A stretch of 64,000 bases of DNA from a virus. This document shows positions 1-64,000 of this stretch, one piece after another. Location: the IMG/VR virus record IMGVR_UViG_3300009502_001526, positions 1-64,000 of that record; one strand, written 5' to 3'. The notes under the pieces are model-generated. The model was given only the letters and a program-made list of their open reading frames with translations. It did no database searches and was not told where the DNA came from. Position 1 is the first letter of the stretch. Each line of letters starts with the position of its first letter. The position numbers and the translations under genes are program-made.

Positions 1-203
1 CTGTTGAACAACACTTTCTGTTGTTCAGTATTTGAACTATTGAACAAATCAATAATTTTGTAAACAGTTTCAAGAATCTGATCTTTTTCAGGGTCATTGT
101 TCCAAATTTCTTTAACTAATTCGTCAAAGATTCCAAATTTACCATTGTTCTGTGTAAGAGTTGAAAAGGAAAATTCTACTTTGTTGATGAATTCTTGTGT
201 CAT
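1..203 (-). CDS. Partial CDS, N-terminal part of an unrecognised protein
   Basis: The reading frame opens at an ATG (201-203) and runs out of the left edge of the window without a stop, giving about 67 residues that begin MTQEFINKVEFSF. The visible part is polar and looks helical; no family is recognised. It follows a perfect Bacteroidota-type promoter (223-253) with a leader of about 20 nt, so it is probably the first gene of a leftward transcript. Confidence 0.7.
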   Translation of the reverse strand, partial: MTQEFINKVEFSFSTLTQNNGKFGIFDELVKEIWNNDPEKDQILETVYKIIDLFNSSNTEQQKVLFN

Positions 204-222
204 AGTGTTTTTTATTAGACTA

Positions 223-253
223 CAAAGATAAGGAATTAAGTTGAGACTACCAA
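223..253 (-). promoter_or_regulatory. Bacteroidota-type promoter (TTG-N20-TATCTTTG)
   Basis: Read on the minus strand, TTG at 251-253 is followed after 20 nt by TATCTTTG at 223-230. This matches the -33/-7 consensus of the Bacteroidota housekeeping sigma factor (TTG, about 19-21 nt, TAnnTTTG). It lies directly upstream of the partial gene ending at 203. Confidence 0.75.
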
Positions 254-257
254 AAAA

Positions 258-734
258 TTATAGATTAAAAACTCTATTTACTGTACTTAATGTGACTCTT
301 GGAACAACACTAAGAATTGCTATATGTGTTAAATCTTCAAAAAGATTATCAACATCATATTGAATTACTACATTAGCCATCAAATCAGGTATATGAACCG
401 CAATTTTATTTTTATAAGGATTCATTTTAACTGCAATTTTATCAAAATATTTCTCAAATAAAATTACTAAGCTATCATTTAGAATTTCATTAAATTCTGA
501 TATTGAGTTAACAGGTGTTCTTGTTTCAATTTTATTCTTTATTGAATGGATTTCTGTGTCATACCACCTTAAAAATATTGTTTTATTAAATTTATCAAGG
601 TGTATTTTAGATAATAAATTTGCATCATCAAGAAATTCATCTTTTTGATATATTGTGTCATAATCAATATCATCATCGTCTATTGATATGTCAGAAAATC
701 TTGATTCTAGAAAAAGCTTAAAATTAGTTATCAT
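258..734 (-). CDS. Small dual-tagged protein (N-tag MITNFKLF, C-tag FNL)
   Basis: This 158-residue protein is of unknown function. It begins MITNFKLFLE and ends in ...RVFNL, matching the N-terminal and C-terminal peptide tags shared by about 15 small genes in this window (for example 22926, 44236 and 45706). The body is acidic at the start (a run of Asp around residues 19-26) and otherwise unremarkable. It is the last gene of the leftward array coming from 14170, but a TATATATA-type element (736-750) sits directly before its ATG, so it may have its own promoter. Confidence 0.8.
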   Translation of the reverse strand: MITNFKLFLESRFSDISIDDDDIDYDTIYQKDEFLDDANLLSKIHLDKFNKTIFLRWYDTEIHSIKNKIETRTPVNSISEFNEILNDSLVILFEKYFDKIAVKMNPYKNKIAVHIPDLMANVVIQYDVDNLFEDLTHIAILSVVPRVTLSTVNRVFNL

Positions 735-735
735 T

Positions 736-750
736 CCAATATATATTAAA
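736..750 (-). promoter_or_regulatory. Candidate TATATATA-type (late-like) promoter element
   Basis: AATATATATTGG on the minus strand ends a few bases before the ATG at 734. Similar elements precede several other N-tagged genes and homing-nuclease genes here. The late-promoter role is inferred only from recurrence and from resemblance to the T4 late element TATAAATA. Confidence 0.25.
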
Positions 751-759
751 ATGAAAACT

Positions 760-963
760 TCAATTTTTTATTTTTGCTAATTTTTGTAGTTTAAGTTTTC
801 TAGTTCTTTTTGTGTTAAATTTATAATTGTCACATTTAGGATTAATACAACCTATTTTTGGACCAAAGAAATAATATTTTTTTTCTTCTGTTGATCCACA
901 TTTTGGACATGAGCCTTCTGTACCTTCTCTAATAACTCTACTAAGTGGTGGTTTTGGTATCAT
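760..963 (-). CDS. Small zinc-ribbon protein with C-terminal RKLKLQKL tag
   Basis: This 67-residue protein has two CxxC-like pairs (CPKC at about 19-22, CINPKC at about 39-44), which suggests a structural zinc site. It ends with RTRKLKLQKLAKIKN, the basic amphipathic C-terminal tag found on about 21 small proteins of this window. It overlaps the Dam gene by 4 nt. The next gene starts 26 nt downstream, so here the tag is not part of that gene's start region. Function unknown. Confidence 0.75.
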   Translation of the reverse strand: MIPKPPLSRVIREGTEGSCPKCGSTEEKKYYFFGPKIGCINPKCDNYKFNTKRTRKLKLQKLAKIKN

Positions 964-1448
964 AATTTAACAAATTTTCCACGAATTCCACAATTTTTTA
1001 ATATATCAGAATTTTCTTTTCCATATGCTACAAGTACAGATGGTGCACCAGCATTTGCTGCTGCTTTTTCACCAGTTACATAATGAAAAAATAATCTACC
1101 TTCAACAAATAATAAAGAATCTGCTTTGTTCCAAACATGATCAAAAAACATTCTTGTTTCAGTTCTAGCGAAAATTAATGCAATACCATTTCCATGTTCT
1201 GCGAGTTTATTCAACCATTCAGCAGCTTGTAAACCATATGGTGGATTGCACCATACTCTACCATACCATTTTTGTTTTAGTCCATCATCTTCAATGGTGA
1301 ATTTATTATTTGCAGTAATCCAAGGTGATATTATTGGCGCACAAGGATCTAAATCAAAAGTTCCAAGTGCTTTTAAAATATGTGGTGGTGTTAGCCATTC
1401 ATCATTTTGCATATTAGATGATTGATGCGATCCTATTCCTTTCCTCAT
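960..1448 (-). CDS. dam: Phage-type DNA N6-adenine methyltransferase
   Basis: This 162-residue protein matches the short phage DNA N-6-adenine-methyltransferase (Dam) family: NDEWLTPPHIL near the N-terminus, DLDPCAP around residue 35, and the catalytic NPPY motif as WCNPPYG near residue 68, followed by LIFARTET. Members transfer a methyl group from SAM to adenine N6, usually protecting phage DNA from restriction. It lies in an overlapping leftward operon. MetK at 4050 and a second DNA methyltransferase at 13406 share its cofactor. Confidence 0.9.
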   Translation of the reverse strand: MRKGIGSHQSSNMQNDEWLTPPHILKALGTFDLDPCAPIISPWITANNKFTIEDDGLKQKWYGRVWCNPPYGLQAAEWLNKLAEHGNGIALIFARTETRMFFDHVWNKADSLLFVEGRLFFHYVTGEKAAANAGAPSVLVAYGKENSDILKNCGIRGKFVKL

Positions 1449-1771
1449 GGCGCTATTCCTTTGTCATAACTGTATGTGTTAGGACCATCTTCACCATCAC
1501 ATACATCTTTAACCCATTGTTTATATTCTGGTGATTTTTTGCCTAATGAAACTCTATATTCTGAATGATCATTATTCCATTTAGCTTCTTTAACAATAAC
1601 TTCAGTTCCATTTAATATTCTTGCTACTTGATCTAAAACCCAATCTTTATGATGTACGCCATCATTTCCACCGTATTTTTCAATATAATATAACGCCCAA
1701 TTTATAGATGTATAATCTTTAAATTCTGTTTGTTGAATATCAACGTCAAATTCTCCTAAATATCCTTCCAT
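1445..1771 (-). CDS. Unrecognised 108-residue protein
   Basis: This is a soluble acidic protein with several Trp and Tyr residues. It overlaps the downstream dam gene by 4 nt (ATGA) and follows the 1774 gene by 2 nt, so it is co-transcribed with both. No membrane segment, signal peptide or known motif is visible. Co-translation with Dam is the only functional hint. Confidence 0.75.
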   Translation of the reverse strand: MEGYLGEFDVDIQQTEFKDYTSINWALYYIEKYGGNDGVHHKDWVLDQVARILNGTEVIVKEAKWNNDHSEYRVSLGKKSPEYKQWVKDVCDGEDGPNTYSYDKGIAP

Positions 1772-1773
1772 AA

Positions 1774-2403
1774 TTATTTAATAGATTTTAAGATATCATT
1801 ACAAAATACACTCATTTCATAATTGATTGGAACAAAATCAAAACTTAAACCAGATTCTGAAGGTGAGTCTCCCCAATTTGGCATAATTTTATCCCAAATT
1901 CTTTCTCTTTCTCTCCATTCTTTTTCAAGTTCTTCTTGACGTTCTATTGTCATTGTATTCCAATCTTCTTTATCCCAATCATAATTACTTTGATCAGTAT
2001 TATTCTGATAGTGATAGTCTTTTAATTGAGTATATTTATTTAACACTTCTTTTTGATAATCTCTTGGCAATCCAAATAATTGAACATATAAATTGTTCTC
2101 ACAAAAATAAACAACTGCTGAAGCAGAAATATTAAATGGGTGATGTTCACCTATTTTTTCTTCTTTCCTAATAATATCTTCTAAAAGATATTCTGAAAAA
2201 TCTGTTTCTTTTAGTTGTTCCCATGTTAAATCTGAAGGTAAAAAAGGATATCTGGATTTTTTTAAAATCCAAGAAGAATAATTACATTTCATTAACATTG
2301 CTTTTGTTAATGAAATGTACTCTTTCTTAATTTCTTTTAGAATTGAGATAAGTTCTTCTCCAGTGCCTTCAAATTTGAAAGCATTATAAATTTTTGTACT
2401 CAT
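1774..2403 (-). CDS. Unrecognised 209-residue protein
   Basis: The protein is soluble and rich in Glu, Lys, Trp and Tyr, with a highly charged central stretch (around residues 140-170: YDWDKEDWNTM, then EELEKEWRERER) likely to be helical. It shares one base with the YqeY-like gene (2403). No family is recognised; tight packing supports a real gene in the Dam/YqeY operon. Confidence 0.75.
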   Translation of the reverse strand: MSTKIYNAFKFEGTGEELISILKEIKKEYISLTKAMLMKCNYSSWILKKSRYPFLPSDLTWEQLKETDFSEYLLEDIIRKEEKIGEHHPFNISASAVVYFCENNLYVQLFGLPRDYQKEVLNKYTQLKDYHYQNNTDQSNYDWDKEDWNTMTIERQEELEKEWRERERIWDKIMPNWGDSPSESGLSFDFVPINYEMSVFCNDILKSIK

Positions 2404-2807
2404 TATGAAAACATTTTTTTAATACAATCACTTACAATTTTACCATCATATTTCTTACCGAAAAACTCTTTTGATTCAGCAATCATTTTACCCATATCTT
2501 TCATAGTATATAATCGTTCTTGATTATATTCTTGACGATCAAATACGCTTTGTAGAAAATCTAAAACTTCTTTTTCAGTTACTTTTTCTGGCATATATGT
2601 TGAAAGTACTTCAATTTCTGATGTGTTATTACATTCAGTAGCACCTTCAACCATTCTTTTAAGAATTCTAAGTACTTGTTCGTCAGTCAATTCTTTATTT
2701 TCCTCACGACTCATTTCTCCTACTACCACTTTCAATAAATCCCTCTTAGGAATGTTTGTAGTCATTGATTCTTTCAAATCAAATTTAATCTGTTCTTGTA
2801 GTGTCAT
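2403..2807 (-). CDS. GatB/YqeY-domain protein
   Basis: This 134-residue protein resembles the YqeY family: an N-terminal LQEQIKFDLKESM helix, a middle part like VVGEMSREENKELTDEQVLRIL, then STYMPEKVTEKEV, which corresponds to the family's ...YLPxxLSEEEL segment. YqeY proteins carry the C-terminal domain of the tRNA amidotransferase subunit GatB and are thought to bind tRNA or an aminoacyl-tRNA partner. It is slightly shorter than the usual ~148 residues. With PTH2 (3639) it gives this operon a tRNA-related flavour. Confidence 0.8.
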   Translation of the reverse strand: MTLQEQIKFDLKESMTTNIPKRDLLKVVVGEMSREENKELTDEQVLRILKRMVEGATECNNTSEIEVLSTYMPEKVTEKEVLDFLQSVFDRQEYNQERLYTMKDMGKMIAESKEFFGKKYDGKIVSDCIKKMFS

Positions 2808-3000
2808 TTTGCTTTATTTTATTTAGTTTTTCTTTTCTTTCTTTTCTTAAAATTATATTAGATAGTATTTTTGAAACTTTAGTACTTACAATTATGAATG
2901 TTGGGCAATTATCTTTTCTACCTCTATATAATTTATCATCATCCATTAGAGGATCTTCATAAACTGTTATTTGACCTAAAACTCCAATTTTGTTTATCAT
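2785..3000 (-). CDS. Small protein with C-terminal RKEKLNKI tag
   Basis: This 71-residue protein has a short beta-rich body and ends ILRKERKEKLNKIKQNDTTRTD, one of the clearest copies of the shared C-terminal tag. Its 3' end overlaps the start of the YqeY-like gene by 23 nt, and its own ATG lies inside the tag-coding region of the preceding gene. Function unknown. Confidence 0.7.
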   Translation of the reverse strand: MINKIGVLGQITVYEDPLMDDDKLYRGRKDNCPTFIIVSTKVSKILSNIILRKERKEKLNKIKQNDTTRTD

Positions 3001-3268
3001 TTATTCTTCTTAATTTCTGTGCTCTTTCTATTCTTTTATAATAATTATCGAATTCAGATAATTTATATTCATTATTTTTATATTTTACTGATACACATAT
3101 TGAATTCATATCAATATCTAAATCAGTTGTAATGTCAACAAATTCTGCTATATTATCAGGAAAAAATTTATTGTTTAAAAACACAACTATATTTCTTCTA
3201 TTTCCTGGATTAATCATTTGCCATCTGAAGTTATCTAAAATTACTTTAAATACTAAATCTCTGAACAT
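2957..3268 (-). CDS. Unrecognised small protein with tag-like RAQKLRRI end region
   Basis: I chose the ATG at 3266-3268, which overlaps the previous gene's stop as TAATG, over one six codons further upstream. The 103 residues begin MFRDLVFKVILDNFRW. A segment RIERAQKLRRIND near the end resembles the RKxKLxKI tag but is followed by about 14 more residues. The next gene starts within this region. Function unknown. Confidence 0.65.
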   Translation of the reverse strand: MFRDLVFKVILDNFRWQMINPGNRRNIVVFLNNKFFPDNIAEFVDITTDLDIDMNSICVSVKYKNNEYKLSEFDNYYKRIERAQKLRRINDKQNWSFRSNNSL

Positions 3269-3636
3269 TAGTTTAAGTCCCAACAAAATTCTGTTAAAAA
3301 ACTATGTTTTTCATCATATGAAGAAATTTCTTTATCAACTGCGTTAAAAAAATCTTTTTCTTTATCACCATTGATAAATAATTGATCAATATGATTTAAT
3401 TTAGCAAGTCTAACTAAATCATCATAATCTTTATCCCTTAAATAACCTTTTAGTGGTATAATTCTACCAACGCAACTACTCCAATGTAGTTCTCTACCAT
3501 TAAAAGTAATATAATACCAATCTTCACTATCATCTCCAATGGCAATAAGTCTTTCAATATTACCCATTTGTGTAATGATAAATTGACCTTTCATTTTTTC
3601 AAATTCTTCTAGAATTATTCTAAGATTATCTTCCAT
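3268..3636 (-). CDS. Unrecognised 122-residue protein
   Basis: A soluble protein with an N-terminal helical part (MEDNLRIILEEFEKM), a beta-rich middle (QMGNIERLIAIG, then WYYITFNG) and an acidic C-terminal half. Its stop overlaps the start of the downstream gene and it lies 2 nt below the PTH2 gene, so it is co-transcribed. No motif identifies a family. Confidence 0.75.
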   Translation of the reverse strand: MEDNLRIILEEFEKMKGQFIITQMGNIERLIAIGDDSEDWYYITFNGRELHWSSCVGRIIPLKGYLRDKDYDDLVRLAKLNHIDQLFINGDKEKDFFNAVDKEISSYDEKHSFLTEFCWDLN

Positions 3637-3638
3637 AA

Positions 3639-4034
3639 TTATAATAATTTTAAATGCCCAGTTATTTTATTTATTTCTTCTGGATCCGCTGGTCCAATTG
3701 CTATACAAGTTTTGGTCGGCACTCCACCAAATTCAGTTAAGCCAGCATCAACAATTAAAGAACAAGGTAATCTAGCATTTTTTGCTTTTTGATACAATTC
3801 TTCTAATTCTTGTTCGCTATCACAACTAACACAAATTTTAGTAAAAAGACCATCTATCCAATCTTTCATATCCTCTGTCATACCATTTATTCTATAAAAA
3901 TCACGATCTTCTGGATCATTCCATTCTCCCCAATCAAAGAATACCTTTAGACTCGCATGGCAACCTTGTGATATTTGCTTTCCTTTACGCATATTTAAAT
4001 CTTTTCTTATAACTATAACTTGTTTTGGCTCCAT
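3639..4034 (-). CDS. pth2: Peptidyl-tRNA hydrolase, PTH2 type
   Basis: The 131 residues match the archaeal/eukaryotic-type PTH2 fold from end to end: QVIVIRKDLNMRKGKQISQG (family core VxRxDLxMxxGKxAAQxxHA), CHASLKVF, then KICVSCDSEQEL, SLIVDAGLTEFGG and TKTCIAIGPADPEEI near the end. PTH2 enzymes release peptides from drop-off peptidyl-tRNA and recycle the tRNA. Bacteria mostly use the unrelated PTH1, so a PTH2 next to MetK and YqeY is notable, though phage copies are known. A TATATTTG box (4039-4046) sits just before the start. Confidence 0.93.
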   Translation of the reverse strand: MEPKQVIVIRKDLNMRKGKQISQGCHASLKVFFDWGEWNDPEDRDFYRINGMTEDMKDWIDGLFTKICVSCDSEQELEELYQKAKNARLPCSLIVDAGLTEFGGVPTKTCIAIGPADPEEINKITGHLKLL

Positions 4035-4038
4035 TTTA

Positions 4039-4046
4039 CAAATATA
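4039..4046 (-). promoter_or_regulatory. Candidate -7 box TATATTTG upstream of PTH2
   Basis: TATATTTG on the minus strand matches TAnnTTTG and lies 5 nt before the PTH2 ATG, inside the short gap after metK. No TTG is found at the expected -33 distance, and the leader would be extremely short, so this may be chance. Confidence 0.25.
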
Positions 4047-4049
4047 ATT

Positions 4050-5309
4050 TTAATTTTCAGATAAAAAAATTTCTTTAATCTTATCTACATAGTCTAATTT
4101 TTCCCAAGTGAAAAATTCAACATTTTTAAATATTTTATCAGCCACTTTATATGTATCTTTATCTTCATAAAATACTTGAACTCTATTGTAATAACTATCT
4201 CTACCAAAATGTCCATATGATGCTGTTGGACAATAGATAGGATTTTTTAATCCTAGCCTTTCTACGATAGAGTATGGTTTCATATCAAATAGTTCATTTA
4301 ATTTTTCTGCAATAACTTCATCAGAATATTTTCCTGTACCATAAGTGTTTACATAAAAACCAACTGGCTCTGCGACACCAATTGCGTATGCAACTTGTAT
4401 TAAAATCTCATCTGCTATACCAGCTGCTACTAAATTTTTAGCAATATGTCTAGCAGCATATGCTGCTGATCTATCAACTTTTGATGAATCTTTACCTGAA
4501 AATGCACCACCACCGTGCGCACCTTTTCCACCATATGTATCAACAATAATTTTCCTGCCAGTTAAGCCAGTATCACCGTGAGGTCCACCAATTACAAATT
4601 TGCCAGTTGGATTAACTAGTAGTTTTAATTCTTGATTAAACAAAGGTAATAATTTGCTAGGTAATAAATTTATTACTCTTGGAATCAAAATAGTTTTAAT
4701 ATCTTCTGTTATTTCTGGAACATCTGTATCTTCATCATGTTGTGTAGAAATAACTATTGTGTCTATTCTTATTGGTTTATTATCTTCATATTCAATTGTA
4801 ACCTGAGATTTACTATCAGGTCTTAAGTATGTCATATATCTACCTTCTCTTCTAATTTTAGATAGCTCTTTTAATAGTAAATGTGACAATTCAATTGTTA
4901 ATGGCATATAATTTTCAGTTTCATTCGTAGCATAACCGAACATCATTCCTTGGTCACCAGCGCCTTGTAATTCTGGATTTTCTCTATCAACTCCTTGATA
5001 TATATCATTTGATTGACCGTGAATTGTAGTTATTATACCACAAGATTCACTATCAAATTTATATTCAGATTTTGTATAACCTATTTCAGAGATAGTATCT
5101 CTTACAACTTTTTGAATATCAATATAATCATTTGTTCTAACTTCACCAGCGCAAACAACTAATCCTGTTGTTACTAATGTTTCACATGCAACCTTGGAAT
5201 TAGGATCATGTTTTAAAAAATCATCTAATAATGCATCAGATATTTGATCTGAAACTTTGTCTGGGTGTCCTTCAGATACACTCTCTGATGTAAATAAGTA
5301 TTTGCTCAT
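4050..5309 (-). CDS. metK: S-adenosylmethionine synthetase
   Basis: This 419-residue protein has the full MetK set: [19 protein letters not shown] at the N-terminus, [15 protein letters not shown] around residue 117, and the phosphate-binding [13 protein letters not shown] plus [19 protein letters not shown] in the second half. It makes SAM from methionine and ATP. It is somewhat longer than the usual 380-400 residues. In a phage it could raise SAM for the two DNA methyltransferases and the radical SAM enzyme here, or offset SAM depletion. It is followed by PTH2 after 15 nt. Confidence 0.97.
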
Positions 5310-5329
5310 AATTTAATTTATTTGTTTTT

Positions 5330-6325
5330 TTAATCATTTAAGTCGAATTCCATCATTATTTTAACTAACTCTTTGAATTTAACTTTTGATTCCCAACCTA
5401 AAACAGTTTTTGCTTTTGTTGGATCTCCTAATAATAAATCTACTTCTGATGGTCTGAAGTATTTTGGATCTATTTTAACTACAGTTTTACCTGTTTTTTT
5501 ATCTACACCTATTTCATCTTTCCCTGAACCTCTCCATTCAATTTGAACATCAATATATTTACAAGCTTCTTCAATAAATTCTCTATTTGTGTGCCCTTCA
5601 CCAGTTGCAATAACAAAATCATCTGGCTCTGGATGTTCTATAATTTTGATCATAGCATCGCAATATTCTGGTGCATAACCCCAATCTCTTGAACTGTCAA
5701 TATTTCCAAGATGAATTGGTTCTCCAGTCTTTGACCATTTTACTAATCCTTGTGTTATCTTTTTTGTTACAAAGTTTCCGCCTCTTCTCTCTGACTCATG
5801 ATTAAACAGTATACCATTGGAAATGAACATATTATAAGATTCTCTATAATTTTTAGAGATCCAATATGAATATAATTTTGCAACTCCATAAGGTGATCTA
5901 GGATAAAATGGTGTTGTTTCCTTTTGCGGAGTTTCTTGAACTTTACCAAATAATTCAGATGTTGTAGCATTGTAAATTCTACATTCTGGACAGTGTTTTT
6001 TTACTGCTTCTAATATTATTAGTGTACCTAATCCGTCAGTGTGGGCAGTGTATAAAGGTAGAAAGAAAGAGATTTGGACGTGACTTTGAGCAGCTAGATT
6101 GTAAATTCTATCTGGTTTAACTCTACTAATTATATCATCTATATTTAACGGATCAGTTAAATCTCCATAATGTAGATGTAATTTATCAAATATATGATCT
6201 ATTCTACTGGTATTAAATGAACTAGACCTTCTTATAATTCCGTGAACTTCATGTCCTTGTTCTAATAGTTTTTCTGCTAAGTAACTCCCGTCTTGACCAG
6301 TGATCCCCGTACATAATATTTTCAT
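5330..6325 (-). CDS. gmd: GDP-mannose 4,6-dehydratase
   Basis: The 331-residue extended SDR begins with the NAD(P) motif TGITGQDGSYLAEKLL and has the GMD signatures HGIIRRSSSFNTSRIDH, YNLAAQSHVQISF, the catalytic TSELFG and SPYGVAKLYSYW (YxxxK), and NHESERRGGNFVTKKIT. It converts GDP-mannose to GDP-4-keto-6-deoxymannose, the branch point to GDP-fucose, GDP-perosamine and GDP-colitose. The fucose synthase-like gene and an aminotransferase-fold enzyme follow upstream in the same operon. A slightly shorter form than the usual 340-370 residues. Confidence 0.97.
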   Translation of the reverse strand: MKILCTGITGQDGSYLAEKLLEQGHEVHGIIRRSSSFNTSRIDHIFDKLHLHYGDLTDPLNIDDIISRVKPDRIYNLAAQSHVQISFFLPLYTAHTDGLGTLIILEAVKKHCPECRIYNATTSELFGKVQETPQKETTPFYPRSPYGVAKLYSYWISKNYRESYNMFISNGILFNHESERRGGNFVTKKITQGLVKWSKTGEPIHLGNIDSSRDWGYAPEYCDAMIKIIEHPEPDDFVIATGEGHTNREFIEEACKYIDVQIEWRGSGKDEIGVDKKTGKTVVKIDPKYFRPSEVDLLLGDPTKAKTVLGWESKVKFKELVKIMMEFDLND

Positions 6326-6341
6326 TTATTAATAATTATTT

Positions 6342-7271
6342 TTATTCTAACGTAGTTAGATAATTTTTATAAGTTTCTTTTATACCTTCTTCTAATTCAA
6401 TAGTATGATTCCATCCTAATGAATGTAGTTTAGAAACATCTAAAAGTTTCTTTGGTGTTCCATCTGGTTTAGATGAATCAAAATATATTTCTCCTTCAAA
6501 TTCTATAATCTTTTTCATTAATAGTGCTAAATCTTTTATTGTTAAATCTTTACCACTACCTATATTGATTATTTCATTTTGGTTATAATTTTCCATTAAA
6601 AACAAACAAGCATCCGCTAAATCATAAACATGTAAGAATTCTCTATAAGGTGATCCAGTACCCCAAAGAGTGATAGATTTATCACCTCTTACTTTTGCTT
6701 CGTGAATTTTCCTTATCATTGCTGGAAACACGTGTGAATTTTCAAGATGATATGAATCGTTAGGTCCATAAAGATTTGTTGGCATTACAGAAATATAATT
6801 TGTATTATATTGTTTATTATATGATTGACACATTTTAATACCAGCAATTTTTGCTATTGCGTATGCATCATTTGTTTGCTCTAAATATCCTGACAATAAA
6901 TATTCTTCCTTAATTGGCTGTGGACATTCTCTAGGATAGATACAACTTGATCCTAATAAAAGCAATTTTTTAACATCAAAATTGAAACAAGAGTTTATCA
7001 CATTTGTTTCAATCATTAGATTTTGATAAATATATTCAGCAGGATATAGATTATTAGCCATAATTCCACCAACTTTTGCTGCGGCTAAAAATACATAATC
7101 TGGTTTTTCGTTCTTAAAATAATTATAAGTTCTAGATTGATTTGTAAGATCAAGCTCTTGATGACTAGCAGTAATTATATTAGTATAACCTTCATTTTTT
7201 AATTTTCTAACTATTGCACTACCGACCATTCCATTATGTCCAGCTACAAAAATTTTACTATTTAATTCCAT
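6342..7271 (-). CDS. fcl: GDP-L-fucose synthase-like epimerase/reductase
   Basis: This 309-residue SDR matches the WcaG/Fcl family: GHNGMVGSAIVRKL, AAAKVGGIMANN, LLLGSSCIYPRECPQPI, catalytic YAIAKIAG (YxxxK), and MPTNLYGPNDSYHLENSHV. The family epimerises and reduces GDP-4-keto-6-deoxymannose (the GMD product) to GDP-L-fucose. It lies 16 nt upstream of gmd. Because the operon also has a His-type DegT enzyme, its substrate could instead be the 3-deoxy intermediate, giving GDP-colitose. Confidence 0.93.
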   Translation of the reverse strand: MELNSKIFVAGHNGMVGSAIVRKLKNEGYTNIITASHQELDLTNQSRTYNYFKNEKPDYVFLAAAKVGGIMANNLYPAEYIYQNLMIETNVINSCFNFDVKKLLLLGSSCIYPRECPQPIKEEYLLSGYLEQTNDAYAIAKIAGIKMCQSYNKQYNTNYISVMPTNLYGPNDSYHLENSHVFPAMIRKIHEAKVRGDKSITLWGTGSPYREFLHVYDLADACLFLMENYNQNEIINIGSGKDLTIKDLALLMKKIIEFEGEIYFDSSKPDGTPKKLLDVSKLHSLGWNHTIELEEGIKETYKNYLTTLE

Positions 7272-7286
7272 TCATATTAATTATTT

Positions 7287-7631
7287 TTATTCGTGACCTT
7301 TATAAAGTTTTACAGAATCTTCAATTAAAGATTTTCCTTCTATAATTGATTTTTCCATCATTCTGTTAATCGCCTCAACATATTTTGGTCTTTTTTGTTT
7401 AAAACAAATGTCAATTTTCCTTTTCAAATCAGCAATTTCTGCATCTGAAGTTGATAATCCAATTGCATCTTCTAAATACCACATTCTACAATGTAGTATT
7501 GATAATTTTTCTATTACTTCACCAATATTATCAGTTTCAATAATATCAGATGGCATATCCACATTTGTTGATTTATTTAATGTATTATTAATTGTTGTTT
7601 TAATGATATCTTCTATTCTTTCACCTATCAT
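7287..7631 (-). CDS. Possible DUF4254-like protein in sugar cluster
   Basis: The 114-residue helical protein carries LHCRMWYLEDAIG, then DLKRKIDICFKQKRPKYVEAINRMM. This pattern (aromatic-ED motif followed by KRxID and a polar helix) resembles DUF4254, a family found in Bacteroidota polysaccharide clusters, but the protein is shorter than usual. It shares 4 nt with the DegT gene. The family assignment is from memory of the motif only. Confidence 0.75.
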   Translation of the reverse strand: MIGERIEDIIKTTINNTLNKSTNVDMPSDIIETDNIGEVIEKLSILHCRMWYLEDAIGLSTSDAEIADLKRKIDICFKQKRPKYVEAINRMMEKSIIEGKSLIEDSVKLYKGHE

Positions 7632-8785
7632 ATTACATTTTTATTTATTATATCACAGATATACTCTACTTCTTCTAGTCCTATATCTGGATTATTTGGC
7701 ACATACAATCCATATTTATCTACTATATCAGCAAAGTTAAAAGATTGTTTACCGTATAATTTTACCCAATAAGGCTGATTTCCAATAGACCCACAAATTA
7801 ATGGTCTACAGTCAACACCTCCTTTATTTAATTCTTCTGCAATTTTTTTCCTATTTGGATGAATTATAGGATAGGCAAAATTTGAAATATATGTATTTGG
7901 AAAATCAGTAATTTTCCAATAATCATTTTTAATTAATTCATTGTAATAAAAATAATTAAATTGCCTGGTGTGAACTACCCTATCAATTTTATCCATTTGA
8001 TGTATTCCAATGAATGCTTGTAAGTCTGTTGATCTTAAATTGAACCCAGGATAATAAAATTTATATAAATCTTCGAATTCATCAACTTCAAATCCCTTTT
8101 TTAATTCAGATTTAAATGGTTCATCTAAATCTCTATCCCAGCCATGCGCTCTTATTGATTTTAATATGCTATATAATTCGTAATCATCTGTTGTGATCAT
8201 ACCACCTTCTATTGTTGATAAATGATGACCGAAATAAAATGAAAATGAACTCATTAAACCAAATGAACCAGTTTTTATACCATTATATGTTGAACCAATA
8301 CTTTCACAAGAATCTTCTAATAAAATAATGTCATTTTCTAAGCATAAGTCAATTATTTCTTTCATTTTATTTGGAAATCCAAGTACATGAACTAACATTA
8401 CAACAGATGGACTATGTTCTTTTATTAATCTTTTTAGATCATCAATATCTAACCCAAGTGTTTCTTTATCACAATCACATAATATAGGATTTAATCCTAC
8501 TTGAATAATTGGAGCAACAGTTGTTGTCCATGAGACTGCAGGCAGTATAATATTTTTGTTTTTTAATTTACCAGAAATTAATAAACTATAAATCATAGCA
8601 AGGTTAGCTGATGATCCAGAATTGACGTATACCGAATATTTTCTATTTTGATATTTAGAAAATTTCTCTTCAAATTCTATAGTAAGTTTATTTTTGGTGA
8701 GTATTGGGTTTGTTTTTAACCATTCTATTAATAAACTAATATCATTAGTATCAATAGTATCCTTAACTAGTGTAATTCTATCCAT
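7628..8785 (-). CDS. DegT/DnrJ/EryC1 fold enzyme with His at the PLP lysine site (3-dehydratase-like)
   Basis: The 385-residue protein has the fold-type I sugar aminotransferase layout: YVNSGSSANLAMIYSLL, LPAVSWTTTVAPI, LLEDSCESIGS. Where aminotransferases have a PLP-binding lysine, it has FYFGHHLSTIEGG, with His at residue 188. The same Lys-to-His change defines ColD (GDP-4-keto-6-deoxymannose 3-dehydratase) and E1, which remove the C3 hydroxyl. With GMD in the operon, GDP-4-keto-3,6-dideoxymannose is the likely product. Aminotransferase activity is unlikely without the lysine. Confidence 0.93.
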   Translation of the reverse strand: MDRITLVKDTIDTNDISLLIEWLKTNPILTKNKLTIEFEEKFSKYQNRKYSVYVNSGSSANLAMIYSLLISGKLKNKNIILPAVSWTTTVAPIIQVGLNPILCDCDKETLGLDIDDLKRLIKEHSPSVVMLVHVLGFPNKMKEIIDLCLENDIILLEDSCESIGSTYNGIKTGSFGLMSSFSFYFGHHLSTIEGGMITTDDYELYSILKSIRAHGWDRDLDEPFKSELKKGFEVDEFEDLYKFYYPGFNLRSTDLQAFIGIHQMDKIDRVVHTRQFNYFYYNELIKNDYWKITDFPNTYISNFAYPIIHPNRKKIAEELNKGGVDCRPLICGSIGNQPYWVKLYGKQSFNFADIVDKYGLYVPNNPDIGLEEVEYICDIINKNVI

Positions 8786-9551
8786 TTATTACTTTTATTT
8801 TTTCTATTTCAGAAATAGTATCATTATATAGATCATTATATAACACTTGTTTAGATTTTAAATAAAAAATTCTTTCATCTGATGTTATATTTTCTTTATA
8901 ACTCTCTGTAACAAAGTCATCATAATTCATATTAAAATGAGAATATAAACTTCTAATAAAATCATTAACAAATATTAATCTTCCAGATCCAATTATATCA
9001 TCTGATTGAGCTTTTATAGATTGATCTACAACAAATTTTGGATGTATTAATTCTCTGTAAAAATATGTGTTTCCAATAGTTATCTTCTTTTCATTAATAA
9101 TTGAATCAAAAATTTTAGAAAATAAAAAACCTTCTTTTCTGTAAATAGAATTGAAATTAAATGGATAAAGAACTATAACTTTTTCATATTTATCTTTTAT
9201 TTTTTCAATCATTATTTTTTTAGAATCTATATAATTTGTTGATTTATAATTATATGGTGTAGTTATATCTATAGTTCCATTACAATTGTTCCATAATTCA
9301 CTCGTGCCATATATTATAATTTTATTAGAATACTTACTAAAATGATCTATTATTTTGAGTGTGTAATCAATATTTGTATTTAAAAAAATATCTCTATTAT
9401 CTTGAATATAAGTTCTTTGCTCAGCAAAGCAAATATAAACTCTATCATAAAGTTCTTCTGTGAAAAATATATCTCTGGATGATATTTTTTCATAATCATC
9501 TGGAAAATAATAAGATAATTGTGATGTGTTGCCTATTACTAAATTTTTCAT
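8778..9551 (-). CDS. Divergent NAD(P)-dependent epimerase/reductase-like protein
   Basis: The 257 residues look like a degenerate extended SDR: an N-terminal beta strand MKNLVIGNTSQLSYYF in place of the full TGxxGxxG, a central IIYGTSELWNN resembling the catalytic Ser region, and a later SKKIMIEKIK that could hold the YxxxK-type Lys. It overlaps the 3-dehydratase gene by 8 nt. A role in reducing or epimerising the deoxysugar, like ColC, fits the context but is inference. Confidence 0.8.
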   Translation of the reverse strand: MKNLVIGNTSQLSYYFPDDYEKISSRDIFFTEELYDRVYICFAEQRTYIQDNRDIFLNTNIDYTLKIIDHFSKYSNKIIIYGTSELWNNCNGTIDITTPYNYKSTNYIDSKKIMIEKIKDKYEKVIVLYPFNFNSIYRKEGFLFSKIFDSIINEKKITIGNTYFYRELIHPKFVVDQSIKAQSDDIIGSGRLIFVNDFIRSLYSHFNMNYDDFVTESYKENITSDERIFYLKSKQVLYNDLYNDTISEIEKIKVING

Positions 9552-9564
9552 TTTTTATTTGTTT

Positions 9565-10725
9565 TTATAATATCACTTCATATAATATTTCATGAAAGTG
9601 TATAAATTGTAATTTTACTTTACTTCCGTTTAGAACTATCCTACTTATAATGAAAAAATAGCCCGTATTTTTTGTAATTCTTTCATATGATAGTCCATAT
9701 GATCTATCGAAATTGCCATCATTATTTAAATCTATAAAAGATTGAATTGAAATATTATATAAATCTTCTGTGCAATTAAATTGTATTTTATTATTTTCTT
9801 TGGATATATTTAATTTTGTAACATTTCTTTTATTTGAAAATAATTTGTATTTTTTTATAACTTCTTCATTAATAACATTAAAGATATTATCACTATTGTC
9901 ATTAGTGATTAATATTCTATCAGATTTACTAAACTCTGAATAAAAAGCCATAATATAACTAGTTGTTATAGCTATAAATGTTTTATATGGATCATTAAAA
10001 TTACTTTTTGTTAATGTGTAACAATATGGTCCAGATGCTCTACCAACAATTATATTGCAATAGGTAGATAAGTAAGATATTTCATTTAAATCTGGCAATT
10101 GACATTTTATAATATCATCTGTAAACAATATGTTTTCTTTTATTGTGTCTATTTTTTTAGTTAGTATAAAATCAATATTTGGATGTAAATCAGATAAATT
10201 TATAATTATTTCATCAAGTGAAATATCTGACTGAGCTGATAAAACTTTGCCATTGCAGATTAAAACTTTGAATTTGTCATTTTGCTGAATATAGTTATCT
10301 ATATTTGAAATTTCATATTTTGAATAATCTATTTCTGGTATGTATAGGTTTTTTTCACTTAATTGAATATTAAGCTTATTATAAATGAAAGAATAGTATT
10401 TATAGTATGCTTCAAGTAATGACTTATATAATAGCCATTCATTGTCTTTTAATGCAAAATAGTACAAAGGATTTGTTCTTACAAAATGAATATTTATATA
10501 AACATCTTGATTTATTTTATAGTATGTTTGATCTATGAAACAATTTTCATTTAACTCCCCAAAATTAATTTTAGGTATATCTAATAATAATTTTGATGAT
10601 GATTTTTTTTCTAATAAATAATAGTTATCAAAATCAGTTTTATTTATTATATCTTTTATAAATTCCCTATAATAATGCAAATCACCATTATGACAATTAA
10701 AATTAGTAAAATATAATGTTTTCAT
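9565..10725 (-). CDS. Probable GT-B-like glycosyltransferase, tentative
   Basis: The 386-residue protein has no confident family. A middle region has the rhythm of a GT-B C-terminal domain (VLICNGKVLSAQS, then LSDLHPNIDFILTKK, then LNEISYLSTYCNIIVGRASG), similar to GT9-type enzymes. Near the C-terminus DLNNDGNFDRSYG looks like a DxNxDGxxD calcium-binding loop. It overlaps the 895-residue fusion gene by 4 nt. Probably acts in surface-sugar assembly. Confidence 0.8.
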   Translation of the reverse strand: MKTLYFTNFNCHNGDLHYYREFIKDIINKTDFDNYYLLEKKSSSKLLLDIPKINFGELNENCFIDQTYYKINQDVYINIHFVRTNPLYYFALKDNEWLLYKSLLEAYYKYYSFIYNKLNIQLSEKNLYIPEIDYSKYEISNIDNYIQQNDKFKVLICNGKVLSAQSDISLDEIIINLSDLHPNIDFILTKKIDTIKENILFTDDIIKCQLPDLNEISYLSTYCNIIVGRASGPYCYTLTKSNFNDPYKTFIAITTSYIMAFYSEFSKSDRILITNDNSDNIFNVINEEVIKKYKLFSNKRNVTKLNISKENNKIQFNCTEDLYNISIQSFIDLNNDGNFDRSYGLSYERITKNTGYFFIISRIVLNGSKVKLQFIHFHEILYEVIL

Positions 10726-13409
10726 TTTATATTTAATGATTTTAATATAGAATTACAAACTTGTTCTGGTGTTGGGTGACACTCATATGTAGGTTTATTT
10801 AGGTAACAAATACCAGATTTTAGAATTTGTGTAGTGCATGATTGATCTATACAAATTTTTGGATTAGCCAAACATTCCACTTTACATTCACCCCTTACAT
10901 AATCTAAATTATAATTTTCAACACCTTTTCTTATTCTATAAAAATATGTGTTCCAAGATGTTGATAGTTCTGTTATATGATTATCTAAATTACAAAGAGA
11001 TAGAATATATAATCCATTGTTCATGGTTACAAATGTTTTGCTTTTACTTATTATATGATAAGCTTGTGATATAGTATTCTGACAAGGATTATTTAATAGA
11101 TTTAAACCATTTTTTATTTGAATATTAGAAAATTTTTTATTTAGATTCACATCTAAAAATGTTTCTTTTCCAATTGCAACTACTGGAATATGTTCTTGTA
11201 TTAAATCTATAAAATCCTGCCAATTTTTATAACCCCAGGTTCTTTCAGGTTCTGTTTCAGATGGATTTATGCATATAAAGTTTTCAGGTAAATTTTCTAT
11301 TTTTTCAAATTCATCTGGGTAAAACTCCATATCAAGTTCATTTGATTTTAACTGAAAACCACAATTATATGCACAAATTTGTTTGTGATCAATTAATCTC
11401 CAATTTGTACCAATAAGATTAAATAAATGGTGTATATCAAAATTTTGAATATTAAATGAATTTAGCAATTGATCTAAATTGTTATTTATTGGTATAATTT
11501 GATCTATGTAAGGGTTATTAATAAATGCTGATGGTATATATGTTAGTATTGTAACTTTTTGATTATATATTTCTGACATTTTTTTTATTGTTGGTGTTGC
11601 TGATAAATTATCTCCAATGCCAACTTGAGAATGTAAAACCAAAACTTGTTTTTTTATTTTTTGATTGTGTATATTTTTGAAATTAAAATGTTGTTCTTTC
11701 AATATAACATTATCATATGTTATTTCAACTTTTAATCCTTTTATATTATTTAAATTTGTTGTAGAATACCATAATTCGTTATTATTAAAGAATGATAATG
11801 TGCTATATAATAATGTATTGCTATCATAGTATGAATTCCATTCATATAAATTAACTTTAACTTTCAATTTTGAGTTACAATAGATATATGTTCTATTTTC
11901 ATCTAAATTGCATCTTATATTAAAGTTTTTATTATTAAAATAAAAATTCTTAATAAAATCTGATGTTTCTTTGGATGTTTTATTTTTTACTCCATGAAAT
12001 ATGTATTTGTTCGGTTTTTCTAAATCTGATGGTATTTTTGTAAATGTTGAATATATTTTTTCTTCATTATAATAAGAGTAATAAAATTCTTTTACTTCAT
12101 CTATATTATTTATATTTACTTGAACAAATGGTAGTCTATTATTATATTTATACTTCCACAAAAGAATATTTATAGTGGTTTCATCCGCAAATGGGTAATA
12201 ATGTCTAATTTCGTCTAAACTTAAATTAAATGTTGATTCATTTATTTTATCATATTCTTCAATAAATTCTAGACAATTTGAATTATATAAAACAATAGAT
12301 GCATTCGCATAACAAATTCTATTTTCAATAGGAATTCCTAATTGTTGACATATTGGATATTCTAATATTTTAGTTGGTTCAAAATAACCATTTTCATAAG
12401 GATTACCTCTTATACCTTTAATAGTACTATCAGGATTAAAATCAGTAAAAAATATATATTCTGCTGGTCCTTTTTGAATTAATGGATAATTTGTAATATC
12501 TTTAAATTTTTCAAATAATAAGTCCAATTTGCTGTTTGGTAAAATGTCTGCATCTAAGTATAAAACTTTTTTTAATTTTAATTCTTTTATTGAATGTAAA
12601 ATAACTTTACTTTTTAAGAATATAGCTCTAAACATATTATGATTATTCATATTATTTCTATCACCTTCAAATTGAATATCACCTATTCTTTTATCTTCTA
12701 AATTTATGATATTTACATTATTTATATGAGGATTTTTGTTGAAATTTATTTCATATAAATGAATATTAAGGTTATCATGAAATAAATTTAATGTATTAAT
12801 TAAGTTTACTGAAGTTTCATAATAATTTTCTGTACAATATATTACAGTGTCCAATTTATTAGGTTTAATTATAAACCAAGATTTCCATTGATCTTCTCCT
12901 GTAACGTGTAATTCTAGATTATTTTGTTTAACAAATTCATCTATTGATTGCTTTACACCAAATTCACCTTGAGGTAGGCTACCATTTAAATAATCATGTC
13001 CAGAAAATATGCCACCAGGTTTAACTTTACTATACCATAAGCTAACATCTTTTTTAGACGCTGAATAAGAGTGATCTGCATCTAAGTATAAAAAATCAAA
13101 GTAATCATCTTCAAAATTATTAACTATATTTTCAGATAATCCTTTAATTATTTCAACTCGTTCTTTATGATTTGATATTTTGTTTTTAACTCCTTGTAAT
13201 ATAAAATCAAATTCTGGATTGCTATGATTTGAAATATCGTTGTAATTATCTAAATGTTGCCAAGAATCAATTAAATATAATTTTGATAAATTTGTTTTTT
13301 CTAATATTTTAATGCTATAATCTCCTTTATAAACACCAATATCACAACCAATTTTAAGATTTAATTCATTTATTAGTTTAAGAAATTCTTCCCTATCTTT
13401 GTATATCAT
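10722..13409 (-). CDS. Three-domain methyltransferase / GT-A / GT9-like fusion
   Basis: The 895-residue protein joins three parts. Residues 1 to about 190 form a class I SAM methyltransferase (GCDIGVYKGDYSIKILE, FLYLDADHSYSASKKDV, KPGGIFSGHDYL; Methyltransf_24-like). About 195-480 is a GT-A glycosyltransferase like GT8, with the DxD motif in KVLYLDADILPNS. From about 587 to the end is a GT9/heptosyltransferase-like GT-B domain (VLVLHSQVGIGDNLSATPT, ICINPSETEPERTWGY, FVTMNNGLY), with a Cys-rich tail of unknown role. It probably builds and methylates a surface glycan. Confidence 0.93.
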   Translation of the reverse strand: MIYKDREEFLKLINELNLKIGCDIGVYKGDYSIKILEKTNLSKLYLIDSWQHLDNYNDISNHSNPEFDFILQGVKNKISNHKERVEIIKGLSENIVNNFEDDYFDFLYLDADHSYSASKKDVSLWYSKVKPGGIFSGHDYLNGSLPQGEFGVKQSIDEFVKQNNLELHVTGEDQWKSWFIIKPNKLDTVIYCTENYYETSVNLINTLNLFHDNLNIHLYEINFNKNPHINNVNIINLEDKRIGDIQFEGDRNNMNNHNMFRAIFLKSKVILHSIKELKLKKVLYLDADILPNSKLDLLFEKFKDITNYPLIQKGPAEYIFFTDFNPDSTIKGIRGNPYENGYFEPTKILEYPICQQLGIPIENRICYANASIVLYNSNCLEFIEEYDKINESTFNLSLDEIRHYYPFADETTINILLWKYKYNNRLPFVQVNINNIDEVKEFYYSYYNEEKIYSTFTKIPSDLEKPNKYIFHGVKNKTSKETSDFIKNFYFNNKNFNIRCNLDENRTYIYCNSKLKVKVNLYEWNSYYDSNTLLYSTLSFFNNNELWYSTTNLNNIKGLKVEITYDNVILKEQHFNFKNIHNQKIKKQVLVLHSQVGIGDNLSATPTIKKMSEIYNQKVTILTYIPSAFINNPYIDQIIPINNNLDQLLNSFNIQNFDIHHLFNLIGTNWRLIDHKQICAYNCGFQLKSNELDMEFYPDEFEKIENLPENFICINPSETEPERTWGYKNWQDFIDLIQEHIPVVAIGKETFLDVNLNKKFSNIQIKNGLNLLNNPCQNTISQAYHIISKSKTFVTMNNGLYILSLCNLDNHITELSTSWNTYFYRIRKGVENYNLDYVRGECKVECLANPKICIDQSCTTQILKSGICYLNKPTYECHPTPEQVCNSILKSLNIK

Positions 13410-14170
13410 TTATTTATATTCATTTTAGTATCATTATAAAATTCTTCAACTCTTTCACTACCAATATAGTTGCAATTTTTATTAATACAACCTTTTGCTG
13501 TTGTACCAATTCCCATAAATGGATCATATATTAGTGATTTTTCAGGAAAATAGATATGAATTAATTTTTCAACTAATTCACTTGAGTAGGTTGCTTTTAA
13601 TTTTGTTTTGAATCCATCATTATTTTTAGCTTCTATTAAATTTGTGTAGTTTTTATAAAACTTTTGATTTGTTTTTTCATTGATTGTACTAACTTCTTTA
13701 TTTGCCTTGAAAGTATTTAGATATTTCTTATTTACAATTATATAAATCAATTCTGATATTCTTGTTAGTTTATTTGGACTTGTTTGAAATGGACTTGCTG
13801 AGTTCTTTTTCCATATTATAATATCAGTAAGAGTTAAATCAGTTTCAGTATGAATCTTATTTAAAAGTAAAGTTGGTAGTATTGGATTGTCTCCAGAATA
13901 TGACATGTTATAACATATAACACCATCTGGTTTAAGTATTCTTTGAAATTCTTTGAATTCTTTTAATCTTAATTCTAAATATTGCTCAGTTGTAAGATTA
14001 TCTACATCATTTTCATATAAATGAAAATCATCTTGATCTTTTCTACGATGATTAGGATTTCTTCCCATATTGTAGGGTGGTGAAGTTATAATTCCAGATA
14101 TAAAATGATCTGGCATTTTACTCATAGTTGTTAAATTGTCTTCATTATAAATTGTGTTTATTCCTCTCAT
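13406..14170 (-). CDS. DNA methyltransferase, beta-type order (SPPY ... FxGxG)
   Basis: The 254-residue protein has the catalytic motif ITSPPYNMGRN near the N-terminus and the SAM-binding motif YDPFMGIGTTAKG near the C-terminus, the order of beta-class amino-methyltransferases. SPPY is common in N4-cytosine enzymes and also occurs in N6-adenine ones, so the base is uncertain. The target-recognition part between them is small. It overlaps the fusion gene by 4 nt and heads the sugar operon as seen here, and could be a DNA-protection gene. Confidence 0.92.
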   Translation of the reverse strand: MRGINTIYNEDNLTTMSKMPDHFISGIITSPPYNMGRNPNHRRKDQDDFHLYENDVDNLTTEQYLELRLKEFKEFQRILKPDGVICYNMSYSGDNPILPTLLLNKIHTETDLTLTDIIIWKKNSASPFQTSPNKLTRISELIYIIVNKKYLNTFKANKEVSTINEKTNQKFYKNYTNLIEAKNNDGFKTKLKATYSSELVEKLIHIYFPEKSLIYDPFMGIGTTAKGCINKNCNYIGSERVEEFYNDTKMNINK

Positions 14171-14226
14171 ATTATTTATATTTATTCTAAATAGTATAGA
14201 AAATAATACTCAAAATGTTTAAAATA

Positions 14227-14258
14227 AAAAAAGATCATTTTTTAGATGATCTCTTTTT
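14227..14258 (-). terminator. Rho-independent terminator after the TonB receptor
   Basis: On the minus strand GAGATCAT, a short loop and ATGATCTTTTTTT form a stem (AGATCAT/ATGATCT) followed by a T-run. It lies 18 nt beyond the stop of the TonB-dependent receptor and separates it from the sugar operon. Confidence 0.75.
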
Positions 14259-14275
14259 TCTATGATTAATTAAGA

Positions 14276-17200
14276 TTAATTAAAAAGGTATTTGATACCA
14301 AACATCATTTGCCATCTTGAACTAAGACCAGTTGAGTTCTGGTAAGGTTGTACAAATGGTGTTGTTCCTGTTTGAAATGGATAAGAGAATGATGGAGTTT
14401 TTCCGTCTGCAGCTAATCCTTCATATTTTAAGAAGTTTGTAACTGTAGGAATTTTAACTGCTCCCCAATCTCTGTTTATTAGGTTTCCAGCATTTATAAC
14501 ATCCAATGAGAATTTAACAGTGTGTGCATCTTTACCAAATTTTAGATTTACATCTTGTGTAAGATTCAAGTCTAATTTGCTAAAGTATGGCGCAACAGTT
14601 GCATTTCTTCCAGCATATTCACCCCTATGTGTATTCAAGTAGGTTGAATTAGAGATAAATGCATCTACTTGTGACCATATTTGTGCCGCTGTTCTTGTGT
14701 CTGTTGATGTTAGAGTACCTAAACCACCAGACCCAACTTTTACCAAGTTAATATCAGATGCTGTTTTTGGAATGTAAATCAAGTCATTACCTGAATTACC
14801 ATCACCATTTAAGTCACCATTGTAAACATAAGAGTTTACACCGTTATTAGCCAATTCGTAAATTGCACCAATTGTTGTTGCAAGGTGTTTGCCTTCGTTA
14901 ATTTTATAAGCGAAGTTTGCAATAATTCTATTTGGTTGATAATAAGATGCATATCCTAAGTTAGCTGAGTTTGGATCTTGATTTGAAACTGATGCCGCAC
15001 TCCACAATGAAGATGCTGTAGACCCACCTTCTGCTGTATTTTTAGATACTGAGTGTGTATATGCTATACCATATGCAAGATTTGCAGTATTCCTTTGAAC
15101 TTTGAAAGTTAAAGTGTAAACATAACCTTGATTTGTGTTACTCATTAAAATTGCATTACCAAGGTTAGGATTAGCTAATGTTGATCCATAATAGTATTTG
15201 TTCGTATTTGCAACAGATGTTAAGAAACGAGTTCTATTGTCTACCCCTGCTAAATTAAATCCATTAGTTTCGTTCAAGTTTACATTGGAATAATAAACTG
15301 CGTTAATATCCTTTGTGTATGTATATTCAGCACCTAGAATCCAACCTCCAGTTAATCTTTTATCAACTGCTAAAGATGATTTCCATGCTGTTGGGTATTT
15401 GAAGTTGTTAGATACTAATGCTGTACTATAAGATGTATTTGCTGCACCAGCAGTTGGTCTATACGCATTTGGGTCAACATTGAATGCTACTTTACTATTT
15501 GTAAATGATCCAAATTGAATACCATTATTTGACGCTTGATTAGAAATCCAAACAAACGGTGGAGGTCCTGCAAAAATACCTGTTCCACCTCTAACTTGTA
15601 ATGATTTGTCACCTCTAGGATTCCAGTTGAAACCTAATCTTGGTGATACAATAACATTATTCATAGGAGCATCACCAATATTGTATGTTACGCCATCTTT
15701 GAATTTTAATGCATCAAAGTAAGGATTATCGGTCATTGCTTGTTTGTAGATAGTTTCGTCAATTCTCAATCCATAAGTTAATGTGAAGTTATTTGAAACT
15801 TTCCATTTATCTTGTACAAATTGTGATAATTCAGTTGATCCAGCATATGCCCAAGGGAATTCGCCACCAGGTAATGCAGAATATTGCAAGTAATATGATT
15901 TAGCATTTGCTGTTCCATATTTTGCTGAATTATAGAAATCAGTTAAACTATTAAATTGATAAACACCTTGATAACCAGGTGCAAATGCATTCTGATATTT
16001 CTTAAGTGAATTTTGAGTACCAATAGTTAGTTCGTGTGCACCTTTATAATAAGTTAAAATATCGTTTAATTGATAAACTGTTGTATTTAATTTATTATTA
16101 TAAGTGTACATTTCATAACCAAAAGATGTATAAATATTACCATTGTTTAGAATATCAACTAATGGTAATGTTTCACTACTTGAGTGTGGAGAACGGAAGT
16201 CTTTTAATTCTGTATAACCAACTTGTAATTTATTTGACAACTTATTACTAAAACGAGTATTTAATTCTGCAATTAAAATATTAAAGTTGTTGTTGATAAC
16301 ATAGCCACTACCAAAGAAAGGCATAGAATATGTACCTGGTTGACCACCAGTTACTTGACCACTACCTGGTCTAGATGTTGATGCATATTGATCCGCAGAA
16401 GATTTAAGGTAATTGTATTTTAATGTAAAAGTATTTTTAGCATTAATATTCCAATCTAATTTTGCTGTAATCTTATCAGAATAAGTTTTGAAAGTGTAAC
16501 CTTGAAATTCGCCTGGATCATATCCATATTTACTTTTCAAGAAATTAGATAAAACGGTTAGAGTGTCTGAATTTGCTTGTGAATAATTTCCACCAGCAGC
16601 ATGAGAAGCATCTGATGTTAACATTGAAGTTGCTGGAGCATCTTGTCTTACTTGCTCAGCACTTACAAAGAAGAATAATTTATTTTCAATAATTGGACCA
16701 CCTATACTAAATCCTTTGATTTTATAATCAAAAGGTGTTTTAACAACTGTTGTTGGTCCGACATTATAGCCTAAATAATTTTCGTTTCTTGAGTATTGGT
16801 AAATACTACCTTTGAATTTGTTTGTACCACTTTTAGTTACAGTATTAATACCAGCGCCAGCGAATCCACCTTGTTTAACATCATATGGTGACACGTTAAC
16901 TTGTATTTCTTCAATAGCGTCTAATGAAATTGGTTGTGCTGATGTTTGACCTCCTAATATAGAAGATAAACCAAATGAATTATTAAAATTCGCACCGTCA
17001 ACTGTCATATTATTATACTGGTTGCTTCTACCTCCGACATTCAAACCATTTGATGTTGGTTCTAATTTCACAAAATCTTGAATTGATCTATTAATTGTTG
17101 GTAAACGATCAACTTGACTTCTAGTAATTAACTCCTGCGAGCCCATTCTTGAACTATTGAAGTTCTTATCATTTGTAGACTTTACAACAACTTCACCTAA

Positions 17201-17542
17201 TAGAGTAGCGGCATCTGTTAGTAAAAAATCTTCTTTGTATACCTGACCCAAATTCAAGAATATATCACCTCTTGTTTCTGGTTTGTATCCTACAAACGAA
17301 GTTGTCAAAGTATATGGTCCGCCAATTTTAACGTTTGGCAAATTGTAACGACCATCTGACCGTGTCGTTGTCATATACTTAGTACCTGTTGGAACGTGGA
17401 CTGCCGTTACGATAACATTTGGTAACGGAGATTTACCTTCTAAAATTGTTCCTGAAATTTCAGAAGTAGTTTCTTGTGATCTTGCTACGATTGAGAACAA
17501 TAATAACATAATCACGAACATCACTCTTTTTAATTTTTCCAT
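14276..17542 (-). CDS. TonB-dependent outer-membrane receptor (Oar/SusC-like)
   Basis: This 1088-residue protein has a signal peptide (MEKLKRVMFVIMLLLFSIVA, cleavage near ARS-Q), a CarboxypepD_reg-like domain (about 26-110: SGTILEGKSPLPNVIVTA, GGPYTLTTSFVGY), a plug (about 120-250) and a long beta-barrel ending in FGIKYLFN. This is the Oar-like TonB-dependent receptor layout. Such proteins are normally host-encoded and import large substrates, and many serve as phage receptors. It is transcribed alone between terminators at 14227 and 17590. In a phage it might block superinfection or feed the infected cell; both are inference. Confidence 0.93.
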   Translation of the reverse strand: MEKLKRVMFVIMLLLFSIVARSQETTSEISGTILEGKSPLPNVIVTAVHVPTGTKYMTTTRSDGRYNLPNVKIGGPYTLTTSFVGYKPETRGDIFLNLGQVYKEDFLLTDAATLLGEVVVKSTNDKNFNSSRMGSQELITRSQVDRLPTINRSIQDFVKLEPTSNGLNVGGRSNQYNNMTVDGANFNNSFGLSSILGGQTSAQPISLDAIEEIQVNVSPYDVKQGGFAGAGINTVTKSGTNKFKGSIYQYSRNENYLGYNVGPTTVVKTPFDYKIKGFSIGGPIIENKLFFFVSAEQVRQDAPATSMLTSDASHAAGGNYSQANSDTLTVLSNFLKSKYGYDPGEFQGYTFKTYSDKITAKLDWNINAKNTFTLKYNYLKSSADQYASTSRPGSGQVTGGQPGTYSMPFFGSGYVINNNFNILIAELNTRFSNKLSNKLQVGYTELKDFRSPHSSSETLPLVDILNNGNIYTSFGYEMYTYNNKLNTTVYQLNDILTYYKGAHELTIGTQNSLKKYQNAFAPGYQGVYQFNSLTDFYNSAKYGTANAKSYYLQYSALPGGEFPWAYAGSTELSQFVQDKWKVSNNFTLTYGLRIDETIYKQAMTDNPYFDALKFKDGVTYNIGDAPMNNVIVSPRLGFNWNPRGDKSLQVRGGTGIFAGPPPFVWISNQASNNGIQFGSFTNSKVAFNVDPNAYRPTAGAANTSYSTALVSNNFKYPTAWKSSLAVDKRLTGGWILGAEYTYTKDINAVYYSNVNLNETNGFNLAGVDNRTRFLTSVANTNKYYYGSTLANPNLGNAILMSNTNQGYVYTLTFKVQRNTANLAYGIAYTHSVSKNTAEGGSTASSLWSAASVSNQDPNSANLGYASYYQPNRIIANFAYKINEGKHLATTIGAIYELANNGVNSYVYNGDLNGDGNSGNDLIYIPKTASDINLVKVGSGGLGTLTSTDTRTAAQIWSQVDAFISNSTYLNTHRGEYAGRNATVAPYFSKLDLNLTQDVNLKFGKDAHTVKFSLDVINAGNLINRDWGAVKIPTVTNFLKYEGLAADGKTPSFSYPFQTGTTPFVQPYQNSTGLSSRWQMMFGIKYLFN

Positions 17543-17589
17543 ACTAGTTTTTTTTTGTTTTTTTTAAATTTATTTATTTATTGATTTAT

Positions 17590-17629
17590 ATAAAAAAAAT
17601 AGGTATAGTTATTTGACAACTACACCTAC
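17590..17629 (-). terminator. Rho-independent terminator upstream of the TonB receptor
   Basis: On the minus strand GGTGTAGTT, a 7-nt loop and AACTATACC pair with one mismatch and are followed by TATTTTTTTTA. It ends the transcript of the 17721-21529 operon. The rest of 17543-17720 is AT-rich leader without a clear TAnnTTTG promoter; TATATAAATC near 17583-17592 is the best TATA-like element for the receptor gene. Confidence 0.65.
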
Positions 17630-17720
17630 TCTTGACGAACTTTTATACTTTGATTATATTTTTTCATAGATTATTTTACTAATTTATTTTATAAAAGTTT
17701 ATAAATATTATTATTTTTAT

Positions 17721-17978
17721 TCATTTTTTAACATCTTCGTCATAATTTTGTAACAATTTCAATTTTTCAACTCTTTCTCTTTTAAATAAAAAAGGGCAAA
17801 ATTCAGGTGTTACTTTATCTTTACCTATACTTCCAGATATTAATTGTACGCCATTCATTCCTTTAATTACATTATTATGAAAACAAGTATATGGTGAACC
17901 ATTTATAAAAAGTGTTGCTTTTTTTAAGTGTTCACACTCTTTACAACTAAAAATCCTTAATAGTATAGGACCTTCCAT
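17721..17978 (-). CDS. Small Cys-containing protein with C-terminal RERVEKLKLL tag
   Basis: The 85-residue protein has a CKECEHLKK motif near residue 12 and further Cys at about 32 and 61, perhaps a metal site. It ends FKRERVEKLKLLQNYDEDVKK, a copy of the shared basic C-terminal tag. It is the last gene before a terminator, so the tag cannot be explained as a start region for a following gene. Function unknown. Confidence 0.75.
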   Translation of the reverse strand: MEGPILLRIFSCKECEHLKKATLFINGSPYTCFHNNVIKGMNGVQLISGSIGKDKVTPEFCPFLFKRERVEKLKLLQNYDEDVKK

Positions 17979-17983
17979 TCATT

Positions 17984-20314
17984 TTAAATATTTTTTAATA
18001 TAGCAAGTGCTTTATTAGCTGCATTATCCCAAGAGAATTCATTTATTAGTAATTCAGAATCTTCTAATGCCTTTTTCTTATATTTCCAATAATTTGTGTA
18101 AACATCTCTCATTACTTTTGATAAATCACCAAAATCAGGTTCGTAATAATTTCCTACTCCATTTGGAATTGGTTTTTCATTTACTATTTTAACTGGATGA
18201 CCTTTTCCTTCTGCGAATTCTAACTGACCACTACAATTAGAATAAATTGATGGCGTACCACAAGCCATTGCTTCGCAATTGTGTACAGTTGCATTTGATA
18301 ATAAGTAAGAATTATCATTTTCTACTTCTAAATTGTAAACATAATCATTATAATTTTCTGATATAGAATTCTTAACTAATATTGCTAATCCTTCTGGATG
18401 CCACCAAGATTTATTACTATGCCTATTATTTTCATTATTTATACTCCATGATAGAGTATAACATGGACGTTTACCAATTTTTTTTCTTTTATTGAGTTGT
18501 AAAGAAGTTTTTTTGTTTAATCGCTGATTTGCGAACATCAATTGCCTAGTTAGTAAGTATGATACTGTTGTATAATTGAATCTTTCATTGGAATAACAAC
18601 CATCACCTAAAACCATATTTTTAATTAATTCATCTAAAATATTTAATGGTCCTAAAAGAATTTTTTCTGGTATTATTTTATTGTAAGACATTTTATTACA
18701 AAAAAATGTAAAAAATTTACATAGTAAAGTGGAATTAAAAGTTACAATTAACCTATTTCCTTTAATATCATAATTACCAATAGCACCAAATATTTTATTT
18801 ATTTCAAATATAATTTTTTCAGCAATTGGCATTTCTTTCTGATAATTTAATGAAAATATTAATTTTGATATACCATCTGTGCCTTCAGAAATATACCATC
18901 CGAATAAAAAAGATAAATCATGTAAATTAACAAATCTATTATATTTAAGTTGCTCACTTTTATAATTAAATCCAGTTTTATACCAAACTTTATCATCATC
19001 AAATAATAATGTATTATCTAATGTTAATAAATCAATTATTTCATTATTAAAATATTTTTGAGGTAATGTTGTTCTCAGTATTATATCACCTTTTTTAATA
19101 TTTTTTGATTTTATCCATTCTGGCTTAATATTTTGAATATTATTAAATTTACCTTTTTTTGTTATAAAAGATTCTCTTTTAATACCATAAACTGGATGCT
19201 CAGGTGTTAATTTTAACATTTCAAAATCGTTATACAAATTTATATTTATTATGTCGCCATTATATTTATTTTTAAATTTTTTTAATACTTTCTGTTCTCT
19301 TCCAATGTGACTAATAACTATATCATTTTCTTTTATTGATTCTATTGGAATGAAATTATTATTACCAAATATTAATTTTCCAGAAGGAACACACAATGGT
19401 AAGTTCCATCCTTCTGATCTTGCACAAGATAAAAATACATGACCATTTTTAAGATAATTTACATAATCTTTTCTATCAACAAAATGCAAGACTTTCAATC
19501 TATTATCATTAAAATTATAATGATTTAATCTTTCTTCAGTTGTTTTCATTCCATCATTAGAATAATCTGAATTGTCAACTGCCAATATTAAATCAACTGG
19601 CTCTTCTTTTCTAAATGTTTTTATAAAAGTATCAATAATTTCTGTTGTTGCTTTTCTATATTCCCATCTTCCAAATAATATAAATTTGAATCTATTATCT
19701 TTATACATATCTAAATTGTAATTGAAGAAGTCTGGATTGAAAATAGATCCATCAACAGCTTCAGGTACAACAAAAACTTTATTTTCTGGATAACCTTGAT
19801 TTACAATACATTGTTTCTGCCATTTTGATGGACACCAGAATTGATCAAACTTTTTAAGTATTTCAAAAAATCCATCTTCATATTTTGTTGATTCCCAAAC
19901 ATTATATGCAATTTTTAAACCAGTATATTTTTCGAGACAATGATAATAATGATGATTGGTTTCACTTAAAATCAAATCTACTTTTGGTACATTTAAATAT
20001 TTTGTTTCGCTATTAACATCACTGTCACAAAGTCCACTTCCATATCTGTTTTGAGAACCTAGTCCACAATATAATGTCTGAATATTTATTAGTTTTCTCT
20101 GGTAATCAGTTATGTATGACTCATTTGCATGAGGATCATTATATCTACCATTTGAGTTCATTGGACCTAATCCATCCCAAGTTTTTCCTACAGTAAAATT
20201 TCTAATTCTTAATGGATTTTTATAACTTAATGCTGTGAAGAAATCTCTTGCATGAGCATTATATCCTGTCTGCCCAATAAAACTTGTGTGGGCTTGTATA
20301 AAAAAATCATTCAT
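17984..20314 (-). CDS. GT4-type glycosyltransferase interrupted by an intein
   Basis: The 776-residue precursor is a GT-B glycosyltransferase of the GT4/GT1 group: TGYNAHARDFF near the N-terminus, IAYNVWESTKY, PEAVDGSIFNP, FILFGRWEYRKA, and the nucleotide-sugar binding ARSEGWNLPL joined after splicing to CEAMACGTPSI. Residues 308-679 are an intein (see separate entry). The spliced enzyme would be 404 residues. It overlaps the 20307 gene by 8 nt and is followed by 17721. It likely adds sugars to a surface glycan, as suggested by the cluster at 5330-13409. Confidence 0.93.
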   Translation of the reverse strand: MNDFFIQAHTSFIGQTGYNAHARDFFTALSYKNPLRIRNFTVGKTWDGLGPMNSNGRYNDPHANESYITDYQRKLINIQTLYCGLGSQNRYGSGLCDSDVNSETKYLNVPKVDLILSETNHHYYHCLEKYTGLKIAYNVWESTKYEDGFFEILKKFDQFWCPSKWQKQCIVNQGYPENKVFVVPEAVDGSIFNPDFFNYNLDMYKDNRFKFILFGRWEYRKATTEIIDTFIKTFRKEEPVDLILAVDNSDYSNDGMKTTEERLNHYNFNDNRLKVLHFVDRKDYVNYLKNGHVFLSCARSEGWNLPLCVPSGKLIFGNNNFIPIESIKENDIVISHIGREQKVLKKFKNKYNGDIININLYNDFEMLKLTPEHPVYGIKRESFITKKGKFNNIQNIKPEWIKSKNIKKGDIILRTTLPQKYFNNEIIDLLTLDNTLLFDDDKVWYKTGFNYKSEQLKYNRFVNLHDLSFLFGWYISEGTDGISKLIFSLNYQKEMPIAEKIIFEINKIFGAIGNYDIKGNRLIVTFNSTLLCKFFTFFCNKMSYNKIIPEKILLGPLNILDELIKNMVLGDGCYSNERFNYTTVSYLLTRQLMFANQRLNKKTSLQLNKRKKIGKRPCYTLSWSINNENNRHSNKSWWHPEGLAILVKNSISENYNDYVYNLEVENDNSYLLSNATVHNCEAMACGTPSIYSNCSGQLEFAEGKGHPVKIVNEKPIPNGVGNYYEPDFGDLSKVMRDVYTNYWKYKKKALEDSELLINEFSWDNAANKALAILKNI
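18278..19393 (-). mobile_element. Intein with LAGLIDADG homing endonuclease
   Basis: Residues 308-679 of the glycosyltransferase (372 residues) start with Cys, carry block-A features (CVPSGKLIFGNN, IKENDIVISH) and block B-like LTPEHPVYG, and end with ...SNATVHN followed by Cys, the standard C1 ... HN-C+1 splice junctions. Two LAGLIDADG-type motifs (LSFLFGWYISEG and LIKNMVLGDG) lie between, so it encodes a homing endonuclease. The insertion is inside the conserved nucleotide-sugar binding loop, a typical intein site choice. Confidence 0.93.
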
Positions 20315-20558
20315 TTGTAATATTGTTTATTTTTTCTAATTTCTCTTTTCTTATAAATTTTATATCTGTGCAAGTAATATATTTTACCCTAGTTCCACCG
20401 TGTTGACTAGCTACTAGTTCATAATAATAATTGTGATCATTTATCTTTTTTTCTGTTTTTAACACTGTGCCATATACTCCAGCAATTCCCCATGCACCAT
20501 GTGTCCAAGGAGGATTACAATCTTTTTCTATTATTTCTATAATCTTACTATAATCCAT
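20307..20558 (-). CDS. Small protein with C-terminal RKEKLEKI tag
   Basis: The 83-residue protein has an N-terminal helix (MDYSKIIEIIEKDC), a Gly/Trp-rich middle (TWTHGAWG-like WTHGAWGIAGVYG) and beta strands, then KFIRKEKLEKINNITNE, a clear copy of the shared C-terminal tag. Its end overlaps the glycosyltransferase start by 8 nt. Function unknown. Confidence 0.75.
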   Translation of the reverse strand: MDYSKIIEIIEKDCNPPWTHGAWGIAGVYGTVLKTEKKINDHNYYYELVASQHGGTRVKYITCTDIKFIRKEKLEKINNITNE

Positions 20559-20682
20559 TTTTTAATTTTATTATTATACCAATCATTGGTAATGGTAATA
20601 TGTAGATCCAATTCTTCTTCTTGTCATAAAAAATACCAACCCAAAAATCATACCATTTGAATATGAATTCAATCTTCACCAT
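20548..20682 (-). CDS. Small 44-residue protein with FKWYDFWVGIFYD
   Basis: A short frame from ATG at 20680-20682 to TAG at 20548 encodes MVKIEFIFKWYDFWVGIFYD and then a basic patch and the hydrophobic IYILPLPMIGI. I recall similar tiny proteins with WYDFWxGxFxD in other phage genomes, but no function. It overlaps both neighbours (14 and 11 nt), filling what would otherwise be a 110-nt gap, which supports it. Confidence 0.7.
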   Translation of the reverse strand: MVKIEFIFKWYDFWVGIFYDKKKNWIYILPLPMIGIIIKLKNGL

Positions 20683-21529
20683 ATAACTCTTTAATTCTTT
20701 GTAGTTTTTTAGCTCTATAATATCCTATACTTCTGGTTTTTAATGCCAAAAACTGTGATTGTGGTTTAATTCCAATCTCTTCTATTGAGTAATAGATTGA
20801 TATTATTTTATTATGAGTTAATCCTCCAAATTGTGCAAATTCTTGAGTAATAATATTACCATCATTGTCAGCTAATATAAAACAATGAGCACCAGATTGT
20901 TGGTTATTGTTTTTACGACCAAGTAATATTATGTCATCTTTTATTGAATCATTAATAATAAATGCTGAATTACCAAATAAGATATAATTATTGTTACTGT
21001 CATAAATTATAGATGGAGAATCTAAGTTATCTAAAATATACTTATATGTTTGACTATTTGAAACTATCCATTGTGAAGGACCAATTCTACCATCAGAAGC
21101 TATATAATTTGAGACAGTTACAAATTTAGATATGATTTTTCTTGATAATTCTGATGAATCAACTCCTATTTTCATTTTTTTAATATTAAAATCTAAAAAA
21201 TTCATAGGAGCATTTACTCTATTTAATTCACCAAGTTCTGAGACTTTAATAAAGAATTCAGCATCTATTGAATTTTTTATACAATTGTATAAAAAATATG
21301 TTTCTCTCATATCATCATTATAACCATAATTATTTGGAATTGAAATATCTAACTTTTTTAATTTAACAACTTTGTTATAAACATTTGGTGATATTGTTGC
21401 CATACCTAAAGGTGTTGGTGCTGGAGTGGTATAGAAATCTATATATGATATATTTACTTGTTGAGCATTGACTTTAGTTACTGAATAGAACTTATTATCA
21501 AAAAGTTCTATTTTAATTTTTTGAATCAC
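20669..21529 (-). CDS. Unrecognised 286-residue protein with C-terminal AKKLQRIKEL
   Basis: The frame opens with GTG at 21527-21529, the first possible start, giving MIQKIKIELFDNKFYSV. The body is beta-rich with no known motif (segments such as PLGMATISPNVYNKVVKLKKL, IGPSQWIVSNSQT). It ends YYRAKKLQRIKELYGED, a looser copy of the C-terminal tag. It is the first gene of a leftward operon and is divergent from the Nudix gene; no TAnnTTTG promoter is visible in the 76 nt between them. Phage structural or virion-associated function is possible but unsupported. Confidence 0.8.
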   Translation of the reverse strand: MIQKIKIELFDNKFYSVTKVNAQQVNISYIDFYTTPAPTPLGMATISPNVYNKVVKLKKLDISIPNNYGYNDDMRETYFLYNCIKNSIDAEFFIKVSELGELNRVNAPMNFLDFNIKKMKIGVDSSELSRKIISKFVTVSNYIASDGRIGPSQWIVSNSQTYKYILDNLDSPSIIYDSNNNYILFGNSAFIINDSIKDDIILLGRKNNNQQSGAHCFILADNDGNIITQEFAQFGGLTHNKIISIYYSIEEIGIKPQSQFLALKTRSIGYYRAKKLQRIKELYGED

Positions 21530-21576
21530 TATTTAGAATTATTTTTAATAGTATATTCTTAAAATGTATTTTTGTT

Positions 21577-21591
21577 TTTTAATATATAAAG
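21577..21591 (+). promoter_or_regulatory. Candidate TATATATA-type element upstream of Nudix cluster
   Basis: TTTTAATATATAAAG lies 15 nt before the chosen Nudix start. It resembles elements before other N-tagged clusters. The role is inferred from recurrence only. Confidence 0.2.
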
Positions 21592-21605
21592 AAAAAAGTT
21601 TCTTA

Positions 21606-22187
21606 ATGGAAAAATTTACACAAATTGAAGATAAGCCGCTTGTACCTGATGAAGTATCATTATTTAATGGAAAGTTTTTAGATATTATTAATTATAAAGA
21701 GACAGAAATTCTACAAGTTAAAGATAAAGTTGCAATACTACCTTATTTTAGAGATGAAGCAACATTTTTGATGAGATTAGAATATTTACCAGCCTATCAA
21801 TATAAAAATATGGATAAATCTAACCTTAAAAGAATTACAAATTATTTAACAGTTATTACAGGAGCTATAGAAGATGGTGAAACACCAGACAAAACTATTA
21901 GAAGAGAATTATACGAAGAAAGTGGATTACTTCTTAACAATTTATATCCATTTGAAGTTGAAGGACCGTATTTTGTTGATAAATATAATACTAGCCAAAT
22001 TTGGGTTTGCTTATTAGAACTACCAGTGAATTCTTATCGCCAGATTAAACCACCAACAGATGGTTCTAAAGTTGAAAAATTATCAAAATGTATTAGAGTT
22101 TCAGTTGGTGATGTTAATAGTATAGTTAATAATGATTTGATTAGCAAGTATTTAATAACAAAATTAATAACTAGAATTGGTCAATGA
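21606..22187 (+). CDS. Nudix hydrolase
   Basis: I chose the ATG at 21606 (MEKFTQIEDKPLVPDE) rather than 14 codons upstream, because the upstream stretch is hydrophobic and overlaps a promoter-like element. The 193-residue protein carries the Nudix box GAIEDGETPDKTIRRELYEE-SGL (GX5EX7REUXEEXGU) near residues 96-118. Nudix enzymes cleave nucleoside diphosphate-linked compounds; ADP-ribose-like substrates are common for this arrangement. It leads a rightward cluster of N-tagged genes, overlapping the next by 4 nt. Confidence 0.93.
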   Translation: MEKFTQIEDKPLVPDEVSLFNGKFLDIINYKETEILQVKDKVAILPYFRDEATFLMRLEYLPAYQYKNMDKSNLKRITNYLTVITGAIEDGETPDKTIRRELYEESGLLLNNLYPFEVEGPYFVDKYNTSQIWVCLLELPVNSYRQIKPPTDGSKVEKLSKCIRVSVGDVNSIVNNDLISKYLITKLITRIGQ

Positions 22188-22489
22188 AGCATTTGAGATT
22201 ATTTGAGAATTTTGAAAATAAGCCACAAATTGGTGATTATGTGTATTGTTATGCTGAGCCAGATAACATATATAGAAGTGTTGTAAATGATAACATTGGT
22301 CAATTTAGAATAATTAATCCTAATTATCCTTCATTATCAAAAAACAAATATATGATATATTATGACGATGCTCCTGTAAAAATATTACCATCTAAAAGAG
22401 TATCAATGAGTTTAAATGATATAGTAGCATTTGCACCTACAATAGAAGAATTAGAATTAAAAATGAAGCAATTAAAATTTAATCTATGA
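22184..22489 (+). CDS. Small dual-tagged protein (MKHLRLFENF ... KFNL)
   Basis: The 101-residue protein starts with the shared N-tag MKHLRLFENF and ends LKFNL. Between them lies a small beta domain starting IGDYVYCYAE, similar in style to SH3/KOW-like barrels and to the bodies of the 22926 and 41453 proteins. It overlaps both neighbours through ATGA. Function unknown. Confidence 0.8.
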   Translation: MKHLRLFENFENKPQIGDYVYCYAEPDNIYRSVVNDNIGQFRIINPNYPSLSKNKYMIYYDDAPVKILPSKRVSMSLNDIVAFAPTIEELELKMKQLKFNL

Positions 22490-22929
22490 AGTATATTAAA
22501 AAATATGAAAGTGTAAATCCAAATTCTAGATTAGATGAACTTAAAAAGTTGTTAAGTCATTTTGTGTCTATGTTTAAAGAACTTGGATATGGACATCAAG
22601 CGCACTATGATGAATATCAATACGTAAATAATTTTTATAATCAAGATTTTAAAAATAATTTTGATAGAAGAGCGTTTGATATAGATGGTGAATTTTCTAA
22701 TTCCTTGATATTTTTATCAGTGACTATGAGAATTGCAAGTGTAGATGATGAGTTAGTAGAGTTTATTCCTGATTACTTGAAGACTATATCTGGATTAAAA
22801 TTGTATAGTGAAAATCCAGGTTTTTTTAATACACAATTTGAAATTGTTGATAATGTTGATAATATAATTGATCAAATATCAATAAAAGATTTTGAATTAA
22901 AAGCAGATAGAAAAAAATTTAACATATGA
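22486..22929 (+). CDS. Small dual-tagged protein (MKYIKKYESV ... KFNI)
   Basis: The 147-residue protein begins MKYIKKYESV and ends RKKFNI. Its C-terminal part (IDQISIKDFELKA) closely matches the end of the 34548 protein (INQISIEKFNLLL), so these two are homologous beyond the tags. No catalytic motif is seen. It overlaps neighbours by ATGA. Confidence 0.8.
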   Translation: MKYIKKYESVNPNSRLDELKKLLSHFVSMFKELGYGHQAHYDEYQYVNNFYNQDFKNNFDRRAFDIDGEFSNSLIFLSVTMRIASVDDELVEFIPDYLKTISGLKLYSENPGFFNTQFEIVDNVDNIIDQISIKDFELKADRKKFNI

Positions 22930-23237
22930 AATACTTAAAAACATTCGAATTTTTTAATACAGAAACAGGACAAGCATTAGATTATGGTGAAGGTGATACT
23001 GTAATTTGTTCTGATGATAAAATACCTAATCTTAAGGCATTTAAACATAATCCATTAATAGATGGCGCTAAATATAAAGTTTTGAGAATATATAATAACC
23101 TAGAAGATAAATATCTAAAAATAACATATAGAAGAGTTGATGTTGAAAATTTAGAAACTGGAGAAATAACTAAAGGATGGGAATCAACAAGATTTAAGTC
23201 TGATACAGAATTTGATGCAAATAAATATAACTTATGA
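22926..23237 (+). CDS. Small dual-tagged protein (MKYLKTFEFF ... KYNL)
   Basis: The 103-residue protein has the archetypal N-tag MKYLKTFEFF and C-tag NKYNL. The body begins YGEGDTVICSDD and is beta-rich, an SH3-like barrel by appearance. Its start and the start of the next gene are nearly identical at the DNA level (ATGAAATACTTAAAAACATT), implying recent tag duplication. Confidence 0.8.
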   Translation: MKYLKTFEFFNTETGQALDYGEGDTVICSDDKIPNLKAFKHNPLIDGAKYKVLRIYNNLEDKYLKITYRRVDVENLETGEITKGWESTRFKSDTEFDANKYNL

Positions 23238-23575
23238 AATACTTAAAAACATTTGAAATTAGTTATCCAAGCAGTTTGATTAACTTAGATTATAATGTTT
23301 ACTGGAGGATAGAATGTAAATCTTTACCATCTATTGTTGTGTCATTGAAAAAAATTGGATTAACACCTGATGAACAATGTTATGATGATATTATAAGAGA
23401 TTTTAAACTTGGTAGATTATTTGATCATATTTATATTGGAAAAGGTATAACAGACGATAATGATTTTTGGTGGTTTTATACTAGTAATATATCAGAATTT
23501 AAAGGTGAATTTAAATTTATGGGTAAAGTTAAAGTTAGCAAAATTGAAATAGATACTGACAAATTTAATATTTGA
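23234..23575 (+). CDS. Small dual-tagged protein (MKYLKTFEIS ... KFNI)
   Basis: The 113-residue protein shares its first eight residues, MKYLKTFE, with the preceding gene but has a different body (aromatic-rich, FWWFYTSNI near residue 82), and ends DKFNI. The tag is thus attached to unrelated bodies. Overlaps the previous gene by 4 nt. Confidence 0.8.
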   Translation: MKYLKTFEISYPSSLINLDYNVYWRIECKSLPSIVVSLKKIGLTPDEQCYDDIIRDFKLGRLFDHIYIGKGITDDNDFWWFYTSNISEFKGEFKFMGKVKVSKIEIDTDKFNI

Positions 23576-23578
23576 ATT

Positions 23579-23779
23579 ATGAAACACTTAAAAACATTTG
23601 AACAAATGATTGCACCAAATGAGGTTAATCCAGTAGAATTTGTTGCTCCCAGTAGAGAGCATCCATCATATAAAAATGATGTTAAGAAGAAGAAAAGAAA
23701 GAGAGTTGGTGAAATTGAGCCAGTTGTAGTTCCACCTAATCATACAAAAGATGTAATATCATTTAAAGGTAAACCTTAA
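23579..23779 (+). CDS. Small N-tagged protein without the C-tag
   Basis: The 66-residue protein begins MKHLKTFEQM but ends ISFKGKP. The middle is a strongly basic segment (KNDVKKKKRKRVGEIEP), perhaps nucleic-acid binding. It is the last gene of this rightward cluster, convergent with the 23776 gene (ends overlap by 4 nt). Confidence 0.75.
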   Translation: MKHLKTFEQMIAPNEVNPVEFVAPSREHPSYKNDVKKKKRKRVGEIEPVVVPPNHTKDVISFKGKP

Positions 23780-24351
23780 ATATTATATTTATTTGCATCT
23801 GTTTTTAATTTATCAATAACTATTGTATTATTACACAATGTATCTTCTGAATAAGGCTTACCTTTAAGTTTTAGATTGAAGAATGCATCACATTTATCAT
23901 TATAATATGTCACTTTAACTTTCTCTATTATGCCTTCTATAAATGTATAATTATTAACATCAGTAACATCCTTTTCCATTACATTGATGAAACCTTTTGT
24001 GATATACATGCCTTTTAGTTCATCATTTAAAAATTTATTAATATGAAGGGTTGGTTGATATATTGACATACAATAATCTTGGCCAATTCTATGAACGTTT
24101 ATTTTGATTTCTGTTTGAGTCTCTTCAAAATTTCGTTCTTTTATGATTTTTAAAAACTTTTTTTCATATCCTTCTTTTCCAGACATTTCACTAAATCCCT
24201 CAATATCATATACTTCATCATCATCAGGATCTATTGTGCCACTTTCAAATCCAGGTACGTTTTGAGGCTCATCTTCTGGTTTTCTTGAAGCAAACATACC
24301 AGGAAATTCGTATTCAATACCATAATCTTCATATTTTTTAATATACTTCAT
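23776..24351 (-). CDS. Dual-tagged protein (MKYIKKYEDY ... KYNI)
   Basis: The 191-residue protein starts MKYIKKYEDY and ends NKYNI, though it lies on the opposite strand from the neighbouring tagged cluster. The N-terminal third is acidic (DPDDDEVYDIEG), and the C-terminal half (EGIIEKVKVTYYNDKCDAF) resembles bodies of the 44236/45706/46182 group. A TATATATA element precedes its ATG. Being last in its transcript, its C-tag cannot be a start signal for a next gene. Confidence 0.8.
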   Translation of the reverse strand: MKYIKKYEDYGIEYEFPGMFASRKPEDEPQNVPGFESGTIDPDDDEVYDIEGFSEMSGKEGYEKKFLKIIKERNFEETQTEIKINVHRIGQDYCMSIYQPTLHINKFLNDELKGMYITKGFINVMEKDVTDVNNYTFIEGIIEKVKVTYYNDKCDAFFNLKLKGKPYSEDTLCNNTIVIDKLKTDANKYNI

Positions 24352-24356
24352 AAAGC

Positions 24357-24370
24357 TATATATATAAAAA
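24357..24370 (-). promoter_or_regulatory. Candidate TATATATA-type promoter element
   Basis: TTTTTATATATATAG on the minus strand lies 5-20 nt before the ATG at 24351. Similar elements precede 40439, 35660, 43910, 61833 and others. Confidence 0.3.
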
Positions 24371-24371
24371 A

Positions 24372-25103
24372 CTATATGTAATTTAAAATTAAATCACTAT
24401 TATAATCTTCTATTATATAACTACAACTTTCAATAAAATCTCCTGTGTTGTAATATTCATTTTTAATTATTTTAGGAGAATGTGTATGACCCATTAAAAT
24501 AGAATCACAATTTAATTCTTTTAGTTTTTGTTTTGAAATTTTTTCATATTCATTAATATATTCTATAGCATTTTTTACTTTTGATTTTAAATGTGAAGAA
24601 AGACTCCAATATTCGAAGCCACATATTTTTCTGAAAAAATTATATACTTTATTAATTTTAATTGCTAATTCATATGCGTTATCACCAAGCCAATATATAA
24701 ATGGATGAATTCTAATAAATCCATCGAATTGATCACCATGAGTTATATATATTCTTTCATTCTTAGTTTCATAGACATAATCATCACAAATTAATATTTT
24801 ACCAAGATAAATATTAGTATTATCTATTATATTTCTTATATACATATCATGATTGCCGATTATATAATAGATATTTACATCCTTAGAATATTTCAGAATT
24901 TTTTGTATTACTTCTAAATGCTTTTCATGCCAACTAAATTTTTTTCTTTTCATATATGTCATATCTATAATATCACCAACTAAAAAAAGATTTTCAAATT
25001 CATATTTTTTAAATACATCTAAAACTTTATCTGCTTGAGAATTATAATTTCCTAAGTGTAAATCACTTATAAATAAAGATTTTACTTTTATTTTCTCTTT
25101 CAT
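24372..25103 (-). CDS. LpxH-like calcineurin-type phosphoesterase
   Basis: The 243-residue protein shows metallophosphoesterase motifs in order: LFISDLHLGN (DxH), LVGDIIDMTY (GDxxD), YIIGNHDMYI (GNHD), YITHGDQFDG (HGD), and SILMGHTHSP (GHTH). The overall form matches UDP-2,3-diacylglucosamine diphosphatase-like enzymes of Bacteroidota, which act on lipid A precursors. It is cytoplasmic. It overlaps the secreted phosphodiesterase gene by 4 nt. Lipid A specificity is inferred, not shown. Confidence 0.92.
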   Translation of the reverse strand: MKEKIKVKSLFISDLHLGNYNSQADKVLDVFKKYEFENLFLVGDIIDMTYMKRKKFSWHEKHLEVIQKILKYSKDVNIYYIIGNHDMYIRNIIDNTNIYLGKILICDDYVYETKNERIYITHGDQFDGFIRIHPFIYWLGDNAYELAIKINKVYNFFRKICGFEYWSLSSHLKSKVKNAIEYINEYEKISKQKLKELNCDSILMGHTHSPKIIKNEYYNTGDFIESCSYIIEDYNSDLILNYI

Positions 25104-25963
25104 TTTTTAGTAAGTAATTCTATATTTTTTAGTTTTATATTGGCTTCTATTGCATTATGATCTGATAAATAAATACCTTTTTTCCATTTATTTTTAAATA
25201 CCACAACATTACGATTAATATTATTGATATTATTTGAGTTTCTAAGTAAAATATAATCTATCATAGAAGGCTCATTTCTTGACTTATAAACATCGTTATT
25301 TATATCATCAAATGTTACACCTTTTATTACATCATTTTTATTTATTGATAAATTTAATAAATTTAATATTGAATAATAATATTTAGAATGAATATTCAAA
25401 TTAAAATCACCACATATTATTTGAGGTATTTCCGTATTTGAATATGGCTCAACTAAATTTTCGTATATTTCAGTTAATTGTTTAATTTGAATATTTTGTG
25501 ATTTACTAGATTGTAAATGTGTTGCAATTAATTGAAATTTTTCATTATTAATTTCACCTTCTAATAAAATTGCACCTTTTTTACTTAAATAATCTAATCC
25601 AACTGAATTTTTGAAAGTTATTTCTTTTATGACTTTTAATGGTATTTTACTCAATATCCAGATGCCACCGTTAAATCTAAGAATATTATTTTTATTATTT
25701 ACTGGACCATATTCAAATGAATAATTTTTTAATTTGTTTTTTATAATTTCTCTTGATTTGTATATAAATGCTTCTTCTAAAATAATTATGTCAAATTTAC
25801 TATTATCCAAAGAATTAGATATAGAAATTATACGATTATTATTATTTTTGAGTTTTTCTATTATTGGTAGATCCCCAATATTCCAAGATAATATATTCAA
25901 TTCTTGTGCATTGAGTAATATAGAAAAAAATAAAAATATAATGCATAAAAAATGTTTTAACAT
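25100..25963 (-). CDS. Secreted endonuclease/exonuclease/phosphatase (EEP) family protein
   Basis: The 287-residue protein has a signal peptide (MLKHFLCIIFLFFSILLNA-Q) and EEP motifs: LSWNIGDLP, IIILEEAF (catalytic Glu), THLQSSK, CGDFNLNIHS (DxN) and YLSDHNAIE (SDH). The layout is close to secreted neutral sphingomyelinase-like enzymes, and Bacteroidota membranes contain sphingolipids, so a lipid phosphodiesterase is plausible. Secreted DNase is the main alternative. It is co-transcribed with an LpxH-like gene and GT2. Confidence 0.9.
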   Translation of the reverse strand: MLKHFLCIIFLFFSILLNAQELNILSWNIGDLPIIEKLKNNNNRIISISNSLDNSKFDIIILEEAFIYKSREIIKNKLKNYSFEYGPVNNKNNILRFNGGIWILSKIPLKVIKEITFKNSVGLDYLSKKGAILLEGEINNEKFQLIATHLQSSKSQNIQIKQLTEIYENLVEPYSNTEIPQIICGDFNLNIHSKYYYSILNLLNLSINKNDVIKGVTFDDINNDVYKSRNEPSMIDYILLRNSNNINNINRNVVVFKNKWKKGIYLSDHNAIEANIKLKNIELLTKK

Positions 25964-26652
25964 TAGAAATAACTTATTTTTTCCTTATAATAAGATTCAT
26001 TTTTTTTATTTTTCATTGTTTTGTAAAATAACTTCATCATACCAAAATAACCAGTTTTTTTGAATCTCCTATCATCTGAATATACAAAAGATTTTACTAT
26101 ATCAAATTTTTTTCTGTCTATTTTTCTACTTAAATTGTAATCTTCCGCAAATTGATCTTCTTCATTAAATCCATTTAATTCATCAAATTTACTTTTTCTA
26201 ATAAAAAAATACATACCAGTCGCGAATGGCATGTCAAATTTAGATAAGACTTGAAATGTGTTATTCAACATATAAATAAATTTAGCAATATTACTATTTC
26301 TACAAGAAATGTTAGTGGTTACTAAATCTAAATTTTTGCTAGTTATTAAGTCTATTGATTTTTGTAATAAATTGTTATCATTTATTGTTGTGTCGGCATC
26401 TATAAATAGTATAAATTTAGATTTACTAGTTCTTGCACCATTGTTTCTACCAACACCAGGTAAGCCACCTTTAACTATTTTTATTTTATATGATAATTTG
26501 TGTGATAGAGCATTAAGTATTGTAAAATCAATTGAATTTGCATCCGCAATTATTATATCAAAGTTTTTAAAAGTCTGTTTATCTAAACAGTCTAATAAAT
26601 TTACAATATTCTTTTCTTCATTTTTAGCTGGAATTACTATGCTTAATGTCAT
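25963..26652 (-). CDS. Family 2 glycosyltransferase
   Basis: I chose the ATG at 26650-26652 (MTLSIVIPAKNEEKN), eight codons inside the longest frame, because the family starts here. The 229-residue protein has the GT-A motifs DIIIADANSID, GGLPGVGRNNGAR and the DxD as FILFIDADTTI, then ATGMYFFIRKSKF. It transfers a sugar from a nucleotide-sugar, probably to an envelope lipid or glycan. No C-terminal membrane anchor is visible. Ends at one base of overlap with the EEP gene. Confidence 0.93.
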   Translation of the reverse strand: MTLSIVIPAKNEEKNIVNLLDCLDKQTFKNFDIIIADANSIDFTILNALSHKLSYKIKIVKGGLPGVGRNNGARTSKSKFILFIDADTTINDNNLLQKSIDLITSKNLDLVTTNISCRNSNIAKFIYMLNNTFQVLSKFDMPFATGMYFFIRKSKFDELNGFNEEDQFAEDYNLSRKIDRKKFDIVKSFVYSDDRRFKKTGYFGMMKLFYKTMKNKKNESYYKEKISYF

Positions 26653-26663
26653 TATAATTCCCA

Positions 26664-27095
26664 TTATTTCATACAATCATTTTTTACTATTTTTATCATT
26701 TCTAATAATAGAATTGATTCTTTAGTACGAAATTCTAATATTTGTTTATCTACATTTGCTAATTCATCAATCTTTGTTTTTCTCATATGTAAAGACAAAT
26801 TATTACTTCCAAGATCCAATGATGATAATTCTCTAATTTGATCTTCATATTCACTACAAGAGAATTTCACAATGTAAGGTCCTCCTGGTGAAAGATTTGA
26901 TACTGAGAAAATTCCTTTTTTATCAGAAATTGTTGTTTTTGATATATTCCAAGGAGAATAAGTTATTTTAACATTTACATTTTCAATTGGTGTATTTGTT
27001 TTTTCATCTAATACTCTTCCTAAAAGTAATGATGTAGTTTGAGCTTTTATTGAAAGAAATGATAGAATGAATATAAATAAAAATGTGTATTTCAT
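26664..27095 (-). CDS. Secreted CarboxypepD_reg-like domain protein
   Basis: The 143-residue protein has a signal peptide (MKYTFLFIFILSFLSIKA-Q) followed by one carboxypeptidase regulatory-like beta domain (LLGRVLDEKTNTPIENVNV, GGPYIVKFSCSEY), then a short helical tail. The domain resembles the N-terminal domain of the TonB receptor at 14276 (both contain GGPYxxxxS near the same place). It lacks plug and barrel, so it is either a truncated receptor or a stand-alone periplasmic adaptor. First gene of this leftward operon. Confidence 0.85.
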   Translation of the reverse strand: MKYTFLFIFILSFLSIKAQTTSLLLGRVLDEKTNTPIENVNVKITYSPWNISKTTISDKKGIFSVSNLSPGGPYIVKFSCSEYEDQIRELSSLDLGSNNLSLHMRKTKIDELANVDKQILEFRTKESILLLEMIKIVKNDCMK

Positions 27096-27218
27096 AGAAT
27101 ATTTTTTTATTATTATATAGTTATAATAGAAGTAAAAAGATCATAAATTTCTGTTAAGTTATGGTTACTTTAAAATTACAAAATTATTACAAAAATAAAA
27201 AAATATGACTTTATTTTA

Positions 27219-27230
27219 TTTATATATACT
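27219..27230 (+). promoter_or_regulatory. Candidate TATATATA-type element before tnpB
   Basis: TTTATATATACT lies about 28 nt before the TnpB ATG in the 162-nt divergent gap (27096-27257). The rest of this gap is AT-rich with no clear promoter for the leftward genes. Confidence 0.25.
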
Positions 27231-27257
27231 TATACAAAAACATCATATTTTTCATAA

Positions 27258-28445
27258 ATGAGAATAATTAAATACACATATAAATTCAGGTTAGAACCAA
27301 CAGAAATTCAACAAGTGTTATTAAATAAACACTTTGGCTCTGTTAGATGGACTTATAATTATTTTTTAAACCAACGTAAAGAGGAATATTTAAATAATAA
27401 AAAATCAGTAAATTATTATGATCAAGCAGGAGAATTAACACAAATAAAGAAAATTAATACTTGGTTGAAAGAAATAAACTCACAAACATTACAATACTCT
27501 TTGAAATGCTTAGATATGGCATACCAAGGATTTTTTAATAAAAGAACTAAATTTCCTAATTTCAAATCAAAAAGAAATAAAAATTCATTTACTATACCAC
27601 AGAATGTAAGATACAACGGAACTAAATTGTTTGTTCCAAAGTTCCTTGATGGTATAGAAATGATAATGGAAAGACAAATTAAAGGCAATATAAGGCATTG
27701 TGTTATATCAAAAACTCCTACTGGAAAATATTTTGTATCAATTTTAACAGAGCAAGAATATCAACCAAATAAAAAAACAAATCAATCAGTAGGAATAGAT
27801 TTAGGAATAAAAGACTTTTTAGTGTTATCTGATGGAACGAAAATCAAGAACCACAGATTTCTAAATAATTATGAAAAAAAATTATCCTTAAATCAGAAAT
27901 ATCTATCAAGGAAAACAAAAGGATCAAATAGATATGAAAAGCAAAGATTAAAAGTTGCTAGAATTCATGAAAAAATAACTAACTCACGAATGGATTTAAT
28001 TCATAAAACAATTAATAAACTAATTCATGATTTTGATATAATTTATTTGGAAGACTTAAATATTAAAGGAATGATGAAAAATCATAAACTATCAAAAGCA
28101 ATTTCAGATGTTAGTTGGGGTAGATTTATAGATGTTTTAGAATATAAAGCACTTTGGAATGATAAACAAGTCATTCATATAGATAGGCTTTTTCCTTCAT
28201 CTAAAACCTGTTCTAAATGTGGTTGGATTAACAACAATTTAACCTTAAATGATAGAACTTGGATTTGTCCTAAATGTGGTGGAAAACATGATAGAGATAT
28301 AAATGCATCAATAAATATTCTTAATGAAGGATATAGAAAAAATATATCAGATGGAACGTCTGATTACGAGCGTGGAGCAAAAATAAGACCAATTTCGATT
28401 GGCACAAGCAACGAAACGCTTAAAAAGAAGGAACTTGTTTCCTGA
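27258..28445 (+). CDS. tnpB: TnpB, RNA-guided nuclease of IS200/IS605-type elements
   Basis: The 395-residue protein has the N-terminal KYTYKFRLEPTEIQQ helix-turn-helix, RuvC-I as VGIDLGIKDFL, RuvC-II as IIYLEDLNIKGM (catalytic Glu present), a zinc ribbon (CSKCGW ... CPKCGG) and RuvC-III as DRDINASINIL, so all catalytic residues are intact. TnpB cuts DNA guided by an RNA from the element's right end and maintains the transposon. No TnpA partner is present, so mobility would need a transposase in trans. Confidence 0.96.
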   Translation: MRIIKYTYKFRLEPTEIQQVLLNKHFGSVRWTYNYFLNQRKEEYLNNKKSVNYYDQAGELTQIKKINTWLKEINSQTLQYSLKCLDMAYQGFFNKRTKFPNFKSKRNKNSFTIPQNVRYNGTKLFVPKFLDGIEMIMERQIKGNIRHCVISKTPTGKYFVSILTEQEYQPNKKTNQSVGIDLGIKDFLVLSDGTKIKNHRFLNNYEKKLSLNQKYLSRKTKGSNRYEKQRLKVARIHEKITNSRMDLIHKTINKLIHDFDIIYLEDLNIKGMMKNHKLSKAISDVSWGRFIDVLEYKALWNDKQVIHIDRLFPSSKTCSKCGWINNNLTLNDRTWICPKCGGKHDRDINASINILNEGYRKNISDGTSDYERGAKIRPISIGTSNETLKKKELVS

Positions 28446-28468
28446 AACTATTACAGAAATGTAATAGT
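28446..28468 (+). other. Hairpin at the 3' end of tnpB (candidate omegaRNA/right end)
   Basis: ACTATTACA-GAAA-TGTAATAGT is a perfect 9-bp stem with a GAAA tetraloop starting one base after the stop codon. In IS605-type elements the guide (omega) RNA spans the 3' end of tnpB and the right end, and the right end carries hairpins for TnpA. Which of the two this is cannot be told here. No T-run follows closely. Confidence 0.45.
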
Positions 28469-28485
28469 ATTTCATTATTATATAT

Positions 28486-28749
28486 TCATGAATTTACATT
28501 TGATAATTTTTCTAATTTAGCTTTTCTTTGGTCTTGAACGTTGTAGAAATAGTCATAAAAGTACACTTCAAATTCACCAATAAATCCTTCAATACATTCT
28601 AATGAACGATTTAATCTAAATCTGAATAAATCGTTACCATAATTGAGACTTATAAAATCATCTTTTTGAAATACAGAATGTATATTATCAATTTTATAAT
28701 ACTTTCCTTTTTCAAAAAAATGATAATTTTTTTTACAAAGTGCTTGCAT
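28486..28749 (-). CDS. Small C-tagged protein, CKKNY-type domain
   Basis: The 87-residue protein starts MQALCKKNYHFFEKGKYYKI, a motif also seen in 29785 and 48637 (CKK-x2-F/Y ... GKYYxI), so these are paralogues with a small SH3-like body. It ends FYNVQDQRKAKLEKLSNVNS, the shared C-terminal tag. It is last in its operon, next to the tnpB insertion, so the tag here does not overlap a following start. Confidence 0.78.
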   Translation of the reverse strand: MQALCKKNYHFFEKGKYYKIDNIHSVFQKDDFISLNYGNDLFRFRLNRSLECIEGFIGEFEVYFYDYFYNVQDQRKAKLEKLSNVNS

Positions 28750-28999
28750 TTATCTTATTTAATTTTTCTTTTCTTGAAAATGATTTAATACCAAATGTTT
28801 TATGTATTTGTTCAGATGTGTAAGTATAATAATCTACAGTTTCAAAATCACCTGATTCTAAAATACAATGATGCAAATGTTCCCAACCAGATTTGAAAAT
28901 ATATAGAGCAAATACATTTTCTTTGTCATAATATTTTTTTACTTCACCAGAAGATTTATATTCAACAAAATTATATTTAGCATATACTACTGTACTCAT
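28733..28999 (-). CDS. Small C-tagged protein (RKEKLNKI)
   Basis: The 88-residue protein is beta-rich with an aromatic middle (FKSGWEHLHHCI) and ends SFSRKEKLNKINASTL. The next gene's ATG lies inside the last codons of the tag. Function unknown. Confidence 0.75.
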   Translation of the reverse strand: MSTVVYAKYNFVEYKSSGEVKKYYDKENVFALYIFKSGWEHLHHCILESGDFETVDYYTYTSEQIHKTFGIKSFSRKEKLNKINASTL

Positions 29000-29331
29000 T
29001 TTATTTTTTTTAATTTCAATTTTCTCATATAAGAAATTGCATTTATTGGAGTTACATTTTTATAGAACCCTAGTTCTTTTCTTTTCATTACAAATTCATA
29101 ACTTTCTATAATTAGTATTTTACTTCCAAATATATCACCAGTTCTATAATTTTTCAATATTCTTGGAAAACACCATTTAAATTCAAACATTAAATTTTTA
29201 CCATAATTTTCCCAATAGTATCCTCTTTCAAATAAAAAAAGTTGCATATCATTCCATTCTTTTTCGTTATGACATACAATATCAAATTTTTCTGGTTTAA
29301 ATAATATTCTACTAAGAAAACTCATTTCCAA
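28996..29331 (-). CDS. Small C-tagged protein (RKLKLKKIK)
   Basis: The 111-residue protein has an N-terminal helix-like MEMSFLSRILFKPEKFD and an aromatic middle (YYWENYGKNLMFEFKW), then ends SYMRKLKLKKIK, a minimal copy of the C-terminal tag that stops right at the next start codon. Overlaps the CYTH gene by 10 nt. Function unknown. Confidence 0.75.
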   Translation of the reverse strand: MEMSFLSRILFKPEKFDIVCHNEKEWNDMQLFLFERGYYWENYGKNLMFEFKWCFPRILKNYRTGDIFGSKILIIESYEFVMKRKELGFYKNVTPINAISYMRKLKLKKIK

Positions 29332-29798
29332 GTATTGAATGGATTACTTATCAAATTGGAATTGTAGTATCTTGCATCATCACTAACTTCTTTTAGTACC
29401 CAATCTGGTGATGAAAATTCCTCATCTTCATTTTTTAGTTCAATTTCAGCAACTACAAGACCAATATTATTACCATCAAATATATCAACATACCAATTTT
29501 TTTTACAATATTCAATAACTAATCGTTCTTTAATTATTGTTTTATCACACATTTTAAGTAGATCCTTTGCATCCTGAAGTGGTATTTCATATTCATACTC
29601 ATCTCTAGAAATGTTTTCAGTTTTACCTTTAATTGTAATGAAACCAGTATCATCTTGTATTCTTATTCTGACTGTTATTCCATCTTCTTTACAAAGATAA
29701 CCTTGTTCTATATTAAAATCCTCAATTATATCAGTTGACTTAATATTAGATAAAAGTTTATATTTATCAACTAAAAACTTTCTTTCAATCTCTTTCAT
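29322..29798 (-). CDS. CYTH-domain protein (triphosphate tunnel metalloenzyme)
   Basis: The 158-residue protein opens with the CYTH signature MKEIERKFLVDKYKL (ExExK) and has further family features: EQGYLC, TVRIRIQDDTGFITIKGK (RxR and KxK), DEYEYEIPLQDAKDL, IIKERLVIEY, VAEIELKNEDEEF. CYTH enzymes bind triphosphates in a beta tunnel and act as RNA triphosphatases, thiamine triphosphatases or, rarely, cyclases. Together with cREC (35307) and RNA ligase (57374) an RNA-end processing role is plausible. Confidence 0.95.
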   Translation of the reverse strand: MKEIERKFLVDKYKLLSNIKSTDIIEDFNIEQGYLCKEDGITVRIRIQDDTGFITIKGKTENISRDEYEYEIPLQDAKDLLKMCDKTIIKERLVIEYCKKNWYVDIFDGNNIGLVVAEIELKNEDEEFSSPDWVLKEVSDDARYYNSNLISNPFNTWK

Positions 29799-30096
29799 TT
29801 TCTATTTTATTTAGTTTCAATTTTCTAATTTCCTTTTTAGTATAAAAATAATCTTCAAATCTTGGCACGAATAAATTATGGACTTCATTTGTTGAAACGA
29901 ATGACCAATTATTAATTTGATACATAATTATTTTATTTTCATCATCCCAGTAAGAAAAATCTGATATTTTGTAATTTTTATTTTTAAGAAATGATACTTT
30001 ATTTGGATCATCTTTTACCAATCTTGAATTGGATATATAAACATAATTTTTCTTACAAAGAACAGTTTCATCAATTTTAAATTCAATTTTTTTCAA
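29785..30096 (-). CDS. Small C-tagged protein, CKKNY-type domain
   Basis: The frame starts with TTG at 30094-30096, overlapping the previous gene's end. The 103 residues carry VLCKKNYVYIS and KNYKISDF, matching the paralogues at 28486 and 48637, and end YFYTKKEIRKLKLNKIENERD. The segment YFY-T-K-E-x-RKLKL is the fullest form of the C-terminal tag. Function unknown. Confidence 0.75.
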   Translation of the reverse strand: MKKIEFKIDETVLCKKNYVYISNSRLVKDDPNKVSFLKNKNYKISDFSYWDDENKIIMYQINNWSFVSTNEVHNLFVPRFEDYFYTKKEIRKLKLNKIENERD

Positions 30097-30583
30097 GTTC
30101 AGCTATTTTTTTAAGTTTTTGCTTTCTTAATTCTTTTATAGTTTCTTCACTCTCAAGCCATTCTATTTCTGTAGTTTTCTTAAGTGAAGAAAATTTAATT
30201 CTCATTGAATTTTTAACATGATCAAATTGTGAATTGTCAAATCCAGCTATCAATTCTACATTAGTTAATTCAATTTTTGACATACCATTAGTATATCTAT
30301 CTAATTCTTTTACATGAATAATGCAAGTATATGGCTCACCTTTTGAGCCTTTTTCTTTTTCTTCTGGACTCATAAGATTTAATGTACTTTCATAAAATCC
30401 TTTTCTATTAGATAGATTTTTTAATTCTACATAGTAATTTGATAATGTTGAGTAGTTTGATTGTGATTTTTCTAGTTCTAAGTCAATTTTAGAACACTTT
30501 TCTTTCATCTTTAAGTATAAAACAAGAAAGAGTATGCTTGTTAAAAAGAATACTCCCAAGGCTATTAAAATTAAAATTTGCAT
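30083..30583 (-). CDS. Membrane-anchored C-tagged protein
   Basis: The 166-residue protein has an N-terminal transmembrane helix (about residues 2-24, ILILIALGVFFLTSILFLVL), a coiled linker, then a domain with HVKELDRYTNGMSKIEL and EIEWLESEETIKELRKQKLKKIAEL at the end. The 39539 protein is a clear paralogue (same DRYTxGxSKI and EIEWLESE segments). Probably inserted in the inner membrane with the tag in the cytoplasm. Function unknown. Confidence 0.82.
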   Translation of the reverse strand: MQILILIALGVFFLTSILFLVLYLKMKEKCSKIDLELEKSQSNYSTLSNYYVELKNLSNRKGFYESTLNLMSPEEKEKGSKGEPYTCIIHVKELDRYTNGMSKIELTNVELIAGFDNSQFDHVKNSMRIKFSSLKKTTEIEWLESEETIKELRKQKLKKIAELEKN

Positions 30584-30658
30584 ATGATATTTTTTAATGA
30601 TTCAAATAATTATATTAAAAAATACTAATCAAGTTTATTTTTTTCATATCTTGCTGTT

Positions 30659-30802
30659 TTATAAATTGAGAATAAAAAAAATGACATAAATAGAACTCCA
30701 AAAAGAAATTTGTTTTTCAAATTCTCGTTTTTGTTCCAATAATAGTGTGCATTTTTCTTGCTTAATATTACATTCATTCTTGATACTTTCTACTGTTTTC
30801 AT
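30659..30802 (-). CDS. Small 47-residue protein with coiled N-terminus and C-terminal membrane helix
   Basis: A short frame from ATG at 30800-30802 to TAA at 30659 encodes MKTVESIKNECNIKQEKC, a charged helix, then a hydrophobic end (WSSIYVIFFILNL). The layout suggests a tail-anchored membrane protein. It fills most of the gap between 30583 and 30820, but support is limited to position and composition. Confidence 0.5.
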   Translation of the reverse strand: MKTVESIKNECNIKQEKCTLLLEQKREFEKQISFWSSIYVIFFILNL

Positions 30803-30819
30803 ATATTTATTTTATTTAA

Positions 30820-31578
30820 TTAAAAAGGCATTTCAACATTTGCATCAAATCCAACACTTTCTTTCATTCTAGCTTCAGCCATTTTCATAATCAATTGCAA
30901 ATCTTTCAGAGATGCACTGTTCATAAGTGCTAAAATACTATCAACAATAGTTTTTAATTTTTCCTGATAAGATTGAAACTTATGATCAAAAAGACCACGA
31001 ATGTAAGAATCTTGGTTTTCAATTTCGTTTTCATCTTCAATGATACTTTCGCTCATATCAATAGCACAATTACCTTTAAGCATAATTGAATTGAAACCAG
31101 TCTTAAAAACTAGGATTTTATTATTCTGACGACAAAGATTTCTGGCTGTTTTGATTGCTTCATAATCTTGTTTCATTTGTTCTGCAAAAGGCTCACCATC
31201 AAAGAATCTAACATCAACAATGACCCTATTTTCATCAACACAAACAATTAGGATTTTGCTTGTTTTGTCCCAAATATTTGATTCAAAAAAGTTTGGCTCA
31301 GAATTCAAATAAGAACTAATATTTGTGTCACCACCAGTTCTCATTTGTCCACTTTTTGTAAAATGTACTTTGATTTCTTTAACTTCAAAAAGACCTTTGA
31401 AGTCCATACCACGCTCATTTTTAGGTAATTCCCTATCAAGTAAGAGAGCGATAAGATTTTCTACAAACCCTGCGGCTTTAACATCAAGCTTCTTTGACTT
31501 AAAAATACGAAAAGCCACGTCAAGGTTAATACCTTTAAGTGGCTTAAGTTTTTCAATAACTTCTTGTGAAACTTTCAT
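30820..31578 (-). CDS. Possible MutH/Sau3AI-like PD-(D/E)xK nuclease
   Basis: The 252-residue protein has DFKGLFEVKEIKVHF near residue 59, which fits the D...ExK metal site of MutH/Sau3AI-type nucleases, followed by MRTGGDTNISSYL and KILIVCVDENRVIV strands. The C-terminal third is helical. MutH-like enzymes nick unmethylated GATC; phages also use related nucleases against host DNA. It is headed by a strong host-type promoter (31600-31630). The family call is tentative. Confidence 0.85.
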   Translation of the reverse strand: MKVSQEVIEKLKPLKGINLDVAFRIFKSKKLDVKAAGFVENLIALLLDRELPKNERGMDFKGLFEVKEIKVHFTKSGQMRTGGDTNISSYLNSEPNFFESNIWDKTSKILIVCVDENRVIVDVRFFDGEPFAEQMKQDYEAIKTARNLCRQNNKILVFKTGFNSIMLKGNCAIDMSESIIEDENEIENQDSYIRGLFDHKFQSYQEKLKTIVDSILALMNSASLKDLQLIMKMAEARMKESVGFDANVEMPF

Positions 31579-31599
31579 AATATCTCTATTTTAATAGTA

Positions 31600-31630
31600 C
31601 AAAGATAAGGAATATAATTGAATTACACAA
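31600..31630 (-). promoter_or_regulatory. Bacteroidota-type promoter (TTG-N20-TATCTTTG)
   Basis: On the minus strand TTG at 31628-31630, 20 nt spacer, TATCTTTG at 31600-31607, then a 21-nt leader to the ATG at 31578. The bases CCT before the -7 box are shared with the promoters at 223 and 32363. It probably drives 30820 and the C-tagged operon down to 28486. Confidence 0.8.
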
Positions 31631-31634
31631 ATAT

Positions 31635-31817
31635 TTACCACATTTTTGAGAATAATTCAAAACAATATGGTTGTTTTGGAAATGATATGTTATATAATAT
31701 ATATCTTAGAGAATATAAAATAATTTCAATTATTGTAAATGGACTAAAAAGTAATATAATAAATACAATTAAAGTTGCAATTTTTCTTATAATTACTTCT
31801 AAGTTTAGATTTTTCAT
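31635..31817 (-). CDS. Small membrane protein, 60 residues
   Basis: The frame starts at an ATG that overlaps the previous gene's TGA (ATGA) and encodes MKNLNLEVIIRKIATLIVFI with a transmembrane helix (about 9-38) and a basic N-terminus. A frame of similar length exists on the plus strand, but the overlap with the upstream gene and the promoter just beyond its stop favour this one. Function unknown; holin-like size but no further evidence. Confidence 0.55.
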   Translation of the reverse strand: MKNLNLEVIIRKIATLIVFIILLFSPFTIIEIILYSLRYILYNISFPKQPYCFELFSKMW

Positions 31818-32296
31818 TTGAATATTTTATTAGGGTCATAGATATTTTTCATTCCATCAATATAACCTTTGACAATTTCTTTTTTATCTTCATTGGTAGT
31901 TAAAATTCCAAGAATATAAGGAGTTAAAAAGTTTGTGGCAATTTTATCAGTTATATATGTTTTGTAATATTTTTCAGCTTCATCAAATTCTTTATTATCA
32001 ATAAATTCAAATACTTTGATTACATTTTTACGTAATCTATATTCATTAATCTGTTCTTTGTATAGATTAAGTTTATGAATATTGCCTTCTTTAAGACCAT
32101 CTGTTACTAGCCCAGTCACAGCCATAATCCCAGCACCAACAAGCAATATAATATGATCTGAAAAAGATGTAGAATCTGTGATGTTTAAAAATCCCCAGCC
32201 TAATGATAACAAACAAAAGTTAATTATACATAACCAACTTGCTAAAGACCAAAGTTTTGCAAGTAATTTTACACTTCTTTTTTCTGTTGCATTCAT
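31814..32296 (-). CDS. Membrane protein with two N-terminal helices
   Basis: The 160-residue protein has two hydrophobic segments (about 14-36 and 47-66) and a soluble, helical, charged C-terminal domain (KEQINEYRLRKNVIKVFEFI and onward). It follows its own host-type promoter (32363-32392) with a leader of about 65 nt. No family is recognised. Confidence 0.8.
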   Translation of the reverse strand: MNATEKRSVKLLAKLWSLASWLCIINFCLLSLGWGFLNITDSTSFSDHIILLVGAGIMAVTGLVTDGLKEGNIHKLNLYKEQINEYRLRKNVIKVFEFIDNKEFDEAEKYYKTYITDKIATNFLTPYILGILTTNEDKKEIVKGYIDGMKNIYDPNKIFK

Positions 32297-32362
32297 AATT
32301 TATAATTCAATTGGATCATTATTTAATACTCTATTTTCTAAGTGTTTATTTGTTTAACAGTA

Positions 32363-32392
32363 CAAAGATAAGGAAAACTTTTGATATACCAA
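32363..32392 (-). promoter_or_regulatory. Bacteroidota-type promoter (TTG-N19-TATCTTTG)
   Basis: On the minus strand TTG at 32390-32392 and TATCTTTG at 32363-32370 are 19 nt apart. It lies in the 97-nt gap between gmhA and the 31814 membrane protein gene and gives the latter an independent transcript. Confidence 0.75.
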
Positions 32393-32393
32393 A

Positions 32394-32978
32394 TTATTTG
32401 AACACTTTTTCTTCAACCAATTCACAAATAATATGACCAATCATAATGTGGCATTCTTGAATTCTTGGCGTGTCATTAGATGGAACATTTATTACATAAT
32501 CAGACAATTCTTTTAATTTACCTCCATTTTCTCCAGTAAAAGCAACTGTTCTCATACCTCTACCTTTTGCAGTTTCAAAGGCTTTAATGATATTTGTAGA
32601 ATTACCAGACGTAGATAGACCTATTAGTATATCATCTTCCATACCCATTGCTTGCACAAGACGAGAGTATATTACATCATAAGAGTAGTCATTGGCGACT
32701 GAAGTTACATAAGATGTATTTACATGTAATGCTTCTGCATATAGTGGTGGTCTATCAAAATAAAATCTACCAGACAGTTCAGCAGCAAGATGTTGAGCAT
32801 CTGCGGCACTACCGCCGTTACCACAAAAAAGAACTTTGCCATTATAAAAATAACAATTATTAATTAAACTCACTACATTTTCAATAGTTTTAATTAATCT
32901 ATCATCAGAATAGATTAATTGTTTAACATCGATTGAGTTTTGAATTACATTTTTAATCCTTTTTTGTATAGTCTCCAT
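32394..32978 (-). CDS. gmhA: Phosphoheptose isomerase (SIS domain)
   Basis: The 194-residue protein matches GmhA: FCGNGGSAADAQHLAAELSG near residue 51, HVNTSYVTSVANDYSYD, LIGLSTSGNSTNI and the C-terminal ECHIMIGHIICELVE with metal/active-site His. GmhA converts sedoheptulose 7-phosphate to D-glycero-D-manno-heptose 7-phosphate, the first step of ADP- or GDP-heptose synthesis. No other heptose gene is in the window, though the 10722 fusion has a GT9-like domain. Start overlaps the 52-residue gene at 32953. Confidence 0.95.
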   Translation of the reverse strand: METIQKRIKNVIQNSIDVKQLIYSDDRLIKTIENVVSLINNCYFYNGKVLFCGNGGSAADAQHLAAELSGRFYFDRPPLYAEALHVNTSYVTSVANDYSYDVIYSRLVQAMGMEDDILIGLSTSGNSTNIIKAFETAKGRGMRTVAFTGENGGKLKELSDYVINVPSNDTPRIQECHIMIGHIICELVEEKVFK

Positions 32979-33111
32979 AATCTATAAATACTTTTTCAGA
33001 AACTGGTTTAACTTGTTTTGATTGAATATCTTTCATATCTTCTTTCTTTTTTGGTATGTGCCAATCTACAATATAGTGATGATCTTTTTGTATTTTTTTT
33101 AATTCTTCCAT
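32953..33111 (-). CDS. Small 52-residue charged protein
   Basis: ATG at 33109-33111 to TAA at 32953 encodes MEELKKIQKDHHYIVDWHIP, then a lysine-rich linker and ...KVFIDYGDYTKKD. It overlaps the gmhA start by 26 nt and the end of 33099 by 13 nt, filling the gap. Function unknown. Confidence 0.6.
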   Translation of the reverse strand: MEELKKIQKDHHYIVDWHIPKKKEDMKDIQSKQVKPVSEKVFIDYGDYTKKD

Positions 33112-33602
33112 ATTTTATTCAATCTTTTTAATTTTTTTAATCTTTCTTCTCTTATATCATCTAAATCAAATTTGTTTATAACATCTTTCAAATTACATAC
33201 TCCAACACGAAAATTAGTACTAGATGCTGTCACATAAATTTTAGTTCCATATTCAAAATATGAGGTGTCCAAGTTATATATTTTTCCTTTTTCAAAATAT
33301 TTGTAATCAAATATAGCTTTAACTTTATCTAATTTTTCATTATTTCTGATTTTTTCAACCAGTCTTTTATATTTATTTTTATGCTTAAAGTAATTAATAA
33401 TAAGTGGTGAAGCAAATAAAGTATCAGTAATAATAATACATATTAAATTAACAACACTAAAATGATAAGTTGGCACAAAAAAATATTTGAATCCTTCAAC
33501 TAGTGTAATTCCTAAAGGCGCACCAAAAAACAAATAACCTTTTAAATAATTTAATTGTTCATTTGATGATAGTTTCTTATCAATGAATTTTAAAAGTCCC
33601 AT
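33099..33602 (-). CDS. Membrane protein with C-terminal RLKKLKRLNKI tag
   Basis: The 167-residue protein has hydrophobic segments at about 20-36 and 47-69 and a soluble C-terminal domain with YFEKGKIYNLDTSYF, like the GKYYKI motif of the CKKNY paralogues. It ends DIREERLKKLKRLNKIWKN, the shared C-terminal tag. One nucleotide separates it from the next upstream gene. Function unknown. Confidence 0.8.
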   Translation of the reverse strand: MGLLKFIDKKLSSNEQLNYLKGYLFFGAPLGITLVEGFKYFFVPTYHFSVVNLICIIITDTLFASPLIINYFKHKNKYKRLVEKIRNNEKLDKVKAIFDYKYFEKGKIYNLDTSYFEYGTKIYVTASSTNFRVGVCNLKDVINKFDLDDIREERLKKLKRLNKIWKN

Positions 33603-33603
33603 G

Positions 33604-33927
33604 TTATTTCGTTTTTCTTACATATTTTCTTTTAGGTTTTTCTACAACAGATTCTGTTTTTTTAGATACACCTTTTTTAGTTTTTGATGCTGTACTCTTT
33701 TTAGTAGTTGTTGCTTTTTCAGCTTTAGGTTTTCTTTCTGCAACTTTGTGGTAAGGTCTAGATTCTTTGATACCTAACTCTTTAAGACATTCAGCACAAT
33801 ATATAGTAGTATAATCTCTATCTGGTACTTGTGCAACAAATAAATCTTTTGCATCAAAAAATTCAATACATCCTGAACAAACATGTTTTGAAGATTTTGG
33901 TTTTGTCGCTTTTTTAGGATATGCCAT
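33604..33927 (-). CDS. Zinc-finger protein with long basic tail
   Basis: The 107-residue protein has CSGCIEFF (about 17-24) and YCAECLKELG (about 43-52), a likely four-Cys zinc site, then a lysine/threonine/alanine-rich tail (from about residue 65; KKSTASKTKKGVSKK and KPKRKYVRKTK). The tail resembles histone-like DNA-binding tails and suggests nucleic-acid binding. It is preceded by a TATATTTG box. Function unknown. Confidence 0.8.
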   Translation of the reverse strand: MAYPKKATKPKSSKHVCSGCIEFFDAKDLFVAQVPDRDYTTIYCAECLKELGIKESRPYHKVAERKPKAEKATTTKKSTASKTKKGVSKKTESVVEKPKRKYVRKTK

Positions 33928-33952
33928 ATTAATTATTTTTTTAATTAGACTA

Positions 33953-33960
33953 CAAATATA
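33953..33960 (-). promoter_or_regulatory. Candidate -7 box TATATTTG
   Basis: TATATTTG on the minus strand, followed by GTAGTCTAAT as in other promoters here (compare 41241-41250), 25 nt before the 33927 ATG. The -33 position has TTT instead of TTG. Confidence 0.5.
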
Positions 33961-33983
33961 ACTCCTTTTATTCAGAATAAAAA

Positions 33984-33997
33984 ATTAATATATAATT
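33984..33997 (+). promoter_or_regulatory. Candidate TATATA-type element before the glucosaminidase
   Basis: ATTAATATATAATT lies about 14 nt before the ATG at 34011. It is a weaker member of the TATATATA group; a lysis gene would be expected to be late. Confidence 0.2.
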
Positions 33998-34010
33998 AAA
34001 AAAATAAATT

Positions 34011-34544
34011 ATGGAACTAACACCTAGCACTAAATTAAAGCCAGAAGACTTTGTTGGACTACTTTATCCTTTTGCAGAATCAACACAAAATGAAACTGGT
34101 ATATCAGCAATAGCAATTTTGGCACAAGCCGCATTAGAAAGCGGTTGGAATTCATCTTCTCCAGGTTGGGCTTATTTCGGTGTAAAAGACACTGATGGAA
34201 TCAATGGAAATGAACAACTACTAACAACTACAGAATATAGCCGTAGAGCAGATTTAAAATTTCCTCAAATAATATCAGTAACACCAACAGTGAGAAATGG
34301 ACAAAAATATTTCAAATATGTTGTTAAAGATTATTTTAGAAAATATGAATCACCTGAAGAATGTTTTACTGATCACGCCAATTTTCTTATTAGAAATCCA
34401 AGATATTCTGCAGCATTGGAAGTTAAAGAAGATCCTATTGCATTTATAAATGCAATTTCTCTTGCGGGGTATGCTACGGATCCGAACTACGCACAAACAC
34501 TTACATCAATTTGTAATAGAATAAGCGGAATCCTTAATGTCTAA
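34011..34544 (+). CDS. Glucosaminidase-domain lysin (GH73 type)
   Basis: The 177-residue protein is a single GH73 domain: SAIAILAQAALESGWNSS holds the catalytic Glu, followed by AYFGVKDTDGINGN, a beta-lobe insert, then YESPEECFTDHANFLIRNPR and GYATDPNYAQTLTSICNRI. GH73 enzymes cut the GlcNAc-MurNAc bond of peptidoglycan. It lacks a signal peptide, as expected for a phage endolysin that needs a holin, or for a virion enzyme. The following gene (34548) is N-tagged, which fits a late transcript. Confidence 0.95.
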   Translation: MELTPSTKLKPEDFVGLLYPFAESTQNETGISAIAILAQAALESGWNSSSPGWAYFGVKDTDGINGNEQLLTTTEYSRRADLKFPQIISVTPTVRNGQKYFKYVVKDYFRKYESPEECFTDHANFLIRNPRYSAALEVKEDPIAFINAISLAGYATDPNYAQTLTSICNRISGILNV

Positions 34545-34547
34545 AGT

Positions 34548-35078
34548 ATGAGATATATAAATATATTTGATAAATATGTTACTTTGAATCAAAAAAAAGA
34601 AATATTACTTAATAAGTTAAAATCTGATGCAATTAGATTAACAAATCATTTATGTGAGGTTTTTGGTGAAGGGTTTAAATATAGATATGAAACTAAATTT
34701 TATAATATTGATGATGATGTATATAGTGATATAAATACAAAATGTAATTGTAATACATATCACTATGATACAGAATTTAAATCATCAAAAAACATATTAT
34801 CACCATACTCATTTAAATTTGAAATTTATATATCTGAAAGCCGAAATAAAACAGGTGGTGTATTTATGTTATTAAAAATAAAAAAAGGTTCAGATTTAAA
34901 TACTCTTATTGATAATATATTATACTATTTTAGCAATTTAGAAAATTTAGAAAATACTTATAAAAGTTCGATGTCTTATACTTACGTTATAAATTTAGAT
35001 AATATAGAAGATTTAATTAATCAAATATCAATAGAAAAATTTAATTTATTATTAAATATAAAAAAATTTAATTTATAA
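34548..35078 (+). CDS. Dual-tagged protein (MRYINIFDKY ... KKFNL)
   Basis: The 176-residue protein begins MRYINIFDKY, a variant N-tag, and ends NIKKFNL. The C-terminal LINQISIEKFNLLL matches the 22486 protein, showing common descent. A CNCN motif lies near residue 65. It directly precedes a terminator, so its C-tag is not coupled to a downstream start. Function unknown. Confidence 0.8.
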   Translation: MRYINIFDKYVTLNQKKEILLNKLKSDAIRLTNHLCEVFGEGFKYRYETKFYNIDDDVYSDINTKCNCNTYHYDTEFKSSKNILSPYSFKFEIYISESRNKTGGVFMLLKIKKGSDLNTLIDNILYYFSNLENLENTYKSSMSYTYVINLDNIEDLINQISIEKFNLLLNIKKFNL

Positions 35079-35105
35079 AAAAAAGTGGCAATTGCCACTT
35101 TTTTA
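35077..35105. terminator. Bidirectional terminator between convergent genes
   Basis: AAAAGTGGCAATTGCCACTTTT is a perfect palindrome with A-run before and T-run after, serving the rightward 34548 transcript and the leftward 35103 transcript. Confidence 0.85.
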
Positions 35106-35297
35106 ATTTTCAGGATAATTTTTACATTTACATGAATCAATGCCAAGTATTTTTAATGATTCATCTAATATTTTTTTGTTACTACATATATCAAGAGTTT
35201 CATGAAATGTTAGTCCAAAAAAAGTAATTTTTCTACGTAGTTTATATCCATTAACTACATTATTAATAACATATTTACAATTAAATAAATTTCTCAT
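35103..35297 (-). CDS. Unrecognised 64-residue protein
   Basis: A short basic protein with FFGLTFHETLD and a Cys-containing end (DSCKCKNYPEN). It lies 9 nt downstream of the cREC gene and overlaps the terminator by three bases. Function unknown. Confidence 0.65.
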   Translation of the reverse strand: MRNLFNCKYVINNVVNGYKLRRKITFFGLTFHETLDICSNKKILDESLKILGIDSCKCKNYPEN

Positions 35298-35306
35298 ATT
35301 TTATTT

Positions 35307-35675
35307 TTAAATTTTAAATGCCGTATAACCAATAGAACAAGTTTCTGGTTGCTCACAAAAATGTAAATAATTATTTACATAGTTTATAATATTCAGTAAT
35401 CCTACTGTATTAGCGGAGTGAACATAAATTTGTGGAAGATTAATACCTTTGTCCATAGATAAATTGACTAACCATTTAGCACAATCGTAACCAGTTTTTT
35501 CTTCTTCACCTACAAATATTCCAAGATCATGATCTAATGAAATTGCACCAATATTTTCTAAGCCAATTGATTCTACAGTTTCAATAAATTGATAGAACCC
35601 TCTAACAATTATCCACTTATCTTCATATGGTGTTCTCAAGTCGTCAAGGTAAATATTTTTTAAATTCTTTCCCAT
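35307..35675 (-). CDS. Cyclic-phosphate processing receiver-like (cREC) protein
   Basis: The 122-residue protein has NIYLDDLRTPYEDKW (LDDxRxP), ISLDHDLG near residue 47 and IYVHSANTVG, the conserved set of the cREC family, a receiver-like fold predicted to process cyclic phosphates on RNA ends. It lacks a phospho-transfer context. Its start overlaps the GIY-YIG gene by 16 nt. RNA-repair role is by family association. Confidence 0.88.
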   Translation of the reverse strand: MGKNLKNIYLDDLRTPYEDKWIIVRGFYQFIETVESIGLENIGAISLDHDLGIFVGEEEKTGYDCAKWLVNLSMDKGINLPQIYVHSANTVGLLNIINYVNNYLHFCEQPETCSIGYTAFKI

Positions 35676-36430
35676 TTATATTTTTTATTTTTATTCTTTG
35701 TGTATAATAATGTTTTTGATATGTTTAATTTATTACTTGCTTCTGGTATAGAATCAAAATTAAATGTTTCATTAGATTCTAAGCAAGTTATTTTTATTTT
35801 TTTATGTTTTTTATCTATTCTATAAACTGGAATAGAAAACTCATTTATATTTTCTAATAAACACCAATAAAAACCACCTGTGCTTTTTAATTTTTTATTT
35901 ATTACCATTGATATCCCAGGTTCTACAATATTTGTTTTTTCAGAAGCTTCTTTAAAAGAATTAAATGTATTAATATGATTACCATTTTTATCAAATTGAC
36001 AAACTTTTTTATATTGTGATTCTGATATTTTTATTTTTGATTCTTCACTTTGTTTATGCCCCAAATGAGAAAGTCTTAATTTTTCTTTTGTTTTTTCTGA
36101 AGATTTAATTCCTAAATTTGATGTGGCAATTATTCTTTTATTATACCCTTTTTTAGTATTATTAGCATCTAAAAAATTAATCCAATACTGTTCTCTTTCT
36201 ATTATATTTTCTTTATTGTCATTGGTTTCTATGATTTCATAAATAAAATTTTCTTTACCATATTTATTATATGATGATTGTAAGTGACTATTATAATGTT
36301 TATTATTTTTTAATAATTGTTTGTGACATTTAAATCTATTTTTTAGATCAACTGCACTTCCAATATAATACTTTTTAGTTAATGTGTTGGTTATCTTATA
36401 AACACCACATATTTTTTGTCGTTTTTCCAT
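35660..36430 (-). CDS. GIY-YIG homing endonuclease with NUMOD3 and NUMOD1 domains
   Basis: The 256-residue protein has the GIY-YIG core (GVYKITNTLTKKYYIGSAVDLKNRF, with Arg and later HLQSSYNKYGKENF), then NUMOD3-like SSEKTKEKLRLSHLGHKQSEE, then two NUMOD1-like DNA-binding segments (VCQFDKNGNHINTFNSFKEA; ITCLESNETFNFDSIPEA). It is a free-standing homing endonuclease. A TATATATA element and a TATATTTG box lie upstream. Confidence 0.95.
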   Translation of the reverse strand: MEKRQKICGVYKITNTLTKKYYIGSAVDLKNRFKCHKQLLKNNKHYNSHLQSSYNKYGKENFIYEIIETNDNKENIIEREQYWINFLDANNTKKGYNKRIIATSNLGIKSSEKTKEKLRLSHLGHKQSEESKIKISESQYKKVCQFDKNGNHINTFNSFKEASEKTNIVEPGISMVINKKLKSTGGFYWCLLENINEFSIPVYRIDKKHKKIKITCLESNETFNFDSIPEASNKLNISKTLLYTKNKNKKYKWERI

Positions 36431-36434
36431 ATTG

Positions 36435-36446
36435 TATATATAAAAA
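36435..36446 (-). promoter_or_regulatory. Candidate TATATATA-type element before GIY-YIG gene
   Basis: TTTTTATATATACAA on the minus strand is only a few bases before the ATG at 36430. A TATATTTG box (36485-36492) further upstream without a -33 TTG is an alternative promoter. Confidence 0.25.
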
Positions 36447-36510
36447 CAACATCAACTAAATATACATTATTGTACAATTTTTTACAAATATACGGAAAAG
36501 TTTTAAATAA

Positions 36511-36542
36511 AAAATGAGAAGTATGTGAATACTTCTCATTTT
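36511..36542 (-). terminator. Rho-independent terminator of the vault operon
   Basis: On the minus strand TGAGAAGTAT, loop TCAC, ATACTTCTCA and then TTTTTTATTT form a strong stem and T-run, 23 nt beyond the stop at 36565. Confidence 0.85.
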
Positions 36543-36564
36543 CTTTTTCTAATTCAAAAAATAT

Positions 36565-36753
36565 TTATTTAGTTTCTTTAAAAATAATATCGGCTACTAT
36601 TTTTGGAGTAATGTCAATATCACCTGATATTACTTCGTCATAAATTATTTTTTTATCTTTATATATGCGTAATGAATTTCCATCATCGTCATCTTTTACG
36701 ATCCAGCCATATTTATGACCATCTAAATCTAATTCTCTGAATTTCTTTTTCAT
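36565..36753 (-). CDS. Unrecognised 62-residue protein in vault operon
   Basis: A small charged protein beginning MKKKFRELDLDGHKYGWIVK, with an acidic loop DDDDGNSLRIY-like segment (VKDDDDGNSLRI). It lies 3 nt below the 36757 gene and ends the MVP operon before a terminator. Possibly co-functional with the vault protein; nothing in its sequence shows how. Confidence 0.7.
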   Translation of the reverse strand: MKKKFRELDLDGHKYGWIVKDDDDGNSLRIYKDKKIIYDEVISGDIDITPKIVADIIFKETK

Positions 36754-36756
36754 AAA

Positions 36757-36990
36757 TTAGCAATCAATTTCATCACCAGTTTCTTCTCCATATTCAATAA
36801 TATCTTGAACATGAATTGCGGACAATAATATTTGATCTTCACCTATACCAAATTGTTCTTCATCTTCTTCTTCATAGCCAACAAAATATTCATTTACTTG
36901 AATAAATTTATCACCATATCCATTATTAACACATTTTGTTAAAACTTCATACAATTGGCTAACTGTCATTAATTCACTTCTACTTTCCAT
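36757..36990 (-). CDS. Unrecognised acidic 77-residue protein in vault operon
   Basis: A very acidic small protein: MTVSQLYEVLTKCVNNGYGD then FVGYEEEDEEQFGIG and a C-terminal EYGEETGDEIDC. The N-terminal half reads like a short helical adaptor. It follows the MVP gene by 2 nt. Candidate cargo or cap partner by position only. Confidence 0.72.
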   Translation of the reverse strand: MESRSELMTVSQLYEVLTKCVNNGYGDKFIQVNEYFVGYEEEDEEQFGIGEDQILLSAIHVQDIIEYGEETGDEIDC

Positions 36991-36992
36991 AA

Positions 36993-39404
36993 TTACTTTG
37001 GTTTTTCAGGATTAAGAACCGCCATCAAATTATCATATAAAGGAGTACCTTTAACTGTTTCTAATAATCCGTCAATTCCGCCTTTTTTGAACATATTAGT
37101 CCAATCATTACCTTGTTCTTTAAGATTTCTGGCAAGGATTTCAGTAGTTTTAACACCACCAAGTGTAATCATTGCTTCAATCAATCTAGGCTGAATAGAT
37201 GCCATCTGTTTTTCATATTCTGCCGTACGAATATCAGAGCTTTCTTTATCAACTTCAAGTTTGTGTTCATCTTTAAGTTTATTAACTTCAAGAATCATTT
37301 TTGAAATTTCATCAAGAATTACTTGTCTTTCTTTTTCAGCATTTACTTTCAACAGTTCAATAGAATTTGCAGTTTCAATCTTAGATTTGTTAATTGTAAC
37401 ACGAATATCCTCTGTTTTTGCTTTTTCTTCAAGAATTTGTCTTGTTATATCTTCTTCTTTTTTGGTATTATCCAAATCTTTCTGAAGCTTATTCATTTCT
37501 AAATTCTGTTTAACAATATGTTTCTGATAATCTTTAAGGAAGTATGAGATTTCATTGTCACCAATGATAATATCAAGAACTTCAATATCATAAACATGCA
37601 TTCCATTCTCAGAGAAAGTTTTACCTACCCTTTTCTTGCCTTCTTCTGCTGGTCCTAATACAGTATCACGAAGAATATCAGCAGGATCACTATTAAAGTC
37701 TTCGATGTTGATTTTCTTCACTCTGTTACGAACAAGTGAACGAAGGTGTTGAGTCATCAATTTCACATAATTAGAAACATTGAACCATTTCTTATTATCT
37801 CCAGTGAAGTTAACTCTGTAAGACAAACGGATTTTAACATTAACTAAGTCTTTTGTTTCAGCATCAATAATGTCTGATACAACATTGTTTTCAGTCTGAA
37901 GATAGACAGTTTTCATTAAAACATTGTCTGTTTTTGGTTTACCAGTTGAAAGTTCAAGAACTTCAAGTGTTTCGTCAAATTCAAGCAATCTAACTTTTGG
38001 TCCAACAACAACTTCACGTTCACCAGTTTTCTTAACTATTTGAACTGCATAACCAGGCCAAACATTGATAGTAACAGCACCTTCGTACTTGTTATCCATT
38101 GTCAAAGTTCTTGGTTTTGTGAATGCGTTTTTCCTACTCATTTCATCTGCCATATTCAAAGATGAGCTTTTTACTTGTTTTGAGAATCCGCCTCTTTCAG
38201 CAACATATGCACTACTTCTGTAACCAAGATCAGAAAAATCATTTTGACTCATTTCAGCTTCTAATATTTTATTGTGCTGAAGTGCATCAATACTATCAGG
38301 GAACCACAATTTGATAGTTTTTTCATCAAGAATTCTCTTAACGATTACTTCTTTTCGTGGGTCTGGAATGAACATTTTTGGACCAACAAATAATGAAATA
38401 CTACCTGTGTCTTTGTTAAGGACATAGCGAGCTTCACCACCAGTGATCGCAACTGCATAATGCATAGCCCTATCATCATATTTGATAATAGCGTGTTCTT
38501 CTCTTGGGAAGTAGATTTTTTGTTCTTTGCCAGTAAGAAAGAGTTCTTCACCAGTTTTATACTGACGACCATCTTCTTCATAATCAGCAATGACTTTAAG
38601 GTAAATACCCATATTGTCATTCAATTCAAGTGCTTTGAATTTCTTTTTACCATCTTGTTCAAGGAATTCTTCAGTTGGTTTAGGGAAAACAACTGCTGGT
38701 CCTTTTTCGTACCTCTTGTCACCATTTTGATCTAATAGAATACAATATTCTAATCTCTCTAATGTGACAGATTTACGAACATAGTTTCCGTTTTCAGAAA
38801 CAACTTCAATACCAGTAGGTGGAATGTAAAAAGATACATCTGTACCTTTAATAACAAGTAATTTGCCTGTTACTAAATCTTCTTTTGCGATCAGTGATTT
38901 AGATTTATCATCTGATGCGGCAGTTTTAACAATAGCATTAGAAAGGTTTTTCTTTGCTTGTTCTTCGTTGTAAACCCTTACAATAAGATATTCATTGTAT
39001 TTAAGATTGTGACCGTCTAATACTTTACCAATTTGACCTGGCCAAAGTGGAAATGTAGCAGGACCTGGAATATTTACCTTGCTTCCTGTTTTTAGAGTTG
39101 CCATTGTTGAATTCTTTCCTCTTTGTGGGAATTTCTGTTCATTGTCTTTTGGCTCTGCTGGATTTATCAGCACAATGTATTGACCTTCATCGGCTGATCT
39201 AGCAACTTGGATTGCATCGTTAAACTCGTTTACTTGAATGAATTTTCTTGATTTTTCATCAAATACAACGATTTTGTCAATCTCACCAATGCTTTCTTTG
39301 TAAGGTCCAACTGCAACTTGCACTGTACCTGCAGCACCGTCTTGTATATATACAAAGGTGCCTTGTGGAAGAATTAAATCCCCTCTTTTGTTTTCGTAAC
39401 CCAT
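36993..39404 (-). CDS. Major Vault Protein homologue
   Basis: The 803-residue protein lines up with Major Vault Protein throughout. Residues 1 to about 438 are repeat domains of the form ILPQGTFVYIQD...VGPY and NIPGPATFPLWPGQIGKVL. About 439-620 is the shoulder (PHB/SPFH-like) domain: VQIVKKTGEREVVVGPK, LELSTGKPKTDN, VVSDIIDAETKDLVNVKIRL, collinear with animal MVP's LSLSAGRPK and FTDVITIETADHARLQLQL. About 620-740 is a long cap helix and the rest a cap-ring-like end. MVPs assemble 78-mer hollow particles in eukaryotes. Its G+C content is visibly higher than neighbours (28 of 60 bases from 38401). Confidence 0.93.
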   Translation of the reverse strand: MGYENKRGDLILPQGTFVYIQDGAAGTVQVAVGPYKESIGEIDKIVVFDEKSRKFIQVNEFNDAIQVARSADEGQYIVLINPAEPKDNEQKFPQRGKNSTMATLKTGSKVNIPGPATFPLWPGQIGKVLDGHNLKYNEYLIVRVYNEEQAKKNLSNAIVKTAASDDKSKSLIAKEDLVTGKLLVIKGTDVSFYIPPTGIEVVSENGNYVRKSVTLERLEYCILLDQNGDKRYEKGPAVVFPKPTEEFLEQDGKKKFKALELNDNMGIYLKVIADYEEDGRQYKTGEELFLTGKEQKIYFPREEHAIIKYDDRAMHYAVAITGGEARYVLNKDTGSISLFVGPKMFIPDPRKEVIVKRILDEKTIKLWFPDSIDALQHNKILEAEMSQNDFSDLGYRSSAYVAERGGFSKQVKSSSLNMADEMSRKNAFTKPRTLTMDNKYEGAVTINVWPGYAVQIVKKTGEREVVVGPKVRLLEFDETLEVLELSTGKPKTDNVLMKTVYLQTENNVVSDIIDAETKDLVNVKIRLSYRVNFTGDNKKWFNVSNYVKLMTQHLRSLVRNRVKKINIEDFNSDPADILRDTVLGPAEEGKKRVGKTFSENGMHVYDIEVLDIIIGDNEISYFLKDYQKHIVKQNLEMNKLQKDLDNTKKEEDITRQILEEKAKTEDIRVTINKSKIETANSIELLKVNAEKERQVILDEISKMILEVNKLKDEHKLEVDKESSDIRTAEYEKQMASIQPRLIEAMITLGGVKTTEILARNLKEQGNDWTNMFKKGGIDGLLETVKGTPLYDNLMAVLNPEKPK

Positions 39405-39494
39405 AATTTAGTTTTTTGATTTATACTATGAAAATTTTATATTCTGTAAAGACTATAGATAAAAATTTTCAAATAGTTTAAAAAATTTAAAATA

Positions 39495-39520
39495 AAAAAG
39501 CCACTAGATAGTGGCTAATT
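39495..39520 (-). terminator. Terminator after the 39539 gene
   Basis: AGCCACTA-TC-TAGTGGCT on the minus strand followed by TTTTTTATTTT, 20 nt past the stop at 39539. It separates the upstream genes from the vault operon. The rest of 39405-39538 is AT-rich; GTATAAATC about 20 nt before the MVP ATG is the best TATA-like element. Confidence 0.8.
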
Positions 39521-39538
39521 TAGGATTTTTGCTAAATA

Positions 39539-39922
39539 TTATAATTTAGCTATTTGTTCTAATTTTTCTTTTCTAATTCTTTTTATATTATCTTCACTCT
39601 CTAACCATTCAATTTCATTTGTTAGTTTCAATGATAGAAAAGCATTTGTTGATTTTTCAATTGCATCACTTTCACTTGATTTGGTGAAAGCTTCAATTCT
39701 ATCAATTCTAATTTTTGAATAACCATCTGTATATCTATCAATTTCATTTACATATACATAAGCACTATAATGACTATATGTTCCTATATATTTGTAAAAA
39801 CCATATCTTCCAGTTCCTATTCTTTCATAAGACCTTATGGCTTTTTTTAATTTAAGATATTTAAGTATAAAGAAAGCGTTACACAAAATAAGTACTGCAA
39901 ATAGTGGAATTTCTGAGATCAT
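39539..39922 (-). CDS. Membrane-anchored C-tagged protein, paralogue of 30083
   Basis: The 127-residue protein has an N-terminal membrane helix (about 5-23), then YVNEIDRYTDGYSKIRI and EIEWLESEDNIKRIRKEKLEQIAKL, the same arrangement as 30083. It ends with the C-terminal tag and is followed by a terminator, so the tag is a protein feature here. Function unknown. Confidence 0.83.
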   Translation of the reverse strand: MISEIPLFAVLILCNAFFILKYLKLKKAIRSYERIGTGRYGFYKYIGTYSHYSAYVYVNEIDRYTDGYSKIRIDRIEAFTKSSESDAIEKSTNAFLSLKLTNEIEWLESEDNIKRIRKEKLEQIAKL

Positions 39923-40323
39923 AAATCAATAAAATTATTAGGTTTTTGAATAAGTTTTTTCTTTTCTTCAATAAATTCAAGTTGTTCGTCAGTTGGTGAA
40001 TAAACATATCCATCATCCCACTTTACAAAACTCATGTCGACTTTTATATATTCAAAATAATCACCAATACTAAAATTATCCATAGATGTTTCACCAAAGA
40101 CATAATCATCATTTACTTCAATTGACCAAGGATCTGATTCATAATAACAAAATTTATCCATTAAATTTTCTGATCCACCATTATTTTCATCCCTGTTAAT
40201 AAACTCACGAATCCAATAATCCATGTTTATTATCATATCTAATTGATTATTAGATATAGCATCTCTAAGTATAACAAAACTACTTGAAGATGAGTTACTT
40301 ACAAAACCACTACGAATTTTCAT
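39919..40323 (-). CDS. Protein with N-terminal RSGFVSNSSSSSFV motif
   Basis: The 134-residue protein starts MKIRSGFVSNSSSSSFVILR. This Ser-rich N-terminal motif recurs, from memory, on many otherwise unrelated small phage and bacterial proteins; its role is not known to me. The rest is acidic and aromatic (DYWIREFINRDEN, YCYYESDPW-like region, DEQLEFIEEKKKL). It overlaps the 39539 gene by 4 nt. A TATATTTG box lies upstream. Confidence 0.82.
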   Translation of the reverse strand: MKIRSGFVSNSSSSSFVILRDAISNNQLDMIINMDYWIREFINRDENNGGSENLMDKFCYYESDPWSIEVNDDYVFGETSMDNFSIGDYFEYIKVDMSFVKWDDGYVYSPTDEQLEFIEEKKKLIQKPNNFIDL

Positions 40324-40378
40324 TATTAATTTTATTTTTATTTAGTGAGTCTGGTACTAAAAGTTTTCAACTCTACTA

Positions 40379-40386
40379 CAAATATA
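40379..40386 (-). promoter_or_regulatory. Candidate -7 box TATATTTG
   Basis: TATATTTG followed by GTAG on the minus strand, about 56 nt before the 40323 ATG. No TTG at -33. It lies back-to-back with the rightward element at 40421. Confidence 0.4.
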
Positions 40387-40420
40387 TAATATTTATGGAT
40401 AAAAAAAAATTGACCTGATT

Positions 40421-40433
40421 TTTTTATATATAA
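40421..40433 (+). promoter_or_regulatory. Candidate TATATATA-type promoter element
   Basis: TTTTTATATATAA ends 5 nt before the chosen ATG (40439). A good match to the elements at 24357, 36435 and 56123. Confidence 0.3.
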
Positions 40434-40438
40434 TGAGT

Positions 40439-41035
40439 ATGAAACATATTAAGACATTTGAGGATTTTAAACCAATAACAATCAATTCAGCAAAGCCTTT
40501 CAAAGTAAAAAAAGGGCTGTTGAAGAATGCGGTATATTTACAAAAAGGTATTAAAAGTGATAGAAAAAGATTAGAAAAAGAAAAAGATTCACATAAGAGA
40601 ACAAAGTTAAATAATGATAAAAATCATAAAATAAATAAGTTAAGAGATATAAGTTTCAAAACTATAAAGCAAGCCCAGTATTTAAAAGATAATCCTGTTA
40701 AAGAAAATTATTTAGAGCATTCTATCCAACAAAATTACTCTCCAACATTTCAAGATTTTGAATCTGAAGATTTTGTGATTGGATTACCAACGTTTATTTC
40801 AGATGGTCATACTGCACAAAAGAACTTTGTAACTAACAATGTTGGAGAAGTAGTCAGTTCATCAGAAAAAATGATTAAAATTAAATATGGTATCAATTCA
40901 AATAGTCCAGAAAATGGCTATATACTTGATGATAAAATGCAATTAACTTCTTTTAAAAAGTATTTTAGATTTGCAACACCAGAAGAAATAGAAGCGCAAA
41001 ATGCAAAAAATGATTCAATAAAATTTAACATATGA
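40439..41035 (+). CDS. Dual-tagged protein (MKHIKTFEDF ... KFNI)
   Basis: I chose the ATG at 40439 because it opens the N-tag MKHIKTFEDF; an ATG two codons upstream overlaps the promoter-like element. The 198-residue protein has a basic helical N-terminal half (SDRKRLEKEKDSHKRTKL) and a C-terminal small beta domain (FVIGLPTFISDGH ... EVVSSSEKMIKIKYG), ending SIKFNI. Overlaps the next gene by 4 nt. Function unknown. Confidence 0.82.
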   Translation: MKHIKTFEDFKPITINSAKPFKVKKGLLKNAVYLQKGIKSDRKRLEKEKDSHKRTKLNNDKNHKINKLRDISFKTIKQAQYLKDNPVKENYLEHSIQQNYSPTFQDFESEDFVIGLPTFISDGHTAQKNFVTNNVGEVVSSSEKMIKIKYGINSNSPENGYILDDKMQLTSFKKYFRFATPEEIEAQNAKNDSIKFNI

Positions 41036-41244
41036 AACATATTAAGGCATTTGAAGATATAAAATTAAAGCCAGAAGAAAAGGAAGGCAATAAAGTAGCA
41101 AGAAGATTAAAAAATATTATTAATAAAATTTTCTATATCAAAGACTATTTAGAATTATATGAAGTGTCATATAACTGGATGTTATATATTAAAAAATGTT
41201 ACTTCCTTTCTTGTTTTTTTAATTTATTTTTTGTATCTTTGTAG
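41032..41244 (+). CDS. Truncated N-tagged gene running into a promoter
   Basis: The 70-residue frame begins MKHIKAFEDIKLKPEEKEG, a clear N-tag, but after about residue 40 it becomes hydrophobic and ends FFVSL with no C-tag. Its 3' end coincides with the host-type promoter at 41211-41241. This looks like a tagged gene cut short by a rearrangement that brought in the next transcript. Confidence 0.6.
   Translation: MKHIKAFEDIKLKPEEKEGNKVARRLKNIINKIFYIKDYLELYEVSYNWMLYIKKCYFLSCFFNLFFVSL
41211..41241 (+). promoter_or_regulatory. Bacteroidota-type promoter (TTG-N20-TATCTTTG)
   Basis: TTG at 41211-41213, 20-nt spacer, TATCTTTG at 41234-41241, then GTAGTCTAATTAAAAATG-like leader to the ATG at 41265. 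One of the best promoter matches in the window. Confidence 0.85.
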
Positions 41245-41264
41245 TCTAATTAAAAATGTGATAA

Positions 41265-41450
41265 ATGGTAAAGCCTGATGAAGTTAGAAAATTAACACTT
41301 GAAATAGTAGAAATACTTCGTAAATCAAGTGATATTAGTGTTGCAGAAAATATATTTGGTGAAATTAGTCAAATATGGGAACAAAACATTGTTGGTGATG
41401 TTGAGGAAGAAGATTATAATGCTGAATATGATTTACATTTAAAAAAATAA
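41265..41450 (+). CDS. Unrecognised 61-residue acidic protein
   Basis: A short helical acidic protein (MVKPDEVRKLTLEIVEILRK ... VEEEDYNAEYDLHLKK). It is the first gene behind the promoter at 41211 and lies 2 nt before the 41453 gene. Function unknown. Confidence 0.7.
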   Translation: MVKPDEVRKLTLEIVEILRKSSDISVAENIFGEISQIWEQNIVGDVEEEDYNAEYDLHLKK

Positions 41451-41452
41451 AT

Positions 41453-41827
41453 ATGAACTTTCAAGAATTAGAACAAAAAATTAACACATCATTTTTAGAG
41501 TTGAAATCTAACATTGAAAAATATGTTTCTGAAAATGCAAATCTTAAAATTGGTGATGTTGTTACTTGTAACTTAGGTACATCCATTGATTCTTATTATG
41601 TTATTACTAGCATTGGATTTCAAATGAGATATGGAATAGTTTACTATGGTAAAAAAATTATTAAATCAACTGGAGAAGTTTCATATCAAGTAATGCATTC
41701 AGATATTGGTATGCCAGAAAATAGGTTAAATAGAGCCACCTTAAAAGTTAAAGGAAAAGAAATTTCGAGAATAGAAGAATCTAGGTATTTTAATAATAAT
41801 GTAAATATTGGTATTGGAATTAGGTAA
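41453..41827 (+). CDS. Unrecognised 124-residue protein with small beta domain
   Basis: An N-terminal helix (FQELEQKINTSFLELKSNIEKY) is followed by LKIGDVVTCNLG and YYVITSIGFQM, an SH3/KOW-like beta arrangement also seen in 22184 and 22926, but without tags. Function unknown. Confidence 0.75.
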   Translation: MNFQELEQKINTSFLELKSNIEKYVSENANLKIGDVVTCNLGTSIDSYYVITSIGFQMRYGIVYYGKKIIKSTGEVSYQVMHSDIGMPENRLNRATLKVKGKEISRIEESRYFNNNVNIGIGIR

Positions 41828-41843
41828 TATCAATTACTTTTTG

Positions 41844-41851
41844 TATCTTTG
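41844..41851 (+). promoter_or_regulatory. -7 box TATCTTTG before 41877
   Basis: TTTTTGTATCTTTGTA is identical around the -7 box to the promoter at 41234, 26 nt before the ATG at 41877, but no TTG lies at the -33 distance. Confidence 0.55.
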
Positions 41852-41876
41852 TATATCAAATTAAAAACTATCAGAT

Positions 41877-42107
41877 ATGAAACCAGAATTTTTAGACTTG
41901 ATTAAAGAACTTACTGCAAGTGGTGTTTTAAAAAGTAAAGTTGAAAGTTTTCGTGCACCAAATCATGGTAGTTCTTGCGGTGAAGTTGAAGACGTAACTT
42001 TATATTGGGATGAATCTAAATTAGAATGGACATCATCTAAGCAATTTGCAATGGAAGGTTATGTTATGAAAAAATTGAGACCTTATATTAAAGAATCTTT
42101 AAAATGA
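41877..42107 (+). CDS. Unrecognised 76-residue protein
   Basis: A soluble protein beginning MKPEFLDLIKELTASGVLKS, with CGEVEDVTLYWDESKLEW in the middle. It overlaps the next gene by 4 nt. No family recognised. Confidence 0.72.
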   Translation: MKPEFLDLIKELTASGVLKSKVESFRAPNHGSSCGEVEDVTLYWDESKLEWTSSKQFAMEGYVMKKLRPYIKESLK

Positions 42108-42511
42108 ATTTAGAATTTATATATTCTTGTTTTGAACGTACAGATACTGATGATGTATTATGTAAATTATGTGTTGATGAAGTCCTAGAAATTAGGAAAC
42201 TTACAAGACAAAATAAAAACTGGAAATTAGCTGACATTCTAAGAAATCACTTAGATAGTAAGCTAATTTTTGTATTTGATAATACTGATTTTCAAGATGT
42301 TTATTATCTAAATGATGAATATTTCAAAGACATCACTAAAATAGAAGAAATACACAACATTAAGTTTTTAACAAAAAGAAAGTTTGTTGAATGGAATATT
42401 AAAAGAGATATAAAGAGTAAAGATAGGTTATGTGACGCTTTATTTATTAATCAAAACCAAAAAATAATTATTAGACAATGGCAAATCAAAGAACTATATT
42501 ACCAGAAATGA
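42104..42511 (+). CDS. Protein with a CysRS DALR-like motif
   Basis: The 135-residue protein contains IRKLTRQNKNWKLADILRNH followed by LDSKLIFVFDNTDFQDVYY. The spacing R-x3-R-x2-KNW-x2-AD-x2-R-x2-L ... D-T resembles the C-terminal helical (DALR) part of cysteinyl-tRNA synthetase, which has ARxxKDWxxADxIRDxL...DT. No synthetase catalytic core is present. It may be a relic or a phage decoy of that tRNA-binding helix pair. The assignment is by eye. Confidence 0.78.
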   Translation: MNLEFIYSCFERTDTDDVLCKLCVDEVLEIRKLTRQNKNWKLADILRNHLDSKLIFVFDNTDFQDVYYLNDEYFKDITKIEEIHNIKFLTKRKFVEWNIKRDIKSKDRLCDALFINQNQKIIIRQWQIKELYYQK

Positions 42512-42612
42512 TTTCTGTATCAAGAAATTGTGTTTTTACGAATCAGTTACATGCAATATTTGCAGAAAAATTAGAGGATGCTGATTTTGAAATTCTTCAT
42601 CGTTGGAGCTAA
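42478..42612 (+). CDS. Small 44-residue ORF
   Basis: ATG at 42478 overlaps the end of the 42104 gene and encodes MANQRTILPEMISVSRNCVF, then FAEKLEDADFEILHRWS and TAA. It overlaps the next tiny frame in another reading phase. Position and start overlap are the only support; the pair could be the two parts of a frameshifted gene. Confidence 0.35.
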   Translation: MANQRTILPEMISVSRNCVFTNQLHAIFAEKLEDADFEILHRWS

Positions 42613-42703
42613 ATCAATGCCAATTGAAGTAAGCACGGGTGTTAGAGGTATGAACTGTAAATGTTATGTGACGATAGTTGATGGCTGGATGTTTGTTAAA
42701 TAA
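42578..42703 (+). CDS. Small 41-residue ORF before a terminator
   Basis: ATG at 42578 to TAA at 42703 encodes MLILKFFIVGAKSMPIEVST, then VRGMNCKCYVTIVDGWMFVK. The latter half reads like real protein. An internal ATG at about 42617 is a possible true start. It ends at the terminator at 42704. See the note on a possible frameshift with 42478. Confidence 0.4.
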   Translation: MLILKFFIVGAKSMPIEVSTGVRGMNCKCYVTIVDGWMFVK

Positions 42704-42731
42704 AAAGAGCCTCATTTTTGAGGCTCTTTTA
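42704..42731. terminator. Bidirectional terminator
   Basis: AAAGAGCCTCA-TTTT-TGAGGCTCTTTT is a perfect 11-bp stem flanked by A- and T-runs, shared by the rightward cluster and the leftward cold-shock gene. Confidence 0.88.
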
Positions 42732-42754
42732 TTAGACAATATGATTAAAATATC

Positions 42755-42952
42755 TTAGTTTAAAACTCTAACATTCACTGCATTGTTGCCTTTTTTACCT
42801 GGCACAACTTCATACTCAACTTCGTCATTCTCTCTGATTTCATCAAGCAAACCTGTAGCGTGTACGAATACTTCTACACCTGTTTGATTTTCAACGATGA
42901 AGCCAAATCCTTTATCAGAAAAAAATTTGACTTTTCCATTCAATTTACTCAT
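42755..42952 (-). CDS. csp: Cold-shock domain protein
   Basis: I chose ATG at 42950-42952 (MSKLNGKVKFFSDKGFGFI), 14 codons inside the longest frame, because the family begins here. The 65-residue protein has RNP1-like KGFGFI and RNP2-like VFVHATGL. It binds single-stranded RNA/DNA as an RNA chaperone. It is a monocistronic gene ending at a terminator. Confidence 0.95.
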   Translation of the reverse strand: MSKLNGKVKFFSDKGFGFIVENQTGVEVFVHATGLLDEIRENDEVEYEVVPGKKGNNAVNVRVLN

Positions 42953-43015
42953 TTTTAATTTATTATTTATTTTTATTTGCGGAAAATTCCACATACTATA
43001 TAGTAATAAAAATAA

Positions 43016-43666
43016 TTAAGTTTTTTTTCTTTTTTGACCAGTGTTTTTTTGTACTCTTTTTGCAATAGTTTCTGGACTTTGTTTCTTTCCTACTTTTGCT
43101 AAACTTAATTTAAGTTTATGCTCATCTGATAACGGTATTCCTATTCTAGATTTATTTATTTCAGTAATTTTTTTCAAGTCTTCGTCTGAATAAATTCTAT
43201 TCTTCTGTCCTTTGCTCATATTTAGTTTAGTTTCATCTGACAATTTCCGTCCTTTTAATTTGTCACTTATTTTCTTTTTAGATTCATCACTAAATGTCAT
43301 ATTTAATCTATTTTTATTACCCTTACTTTTTTCTCTAAGTATTTCTTTTGTTTCTTCACTATGATGTCTGCCAAGCATAACACAATTCGATGGTATTGAA
43401 AAATTATATCCATTATTATAACAATCAAATAAGTTGATATAGTATTCTTCTCTAATTAATAATAATTCTGTTTCACATTCTTCTACAATTTCATACTTAA
43501 AATTATCTGAACCGTATTTATTATAGGATCTTTGTAATTTTATTGAATGATGTTTATTAAATTTTAATGTTGTTTTATGATGATACCATCTACCTACAAT
43601 ATCTACTGATGAACCTATATAACATTTATTATTTATAATATTTGTAATTTTGTATATACCTATCAT
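43016..43666 (-). CDS. GIY-YIG homing endonuclease with NUMOD3 repeats
   Basis: The 216-residue protein has GIYKITNIINNKCYIGSSVD and RWYHHK, QRSYNKYGSDNF, then several NUMOD3 repeats (HHSEETKEILREKSKG, FSDESKKKISDKLKG, LSDETKLNMSKGQK, LSDEHKLKLSLAKVG). It overlaps by ATGA with a ribbon-helix-helix gene just upstream, an arrangement repeated at 61833-62944. Confidence 0.95.
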   Translation of the reverse strand: MIGIYKITNIINNKCYIGSSVDIVGRWYHHKTTLKFNKHHSIKLQRSYNKYGSDNFKYEIVEECETELLLIREEYYINLFDCYNNGYNFSIPSNCVMLGRHHSEETKEILREKSKGNKNRLNMTFSDESKKKISDKLKGRKLSDETKLNMSKGQKNRIYSDEDLKKITEINKSRIGIPLSDEHKLKLSLAKVGKKQSPETIAKRVQKNTGQKRKKT

Positions 43667-43806
43667 TTTTCTTTCTTATTTTTTTCAATAAAATCTTTCA
43701 TTGCATTTTCTAAAAATAAAGATTTATTAATTGATTTCTCTTTTGATATTTTATCAAATTCCTTAGAAATATCTTCTTCAATTGTGAATGTTTTTTGAAT
43801 TTTCAT
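43663..43806 (-). CDS. Ribbon-helix-helix regulator upstream of GIY-YIG
   Basis: ATG at 43804-43806 encodes 47 residues: MKIQKTFTIEEDISKEFDKI, then KSINKSLFLENAMKDFIEKN. A beta strand followed by two helices with an NKS turn matches the Arc/CopG ribbon-helix-helix fold. It overlaps the homing endonuclease gene by 3-4 nt, so it is a candidate repressor of it. Confidence 0.78.
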   Translation of the reverse strand: MKIQKTFTIEEDISKEFDKISKEKSINKSLFLENAMKDFIEKNKKEK

Positions 43807-43821
43807 ACAAAGTTTTATATG

Positions 43822-43833
43822 TATATATAAATA
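43822..43833 (-). promoter_or_regulatory. Candidate TATATATA-type element
   Basis: TATTTATATATAC on the minus strand about 16 nt before the RHH start at 43806. Its near-palindromic surroundings (ATATGTATATATAAATATAAAT) could also be an RHH operator. Confidence 0.25.
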
Positions 43834-43865
43834 TAAATAAGTCGTATTTTAACATTTTCAAAGTG

Positions 43866-43886
43866 AAAACCTCTGAGGTTTTTTTA
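43866..43886 (+). terminator. Orphan terminator-like hairpin before 43910
   Basis: AAAACCTC-TG-GAGGTTTTTTT forms a 6-8 bp stem with a T-run on the plus strand. There is no plus-strand gene between 42703 and here, so it may end an unannotated transcript or act as a leader attenuator. Confidence 0.5.
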
Positions 43887-43895
43887 TTTTAAAAA

Positions 43896-43907
43896 ATAAT
43901 ATATAGA
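43896..43907 (+). promoter_or_regulatory. Candidate TATATA-type element
   Basis: AATAATATATAGA ends 2 nt before the ATG at 43910, as with other N-tagged cluster heads. Confidence 0.2.
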
Positions 43908-43909
43908 AT

Positions 43910-44239
43910 ATGAAAATTAAAAGATTTAACGAATCCTTAAATAAAAAATATGATCCTACTGAAAAAATTTTGAAAGTTACTTTCAGTGGTAGTCTTGATG
44001 TTCCATTAAAAAAAATAGAAGATACTGAATATTTTAATAAGTATTATAACACAGGATCTGCATCTTCCGAAAGGAACAGATCAGAGTGTATTACTTATGG
44101 AATAGAAGAGTGGCTTAATGAATCAGGTGAGGGTGCTAATCATTATCAATATGAACTATGTGATGGTAATGGTAATCTTATTGAAAATGAAGAAGAATTT
44201 GACAAGCAAGTAGAAAGAATTAAAAAATATAATCTATGA
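43910..44239 (+). CDS. Dual-tagged protein (MKIKRFNESL ... KKYNL)
   Basis: The 109-residue protein starts with a variant N-tag MKIKRFNESL and ends RIKKYNL. The body includes VTFSGSLDVPLKKI and a polar middle. It heads a rightward N-tagged cluster and overlaps the next gene by ATGA. Function unknown. Confidence 0.8.
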   Translation: MKIKRFNESLNKKYDPTEKILKVTFSGSLDVPLKKIEDTEYFNKYYNTGSASSERNRSECITYGIEEWLNESGEGANHYQYELCDGNGNLIENEEEFDKQVERIKKYNL

Positions 44240-44703
44240 AATATCTAAAAACATATGAAGAATATAGGTTTAAGTGGAATGGCATAGTTGAAAAAGATGG
44301 GAATCTATATATTAGTTTGTATAAACTTGCTAATGAAATGGAAGAATCTGCTAATAATGAAAGAGAAACTAAAAAATTTGTAAGAGGTGGATATTATATA
44401 CCTGATGATAAAAACATAGTAAAAGATAAAGAAGAAGAATATATTAGATTTGTTAAAAAATTATTAGTTGGCAAACTTATAACATTTGATAGTGAGGATT
44501 ATGGTAAAAATCTAACTGGAATATGTAAAGATGTTATTTTTAATGGTGGATTTGAAGCTAAACCAGAAAATACTTTTAATATAGAACATATTCATATTTC
44601 ATTGGATAGTTTAGAAGATGATGCTTCAATAGATGATGAAGTAATAGTGCATTCAGATGAAGATACTGAACAATATAAACTTAGAACTAAATTTAATTTA
44701 TGA
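44236..44703 (+). CDS. Dual-tagged protein (MKYLKTYEEY ... TKFNL)
   Basis: The 155-residue protein starts MKYLKTYEEY and ends RTKFNL. Its body has LLVGKLITFDSEDYG and GICKDVIFNGG, a pattern repeated in 45706 (VLMNKSIIFQSEN) and 46182 (IVLDKKIAFQC, GVCKDITFEN), so these three are paralogues. Function unknown. Confidence 0.82.
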   Translation: MKYLKTYEEYRFKWNGIVEKDGNLYISLYKLANEMEESANNERETKKFVRGGYYIPDDKNIVKDKEEEYIRFVKKLLVGKLITFDSEDYGKNLTGICKDVIFNGGFEAKPENTFNIEHIHISLDSLEDDASIDDEVIVHSDEDTEQYKLRTKFNL

Positions 44704-45435
44704 ATGATAACTAAATTTAAAGTATATGAGGGAATTAACGTTAATCTTAAACTTATAACAAGTTTATTTCCCGCGCTATATAAAAAATCCATTAAAAATA
44801 TTAAAGATTTACATGAATCAGTGACTGAGGATCATGTTTTAGAATTTATAAATCATTATTTATTTAATAACTATGGTGTAGATTTAACAAATTCTAAAGA
44901 GATGTATAATTATTTGAAATATTTAGTTCATAAGAATTTTATAAAAAAAAATAACATATCTGAGTCAAATACAGTTAATAGTAAAGAATTATTTGGAGCT
45001 ATAAGAAATTTAAATTTGGATAAGATAGAAGACTTATTGAATCAAGGCGCAGATCCAAATGTAAGAAATGGTGTAAATAAAACTCCAATAATGAATGCCA
45101 TTACTAATTTGAAATTTACACCATCAAAAGTAACTAAAGTCATTGAATTATTATTAAAATATGGTGCGGATTTAGATGCGCAATCCTATACTAAAAGAAC
45201 AGCTTTAATGTTTGCTACACATATTAGATATAAAGTTTATAATTATTATAGTGTTGTAGATAAATTAATAGAGTTGGGAGCAGATTGGAATTTTAAAGAT
45301 GAAAATGGAGATGATTTCATAGATTATTTGATAAATAATGGAGACGAAGATAAAGTTAAAGAGTTACAAGAAAAATATCCTAAACAATTTGAGAGATATA
45401 ATCTTAAAAAAGAGAATGATAAATACAATTTATGA
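44704..45435 (+). CDS. Dual-tagged ankyrin-repeat protein
   Basis: The 243-residue protein starts MITKFKVYEG and ends NDKYNL. From about residue 100 it has three ankyrin repeats: KELFGAIRNLNLDKIEDLLN-QGADPN, TPIMNAITNL ... KVIELLLKYGADLDAQ, TALMFATHIR ... KLIELGADWNFKD. Ankyrin repeats mediate protein binding, which suggests a host-directed or virion-associated partner. If the tags direct packaging, this would be an injected protein. Confidence 0.9.
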   Translation: MITKFKVYEGINVNLKLITSLFPALYKKSIKNIKDLHESVTEDHVLEFINHYLFNNYGVDLTNSKEMYNYLKYLVHKNFIKKNNISESNTVNSKELFGAIRNLNLDKIEDLLNQGADPNVRNGVNKTPIMNAITNLKFTPSKVTKVIELLLKYGADLDAQSYTKRTALMFATHIRYKVYNYYSVVDKLIELGADWNFKDENGDDFIDYLINNGDEDKVKELQEKYPKQFERYNLKKENDKYNL

Positions 45436-45481
45436 TAATAAACTAATAAGGTTTATTATACAAAATATAAGTTTACCAACT

Positions 45482-45709
45482 ATGAAAAAGACAGAGATAA
45501 TAAAATCTGAAGAAATTACCAAAGAAATGGCATTACAAGAACTATCAAAGTGCAGTCAATTATCTAAAGATGAAATTGATGAGTATCTTGAAATAATAAG
45601 TGCTATTAATGAGGGTCAGTTTGTTTATAATCTAACAACGACTAAAGGTGAGTATCTATTGTATGTTAAAAGAGATGCTGTTAAAGATACAAAAAAGAGA
45701 AATAAATGA
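45482..45709 (+). CDS. Unrecognised 75-residue protein
   Basis: I chose the ATG at 45482 (MKKTEIIKSEEITKEMALQE); an in-frame ATG far upstream would overlap the ankyrin gene by about 100 nt. It is helical and acidic with a beta end (EYLLYVKRDAVKDTKKRNK). No tags. Overlaps the next gene by ATGA. Function unknown. Confidence 0.72.
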   Translation: MKKTEIIKSEEITKEMALQELSKCSQLSKDEIDEYLEIISAINEGQFVYNLTTTKGEYLLYVKRDAVKDTKKRNK

Positions 45710-46185
45710 TAACAAATTTTAAAATATTCGAAAAATATACGAATAACTGGTATATGTTTCCTGGAAATAATATGTTCTTTATAAACGATATTATGAAATA
45801 TCTGAAAGCAGATTCTGATATTATGGATCAATCTATACCAGAAAGTCCGTATATTGATAATATTATGGAATTTTTTGATGAAGTACTTATGAATAAAAGT
45901 ATTATATTTCAGAGTGAAAATAAGATTTTTAAACACCCAACAGTTAAAGGTAAAATTACAGAAGTTGACTATTTTTCATATAAAGATGAATTTTTTGTTA
46001 AAGTAAAATTAGAAAATCCAAAAATTCAAAAAAATAAAGAATTTATTGATTATGATAATACAAATGACGAATGGTTTTTAATTAAAAATAACACAGCAAT
46101 ATTAATTGATGGTTATGATGCTGATACTAAACCATTACATAAAATGGTAAAATTAAAGAAAGAAACAGAAAAATATAATATATGA
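45706..46185 (+). CDS. Dual-tagged protein (MITNFKIFEK ... KYNI)
   Basis: The 159-residue protein begins MITNFKIFEK, nearly the same as the 258 gene, and ends TEKYNI. It has VLMNKSIIFQSENKIF and a K-V-D-Y-F-S-Y-K-type beta part, making it a paralogue of 44236 and 46182. Overlaps both neighbours by ATGA. Function unknown. Confidence 0.82.
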   Translation: MITNFKIFEKYTNNWYMFPGNNMFFINDIMKYLKADSDIMDQSIPESPYIDNIMEFFDEVLMNKSIIFQSENKIFKHPTVKGKITEVDYFSYKDEFFVKVKLENPKIQKNKEFIDYDNTNDEWFLIKNNTAILIDGYDADTKPLHKMVKLKKETEKYNI

Positions 46186-46649
46186 TACATCTACAATTAT
46201 ATGAAATATTTGTTCATAGAGATCAACCAGTTAGAGATGAATTTTCAAAAATGAAGGATGTAAATTATAAATCATTTATTTTGAAGGATTTAAAGTCAGA
46301 TTGTAGAAAATATGATATTAGCTTTTATGATTTGGTTAAAGAAATTGTATTAGATAAAAAAATAGCATTTCAATGCTATTGGTGTTATTTGTCTGATTTT
46401 TCTAATGAGAAAAACAAAAAACATAATATTATAGGAGTGTGTAAAGATATTACATTTGAAAATCCTAAATATCATGATTCTGACATTTTAGTAAAAATAG
46501 ATGCTGATGATAAATGGCACTCATTGTTTATTGAATATAAAAATGAGAATGCTTCACCTAAATTTAAAGTTAGAGTATATAATTATGTTGAAGGTTTATT
46601 AGCTCAAAAGTTAGAAGTGATAAAAAATAGAGAAAAATATAATATCTAA
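46182..46649 (+). CDS. Dual-tagged protein (MIHLQLYEIF ... KYNI)
   Basis: The 155-residue protein has the loosest N-tag (MIHLQLYEIF) and ends REKYNI. Body motifs IVLDKKIAFQC and GVCKDITFENPKYH match 44236. It is followed by a small zinc-binding protein with a TAATG overlap. Function unknown. Confidence 0.8.
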   Translation: MIHLQLYEIFVHRDQPVRDEFSKMKDVNYKSFILKDLKSDCRKYDISFYDLVKEIVLDKKIAFQCYWCYLSDFSNEKNKKHNIIGVCKDITFENPKYHDSDILVKIDADDKWHSLFIEYKNENASPKFKVRVYNYVEGLLAQKLEVIKNREKYNI

Positions 46650-46813
46650 TGGGATATACCTATAAAATTTGTCTCACGTGTGATGCCAGTGGTTATATTC
46701 GTGAAACTAAAGCTAGATGTAATGATTGTGGTGGTAAAGGAATTAAAATAACGAAAGAGGAAGAAAAAGAGGAAAAAGAAATTAATACTTCGGAGACCAA
46801 GGAGTCTCAGTAG
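46649..46813 (+). CDS. Small DnaJ-type zinc-binding protein, 54 residues
   Basis: ATG at 46649 overlaps the previous stop (TAATG) and encodes MGYTYKICLTCDASGYIRET, then CNDCGGKGIKIT and a Glu/Lys-rich tail. CxxCxxxGY and CxxCxGKG resemble DnaJ-like zinc knuckles. It runs 32 nt into the convergent adenosyltransferase gene. Function unknown. Confidence 0.7.
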   Translation: MGYTYKICLTCDASGYIRETKARCNDCGGKGIKITKEEEKEEKEINTSETKESQ

Positions 46814-47339
46814 CATTAAAATCCTTTGAAAGTTTTCTTGATAACACAAATAAAAAGTCAGATAGTCTATTTAAGTATTTAAGTATCATTTCTGACTGTA
46901 TTGTTTTTGGTTGATGCTCTACTAGTTTTATGACACATCTCTCACCCCTTCTACATATAGTTCTTGCTATGTGACAAATTGATACGACCTTATGTCCTCC
47001 AGGTAGGATGAAATTTGATATTTCTGGCAATTCAACATTCATCTTATCAATTTCAATTTCTAAAAGCTCAATATCATATTCTAATAACACTGGTAGATTT
47101 CTTACTATTTTTTCTGGATCTACCGCAAGCAAAGATTCTGCTGTAAATATTCTATCTTGAATTTCAATAATTAGATTTTTAGTTTTTTGATCAATATCAT
47201 AATCTCTTATTAAACCTAAAAAAGAATTCAATTCATCTAAAGTTCCATATGCTTCAACTCTTTCATCATATTTAGATACTCTAGTTCCTCCTATTAAAGA
47301 TGTTGTGCCTTTATCACCAGTTTTTGTATATATCTTCAT
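46782..47339 (-). CDS. Cob(I)alamin adenosyltransferase, PduO type
   Basis: The 185-residue protein has the PduO family marks: MKIYTKTGDKGTTSLIGGTR at the N-terminus, DELNSFLGLIRD, FILPGGHKVVSICHIARTIC with RRGER, and LNRLSDFLFVLSR near the C-terminus. It transfers adenosyl from ATP to cob(I)alamin. Phage genomes rarely carry it. It would supply adenosylcobalamin, possibly to a class II ribonucleotide reductase elsewhere, which is not seen here. Confidence 0.95.
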   Translation of the reverse strand: MKIYTKTGDKGTTSLIGGTRVSKYDERVEAYGTLDELNSFLGLIRDYDIDQKTKNLIIEIQDRIFTAESLLAVDPEKIVRNLPVLLEYDIELLEIEIDKMNVELPEISNFILPGGHKVVSICHIARTICRRGERCVIKLVEHQPKTIQSEMILKYLNRLSDFLFVLSRKLSKDFNATETPWSPKY

Positions 47340-47507
47340 TTAATAATTCCTTTTCATACATCTTTCTGTGGTTATTTGAGCTTTCAATTCATTTTCACTT
47401 ATTAAATAACCTCTTATTTCGTTTTTTAATTTTTCGTTTTCTTCTTCTAATAATTTTATTTGATCTTTTAATTCCTCAAGTTCTGAATTTATATTTCTAT
47501 GCTTCAT
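47340..47507 (-). CDS. Small coiled-coil protein, 55 residues
   Basis: ATG at 47505-47507 encodes MKHRNINSELEELKDQIKLL, a heptad-patterned coiled coil (residues about 8-45), to TAA at 47340 directly beside the adenosyltransferase start. It overlaps the 47497 gene by 11 nt. Function unknown. Confidence 0.65.
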   Translation of the reverse strand: MKHRNINSELEELKDQIKLLEEENEKLKNEIRGYLISENELKAQITTERCMKRNY

Positions 47508-47712
47508 CTTCTTTTTTTGGAGTATATATATTTTCTTTCGACCTTCTTTCTAATTCTTCACAATATTTTTGAACATAAAATAATCTTGAAATTAAATAAG
47601 CATCACTTATTTTTAAATTTAAGAAGCCTTTAATAATTTCATATTTAGATATTTCTGGCATATAAAAAAGAATACAATCACCTAAAATATAACTAAAATC
47701 ATCTAAAGGCAT
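47497..47712 (-). CDS. Unrecognised 71-residue protein
   Basis: A compact helical protein beginning MPLDDFSYILGDCILFYM and ending in a charged RRSKENIYTPKKEDEA tail. Lies 2 nt after the 47715 gene. No recognised family. Confidence 0.65.
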   Translation of the reverse strand: MPLDDFSYILGDCILFYMPEISKYEIIKGFLNLKISDAYLISRLFYVQKYCEELERRSKENIYTPKKEDEA

Positions 47713-47714
47713 TT

Positions 47715-47876
47715 TTAATAATTTGGCAAGAGGATATAATATAACTGCAATATCCCAATACCTTTAGTTCTTTCGATTTTAATAAGTGATGGATCTATTT
47801 TATAGTCCCACACAAAATCTAGTGACAGAACTATACTTTCTCTAAGTTTTTCTGTTATATCTTTCTCTTCTATCAT
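47715..47876 (-). CDS. Small unrecognised protein, 53 residues
   Basis: I chose ATG at 47874-47876, overlapping the upstream stop as ATGA (MIEEKDITEKLRESIVL). The protein ends GIGILQLYYILLPNY. Function unknown. Confidence 0.65.
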   Translation of the reverse strand: MIEEKDITEKLRESIVLSLDFVWDYKIDPSLIKIERTKGIGILQLYYILLPNY

Positions 47877-48346
47877 AATAAATGTTCTAATACTGCATTC
47901 CAATCTTCATATTCATTCATACTATCTGTCATATGATTATAACCAAACCTTATTAGTTCACCTTCAAATTCAGCAGCTCCATTCTTTTCTCTATCATCAA
48001 TTAATATGTCTCCTTTTAACATATCTTTTCTATGTGTAAGAATTAATCTTTTGTGAAACATATTTTCAAAGTAAGTTTCTATCCAATATCTTTTATCTGT
48101 TGCTGCATCAGGATTACCCCAAGGTGCGGCAGTTGCAATATACATATCATATTTGCCTGATTCATAGAGCTTATTAATTGCTTCTATTGCTCCAGGATAA
48201 GGTTTAGGATTTCTAAATATTCCAGGTATATGATCTGGACAATGTTCATATTTAGAATGTAAATGTGGATGTTTTTCAAACCAATCAGTTATATTTTGTT
48301 GTAAATCAACTACAACACCATCCATGTCAATAAGTAGTACCTTCAT
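47873..48346 (-). CDS. 5'(3')-deoxyribonucleotidase-like HAD phosphatase
   Basis: The 157-residue protein starts LLIDMDGVVVDLQQNI (HAD motif DMDG), has YIATAAPWGNP (motif II Thr), HRKDMLKGDILIDDR (motifs III/IV) and ends normally, matching the NT5C family. It dephosphorylates deoxynucleoside monophosphates, useful in phage nucleotide management. Confidence 0.93.
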   Translation of the reverse strand: MKVLLIDMDGVVVDLQQNITDWFEKHPHLHSKYEHCPDHIPGIFRNPKPYPGAIEAINKLYESGKYDMYIATAAPWGNPDAATDKRYWIETYFENMFHKRLILTHRKDMLKGDILIDDREKNGAAEFEGELIRFGYNHMTDSMNEYEDWNAVLEHLL

Positions 48347-48349
48347 TTT

Positions 48350-48640
48350 TTATTCTTTGTTTTTTAAATTTTCTAATTTCTTTTTACGTAACCATTTTTG
48401 AATTTCATCGATTTTAAATCTACCTAAAATAAACTCAATATTTTCAGTCCACATATCACCTATTTCTTCCTGTTGTTTGTACATTTTTTTTTGAGTCATA
48501 AATGTAATAAATATCCACAATCCAGTGTTGACCCAAGCTGTTAGAGCAACATAATTTTTAGTGAAAATATTTAGTATAACACTACCTATAACAATTGACA
48601 TATTTACTATGACCATTGACCAGAGCCATTTATTTTTCAT
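48350..48640 (-). CDS. Small membrane protein with C-terminal RKKKLENL tag
   Basis: The 96-residue protein has two hydrophobic segments (about 6-27 and 30-47), then a charged helix and KWLRKKKLENLKNKE, the shared C-terminal tag. It overlaps the previous gene by 4 nt. Function unknown. Confidence 0.77.
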   Translation of the reverse strand: MKNKWLWSMVIVNMSIVIGSVILNIFTKNYVALTAWVNTGLWIFITFMTQKKMYKQQEEIGDMWTENIEFILGRFKIDEIQKWLRKKKLENLKNKE

Positions 48641-48882
48641 ATAGATTTTAATTTAAGTATTTGTAATTTTAATTTTCTTTCTTCTTTTTCAGTAAAGAAA
48701 TATTCATAAACATATGGGTATACTGATGATGTTTTATTTAATGAAAACCAAAATCCGCTTATATTAAAACAATTAGATGGTCGGTATGAACCGCATAAAA
48801 TAATTTCATAATATTTTCCAATTTTTAAATGATCAAATTTTTTACAACATAGCAATTTGTCACCTTCTTTAAATGTTCTCAT
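48637..48882 (-). CDS. Small C-tagged protein, CKK-type domain
   Basis: The 81-residue protein has LLCCKKFDHLKIGKYYEIIL, closely matching the paralogues at 28486 and 29785, and ends YFFTEKEERKLKLQILKLKSI with the C-terminal tag. Its end overlaps the next start (ATATGA). Function unknown. Confidence 0.8.
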   Translation of the reverse strand: MRTFKEGDKLLCCKKFDHLKIGKYYEIILCGSYRPSNCFNISGFWFSLNKTSSVYPYVYEYFFTEKEERKLKLQILKLKSI

Positions 48883-49294
48883 TCTTAAATCTTTTTTTAG
48901 ATTCTATCATTTTAATGTCAGCTTCCATAATAGAGTTTGATAAATCACCTATATTTATTGACATACCAACAGAATATAATTTGTTGGTACTAATTAAATT
49001 TTCAGAATTAGAGAATAAAATAAATTCATCTCCAGCATAACGAACTAAATAGTCTCCATCAACTTGTGGAATGTGCTTAACAACATTTATAATGTGCATA
49101 TCACCAACAGTATGACCCATTTTGTTAATTTTAGTCAAGTTATTTATATCAATAAAATAAACGTAAGGATTCTTAATGCTCATTTTATAAGCATTAAGCC
49201 AGTTCCTGTTTAATAACCCAGTTAATGAGTCGTGATAAGCAAGATACTTCCATTCCTTAAATTCTCTTATTATTTTTGTAACTCTGGAAAACAT
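48869..49294 (-). CDS. Stand-alone GGDEF (nucleotidyl cyclase) domain
   Basis: The 141-residue protein is almost exactly a GGDEF domain: YHDSLTGLLNRNW (HDxLTGLxNR), YFIDINNLTKINKMGHTVGD (DxDxFKxIND...GHxxGD), the active loop as RYAGDEFILF and the end MEADIKMIESKKRF. The AGDEF variant can still be active in this family. It probably makes c-di-GMP or a related dinucleotide. No sensor or I-site is seen. Overlaps both neighbours. Confidence 0.92.
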   Translation of the reverse strand: MFSRVTKIIREFKEWKYLAYHDSLTGLLNRNWLNAYKMSIKNPYVYFIDINNLTKINKMGHTVGDMHIINVVKHIPQVDGDYLVRYAGDEFILFSNSENLISTNKLYSVGMSINIGDLSNSIMEADIKMIESKKRFKNENI

Positions 49295-49545
49295 ATGTAA
49301 AATTCTCTAAGTGTTAAGTGTGTCCAAAAGTGTTTCAAATTTGTATCATAAAACATTACTGCAATATGATTTTCTTTTCTTCTAAGCAGTAGTTTTTCAC
49401 CTTCAGTAAAACCAATAGCCATTTTCCTTATGAATCTACTTCTTTCAGTTATTGCCCATTCTCTATGCCTTATTCCTAATTCATTGAGTGAACCTGCTCT
49501 CCATAGATCATAAGTAAATTGGACTGCTGGTATTCTTCTAATCAT
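49270..49545 (-). CDS. Unrecognised 91-residue protein
   Basis: A basic, aromatic-rich protein (MIRRIPAVQFTYDLWRAGSL, HREWAITERSRFIRK). It overlaps the GGDEF gene by 25 nt and the radical SAM gene by 8 nt, so all three are probably co-translated. Function unknown. Confidence 0.72.
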   Translation of the reverse strand: MIRRIPAVQFTYDLWRAGSLNELGIRHREWAITERSRFIRKMAIGFTEGEKLLLRRKENHIAVMFYDTNLKHFWTHLTLREFYICFPELQK

Positions 49546-50551
49546 TGTAAAATTCTGCTAATTTTTTATTTGTATCTCTTATCTTATTATTTATATCCCG
49601 ACAAACATCAAGACAATTATTTTTGCAAATATCATCTGTGTGAGTGTTATGAGTTTTAAACCATTCAAATCTTTCTTTTCTCATATTTGGACCAACTTTT
49701 CCGATAGATTCACCTTGTTCTCTCATGTAAATTACGCAAGGAAAGAAATATTCTCCTCCTATTATGCTATCATCCAACACAATAGCGCACTTTTTACTGT
49801 CGCTATCAACAAGACCTCTCACATTAATTCCTTCTGAGAAGTGGTTAATTCTATATTTTAAGATTGGATGAGAATCTTTAATATAATCTTCAACCTCATT
49901 TAATCTTGGTATTGGCTGGTTCCATTGTGCTGCGCTGATAATTCTAATATCTGCAACACCTAACTTATGCGCAAATCTAATAGTATCAATAGTTTTATCA
50001 ATATTATCTGGTGTTAAAACAACACCAACAGTAACGTAAGTTAATTTTGATATTTCTTCTATATTTTTTACAACAACATTCCAAGAACCATTAATATTAC
50101 CTGCCATTTTATCACCATCATCAGAACAACAAGCATCTAATGATATAGAAAAGTCATTACATCCAGCGTTAATTAATGCTGTATATAACTCCATTTTATT
50201 GCTACCATTTGTTGAAATTGCAATTCTTTTAATACCTTTACTTTTAGCATAAGATATTATCTCAACAATATTTTTATGTAATGTTGGCTCACCACCAGAA
50301 AACCTAATATTTTCTAATGGCTGGTTTTCACACCAAAGATCAATATTCCTACATACTTCATCAAAAGATAATTCTTTTATCTTTCTATTGCCGTATATTT
50401 CAGGTTTTAACCCTCTACAATAACCGCAAGAAAAATTGCAGTACTCTGTTATGATCATTTCACATCTTTTCATTTGTGATTCCATAGAAACATTTTCTGC
50501 TCTTTTGTCACTTAATGTATAAAAACCTATTTCTTCTAATTTATTTTTCAT
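49538..50551 (-). CDS. Radical SAM protein
   Basis: The 337-residue protein has the 4Fe-4S motif CNFSCGYC near residue 37, then IRFSGGEPTLHKNI (GGEP), IAISTNGSN and SISLDACCSDD. The C-terminal part has CKNNCLDVC, a possible auxiliary cluster like a SPASM/Twitch domain. The reaction is not predictable from sequence; peptide or tRNA modification are family options. First gene of its leftward operon. MetK at 4050 supplies SAM. Confidence 0.95.
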   Translation of the reverse strand: MKNKLEEIGFYTLSDKRAENVSMESQMKRCEMIITEYCNFSCGYCRGLKPEIYGNRKIKELSFDEVCRNIDLWCENQPLENIRFSGGEPTLHKNIVEIISYAKSKGIKRIAISTNGSNKMELYTALINAGCNDFSISLDACCSDDGDKMAGNINGSWNVVVKNIEEISKLTYVTVGVVLTPDNIDKTIDTIRFAHKLGVADIRIISAAQWNQPIPRLNEVEDYIKDSHPILKYRINHFSEGINVRGLVDSDSKKCAIVLDDSIIGGEYFFPCVIYMREQGESIGKVGPNMRKERFEWFKTHNTHTDDICKNNCLDVCRDINNKIRDTNKKLAEFYND

Positions 50552-50724
50552 TTAAAAATTCATTTAATTGTTCTATATTATTTTCTTTTTTACCATAATT
50601 TTTATGAAATAATTTGTGACACTTTTCACATAATGTTATTCCATTATTTAAATCCAATGCCTTAGTCTTATCAAACGCCACTATCTTCTATTTCCCACAA
50701 ATCACCATAAAATTTTGTTGCCAT
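50541..50724 (-). pseudogene. Decayed HNH endonuclease
   Basis: Reading from an ATG at 50722-50724, MATKFYGDLWEIEDSG is stopped, and in the next phase the frame continues ALDLNNGITLCEKCHKLFHK and LNEFLNEK to a TAA at 50541. GITLCxxCHxxFH and the EQLNEFL end are typical of the second half of HNH homing nucleases. The first half is missing and the frame is broken, so it is a remnant. It also overlaps the radical SAM start. Confidence 0.7.
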
Positions 50725-50820
50725 ATTACTTATATAATATTTTAATCAAAAGTATTAAAAAATATTAACATAAAAAAATAAATATTAATTTTTGGTGTTT
50801 TAGCTAATGGTACATTATCA

Positions 50821-50898
50821 ATGATGTTATGCGTTATAGGTGGTTGGATTCTTGCTTGGAATATTGTTAAACCATATATTGAAAGAAATGAAAACTAA
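50821..50898 (+). CDS. Tiny membrane protein or gene remnant, 25 residues
   Basis: ATG at 50821 (or further upstream in frame) gives MMLCVIGGWILAWNIVKPYI then ERNEN. It reads as one membrane helix. An upstream extension VLANGTLS is in frame without a start, so it may be the end of a truncated larger gene. It overlaps the next gene's start. Confidence 0.35.
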   Translation: MMLCVIGGWILAWNIVKPYIERNEN

Positions 50899-51325
50899 AA
50901 AGAAATTTGATGATCTAAGGTATAGTGCCTATTCATCTGTTGATGCTGGCTATACTGTTTATTCTGTTTATGGAGAAGACCATAATTGTGATATGGGTGG
51001 ATCTCACTCTAATCCATTTTTAGGTAATGTTGAAGGTACATTTAAAGATGTTCTTGAATATGCTGCAAATGAAATGAGTGGATTTTATACTTGGGGTGGT
51101 GGAGGTTATATTAAGCCATATGCAAGTGTAAGTGGAAATTCAGCACCAATTGTTCTAAATAGTGCTAGAAAGTTGAAACTTGAAAGGAAAGCTAAACTAA
51201 AAAGAATAGCATGTGAAGATATTGATTATATGATTGAAAATATTAATTCAATGAGTATTGATAGTATAAAAAATCAGCTCATTGAACTTAAAAATAGATT
51301 GGGTCAAACAAATGGAAATGAATAA
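50888..51325 (+). CDS. Protein with internal RKLKLERKAKLKRI segment
   Basis: I chose ATG at 50888 over a GTG 16 codons upstream. The 145-residue protein has a Gly-rich aromatic middle (FYTWGGGGYIKPYASV) and then ARKLKLERKAKLKRIA, like the shared C-terminal tag but followed by a further coiled helix of about 35 residues. It may show the tag used as an internal linker. Function unknown. Confidence 0.75.
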   Translation: MKTKKKFDDLRYSAYSSVDAGYTVYSVYGEDHNCDMGGSHSNPFLGNVEGTFKDVLEYAANEMSGFYTWGGGGYIKPYASVSGNSAPIVLNSARKLKLERKAKLKRIACEDIDYMIENINSMSIDSIKNQLIELKNRLGQTNGNE

Positions 51326-51509
51326 AGAAAAAGAATTAGAATACAAAAGAGAAATACAGGAATTAAGAACTGAATTGAATACATTAAAAAAATGTATCAA
51401 AGGTATCTCATATGATATTGATCATATGAATAAAGAACCATATGATTATGGTGAAGCGTCTGAGCATGTTTTAGAACAAATACAAGATAGAATAAATGGG
51501 ATTCAATAA
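51312..51509 (+). CDS. Small coiled-coil protein, 65 residues
   Basis: Starting at 51312 or 51318 it reads MEMNKEKELEYKREIQELRT and is heptad-patterned through about residue 30, then acidic. It overlaps the previous gene by 14 nt. Function unknown. Confidence 0.65.
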   Translation: MEMNKEKELEYKREIQELRTELNTLKKCIKGISYDIDHMNKEPYDYGEASEHVLEQIQDRINGIQ

Positions 51510-51702
51510 AAGATACATATCTGAAGATTCAATTAGATTAATAGCAACATCTGGTGATTTTGAAAATTTTTATAGATATTTCAAATCACCAGATGCTGTT
51601 ATTTTAACTGATAAATTCTCATCTAGAATTTATAAACAAATTGAAAAATGTACAATAATAGATAAAGATAAAATTATTGAAATAATGAATAACTGTATAT
51701 AA
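51496..51702 (+). CDS. Unrecognised 68-residue protein
   Basis: A basic small protein (MGFNKRYISEDSIRLIATSG, then FYRYFKSPDAVILTDKF). It overlaps the previous gene by 14 nt and precedes 51704 by 1 nt. Function unknown. Confidence 0.65.
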   Translation: MGFNKRYISEDSIRLIATSGDFENFYRYFKSPDAVILTDKFSSRIYKQIEKCTIIDKDKIIEIMNNCI

Positions 51703-51703
51703 A

Positions 51704-51991
51704 ATGGAAAATGCCTCAATAAGATTTGGTAGATGGTTAATAAATAATAATCATTTAAAAAATGGTGATAGCAGATACTATAAATTATTATTTGAAGAAT
51801 TTTTATCGAAACAGCCAAAATATGATCAAGGAGATATAGTATGCATTCATGATAAATATTTATGGATGGGTGAAATTCAGTACGATCCTTATTGGTCTAT
51901 TGTTAAAGAAGAATGGATATATTTTATAACTGATAAAAACATTCCAATAGAAGAAAGATATATAGTTTATAAACAAAAAGAAGAAAATTGA
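51704..51991 (+). CDS. Unrecognised 95-residue protein
   Basis: An aromatic-rich protein (MENASIRFGRWLINNNHLKN, YDQGDIVCIHDKYLWMGEIQ). The GDIVCIHD part looks like a small beta domain. Next start overlaps its stop. Function unknown. Confidence 0.7.
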   Translation: MENASIRFGRWLINNNHLKNGDSRYYKLLFEEFLSKQPKYDQGDIVCIHDKYLWMGEIQYDPYWSIVKEEWIYFITDKNIPIEERYIVYKQKEEN

Positions 51992-52371
51992 AAAAATTTA
52001 CAAAAAATGATTGGGATCATATGCACGACTGCATACTCGATATAACTTGGGATACTACAAAACTAAATTGTTCAAAAAAAGAACTTAAAGAAATATTTAA
52101 GCAATTACCATCAGAATTAAAGCATGAAGCTTATGAATGTGGTATGTCTGATACACTTTGGAGAGATAAATTTGGCGCTTGGTATATTGATAATGCTGAA
52201 TATTTACCTGGTACTATTTGGAATGAAGAAAATATTAATAAGGTTAAAGAATTCATTAATAAGGAATTATGCACATTAACTCCAGAAGAATTAAGAGAAA
52301 GAAAAATTTTCATAGAACTTCTTGCAGAAAAATATAGAGCAGAAGATAAAAATAATAAAAAGAATGATTAG
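51988..52371 (+). CDS. Unrecognised 127-residue protein (TTG start)
   Basis: The frame opens with TTG at 51988, overlapping the previous TGA. It reads MKKFTKNDWDHMHDCILDIT, then KHEAYECGMSDTLWRDKFG. Helical and acidic. Overlaps the HD gene by 8 nt. Function unknown. Confidence 0.72.
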   Translation: MKKFTKNDWDHMHDCILDITWDTTKLNCSKKELKEIFKQLPSELKHEAYECGMSDTLWRDKFGAWYIDNAEYLPGTIWNEENINKVKEFINKELCTLTPEELRERKIFIELLAEKYRAEDKNNKKND

Positions 52372-53047
52372 AAATATTGAAGGTTGGAATAATTTTACAA
52401 AAGATTTAGAAATACATATATTACCACATTACCAGAATCACGAAGCTACATTCGACCCTTATGGTATTCACGGTAGAAGACATATTACAAGAGCTGTGTT
52501 GTTTTCAGAACTTATGGCAAGGTTCTACAATGATCTTGGATTAGATGTTGATTTTAACGGAATAAGACACGCAATTGCATTTCACGATTCTGGCAGACAA
52601 GGAAATGGTATTGATCTTTGGGAAAGTGATAGCGCAGATTTGTGTTATAGTTATTTGGGATCTAATGGATTAAATGAAGAATATTCATATCATGTTTCCA
52701 GATTTATTGAAAAACATGGTGATTGGAGTATAAATAAACAAATTGTACAAGATGCAGATGTTCTAGAAATTATGAGAGTTATTTGTGATCATGGTGGGAG
52801 AGATGGTTTTCTTCCTGATAGACTTAGATTTCTATCTTCAAAAGATGTTTATATACCAAAACATAAAGTTGAGCAATTTTCAAAATTTAGAAATGATTTA
52901 ATAGAAGATGCTTGGAAATTTATAGAACATACAGAAAACAATAGGCATTTGTTCAGTACTAAAAATAATGATCATCTACAGTTAATGATTGAAATGCTTG
53001 ATAAGAAAAAAAATGAATATTCAGTTCTTAAAAAATTAGTAGAATGA
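52364..53047 (+). CDS. HD-domain phosphohydrolase-like protein
   Basis: I chose ATG at 52364 (MIRNIEGWNNFTKDLEIHIL), overlapping the previous stop. The 227 residues have IHGRRHITRAVLFSEL (metal His), AIAFHDSGRQG (HD pair) and IVQDADVLEIM (last Asp), a compact HD-superfamily layout. Members hydrolyse phosphate esters, including (d)NTPs and cyclic nucleotides; the substrate here is unknown. Confidence 0.88.
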   Translation: MIRNIEGWNNFTKDLEIHILPHYQNHEATFDPYGIHGRRHITRAVLFSELMARFYNDLGLDVDFNGIRHAIAFHDSGRQGNGIDLWESDSADLCYSYLGSNGLNEEYSYHVSRFIEKHGDWSINKQIVQDADVLEIMRVICDHGGRDGFLPDRLRFLSSKDVYIPKHKVEQFSKFRNDLIEDAWKFIEHTENNRHLFSTKNNDHLQLMIEMLDKKKNEYSVLKKLVE

Positions 53048-53523
53048 AAAAATTTAATTGTAAAGATTATTACATAATAAAAATTAGAGTTTATGCAAGT
53101 AAATATCTATTAGATAAATCAGATAAAAATAATCTGCCTTTACCTGAACAACACAGTGAAAGAGCAATGCAATACCATGTTTTCTTTTGGCAATTATTTG
53201 AAAAATTTATAGGTATTACACAACGTGACTGGAGATTAAAATATTTTGGAGACGGTTTGTCCTGTGCCTATGAAGAGTTAGAAGAAAGATTTGGTATATT
53301 ACAATCAGATGCAGAAGGTGAAAGAATTTTTATTATACCAAAAGAACATGAAGAAATATTTGAATGGATAAAAGAAAATGTCAACCTACCATATAAGGTT
53401 ATTAAAGTATTAAAACATATACCTTTAAGGTTTAGATTTTTTGATCATAAATTAGTAAAAGGTACATCTTTAAGAAAGATTTCAGAAGAATGGACAAAGG
53501 CAAATATAAAAAAAGAGGACTGA
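53044..53523 (+). CDS. Unrecognised 159-residue protein
   Basis: A soluble protein (LPEQHSERAMQYHVFFWQLF, EELEERFGILQSDAEGER) with charged and aromatic patches. It overlaps the HD gene by 4 nt and ends at the terminator at 53509. No family recognised. Confidence 0.75.
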   Translation: MKKFNCKDYYIIKIRVYASKYLLDKSDKNNLPLPEQHSERAMQYHVFFWQLFEKFIGITQRDWRLKYFGDGLSCAYEELEERFGILQSDAEGERIFIIPKEHEEIFEWIKENVNLPYKVIKVLKHIPLRFRFFDHKLVKGTSLRKISEEWTKANIKKED

Positions 53524-53539
53524 AAAGTCCTCTTTTTTT
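53509..53539. terminator. Bidirectional terminator between convergent genes
   Basis: AAAAAGAGGACT-GAAA-AGTCCTCTTTTTTT, a perfect stem with GAAA tetraloop, sits at the stop of 53044 and just past the stop of the NADAR gene at 53543. Confidence 0.9.
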
Positions 53540-53542
53540 ATT

Positions 53543-54016
53543 TTATTCTGAAAATTTAAATCCAGTTTTTTCTTTGAATAGTCTCTCACGAATTTTGTTT
53601 AGCCTTGAAATGAATTCTCTTTTTGTTAAAACAGTTTCACTTTCTTTTGATTTTCCAATTTCGTGTGTTAATACTGATTTTCCAGATGCAATTAATGCTT
53701 TTTGAAATCCTGTGTTCTCAGCCAAAGCATCGAAGGCTCTATCTAACAAAGATTGATATTCCTTTGATTCTCTTTCATATACAGCACCATTCCAATATAG
53801 CTTCTGATCTGTGTACCAGTTTTTCTTTTTACCTTTGAATTTTGCTGCTTTCCCCACGAGTTTACATATTTCTTTCTGCATATCAAAATTCTTATATTTA
53901 AACGACTGTAGGAGTCCTTCCATTGAAGAAACATCTACACCATCAAATATAAATGGATGTGGTGCGAAATTACTAAGAGCATTTGATGGGTACTCTTTCC
54001 CTGATCCTATATCCAT
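53543..54016 (-). CDS. NADAR-superfamily protein (YbiA-like)
   Basis: The 157-residue protein has EYPSNALSNFAPHPFIFDGV and SMEGLLQSFKYKN with GKAAKFKGKKKNW, and ends in SVLTHEIGKSKESETVLTKR, the pattern of a phage-type NADAR-like branch. NADAR enzymes cleave N-glycosides including ADP-ribose on guanine, so they can reverse DarT-type DNA ADP-ribosylation, an anti-phage defence. A second copy is at 55541. Confidence 0.85.
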   Translation of the reverse strand: MDIGSGKEYPSNALSNFAPHPFIFDGVDVSSMEGLLQSFKYKNFDMQKEICKLVGKAAKFKGKKKNWYTDQKLYWNGAVYERESKEYQSLLDRAFDALAENTGFQKALIASGKSVLTHEIGKSKESETVLTKREFISRLNKIRERLFKEKTGFKFSE

Positions 54017-54039
54017 AATTTATTTTTTTATTGTTAGTG

Positions 54040-54047
54040 CAAATATA
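54040..54047 (-). promoter_or_regulatory. Candidate -7 box TATATTTG before NADAR
   Basis: TATATTTG on the minus strand, 23 nt before the ATG at 54016, with no -33 TTG. Confidence 0.35.
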
Positions 54048-54066
54048 CAAAAAATTTAGCAAATAA

Positions 54067-54579
54067 AAAAATATTTTTAATAAGTATGCAAGTTATAATT
54101 TAACTATTGGTGGCGATACAATAATGGGATATCATCATACTGAAGAAACAAAATTGAAGATGTCTGCTGCATTAAAGGGTAAGAAAAAATCAATTGAACA
54201 CACATTAAAAAATTCAGAGTCACATAAGGGTCAAAAAATGAGTGAAGAATCAAAAGAAAAAATGTCAAAAAGATTAAAGGGTGTACTAAAAGGACCATTA
54301 AGTGATGAAACTAAAGAAAAAATATCAAAAACATTAACAGGTACCAAGTTATCAAATGATAGAAAAGAAAAAATAAGAAAAGGTTGCACTGGTAGGATAT
54401 TTTCAGTAGAGACAAGAGAAAAAATGTCTAAGGCATCAAAGGGTAAAAAGAAGTCAGTTGAACATATACAATCTGCAAGAAATGGAAGAGTTTATACTAA
54501 ACTTAGTGAGGAACAAAAAAATAAAATCTCAAATTCTATGAAAAAATTTAGAGAACAAAAATTGCTCTCTAAATTTTAA
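54067..54579 (+). pseudogene. GIY-YIG homing endonuclease remnant: NUMOD3 repeats only
   Basis: From ATG at 54124 the frame (151 residues) consists of about seven NUMOD3-like repeats (HHTEETKLKMSAALKGKK, MSEESKEKMSKRLKG, LSDETKEKISKTLTG, FSVETREKMSKASKG). Upstream, in frame but without a start, it continues SYNLTIGGDTIMG, as found just after the GIY-YIG domain in full enzymes. The nuclease domain has been lost, leaving a DNA-binding tail. Confidence 0.8.
54543..54577. terminator. Bidirectional terminator hairpin
   Basis: AAAATTTAGAGA ... TCTCTAAATTTT is a perfect 12-bp stem with an 11-nt loop, overlapping the end of the NUMOD3 frame and 8 nt from the stop of the 54585 gene. Confidence 0.75.
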
Positions 54580-54584
54580 TTTCA

Positions 54585-54935
54585 TTATGCAGTAACTTTT
54601 TTATTTGCCTTAGTTTTAACTTCATCCAATACTTTAGAAATCTTGATCAATAACTTTTCAGTATTTTCAATTGTGAATTTTCTTACGTTCACTTCTTTAA
54701 CTGACTTACTGATACATTCTACTTCACCTTTGTATGTTACACTGAAGATAAAATAACGACTGTTCTGCATGATGCCATTTTCCCAAGTGCTTGATTTGTC
54801 AAGACTAAAAGTGAAAAAGATTGTTGCTTTACTTTCACCTCCTAATGTGGAAACCTTTGTAGATGAATAAGGAAACCTTTTCTGAAGTTCATTTTTGATT
54901 GAACCTTCTAACATTTTGATCTCTGAGTAGTTCAT
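54585..54935 (-). CDS. Unrecognised 116-residue protein with strong promoter
   Basis: The protein begins MNYSEIKMLEGSIKNELQKR and has beta strands (STWENGIMQNSRYFIFSVTY) and a helical end (ENTEKLLIKISKVLDEV). It is monocistronic between a terminator and a consensus host promoter, suggesting early strong expression. Function unknown. Confidence 0.8.
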   Translation of the reverse strand: MNYSEIKMLEGSIKNELQKRFPYSSTKVSTLGGESKATIFFTFSLDKSSTWENGIMQNSRYFIFSVTYKGEVECISKSVKEVNVRKFTIENTEKLLIKISKVLDEVKTKANKKVTA

Positions 54936-54957
54936 ATTATTGTTTTTAAGTGTAGAA

Positions 54958-54988
54958 CAAAGATACTGCTTTTATATGAGACCACCAA
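54958..54988 (-). promoter_or_regulatory. Bacteroidota-type promoter (TTG-N20-TATCTTTG)
   Basis: On the minus strand TTG at 54986-54988 and TATCTTTG at 54958-54965 with a 20-nt spacer, 22 nt before the ATG at 54935. Confidence 0.82.
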
Positions 54989-54997
54989 ATTTATTAT

Positions 54998-55348
54998 TTA
55001 TTCTTCTGATTTTATTTGTTCATTTAGATGATCAACTAACTGCTGTAATCTTGGAGCATCTTCTGGCTTAAAAATAAATTCATCAAAAGCTCCATATCTA
55101 CACTGATAGCCAAAAATATGTTTAATAGCATATTTAAGTCTACTCCAAAAATAATGTTTTTTAAGATGAACATGAGCATAACAAATAGGATACTTTTTAT
55201 CGTAGATAAATTTGCCATTTGCATCCTTCATTTCATTACCATCAGCATCTAATTTTATATCTTCATCATATTCATGTGATAGAATAAGTTGATGTTCTGT
55301 GTTATGACAAGCACAGATTAAAAGTTCAATTGGTAATTTCTTTTCCAT
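54998..55348 (-). CDS. Conserved phage-type protein of unknown function
   Basis: The 116-residue protein has LLICACHNTEHQLILSHEYD, then CYAHVHLKKHYFWSRLKYAI, HIFGYQCRYGAFDEFIFK. I recall similar proteins in many phage genomes (CHxxEHQ ... VHLxxxxFWxRLxxxxKYIFGYxCRYGxFDEF) but no established function. It overlaps the 55326 gene by 23 nt. Confidence 0.82.
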   Translation of the reverse strand: MEKKLPIELLICACHNTEHQLILSHEYDEDIKLDADGNEMKDANGKFIYDKKYPICYAHVHLKKHYFWSRLKYAIKHIFGYQCRYGAFDEFIFKPEDAPRLQQLVDHLNEQIKSEE

Positions 55349-55544
55349 TTTTATTTATTTTTTTTAATTTCTTTTTTCTAATCTTTTTAATTGAATCTGG
55401 AAAATCAAGCATTTTAACTTCTTCGTAATAAGTTGCCCATTCCACTCTTGATTTTGCATATTCTTCATTAGTGGTTATACCAACCACGTCTCCTTCTTTT
55501 AATGCACCCCAACCACGGTTTTTAATTACAAAATATTTTTTCAT
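55326..55544 (-). CDS. Small C-tagged protein (IRKKKLKKI)
   Basis: The 72-residue protein has YFVIKNRGWGALKEGDVVGI, an SH3-like start, and ends SIKKIRKKKLKKINKNGKEITN with the shared tag. Its end overlaps the next gene's start. Function unknown. Confidence 0.75.
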   Translation of the reverse strand: MKKYFVIKNRGWGALKEGDVVGITTNEEYAKSRVEWATYYEEVKMLDFPDSIKKIRKKKLKKINKNGKEITN

Positions 55545-55999
55545 AGTTCATTAGCCAATTCAGTACATATTTTACCTAACAGATTTTGACCCCAATCATC
55601 AATATTTTCAAGTGCTTCCCATTCTCCGTATCCAATTCCCCAAATTCTATCCTCTGGTGATGCTTCAACAATAATAGTGTCTTTACAACTAATTAGATAT
55701 TCTTTCATATCAGGATTTTGCTTAAACTTTTCACGTAATCCATCCTTAACTATATCATAACAAAGATCATCCCAAGTTTTTTTGTTAAAATTCTTTACTA
55801 ATTTTCCTAAAGCCTTTTGCCTTCTTGGATGTTCTTCATTCATAATCTTTTCTGCAGAGTCAAAATCGTGAAACACAATAGCCTTTTTGTACATGAAGTA
55901 CTGTTCCCCAGAACTAAATGTAACACCATCCACTTTGAATATCGCTCTATGCCAGTTACTAAAAACTCCATTCCAAAAAAATGTATATTTCTTTTCCAT
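55541..55999 (-). CDS. NADAR (YbiA-like) N-glycosidase
   Basis: The 152-residue protein is a classical NADAR: FFWNGVFSNWHRAIFKVDGV, SSGEQYFMYKKAIVF, ARRQKALGKLVKNF-like segment (PRRQKALGKLVKNFN), LLSC-like LISCKDTIIVEASPEDRIWG. It matches E. coli YbiA more closely than the 53543 copy. NADARs remove riboflavin-precursor adducts or ADP-ribose from guanine; in a phage the second is attractive as counter-defence. Confidence 0.93.
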   Translation of the reverse strand: MEKKYTFFWNGVFSNWHRAIFKVDGVTFSSGEQYFMYKKAIVFHDFDSAEKIMNEEHPRRQKALGKLVKNFNKKTWDDLCYDIVKDGLREKFKQNPDMKEYLISCKDTIIVEASPEDRIWGIGYGEWEALENIDDWGQNLLGKICTELANEL

Positions 56000-56033
56000 A
56001 TTTATTTTTATTCGTTTGCTTACAAGATTTATA

Positions 56034-56041
56034 CAAATATA
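56034..56041 (-). promoter_or_regulatory. Candidate -7 box TATATTTG
   Basis: TATATTTG on the minus strand, 34 nt before the ATG at 55999, without a -33 TTG. The rest of the divergent gap 56000-56160 is AT-rich with a TATATATA element for tnpB-like. Confidence 0.4.
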
Positions 56042-56122
56042 TAATATTTGTTTATATTTAATGTTAATTTAATGTTAAATAATGTTAAAAGACACTAAAA
56101 TAGCCTTTTTGATTTTATTATA

Positions 56123-56135
56123 TTTATATATAATA
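56123..56135 (+). promoter_or_regulatory. Candidate TATATATA-type element
   Basis: TTTATATATAATA, 25 nt before the TnpB-like ATG at 56161. Nearly the same as the elements at 27219, 40421 and 61805. Confidence 0.3.
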
Positions 56136-56160
56136 GTATAAAAAATGTTGTATAAGTAAA

Positions 56161-57369
56161 ATGAAGACGTATCAAATAAGATTATTTCCATCAAAAGAAC
56201 AAATTCTTGAATTACAAGAATTATCTGATATTCGTAAAGATATATGGAATAAATTGCTTGATATACAACAAGATAAATATGAAACAGATAAAATAATTTT
56301 AGATAAATTCAAGTTAAATAATTTATTACCATTATTAAAAGAAGAATATCCAGATTGGAAGAAATTAAATTCAAAGGCAATTCAAACAATAGCAACAGAA
56401 TTATATGGATCTTATAGGTCATTTTTTAATTTGATAAAAAAAGATAAAAATGCTAAACCACCAAGAAAAATAGAAAATAATTATTTTCATACTATTTCTT
56501 TTAATCAATCAGGATGGATGATAAAAAAAGGATTGTTCTTTCTAAATCAAATTCCATTTGAATATAAATCAAATTTAAATATTAAAGATTTAAAAATAAA
56601 AGAAATAAGAATTAAATTTATTAGACATAAATGGTTGTGTGATTTGGTGATTGACGATAAAATAGAATATTTTAATGATGTTAATGTTAAAACTAAAGTT
56701 CTTGCTATTGATTTGGGGTTAAGTAAATTAGGAACAGGAATAGATAATAAAGGTGGTATGATTGTATTAAAAAATAAATCTAAAAAAATTAATGATTATT
56801 ATCAGAAACAAATAGCAAAAATACAAAACAAAAGGAGTAAAACAACAAAAGGATCAAATAGAAACTTATTATTGAAAAAAACATTAAATAAATGTTATCA
56901 TAAAAAGAACGAACAAATAAAACAAACTCTTCATATTCAGAGTAAAAAGTTATCGAATATGAACTACAATACAATTGTAGTTGGTGATCTAACAGTTAAG
57001 AGGCTAATGTCAACAGAAGGAGTGAATGAGAATAAAAAAGGTATTAGAAAGTCATTTAGTCAATCTAATATCAATATGTTTCTACAATTCCTTACATATA
57101 AGTGTCAAGCAAAAAATACCAACTTGGTGAAAATTGATGAAAAATGGACAACACAAATTAACTGTCTAACTGGAAAACTATTTAAAGATAAAATAAGTCT
57201 TGGTAATAGGGAAGTTCAGTTATCAGACACCATAATTATAGACCGTGATTTAAATTCAGCCATAAATATATTGAATAGGTGGTTCGGAAATCACTTTGCT
57301 TCTATGAACGAGCCTTTAGATTTATCTAAAGTTCTTATAAAGTATAATCTTTGTAAGGAAACTACTTAG
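56161..57369 (+). CDS. Divergent TnpB-like protein without zinc ribbon
   Basis: The 402-residue protein begins MKTYQIRLFPSKEQILELQE like TnpB and has RuvC-I VLAIDLGLSKLGTG and RuvC-III IIIDRDLNSAINIL. But RuvC-II reads TIVVGDLTVKRLM, with Gly where TnpB has the catalytic Glu, and the zinc ribbon is replaced by WTTQINCLTGKLFKD with a single Cys. Some TnpB branches are known with a relocated Glu, and others are nuclease-dead RNA-guided repressors (TldR). Which applies cannot be told here. Confidence 0.9.
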   Translation: MKTYQIRLFPSKEQILELQELSDIRKDIWNKLLDIQQDKYETDKIILDKFKLNNLLPLLKEEYPDWKKLNSKAIQTIATELYGSYRSFFNLIKKDKNAKPPRKIENNYFHTISFNQSGWMIKKGLFFLNQIPFEYKSNLNIKDLKIKEIRIKFIRHKWLCDLVIDDKIEYFNDVNVKTKVLAIDLGLSKLGTGIDNKGGMIVLKNKSKKINDYYQKQIAKIQNKRSKTTKGSNRNLLLKKTLNKCYHKKNEQIKQTLHIQSKKLSNMNYNTIVVGDLTVKRLMSTEGVNENKKGIRKSFSQSNINMFLQFLTYKCQAKNTNLVKIDEKWTTQINCLTGKLFKDKISLGNREVQLSDTIIIDRDLNSAINILNRWFGNHFASMNEPLDLSKVLIKYNLCKETT

Positions 57370-57373
57370 TAGT

Positions 57374-58048
57374 TCATTCTAATTCTTTCCATCTATCAGG
57401 ATATAATTCTGTCAATTTATTTAACCACCATCCAGTTTTTATTTTTGCCTTTGGCATTCTTTGACCTTTCATTAAAGTTGATCGTTTACAAACTACACCT
57501 TCTTTAACAGTTGGATATAAACAACCAGGCTTAGTCCAATCATTATTCACAATAGAATTGATGAAATCCTTTGTTAGTTTGCCACTATATATGAGTTCTG
57601 GTACTTCAATATTACTGTAGCCATCAAAGAGTTTATAGAATATTTTTGGTTCAATGTAGCCTTTCTTTTTCAAGAACACATCTATTAGACATAATTTTAA
57701 TTCTTCGCCAGGCACATGAAATCCACTAAAAGTGTTCTCACCGTACCACTCACAAAATACTGTAATTTCTTCAACGCCAGTAAATACTCCACCTTTTTTT
57801 GAATTGTTTATGATGATTTGTTTTAGAGTATCAGCCATATTTTGTTTGAAATACAAAACTGCTTTACCAAATTGCTCACTTGTTTCATCTACATTTTGAT
57901 TTTTAGATCCAAACATAGTAAATTCTTTTTGTCTCGGTGAATATTTAGCACAAAAATTCTGACCATCAATTTTATTTGATGCCCAGATTTCTTCACCCAA
58001 CAAAAGTTGGTCGTACTTAATATTCTCAAAACTATCGTAATGTTTCAT
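57374..58048 (-). CDS. RNA ligase (Rnl2-like nucleotidyltransferase)
   Basis: The 224-residue protein has the ligase motifs: I as ASNKIDGQNF (KxDGxN), III as FCEWYGENTFSG, IV as KEGVVCKRS and V as PKAKIKTGWW. It seals RNA ends through an adenylylated lysine. The length matches a minimal Rnl2 catalytic core. It overlaps the next gene by 4 nt. With CYTH and cREC it could form an RNA-repair set. Confidence 0.93.
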   Translation of the reverse strand: MKHYDSFENIKYDQLLLGEEIWASNKIDGQNFCAKYSPRQKEFTMFGSKNQNVDETSEQFGKAVLYFKQNMADTLKQIIINNSKKGGVFTGVEEITVFCEWYGENTFSGFHVPGEELKLCLIDVFLKKKGYIEPKIFYKLFDGYSNIEVPELIYSGKLTKDFINSIVNNDWTKPGCLYPTVKEGVVCKRSTLMKGQRMPKAKIKTGWWLNKLTELYPDRWKELE

Positions 58049-58320
58049 TTTCGTTTTACGTGTTCTCTTGTGTTTAATAATGTTTTTATTGATTCAAGAT
58101 AGTTTTCACTATCATGAAGATCAGTTTCAAATTCTAGTTTCAATTTTTCATTTTCTTCTTTTGTATTTAATTTACCATATAATTGATAAACAGGTGTGCC
58201 ACAACACTCACAATATAATGAATTCTGATGCCTTCTAATTTTCCTTCTAACTATTTTATAGTAAGTAAGTAATCTTGGTGTAGGTAATGTACCTAAATGT
58301 TCTAAAGTTAAATATTTCAT
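58045..58320 (-). CDS. Small protein with Cys pair, MKYLTLEHL start
   Basis: I chose ATG at 58318-58320. The 91 residues start MKYLTLEHLGTLPTPRLLTY, then LYCECCGTPVYQL and a charged coiled end. CxxC may bind a metal. The opening MKYLTLE superficially resembles the N-tag, but it lacks the FE core and C-tag. It precedes the RNA ligase by overlap. Function unknown. Confidence 0.7.
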   Translation of the reverse strand: MKYLTLEHLGTLPTPRLLTYYKIVRRKIRRHQNSLYCECCGTPVYQLYGKLNTKEENEKLKLEFETDLHDSENYLESIKTLLNTREHVKRK

Positions 58321-58324
58321 AATT

Positions 58325-58579
58325 TTAATATAAATCTTCACTAATTAATTCTAAATAATCTTGTTTCAATATTTCAGGACTGATTTGGTTATTTTTCTTG
58401 GCAATTATCCATGCTTCTCTCCTACTAACAAATCTATTATATGAAGTTAGAAATCCTTGTTCTTCATCAACATACTTAATACCCAATTTTATTAGTACAT
58501 CATAACAATCCACATGCCTAAAACCAGGAATTATAACTCCATTGAAATTAACTGCAGCACATAATATTTTTTCTTTCAT
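58325..58579 (-). CDS. Unrecognised 84-residue protein ending SEDLY
   Basis: It begins MKEKILCAAVNFNGVIIPGF, contains QGFLTSYNRFVSRREAWIIA and ends LISEDLY. The NRFVSRxEA...IA pattern looks like a conserved family I have seen in phage proteins, but I cannot name it. Lies 16 nt below 58596. Confidence 0.75.
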   Translation of the reverse strand: MKEKILCAAVNFNGVIIPGFRHVDCYDVLIKLGIKYVDEEQGFLTSYNRFVSRREAWIIAKKNNQISPEILKQDYLELISEDLY

Positions 58580-58595
58580 TATACTTTTTATAAAT

Positions 58596-58853
58596 TTACT
58601 GATTCAAAAAATCTGGTTCTTCTAAAACCAAATGTTGTTTTTTAGGAACCAATTTCATAACTTCTTCAACTTCTTCTTTATCACCTGGACAAGAACAAAC
58701 AAAGCAATTGTACAATTGCATTTCAAGTTGTTTCAATTTTTCAAAATCACCATCAACTAGGTTAAATAAAAATTGAGTCTGGTTTTTACTTCTGTTTACT
58801 TTTGCTGAGAACATATCTAATGTCTCTTTGTCTAATTGATATTTCAGTTCCAT
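58596..58853 (-). CDS. Unrecognised 85-residue protein behind consensus promoter
   Basis: Mostly helical, MELKYQLDKETLDMFSAKVN and FVCSCPGDKEEVEEVMKL. First gene of the RNA ligase operon, driven by the promoter at 58877. Function unknown. Confidence 0.75.
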   Translation of the reverse strand: MELKYQLDKETLDMFSAKVNRSKNQTQFLFNLVDGDFEKLKQLEMQLYNCFVCSCPGDKEEVEEVMKLVPKKQHLVLEEPDFLNQ

Positions 58854-58876
58854 AAAATAGTTTTTATTTAATGGTA

Positions 58877-58907
58877 CAAAAGTACAAAAAAAACTTCATA
58901 TAAACAA
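58877..58907 (-). promoter_or_regulatory. Bacteroidota-type promoter (TTG-N20-TACTTTTG)
   Basis: On the minus strand TTG at 58905-58907 and TACTTTTG at 58877-58884, spacer 20 nt, 23 nt before the ATG at 58853. Confidence 0.78.
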
Positions 58908-58997
58908 GGAATGATGTAAAAAAATAAAAATGTCATCTTTTTAACAAAAATAACTGGACAAATATGTATATTAATTAGTTATATATAAACAAAATAT

Positions 58998-59098
58998 AAA
59001 GTATCACCTATGATACTTTTACTATCTAGGTGAAATATTTTTATATAATTACTTAAAAAAAGTATCACTTATGATATTTTTTATTATCTTTGTGAAAA
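58998..59098 (+). repeat. Two imperfect copies of a palindrome-plus-promoter unit
   Basis: A unit of about 40 nt occurs at 58998-59036 and 59059-59098. Each begins with AAAGTATCA-N4-TGATA[C/T]TTT, a 9-bp inverted repeat (perfect in copy 1), followed by ACTATCTAGGTGAAA in copy 1 and ATTATCTTTGTGAAA in copy 2. Copy 2 contains a TATCTTTG -7 box and drives the 59116 gene; the palindrome covers the -35 area, as expected for a repressor operator. Confidence 0.7.
59085..59092 (+). promoter_or_regulatory. -7 box TATCTTTG before 59116
   Basis: TATCTTTG lies 23 nt before the ATG at 59116 inside the second repeat copy. No TTG at the -33 distance; a palindrome lies there instead, so activation or repression by a DNA-binding protein is likely. 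Confidence 0.6.
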
Positions 59099-59115
59099 TT
59101 AAATTCTAAATTACA

Positions 59116-59403
59116 ATGCTAGATGTTTTAATATTAATAATACTATTTTTTATATCATTTATATGTTCTATATTTATGATTTTTTACCTTTTACTTGGGT
59201 TCAATTTCTTTAAAAATATTTTAAAAAAATTAGGCACAAATAAAAAACAAATATTTTTAAAAAATAAATTATTATATACTTACATAGACTCAACACAATC
59301 AATTAAAGACATATTTACAGAATATGATATCAAATTATTTGAAATGAAAAAAATTCAAAATATCAGAAAACAAAAACTAGAAAAATTAAGATTATTAAAA
59401 TGA
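59116..59403 (+). CDS. Small membrane protein with C-terminal RKQKLEKL tag
   Basis: The 95-residue protein has a long hydrophobic N-terminal segment (about 2-35), a basic linker and a tail ending KKIQNIRKQKLEKLRLLK. The tag is directly followed by the next gene through ATGA. Function unknown. Confidence 0.78.
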   Translation: MLDVLILIILFFISFICSIFMIFYLLLGFNFFKNILKKLGTNKKQIFLKNKLLYTYIDSTQSIKDIFTEYDIKLFEMKKIQNIRKQKLEKLRLLK

Positions 59404-59825
59404 AAACATTAAAATATCCGTTATTTATATTGTTACTTAGTGTATGGTTAGTTATTTACCATATACACCAATTTTATTTGTGGTTTGGCGCTATTTGTAG
59501 TATATTAGCAATTTTGTGGATTGCAATTGACTTATTATTAAAATATAAGAAAATTAAAGTTGAAAATTTGTTTCTTGGACTTAAAGAACAATTACCATTA
59601 AAGAGAGCCTTTAAGAACTTTTTTATTACAGGCAACGCAATGGGTCTATTTAGTATTAGAAGTCACCAGAGAGAGGATGGTAAACTAAAGGTGATGTATA
59701 ATACTAAGGAAACAGCAAAGAAAGCTGCAGATAGTATGGCGAAAAAAATGGATAAACATTTTTCAGTGTATAAATGTATTTACTGTGATGGATATCATCT
59801 AGGTAAAAATAGAGATAACAAATAA
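59400..59825 (+). CDS. Two-helix membrane protein with cytoplasmic zinc-like domain
   Basis: The 141-residue protein has hydrophobic segments at about 7-20 and 27-48, then a soluble domain: MGLFSIRSHQREDGKLKVMY, KETAKKAADSMAKKM, and KCIYCDGYHLGKNR near the end. The final CxxC-x2-GYHLG pattern looks like a small zinc-ribbon domain with basic helix seen in many phage proteins. Ends at the terminator at 59824. Confidence 0.78.
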   Translation: MKTLKYPLFILLLSVWLVIYHIHQFYLWFGAICSILAILWIAIDLLLKYKKIKVENLFLGLKEQLPLKRAFKNFFITGNAMGLFSIRSHQREDGKLKVMYNTKETAKKAADSMAKKMDKHFSVYKCIYCDGYHLGKNRDNK

Positions 59826-59853
59826 AAAAAGCCTCAAAATTTGAGGCTTTTTT
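59824..59853. terminator. Bidirectional terminator
   Basis: AAAAAAAGCCTCAAA-ATTTGAGGCTTTTTTT is a strong palindromic stem with A- and T-runs on both sides, just after the 59400 gene. Confidence 0.88.
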
Positions 59854-59913
59854 TATTCTTCAACTTCCCATCCATCTTTGAGGCTTTTTTTATTCTTCAA
59901 CTTACCATCCATA
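59840..59913. repeat. 37-bp tandem duplication over terminator and gene end
   Basis: Copy 1 (59840-59876) and copy 2 (59877-59913) are identical at nearly all positions (for example TTTGAGGCTTTTTTTATTC, then CAACTT[C/A]CCATCCAT). Copy 2 contains the stop and last codons of the 59902 gene; copy 1 has a base change removing that stop. A recent slip or duplication event. Confidence 0.88.
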
Positions 59914-60162
59914 TTCATCATACCAATATTCACAACAAGGATATTCTCTACCTTGTTCATCAACACTACACCAAACTTTATCTTCTTCTATCCATTTTAT
60001 AGGTTGATCTTCTTCAGAATGTACATTTTCATCTACATGATAATGATTACAAGAGCAACCTCTTGGCACACAACCATCACAATAGTAAGGATTTCTCTTA
60101 ATATCAGTTACTGGCGCATAAAACCAAATTGCAATTTTACCACAATCACATAATTCTTTCAT
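59902..60162 (-). CDS. Cys-rich small zinc-binding-like protein
   Basis: The 86-residue protein has MKELCDCGKIAIWFYAP, YYCDGCVPRGCSCNHYH and PCCEYWYDEYGW, with about nine Cys, pointing to a structural zinc protein. I recall similar proteins (CDCGKxAxW ... FYCDxCVPRGCSC) in phage genomes, without function. Overlaps the next gene by 17 nt. Confidence 0.8.
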   Translation of the reverse strand: MKELCDCGKIAIWFYAPVTDIKRNPYYCDGCVPRGCSCNHYHVDENVHSEEDQPIKWIEEDKVWCSVDEQGREYPCCEYWYDEYGW

Positions 60163-60757
60163 ACAAGTGATATAATTTATCTTTATTAATCATTTCATTT
60201 TTATCTGTTATGCTAGATGCAACCATCAAATAATCAACATATTCTGAATACAAATGAACATTATCAACTGAAACACCTGAAGCAATAGCTAATGGGTGAT
60301 CACCAAGATAATGTCTTAATGTTTTTATTTTTTCAATAGCTGGTGCTTTTCCAGTGCCAGGCCCACTTGTACAAGCCACATTAGTAAATTTAATTGCATC
60401 TTTACAAGCTAATTCTATATCACTTGGTTGTTTTTGATATTTGAATGCAAGCCCACCAAAAACAAGTCCTTTGAAATTTCTTTCTTCCGTAGTTATTGTT
60501 TCATCAATCCAAAGCGCATTAATATCTAAATCAAAATTAAGTGCTTGCCAAGGATAATAACCAAGCGCATTCATTCCTATCCAAAGATCAGGAAATTCTT
60601 CCCTCATTTTTAATGTACAAGTAATCAATTCTGGGACTCCTGTAACATGATTAATAATAAAAACATGATCAATACCAACACTTAAACAAGTATTAATATT
60701 ATCTCTGACTTGATTCATATTTAACATATGAATTACTGGTGAAATTATTGGTTTCAT
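60146..60757 (-). CDS. TIM-barrel protein, BtpA-like
   Basis: The 203-residue protein has the flow of a (beta/alpha)8 barrel: ISPVIHMLNMNQVRDNINTC, HVFIINHVTGVPELI, IGMNALGYYPWQAL, ALWIDETITTEER, TSGPGTGKAPAIEKI, ASGVSVDNVHLYSE, YLMVASSITDKNEM. This resembles the BtpA family, of unclear biochemical role. The assignment is by eye and a reduced barrel is odd. Confidence 0.75.
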   Translation of the reverse strand: MKPIISPVIHMLNMNQVRDNINTCLSVGIDHVFIINHVTGVPELITCTLKMREEFPDLWIGMNALGYYPWQALNFDLDINALWIDETITTEERNFKGLVFGGLAFKYQKQPSDIELACKDAIKFTNVACTSGPGTGKAPAIEKIKTLRHYLGDHPLAIASGVSVDNVHLYSEYVDYLMVASSITDKNEMINKDKLYHLYERIM

Positions 60758-60954
60758 AATAATTTAAGAGTTTTCATTATTCCTGCTATTATCACCATAC
60801 AAATTGTCATTAGTCCACTTAGTATTACATTTTCAAAAAAATTGTGTGGTGATTTACTTGCTAATCCCAAAAATAAAAAGAATATCCAAGTGTACACTAA
60901 TTCTTTTTTAGCATACTTAAATATATTTTTAATATTAATAAATAGTGTTATCAT
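60754..60954 (-). CDS. Small two-helix membrane protein
   Basis: The 66-residue protein has two hydrophobic segments (about 18-33 and 44-60) in a basic frame (MITLFINIKNIFKYAKKELV). It overlaps neighbours by 4 nt on both sides. Function unknown. Confidence 0.72.
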   Translation of the reverse strand: MITLFINIKNIFKYAKKELVYTWIFFLFLGLASKSPHNFFENVILSGLMTICMVIIAGIMKTLKLL

Positions 60955-61562
60955 TTCTTAATTTCCTCACTTAAATTTATAAACATATCATAATAATCAT
61001 ATGGATTAAAATAATTAAAGTTGTTCATTATTTCAGCCTGTATTTTATTCATACTTGAATAATCGACAATTGTTTTGTTTCTTTTAACTTGAATACCAAA
61101 ATCTAAAATTCTCAAAGCATGAAAAACATTCTTAGCACAAGATTCCATATTATCATCTTTGTGTGCTAAAGTTGCAAAGTGCCAACTTGCAGATGCCTTT
61201 TGAATAATTTTTTTTGATAATTCTTTGTCGTTGTATTTTGTAATACCAAAGTTCATTTTCTTCTGAACTATCTTATCTTCTGGTAAGAAAATACATTCTA
61301 AAGCACCAATTTCGTAGTTGTTTATTGCATCAATGAAGCCTGATCTTGAATAACAAACGGCTTGCGTGCTATAATCCACAGATGAAATAGCATTATCTCT
61401 AAATGCGCCGCTTGGAAGCAACGACGATTTAAAAACAATGATATAATCACTATCAGAAAACTCATCATTAGTACCGTAAATTTTCGAACCATACATGTAG
61501 ATGTTCAAAACTTTAGAGTAATCTATATTTAATTCATCACATATTTTCTCTGCTTCAGTCAT
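60951..61562 (-). CDS. Nucleotidyltransferase-fold protein
   Basis: I chose ATG at 61560-61562 (MTEAEKICDELNIDYSKVLN), overlapping the RHH stop, over one 21 codons upstream. The 203 residues have YMYGSKIYGTNDEFSDSDYI (GSx...DSD, the polymerase-beta-type metal site) and then a helical second domain (WHFATLAHKDDNMESCAKNV). Members can transfer nucleotides to RNA, DNA or protein; MNT/antitoxin-type roles are possible. Substrate unknown. Confidence 0.85.
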   Translation of the reverse strand: MTEAEKICDELNIDYSKVLNIYMYGSKIYGTNDEFSDSDYIIVFKSSLLPSGAFRDNAISSVDYSTQAVCYSRSGFIDAINNYEIGALECIFLPEDKIVQKKMNFGITKYNDKELSKKIIQKASASWHFATLAHKDDNMESCAKNVFHALRILDFGIQVKRNKTIVDYSSMNKIQAEIMNNFNYFNPYDYYDMFINLSEEIKK

Positions 61563-61725
61563 TATTTCTTTTATTAATATATTCTTGTAATAATTCTTCA
61601 ATTTTAGTTGATCTTTTTTTATCATCTAATTTTAATAGGCTATCAAATTTATGAAGTAGATTATCATTTATTTTTAATGTTAATCTTGTTTTTTTTTCTT
61701 CGTCTGGCATTTTTTTTCTAGGCAT
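61555..61725 (-). CDS. Ribbon-helix-helix protein, 56 residues
   Basis: ATG at 61723-61725 encodes MPRKKMPDEEKKTRLTLKIN, then LDDKKRSTKIEELLQEYINK. A beta strand (TRLTLKI) and two helices match Arc/CopG-type DNA-binding proteins. It precedes the nucleotidyltransferase and could regulate it; it could also bind the divergent 61726-61832 gap. Confidence 0.78.
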   Translation of the reverse strand: MPRKKMPDEEKKTRLTLKINDNLLHKFDSLLKLDDKKRSTKIEELLQEYINKRNND

Positions 61726-61804
61726 ATTCTTATTGTTAATTTATGTTAATTTATGTTAATTTTATAAAATGTGTATAGAAATCACACTTTTTCATTTTTA
61801 AATA

Positions 61805-61818
61805 TTTATATATAAATA
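61805..61818 (+). promoter_or_regulatory. Candidate TATATATA-type element in RHH divergent gap
   Basis: TTTATATATAAATA, 15 nt before the ATG at 61833. The gap between the two divergent RHH genes (61726-61832) also holds TTAATTTATGTTAATTTATG repeats (from about 61737), possible RHH operator half-sites. Confidence 0.3.
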
Positions 61819-61832
61819 AAAACATTTTAATT

Positions 61833-62003
61833 ATGGACAATATTACAAATAAAAAACTGAAAAGAAAAATAAATATCACTATAAATCGTGAAATTTTAAA
61901 AAGAATTGATGAATTATCTACAAATAAAAGCCGATTGATAGAATATATAATATTAGAATATCTTCATAACAATAATATAAATACAGATAATGTTATTTTA
62001 TAA
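61833..62003 (+). CDS. Ribbon-helix-helix regulator upstream of GIY-YIG
   Basis: ATG at 61833 encodes MDNITNKKLKRKINITINRE, then LKRIDELSTNKSRLIEYIIL, and ends at TAA 62001-62003, two bases before the homing nuclease start. The strand KINITI, helix EILKRIDEL, turn TNKSRL and second helix match the CopG/Arc fold. Same arrangement as 43663/43016. Confidence 0.8.
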   Translation: MDNITNKKLKRKINITINREILKRIDELSTNKSRLIEYIILEYLHNNNINTDNVIL

Positions 62004-62005
62004 AA

Positions 62006-62944
62006 ATGAAATATAAAATGAAATATACGATAAATGATAAAAAAATATTCCCTAAAAGTATTGGTGTATATAAGATAAGTTTTATTAACAATAATGGTAA
62101 AGTTTATATTGGTAGTACTTCTAATAAAAATGGGTTTCATAAAAGATGGCTCAGTCATATTTTAAAACTATCAAAAAATATATCTAACTCACCTTCTTTA
62201 CAAAATGCGGTCAATAAGTATGGAATTGATAATATAATATTTGAAATAATTGAAGAGTGTGATCGTGATAGTTGCATAAAAAGAGAACAGTATTATATTG
62301 ATGAATATAACTCTTATAAAAATGGATATAATTCTAGAGCATTTGCGGCAACAAATTTAGAATTGAAATGGACAAACGAACATAGAAATAATGTATCAAA
62401 AGCATACAAATTAAAAAGGAGCAAATATCTTGATGTAGTTAAAGAATTATATTTTAATAAATTATCAATTAAAAAAATATCAATAGAATTAAAAATTGAT
62501 AGAGAAACTATTACTAAAATATTAAAAGAAAATAATATACCAATAAGAGATAATAAAAATAAATGTACAAACATAGAGATATATCAATATGATATGTTTG
62601 GAAATTATATAAAAAAATTTAACAGTATAAAAGAATGCTCAAGAGAAATGAATGTTAATCCACGTTCTATAAGTTTCGTTTTACAAGATAGATGTAGGCA
62701 TGCTAAAAATTATTATTATTCATTAAACTTTTTAGAAAAAGCCGAAATTGAGAATAATATTAAAAAATTAAATTTAAATACGAGAGAATATACTAACATT
62801 AAACAAATAGACGAAAAAGGAAGTATAGTTAGGATTTGGAATAATATTAAGGAAATAAAAAATTATAATGAAATATGTATTCAAAACTTAAGAAAGGCGA
62901 TAGCAAAAAATACTAAATATAAAGGGTTTTATTGGAGAATTTGA
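62006..62944 (+). CDS. GIY-YIG homing endonuclease with HTH and NUMOD1 domains
   Basis: The 312-residue protein has GVYKISFINNNGKVYIGSTS and KRWLSH, LQNAVNKYGIDNIIFEII, then a helix-turn-helix (LSIKKISIELKIDRETITKI) and two NUMOD1-like segments (IYQYDMFGNYIKKFNSIKEC; IKQIDEKGSIVRIWNNIKEI). It ends convergently with a 16-nt overlap into 62929. Full-length and probably active. Confidence 0.93.
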   Translation: MKYKMKYTINDKKIFPKSIGVYKISFINNNGKVYIGSTSNKNGFHKRWLSHILKLSKNISNSPSLQNAVNKYGIDNIIFEIIEECDRDSCIKREQYYIDEYNSYKNGYNSRAFAATNLELKWTNEHRNNVSKAYKLKRSKYLDVVKELYFNKLSIKKISIELKIDRETITKILKENNIPIRDNKNKCTNIEIYQYDMFGNYIKKFNSIKECSREMNVNPRSISFVLQDRCRHAKNYYYSLNFLEKAEIENNIKKLNLNTREYTNIKQIDEKGSIVRIWNNIKEIKNYNEICIQNLRKAIAKNTKYKGFYWRI

Positions 62945-63162
62945 TTTAATTTTTCTAATTTAAGTCTTCTTTCTTTTTTAATATCAATATATTCATCATA
63001 AAATTCGTCCTCACCAATATACTTACCCAGAACAAACTTACCTTTTGAAATTAATTCAAAATATATTGTGCCGTTATTTCGAGTTCTATCAAATACAGGA
63101 TAAGAAACACATTGTTCATATTCAAATATCTCTCCAGTTGAAATCTTTTTACAAGTTTTCAC
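62929..63162 (-). CDS. Small C-tagged protein (RRLKLEKL)
   Basis: The 77-residue protein is beta-rich (CKKISTGEIFEYEQCVSYPV) and ends YIDIKKERRLKLEKLNQILQ. It is last in its operon and convergent with the GIY-YIG gene, so the tag cannot be a start signal for a next gene. Overlaps 63149 by 14 nt. Confidence 0.78.
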   Translation of the reverse strand: MKTCKKISTGEIFEYEQCVSYPVFDRTRNNGTIYFELISKGKFVLGKYIGEDEFYDEYIDIKKERRLKLEKLNQILQ

Positions 63163-63355
63163 TATTTTTTTGTATTTTAATTAATTTAAGTTTTCTTAAT
63201 TGTTTTTGAGTGATAAAAAATGTATCAAAGTATTTTTTTGAAACAAAAAATCTTATCATATTAATGATATTCATATCAATAAATACTATTATAATTAAAA
63301 TTACTAATATCATATCAATAATCTTTTCTATATTCATTAAAAAATTCGTCAACAC
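63149..63355 (-). CDS. Small membrane protein with C-terminal RKLKLIKI tag
   Basis: The 68-residue protein has one hydrophobic segment (about 12-34) and ends FFITQKQLRKLKLIKIQKNSENL. Same layout as 48350 and 59116 (membrane helix then tag). Function unknown. Confidence 0.75.
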   Translation of the reverse strand: MLTNFLMNIEKIIDMILVILIIIVFIDMNIINMIRFFVSKKYFDTFFITQKQLRKLKLIKIQKNSENL

Positions 63356-63563
63356 TCATATTTTTTCCTTTTGTGTATGCATCTTTTTCAGACTCCATAA
63401 ATTTTTGTAACTCTCTTTTTATTTCTCCTTCTGTTTCTACTACAATTCCGTTTGATGCTAAATATTCTTTAAACTCACTCTGACATTCGTAACAAACATA
63501 ACCAATACCATTAACATATATATCACACATTATATTTTCACAATTATTTCTATAGCAACTCAT
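63315..63563 (-). CDS. Small Cys-rich protein
   Basis: I chose the ATG at 63561-63563 (MSCYRNNCENIMC), three codons inside the longest frame. CxxxxCxxxxC then GYVCYECQSEF suggest a zinc site. The C-terminal half is helical and ends MSVDEFFNEYRKDY. It overlaps 63149 by 41 nt and 63550 by 14 nt. Similar short Cys proteins occur in phages, function unknown. Confidence 0.72.
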   Translation of the reverse strand: MSCYRNNCENIMCDIYVNGIGYVCYECQSEFKEYLASNGIVVETEGEIKRELQKFMESEKDAYTKGKNMSVDEFFNEYRKDY

Positions 63564-63951
63564 TACTCCCATAATTTTCTATTTTTTTTAATTTTTCTTT
63601 TCGTAATAATTGATTTCTCAAATCATTATATGCTTTTTCTAATTCTTTAAATACTGGATATGTAACATAGTATGCTGGTTTATGACTTTCAATACATTCT
63701 CCAATTTTTCCAAGATGAATAGTTTTAATTTTATCTTTAACAGAATAAAATGGTTCTTCTAATCTATAATGTCTTTCACCAGTTTCAAAATTTCCACTAT
63801 CAAAGCCTATTATTTTTAAGAATAGTAGAATATTAGCATAAGAAATATCAATTTTTTGAGAAGCATTTCTATATTTATTCAAATATGCATCAGTGTCATT
63901 TACAATTGTTATTTCTGCACCATATATTATTTTTCTCAGAATATCTTTCAT
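63550..63951 (-). CDS. C-tagged 133-residue protein (LLRKEKLKKI)
   Basis: The protein begins MKDILRKIIYGAEITIVND, has a beta-rich middle (KIKTIHLGKIGECIESHKPA) and ends NQLLRKEKLKKIENYGSNELL with the shared tag before the next start. Function unknown. Confidence 0.8.
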   Translation of the reverse strand: MKDILRKIIYGAEITIVNDTDAYLNKYRNASQKIDISYANILLFLKIIGFDSGNFETGERHYRLEEPFYSVKDKIKTIHLGKIGECIESHKPAYYVTYPVFKELEKAYNDLRNQLLRKEKLKKIENYGSNELL

Positions 63952-64000
63952 ACAAATTTCCTAAAAATTTCAAATAATTCATTTATTTCATTAGATGTGA
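63948..64000 (-). CDS. Partial CDS, C-terminal end of a gene starting beyond the window
   Basis: On the minus strand the frame enters from the right edge and reads ...TSNEINELFEIFRKFV to a TGA at 63948-63950, overlapping the next ATG as ATGA. Only about 16 residues are visible; they look helical. Confidence 0.55.
   Translation of the reverse strand, partial: TSNEINELFEIFRKFV

What the first reader, a model, noticed from the sequence alone, without database searches (positions are those of the whole stretch)
14276..17542. Full-length TonB-dependent receptor on a phage-like segment
A 1088-residue Oar-like receptor with signal peptide, CarboxypepD_reg domain, plug and barrel is flanked by terminators and phage-type genes. 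Phages usually exploit such receptors rather than encode them. It could replace the host receptor to exclude other phages, or increase nutrient uptake.
Basis: partly seen in the sequence, partly recalled or inferred. Interest (0 to 1): 0.72.

Follow-up and report, generated by a model that had tools for sequence, protein, structure and literature searches.

The report
Megaphage carrying its host's membrane receptor
A very large virus of freshwater-type Bacteroidales bacteria carries a complete working-looking copy of one of its hosts' own outer-membrane transport proteins, and related viruses have each taken a different host's version into the same place, which suggests the protein is useful during infection.

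Summary
ORF 14276-17542 lies on the minus strand (the finding gave none) and encodes an intact 1088-residue Oar-subclass TonB-dependent transporter (TBDT). It is not host contamination. A second metagenome contig (G015) is collinear over about 50 kb with the receptor in the same slot. A third (G014) keeps the GT4-receptor-SAM-synthetase order. A 308-kb relative (G458) shows the slot empty. The window is a piece of a jumbo/megaphage: relatives are 168-735 kb, and one gene is 58% identical to Prevotella Lak phages.

The phage copies are nested among chromosomal receptors of Prolixibacteraceae/Marinilabiliales and are not one clade (AU p = 1e-5 for four copies, about 1e-71 for the three syntenic ones). 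So host alleles have repeatedly entered one slot. The copies are under purifying selection (dN/dS 0.04-0.15), have AT-shifted codons, and keep the TonB box and an unchanged loop/barrel divergence ratio. More distant Oar-like TBDTs occur in at least three other groups of viral contigs, including a T4-type 274-kb phage.

Best reading: a psbA-like host-derived gene that keeps a housekeeping outer-membrane transporter supplied during infection. Receptor swapping for superinfection exclusion remains open. A one-line precedent exists (Mar_Mega_1 SusC). Function is inferred, not shown.

The parts
14276..17542 (-). Oar-subclass TonB-dependent transporter, 1088 aa, host-derived
   Evidence: relatives
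17477..17542 (-). signal-peptide-like N-terminus (residues 1-22)
   Evidence: sequence by eye; no predictor available
17183..17458 (-). N-terminal extension, CarboxypepD_reg (residues about 29-120)
   Evidence: Pfam PF13620/PF13715
17180..17194 (-). TonB box, EVVVK (residues 117-121)
   Evidence: aligned motif (EVVV, EIVV, DVVV or EAVV) present in phage and host copies
16823..17122 (-). plug region (residues about 141-240), 0-6% phage-host differences
14279..16822 (-). beta-barrel with long extracellular loops (residues 241-1088)
   Evidence: PF25183; strands and loops from model; TBDT folds
17595..17633 (-). terminator-like hairpin upstream of the receptor, ending the preceding transcript
   Evidence: not above chance number
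17721..17978 (-). 85-aa small ORF, border of the slot; homologues in G015 (62%) and empty-site G458 (39%)
17984..20314 (-). GT4-type glycosyltransferase interrupted by an intein; conserved next to the receptor in G014 and G015
13406..14170 (-). N6/N4 DNA methylase immediately downstream; absent from the empty site
   Evidence: PF01555 2.4e-30
10722..13409 (-). large ORF with methyltransferase domain, downstream of the slot
   Evidence: PF13578
4050..9551 (-). SAM synthetase, GDP-mannose 4,6-dehydratase, epimerase, DegT aminotransferase, second epimerase: phage surface-sugar cluster next to the receptor
   Evidence: conserved in G015 and mostly in G458

Best explanation
The gene is a bona fide megaphage gene for a full-length Oar-subclass TonB-dependent transporter, taken from the chromosome of Prolixibacteraceae/Marinilabiliales hosts. 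It was inserted into one slot of a phage cluster for surface-sugar metabolism and has been repeatedly re-supplied or swapped from different hosts by recombination. Shown: gene intact, phage context, host ancestry, repeated exchange, purifying selection, shift towards phage codon composition. Inferred: during a long infection in which host gene expression declines, the phage makes this housekeeping outer-membrane transporter itself, so that TonB-driven uptake (or Oar-type protein export) and envelope function continue. This is the same logic as psbA in cyanophages.
For: (1) Same gene, same slot in independent contigs: G015 is collinear with about 50 kb of the window, and G014 keeps GT4-receptor-SAM synthetase. 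The 308-kb relative G458 has the 85-aa gene followed directly by the epimerase, with no receptor. (2) Nearest relatives are chromosomal genes of Bacteroidia MAGs (89-90% to three hosts), with flanks that do not share the phage's neighbourhood, e.g. nadA upstream and hisS near by. (3) Phage copies are interspersed with hosts; one clade is rejected (AU p 1.1e-5 for four, 2e-71 for the three syntenic, 2.6e-5 for L003+L004). (4) dN/dS 0.04-0.15; GC3 0.16-0.23 in phage copies against 0.28-0.59 in all but one host copy (L015, 0.18). (5) TonB box and C-terminus retained; loop/barrel divergence ratio for phage-host pairs (0.64-1.16) lies inside that of host-host pairs (0.65-1.95), give or take 0.01. 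(6) Composition-corrected codon bias of the receptor ranks first to third among ORFs of at least 200 aa in seven phages. (7) Other virus groups carry their own Oar-like TBDTs, one of them in a 274-kb phage with T4-type portal, capsid, terminase and sheath genes.
Against: No expression, proteomic or uptake data. The ligand or export substrate of this Oar subclass is unknown. The gene sits among glycosyltransferase and nucleotide-sugar genes, which fits surface remodelling as well. None of 12 contigs from related jumbo phages has it (several are fragments), so it is dispensable for most of the lineage. The codon-bias ranking is affected by gene length, and the receptor is not extreme in hosts by the same measure. 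Codon adaptation to ribosomal genes is high in two hosts but confounded by AT-ending codons.
Confidence: 0.5

Rival explanations
1. Receptor substitution for superinfection exclusion: the phage floods the outer membrane with an allele that competing phages (or its own progeny) cannot use, together with altered surface sugars from the adjoining cluster. Phage PA-2's porin Lc, which replaces OmpC, is a precedent (own knowledge).
For: Receptor lies in a surface-sugar cluster with GDP-mannose dehydratase, DegT aminotransferase, epimerases and glycosyltransferases. TBDTs are common phage receptors, and phage T5 disables FhuA with Llp (PMC9586334). The window copy differs from its nearest host allele at about 10% of residues, the distance between separate host species.
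Against: Loops, where phages bind, are not enriched for differences between phage and host copies. A new allele alone does not remove the host protein already present. Host alleles keep being recaptured, which favours a host-matched rather than an altered protein.
Confidence: 0.25
2. Receptor provisioning or decoy: the extra receptor ends up in outer-membrane vesicles or debris, either soaking up rival virions or sensitising neighbouring cells to the phage.
For: Host-like loops would be needed for both; gene kept intact under selection.
Against: No direct evidence; soaking up one's own virions would be costly if the phage uses the same receptor.
Confidence: 0.08
3. Passive cargo: host genes captured at random and short-lived in the phage, with no function there.
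For: Not present in 12 contigs of related jumbo phages; copies are of different host ancestry.
Against: Same slot in separate phages, dN/dS 0.04-0.15 at dS 0.5-1.5, codons shifted towards phage composition, all copies full length; separate receptors kept in other virus groups, one with a gene block shared by 22 contigs.
Confidence: 0.05
4. Assembly chimera or host contig misfiled as virus.
For: Higher GC (0.33) than its surroundings (0.22-0.28) and near-host protein sequence.
Against: Independent contigs with the same neighbours and phage flanks, an empty-site relative, third-position GC near phage level, and no host flank genes. High GC is shared by the phage's own vault-like gene.
Confidence: 0.02

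Closest known systems
Oar-subclass TonB-dependent transporters (Myxococcus xanthus Oar, which exports protease PopC; PMC6434023)
   Same: Same layout: signal peptide, PF13620 N-terminal extension, plug with TonB box, barrel of about 22 strands.
   Different: Encoded by a virus; substrate unknown; only the domain layout was compared with M. xanthus Oar, not its sequence.
psbA/psbD and other host-derived genes of cyanophages (PMC5083919)
   Same: Host housekeeping membrane protein, acquired several times, phage copies mixed with host copies in trees, homologous exchange with hosts.
   Different: Outer-membrane transporter rather than photosystem protein; Bacteroidales megaphage; expression not shown.
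Putative TonB-dependent receptor (SusC) of marine megaphage Mar_Mega_1 and LR745206 (PMC9723777)
   Same: A large phage encodes a TonB-dependent receptor; carbohydrate uptake was proposed.
   Different: Different TBDT type (SusC). No matching megaphage record was found by tblastn of this protein in the phage collection. That paper mentions it in passing, without host ancestry or exchange.
Phage T5 Llp / Cor superinfection-exclusion lipoproteins (PMC9586334)
   Same: Phage manipulation of an outer-membrane TBDT.
   Different: Llp blocks the host's receptor; here a whole receptor is encoded.
Huge phages LR756500/LR756501 (462 and 735 kb) and Prevotella Lak phages (about 540 kb)
   Same: Share the vault-like protein (49-53%, the LR records) or an RNA ligase (58%, Lak) with the window, so they are the wider lineage.
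   Different: No receptor of this family detected in them by tblastn.

Membership tests
TonB-dependent transporter, Oar subclass | Outer-membrane beta-barrel of about 22 strands | tested here: met
   PF25183 1.9e-54; about 20-22 strands in model, BtuB Z 20.0 and FhuA Z 19.6; model confidence low outside strands
TonB-dependent transporter, Oar subclass | N-terminal plug domain | tested here: inconclusive
   PF07715 20.9 bits against a cut-off of 23.9; relative L106 passes (25.5); region nearly invariant across close relatives; plug not folded in model
TonB-dependent transporter, Oar subclass | TonB box before the plug | tested here: met
   EVVVK at residues 117-121, aligned in phage and host copies
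TonB-dependent transporter, Oar subclass | CarboxypepD_reg N-terminal extension | tested here: met
   PF13620 1.6e-15; defining extension per PMC6434023
TonB-dependent transporter, Oar subclass | Sec signal peptide and outer-membrane location | not testable with these tools
   signal-like N-terminus by eye only
TonB-dependent transporter, Oar subclass | Energised transport or export through TonB | not testable with these tools
   needs experiment
Host-derived phage auxiliary gene (psbA type) | Gene lies in a genuine phage genome | tested here: met
   collinear contigs, relatives with a terminase (G468) and a Lak-phage homologue; capsid genes not on the window fragment itself
Host-derived phage auxiliary gene (psbA type) | Nested within host gene diversity | tested here: met
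Host-derived phage auxiliary gene (psbA type) | Kept functional by selection | tested here: met
   dN/dS 0.04-0.15
Host-derived phage auxiliary gene (psbA type) | Expressed during infection and raises phage yield | not testable with these tools
   no transcriptome or phage in hand
Superinfection-exclusion system | Infected or expressing cells resist further phages | not testable with these tools
   needs adsorption and plating assays
SusC/RagA-type receptor with SusD partner | Adjacent SusD-like lipoprotein | not tested
   no SusD model was searched for directly; the larger annotated neighbours (4-22 kb) gave no such hit

The most novel reading that the evidence does not exclude
Megaphages of Bacteroidales run a standing exchange of a host surface receptor. 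A fixed genomic slot is repeatedly loaded with the current host's allele, so the phage both keeps the infected cell's outer membrane working and acts as a vehicle that moves receptor alleles (which are themselves potential phage receptors) between bacterial species. Other lineages of large phages have converged on the same trick.
Probability: 0.25. Interest if true: 0.85.

Novelty: new variant of a known kind. Interest (0 to 1): 0.64.

Why it matters
TBDTs are doorways that many phages use to enter cells, so a phage that carries one is counter-intuitive. Here it can be shown that the carrying is real, recurrent and of host ancestry, in a megaphage lineage related to Lak and other huge phages, and that other large-phage groups have Oar-like TBDTs of their own. 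If the supply reading holds, it extends the psbA principle from photosynthesis to the outer membrane of heterotrophs. If the exclusion reading holds, it is a whole-receptor form of superinfection exclusion. Either is directly testable by expressing the phage allele in a Bacteroidales laboratory strain. The host-like alleles also predict the host (Prolixibacteraceae/Marinilabiliales) of uncultured megaphages.

Tried and rejected
Chimera or contamination: rejected. Single ancient acquisition inherited within the phage lineage: rejected by AU tests. Loop diversification for receptor change: no signal. T4-late or sigma promoter evidence upstream of the receptor: nothing above chance. Host codon adaptation (CAI) looked striking but is confounded by AT-ending codons; the composition-corrected measure is not extreme in hosts, so it is not used as proof. 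Solved-structure sequence search with the alignment gave no hit, although fold alignment found TBDTs. MT837825 (the only phage-collection hit, 32%, a 6-kb unverified faecal contig) was not used. T4-type capsid, portal and terminase searches on the window fragment and its nearest contigs found nothing, as expected for partial contigs with divergent genes; G458 itself gave only a weak terminase hit. The mosaic origin of the L004 N-terminus (closest to the window phage over the first 80 columns, to hosts elsewhere) is noted as suggestive only. Viral contigs L132-L140 (25-27% identity) are on a long branch, and their place in the tree is uncertain. In the L106 group all contigs were found through the receptor, so 'all 22 have it' is by construction.

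Full report
Observation. The gene is present exactly at 14276-17542, on the minus strand, 1088 codons. Pfam finds PF25183 outer-membrane barrel (1.9e-54), PF13620 CarboxypepD_reg (1.6e-15), PF13715 and a sub-threshold Plug. The protein starts with a signal-peptide-like stretch and carries a TonB-box-like motif (EVVVK, residues 117-121) that aligns in phage and host relatives. An AlphaFold model from 19 window and locus sequences is poor in the plug but gives about 20-22 barrel strands. VIA-align places it with TonB-dependent transporters (BtuB Z 20.0 over 450 residues, FhuA Z 19.6). The domain layout is that of the Oar subclass (PMC6434023).

The record. The window is bases 1-64000 of a 73,981-base IMG/VR virus record. 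It has no recognisable capsid, portal or terminase gene, but it is one piece of a very large phage. A 43.6-kb contig from another metagenome is 99.98% identical to 30793-73981. Contigs sharing its vault-like protein run to 308 and 470 kb. The same protein occurs at 49-53% identity in huge-phage records of 462 and 735 kb, and an RNA ligase is 58% identical to Prevotella Lak megaphages. A 209-kb member has a clear terminase (3e-22); the 308-kb member G458 has phage-type helicase, polymerase and methyltransferase genes.

Not a chimera. Contig G015 (56 kb, another metagenome) is collinear with the window over most of its length and holds the receptor at the same place. G014 keeps glycosyltransferase, receptor and SAM synthetase in order. 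In G458 the neighbouring cluster is kept (GT4 64%, DegT 83%, epimerase 73%), but the 85-aa gene is followed directly by the epimerase: no receptor, no methylases. None of 12 contigs sharing the vault-like gene has a receptor homologue, though several are fragments. The receptor is therefore a gain in one subclade, or a loss elsewhere.

Where it came from. A scan of 84,980 prokaryote species genomes gave 39 loci. The nearest are Bacteroidia MAGs named as Marinilabiliales, Prolixibacteraceae or unresolved Bacteroidia (80-90%), then Chitinophagaceae (56-75%). The close host loci do not share the phage's neighbourhood (one unrelated-looking 32% match to a phosphoesterase apart), and several share host flanks such as nadA upstream and hisS near by. 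Most of the close hosts have one copy of this gene. In the tree the window copy groups with three hosts (100/100), the G014 copy with three others, the G015 copy with a wider set, and the L002 copy lies outside. Holding the phage copies together is rejected (four copies p = 1.1e-5; the three syntenic ones p = 2e-71; G014+G015 p = 2.6e-5). Since the slot is shared while the alleles are not, the simplest reading is repeated replacement or re-supply from hosts. Transfer in the other direction, phage to host, cannot be excluded for single branches, and the first 80 columns of the G015 copy resemble the window copy more than any host.

State of the gene. Synonymous distances to the nearest hosts are large (dS 0.55-1.5 where measurable), non-synonymous ones small (dN/dS 0.04-0.15). 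Third-position GC has moved towards phage composition (0.16-0.23 against 0.28-0.59 in hosts, with one host copy, L015, at 0.18). So the copies are not fresh and are under purifying selection. Composition-corrected codon bias of the receptor is first to third among ORFs of at least 200 aa in seven phages, which hints at strong expression, with the caveat that short genes score less reliably. Using barrel and loop boundaries from the model, phage-host pairs show loop/barrel divergence ratios of 0.64-1.16, within the host-host range of 0.65-1.95 to the rounding: no special change in the outward-facing loops.

Wider occurrence. An alignment-based scan found 40 viral loci with this family. Besides the window's group there are three further groups. 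One has about 50% identity, contigs up to 274 kb and a gene block shared by 22 contigs including PhoH and a helicase; G436 of that group has a T4-type portal (6e-71), capsid (8e-75), terminase and sheath. A second has 39% identity and genes that look by eye like GroEL and GroES plus a phage-type clamp loader next to the receptor. A third is a 25-27% set on two kinds of contig, some with terminase or tail-fibre genes. Representatives were re-checked with Pfam. A 73-row tree needs at least seven changes between phage and host (fast method).

Mechanism. The best reading is that a phage with a long cycle keeps producing a housekeeping outer-membrane transporter of its host, as cyanophages do with psbA (PMC5083919). 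This fits host ancestry, repeated recapture, conservation of loops and TonB box, and selection. Rival: replacement of the surface receptor for superinfection exclusion. The gene sits in a cluster with GDP-mannose dehydratase, two epimerases, a DegT aminotransferase and glycosyltransferases, so a joint surface-remodelling role is plausible, but loop divergence gives it no support. Which substrate is moved, or whether something is exported as by M. xanthus Oar, is unknown.

Known or new. One paper lists a putative SusC-type TonB-dependent receptor in marine megaphage Mar_Mega_1 and LR745206 and suggests carbohydrate uptake (PMC9723777). Searches of the paper library found no study of phage-encoded TBDTs; most subscription papers are not held. 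New here: the Oar subclass, the fixed slot with an empty-site relative, non-monophyletic host-derived alleles, and occurrence in several large-phage groups. I file it as a new variant of the known kind 'host-derived auxiliary gene'.

Noticed in passing
window 36993-39404 (-): 803-aa protein with a Major Vault Protein shoulder domain (PF11978 1.7e-26) and vault repeat; phmmer hits solved MVP structures (8.5e-11). It is the most codon-biased large gene of the window, 91% identical in G015, present in 308-470 kb contigs and in 462 and 735 kb huge phages: a phage-encoded vault-like protein that deserves its own study.
   Followed up: partly
window 17984-20314 (-): GT4 glycosyltransferase interrupted by a 372-residue intein (residues 308-679, starting CVPSGKLIF and ending VHN before Cys); the G014 and G015 homologues are intein-free.
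   Followed up: yes
window 4050-9551 (-): Cluster of SAM synthetase, GDP-mannose 4,6-dehydratase, epimerase, DegT aminotransferase and a second epimerase: looks like a phage pathway for a deoxy-amino sugar nucleotide.
   Followed up: partly
window 27258-28445 (+), 56161-57369 (+), 35660-36430 (-), 62006-62944 (+): Two ORFs matching a PHROG transposase family and two homing endonucleases (GIY-YIG type): many small mobile elements in one fragment.
   Followed up: no
record 68627-69874 (L005:8627-9874, +): RCC1-like ('regulator of chromosome condensation') repeat protein in the phage, outside the window.
   Followed up: no
L119 2854-13282: In another viral group the receptor sits beside ORFs that look by eye like GroEL, GroES and IMP dehydrogenase, plus a clamp loader confirmed by PHROGs: a chaperonin-transporter neighbourhood.
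   Followed up: no
host loci L010, L012, L014, L038: Host receptor genes have lower third-position GC than their neighbours, close to ribosomal genes in the two hosts compared (0.29 against 0.33, 0.32 against 0.37): high expression or earlier horizontal transfer from Chitinophagaceae-like donors.
   Followed up: partly
L015: A 'Chitinophagaceae' MAG contig carries the closest outgroup receptor to the Prolixibacteraceae/phage clade, so the family may have crossed between orders.
   Followed up: no
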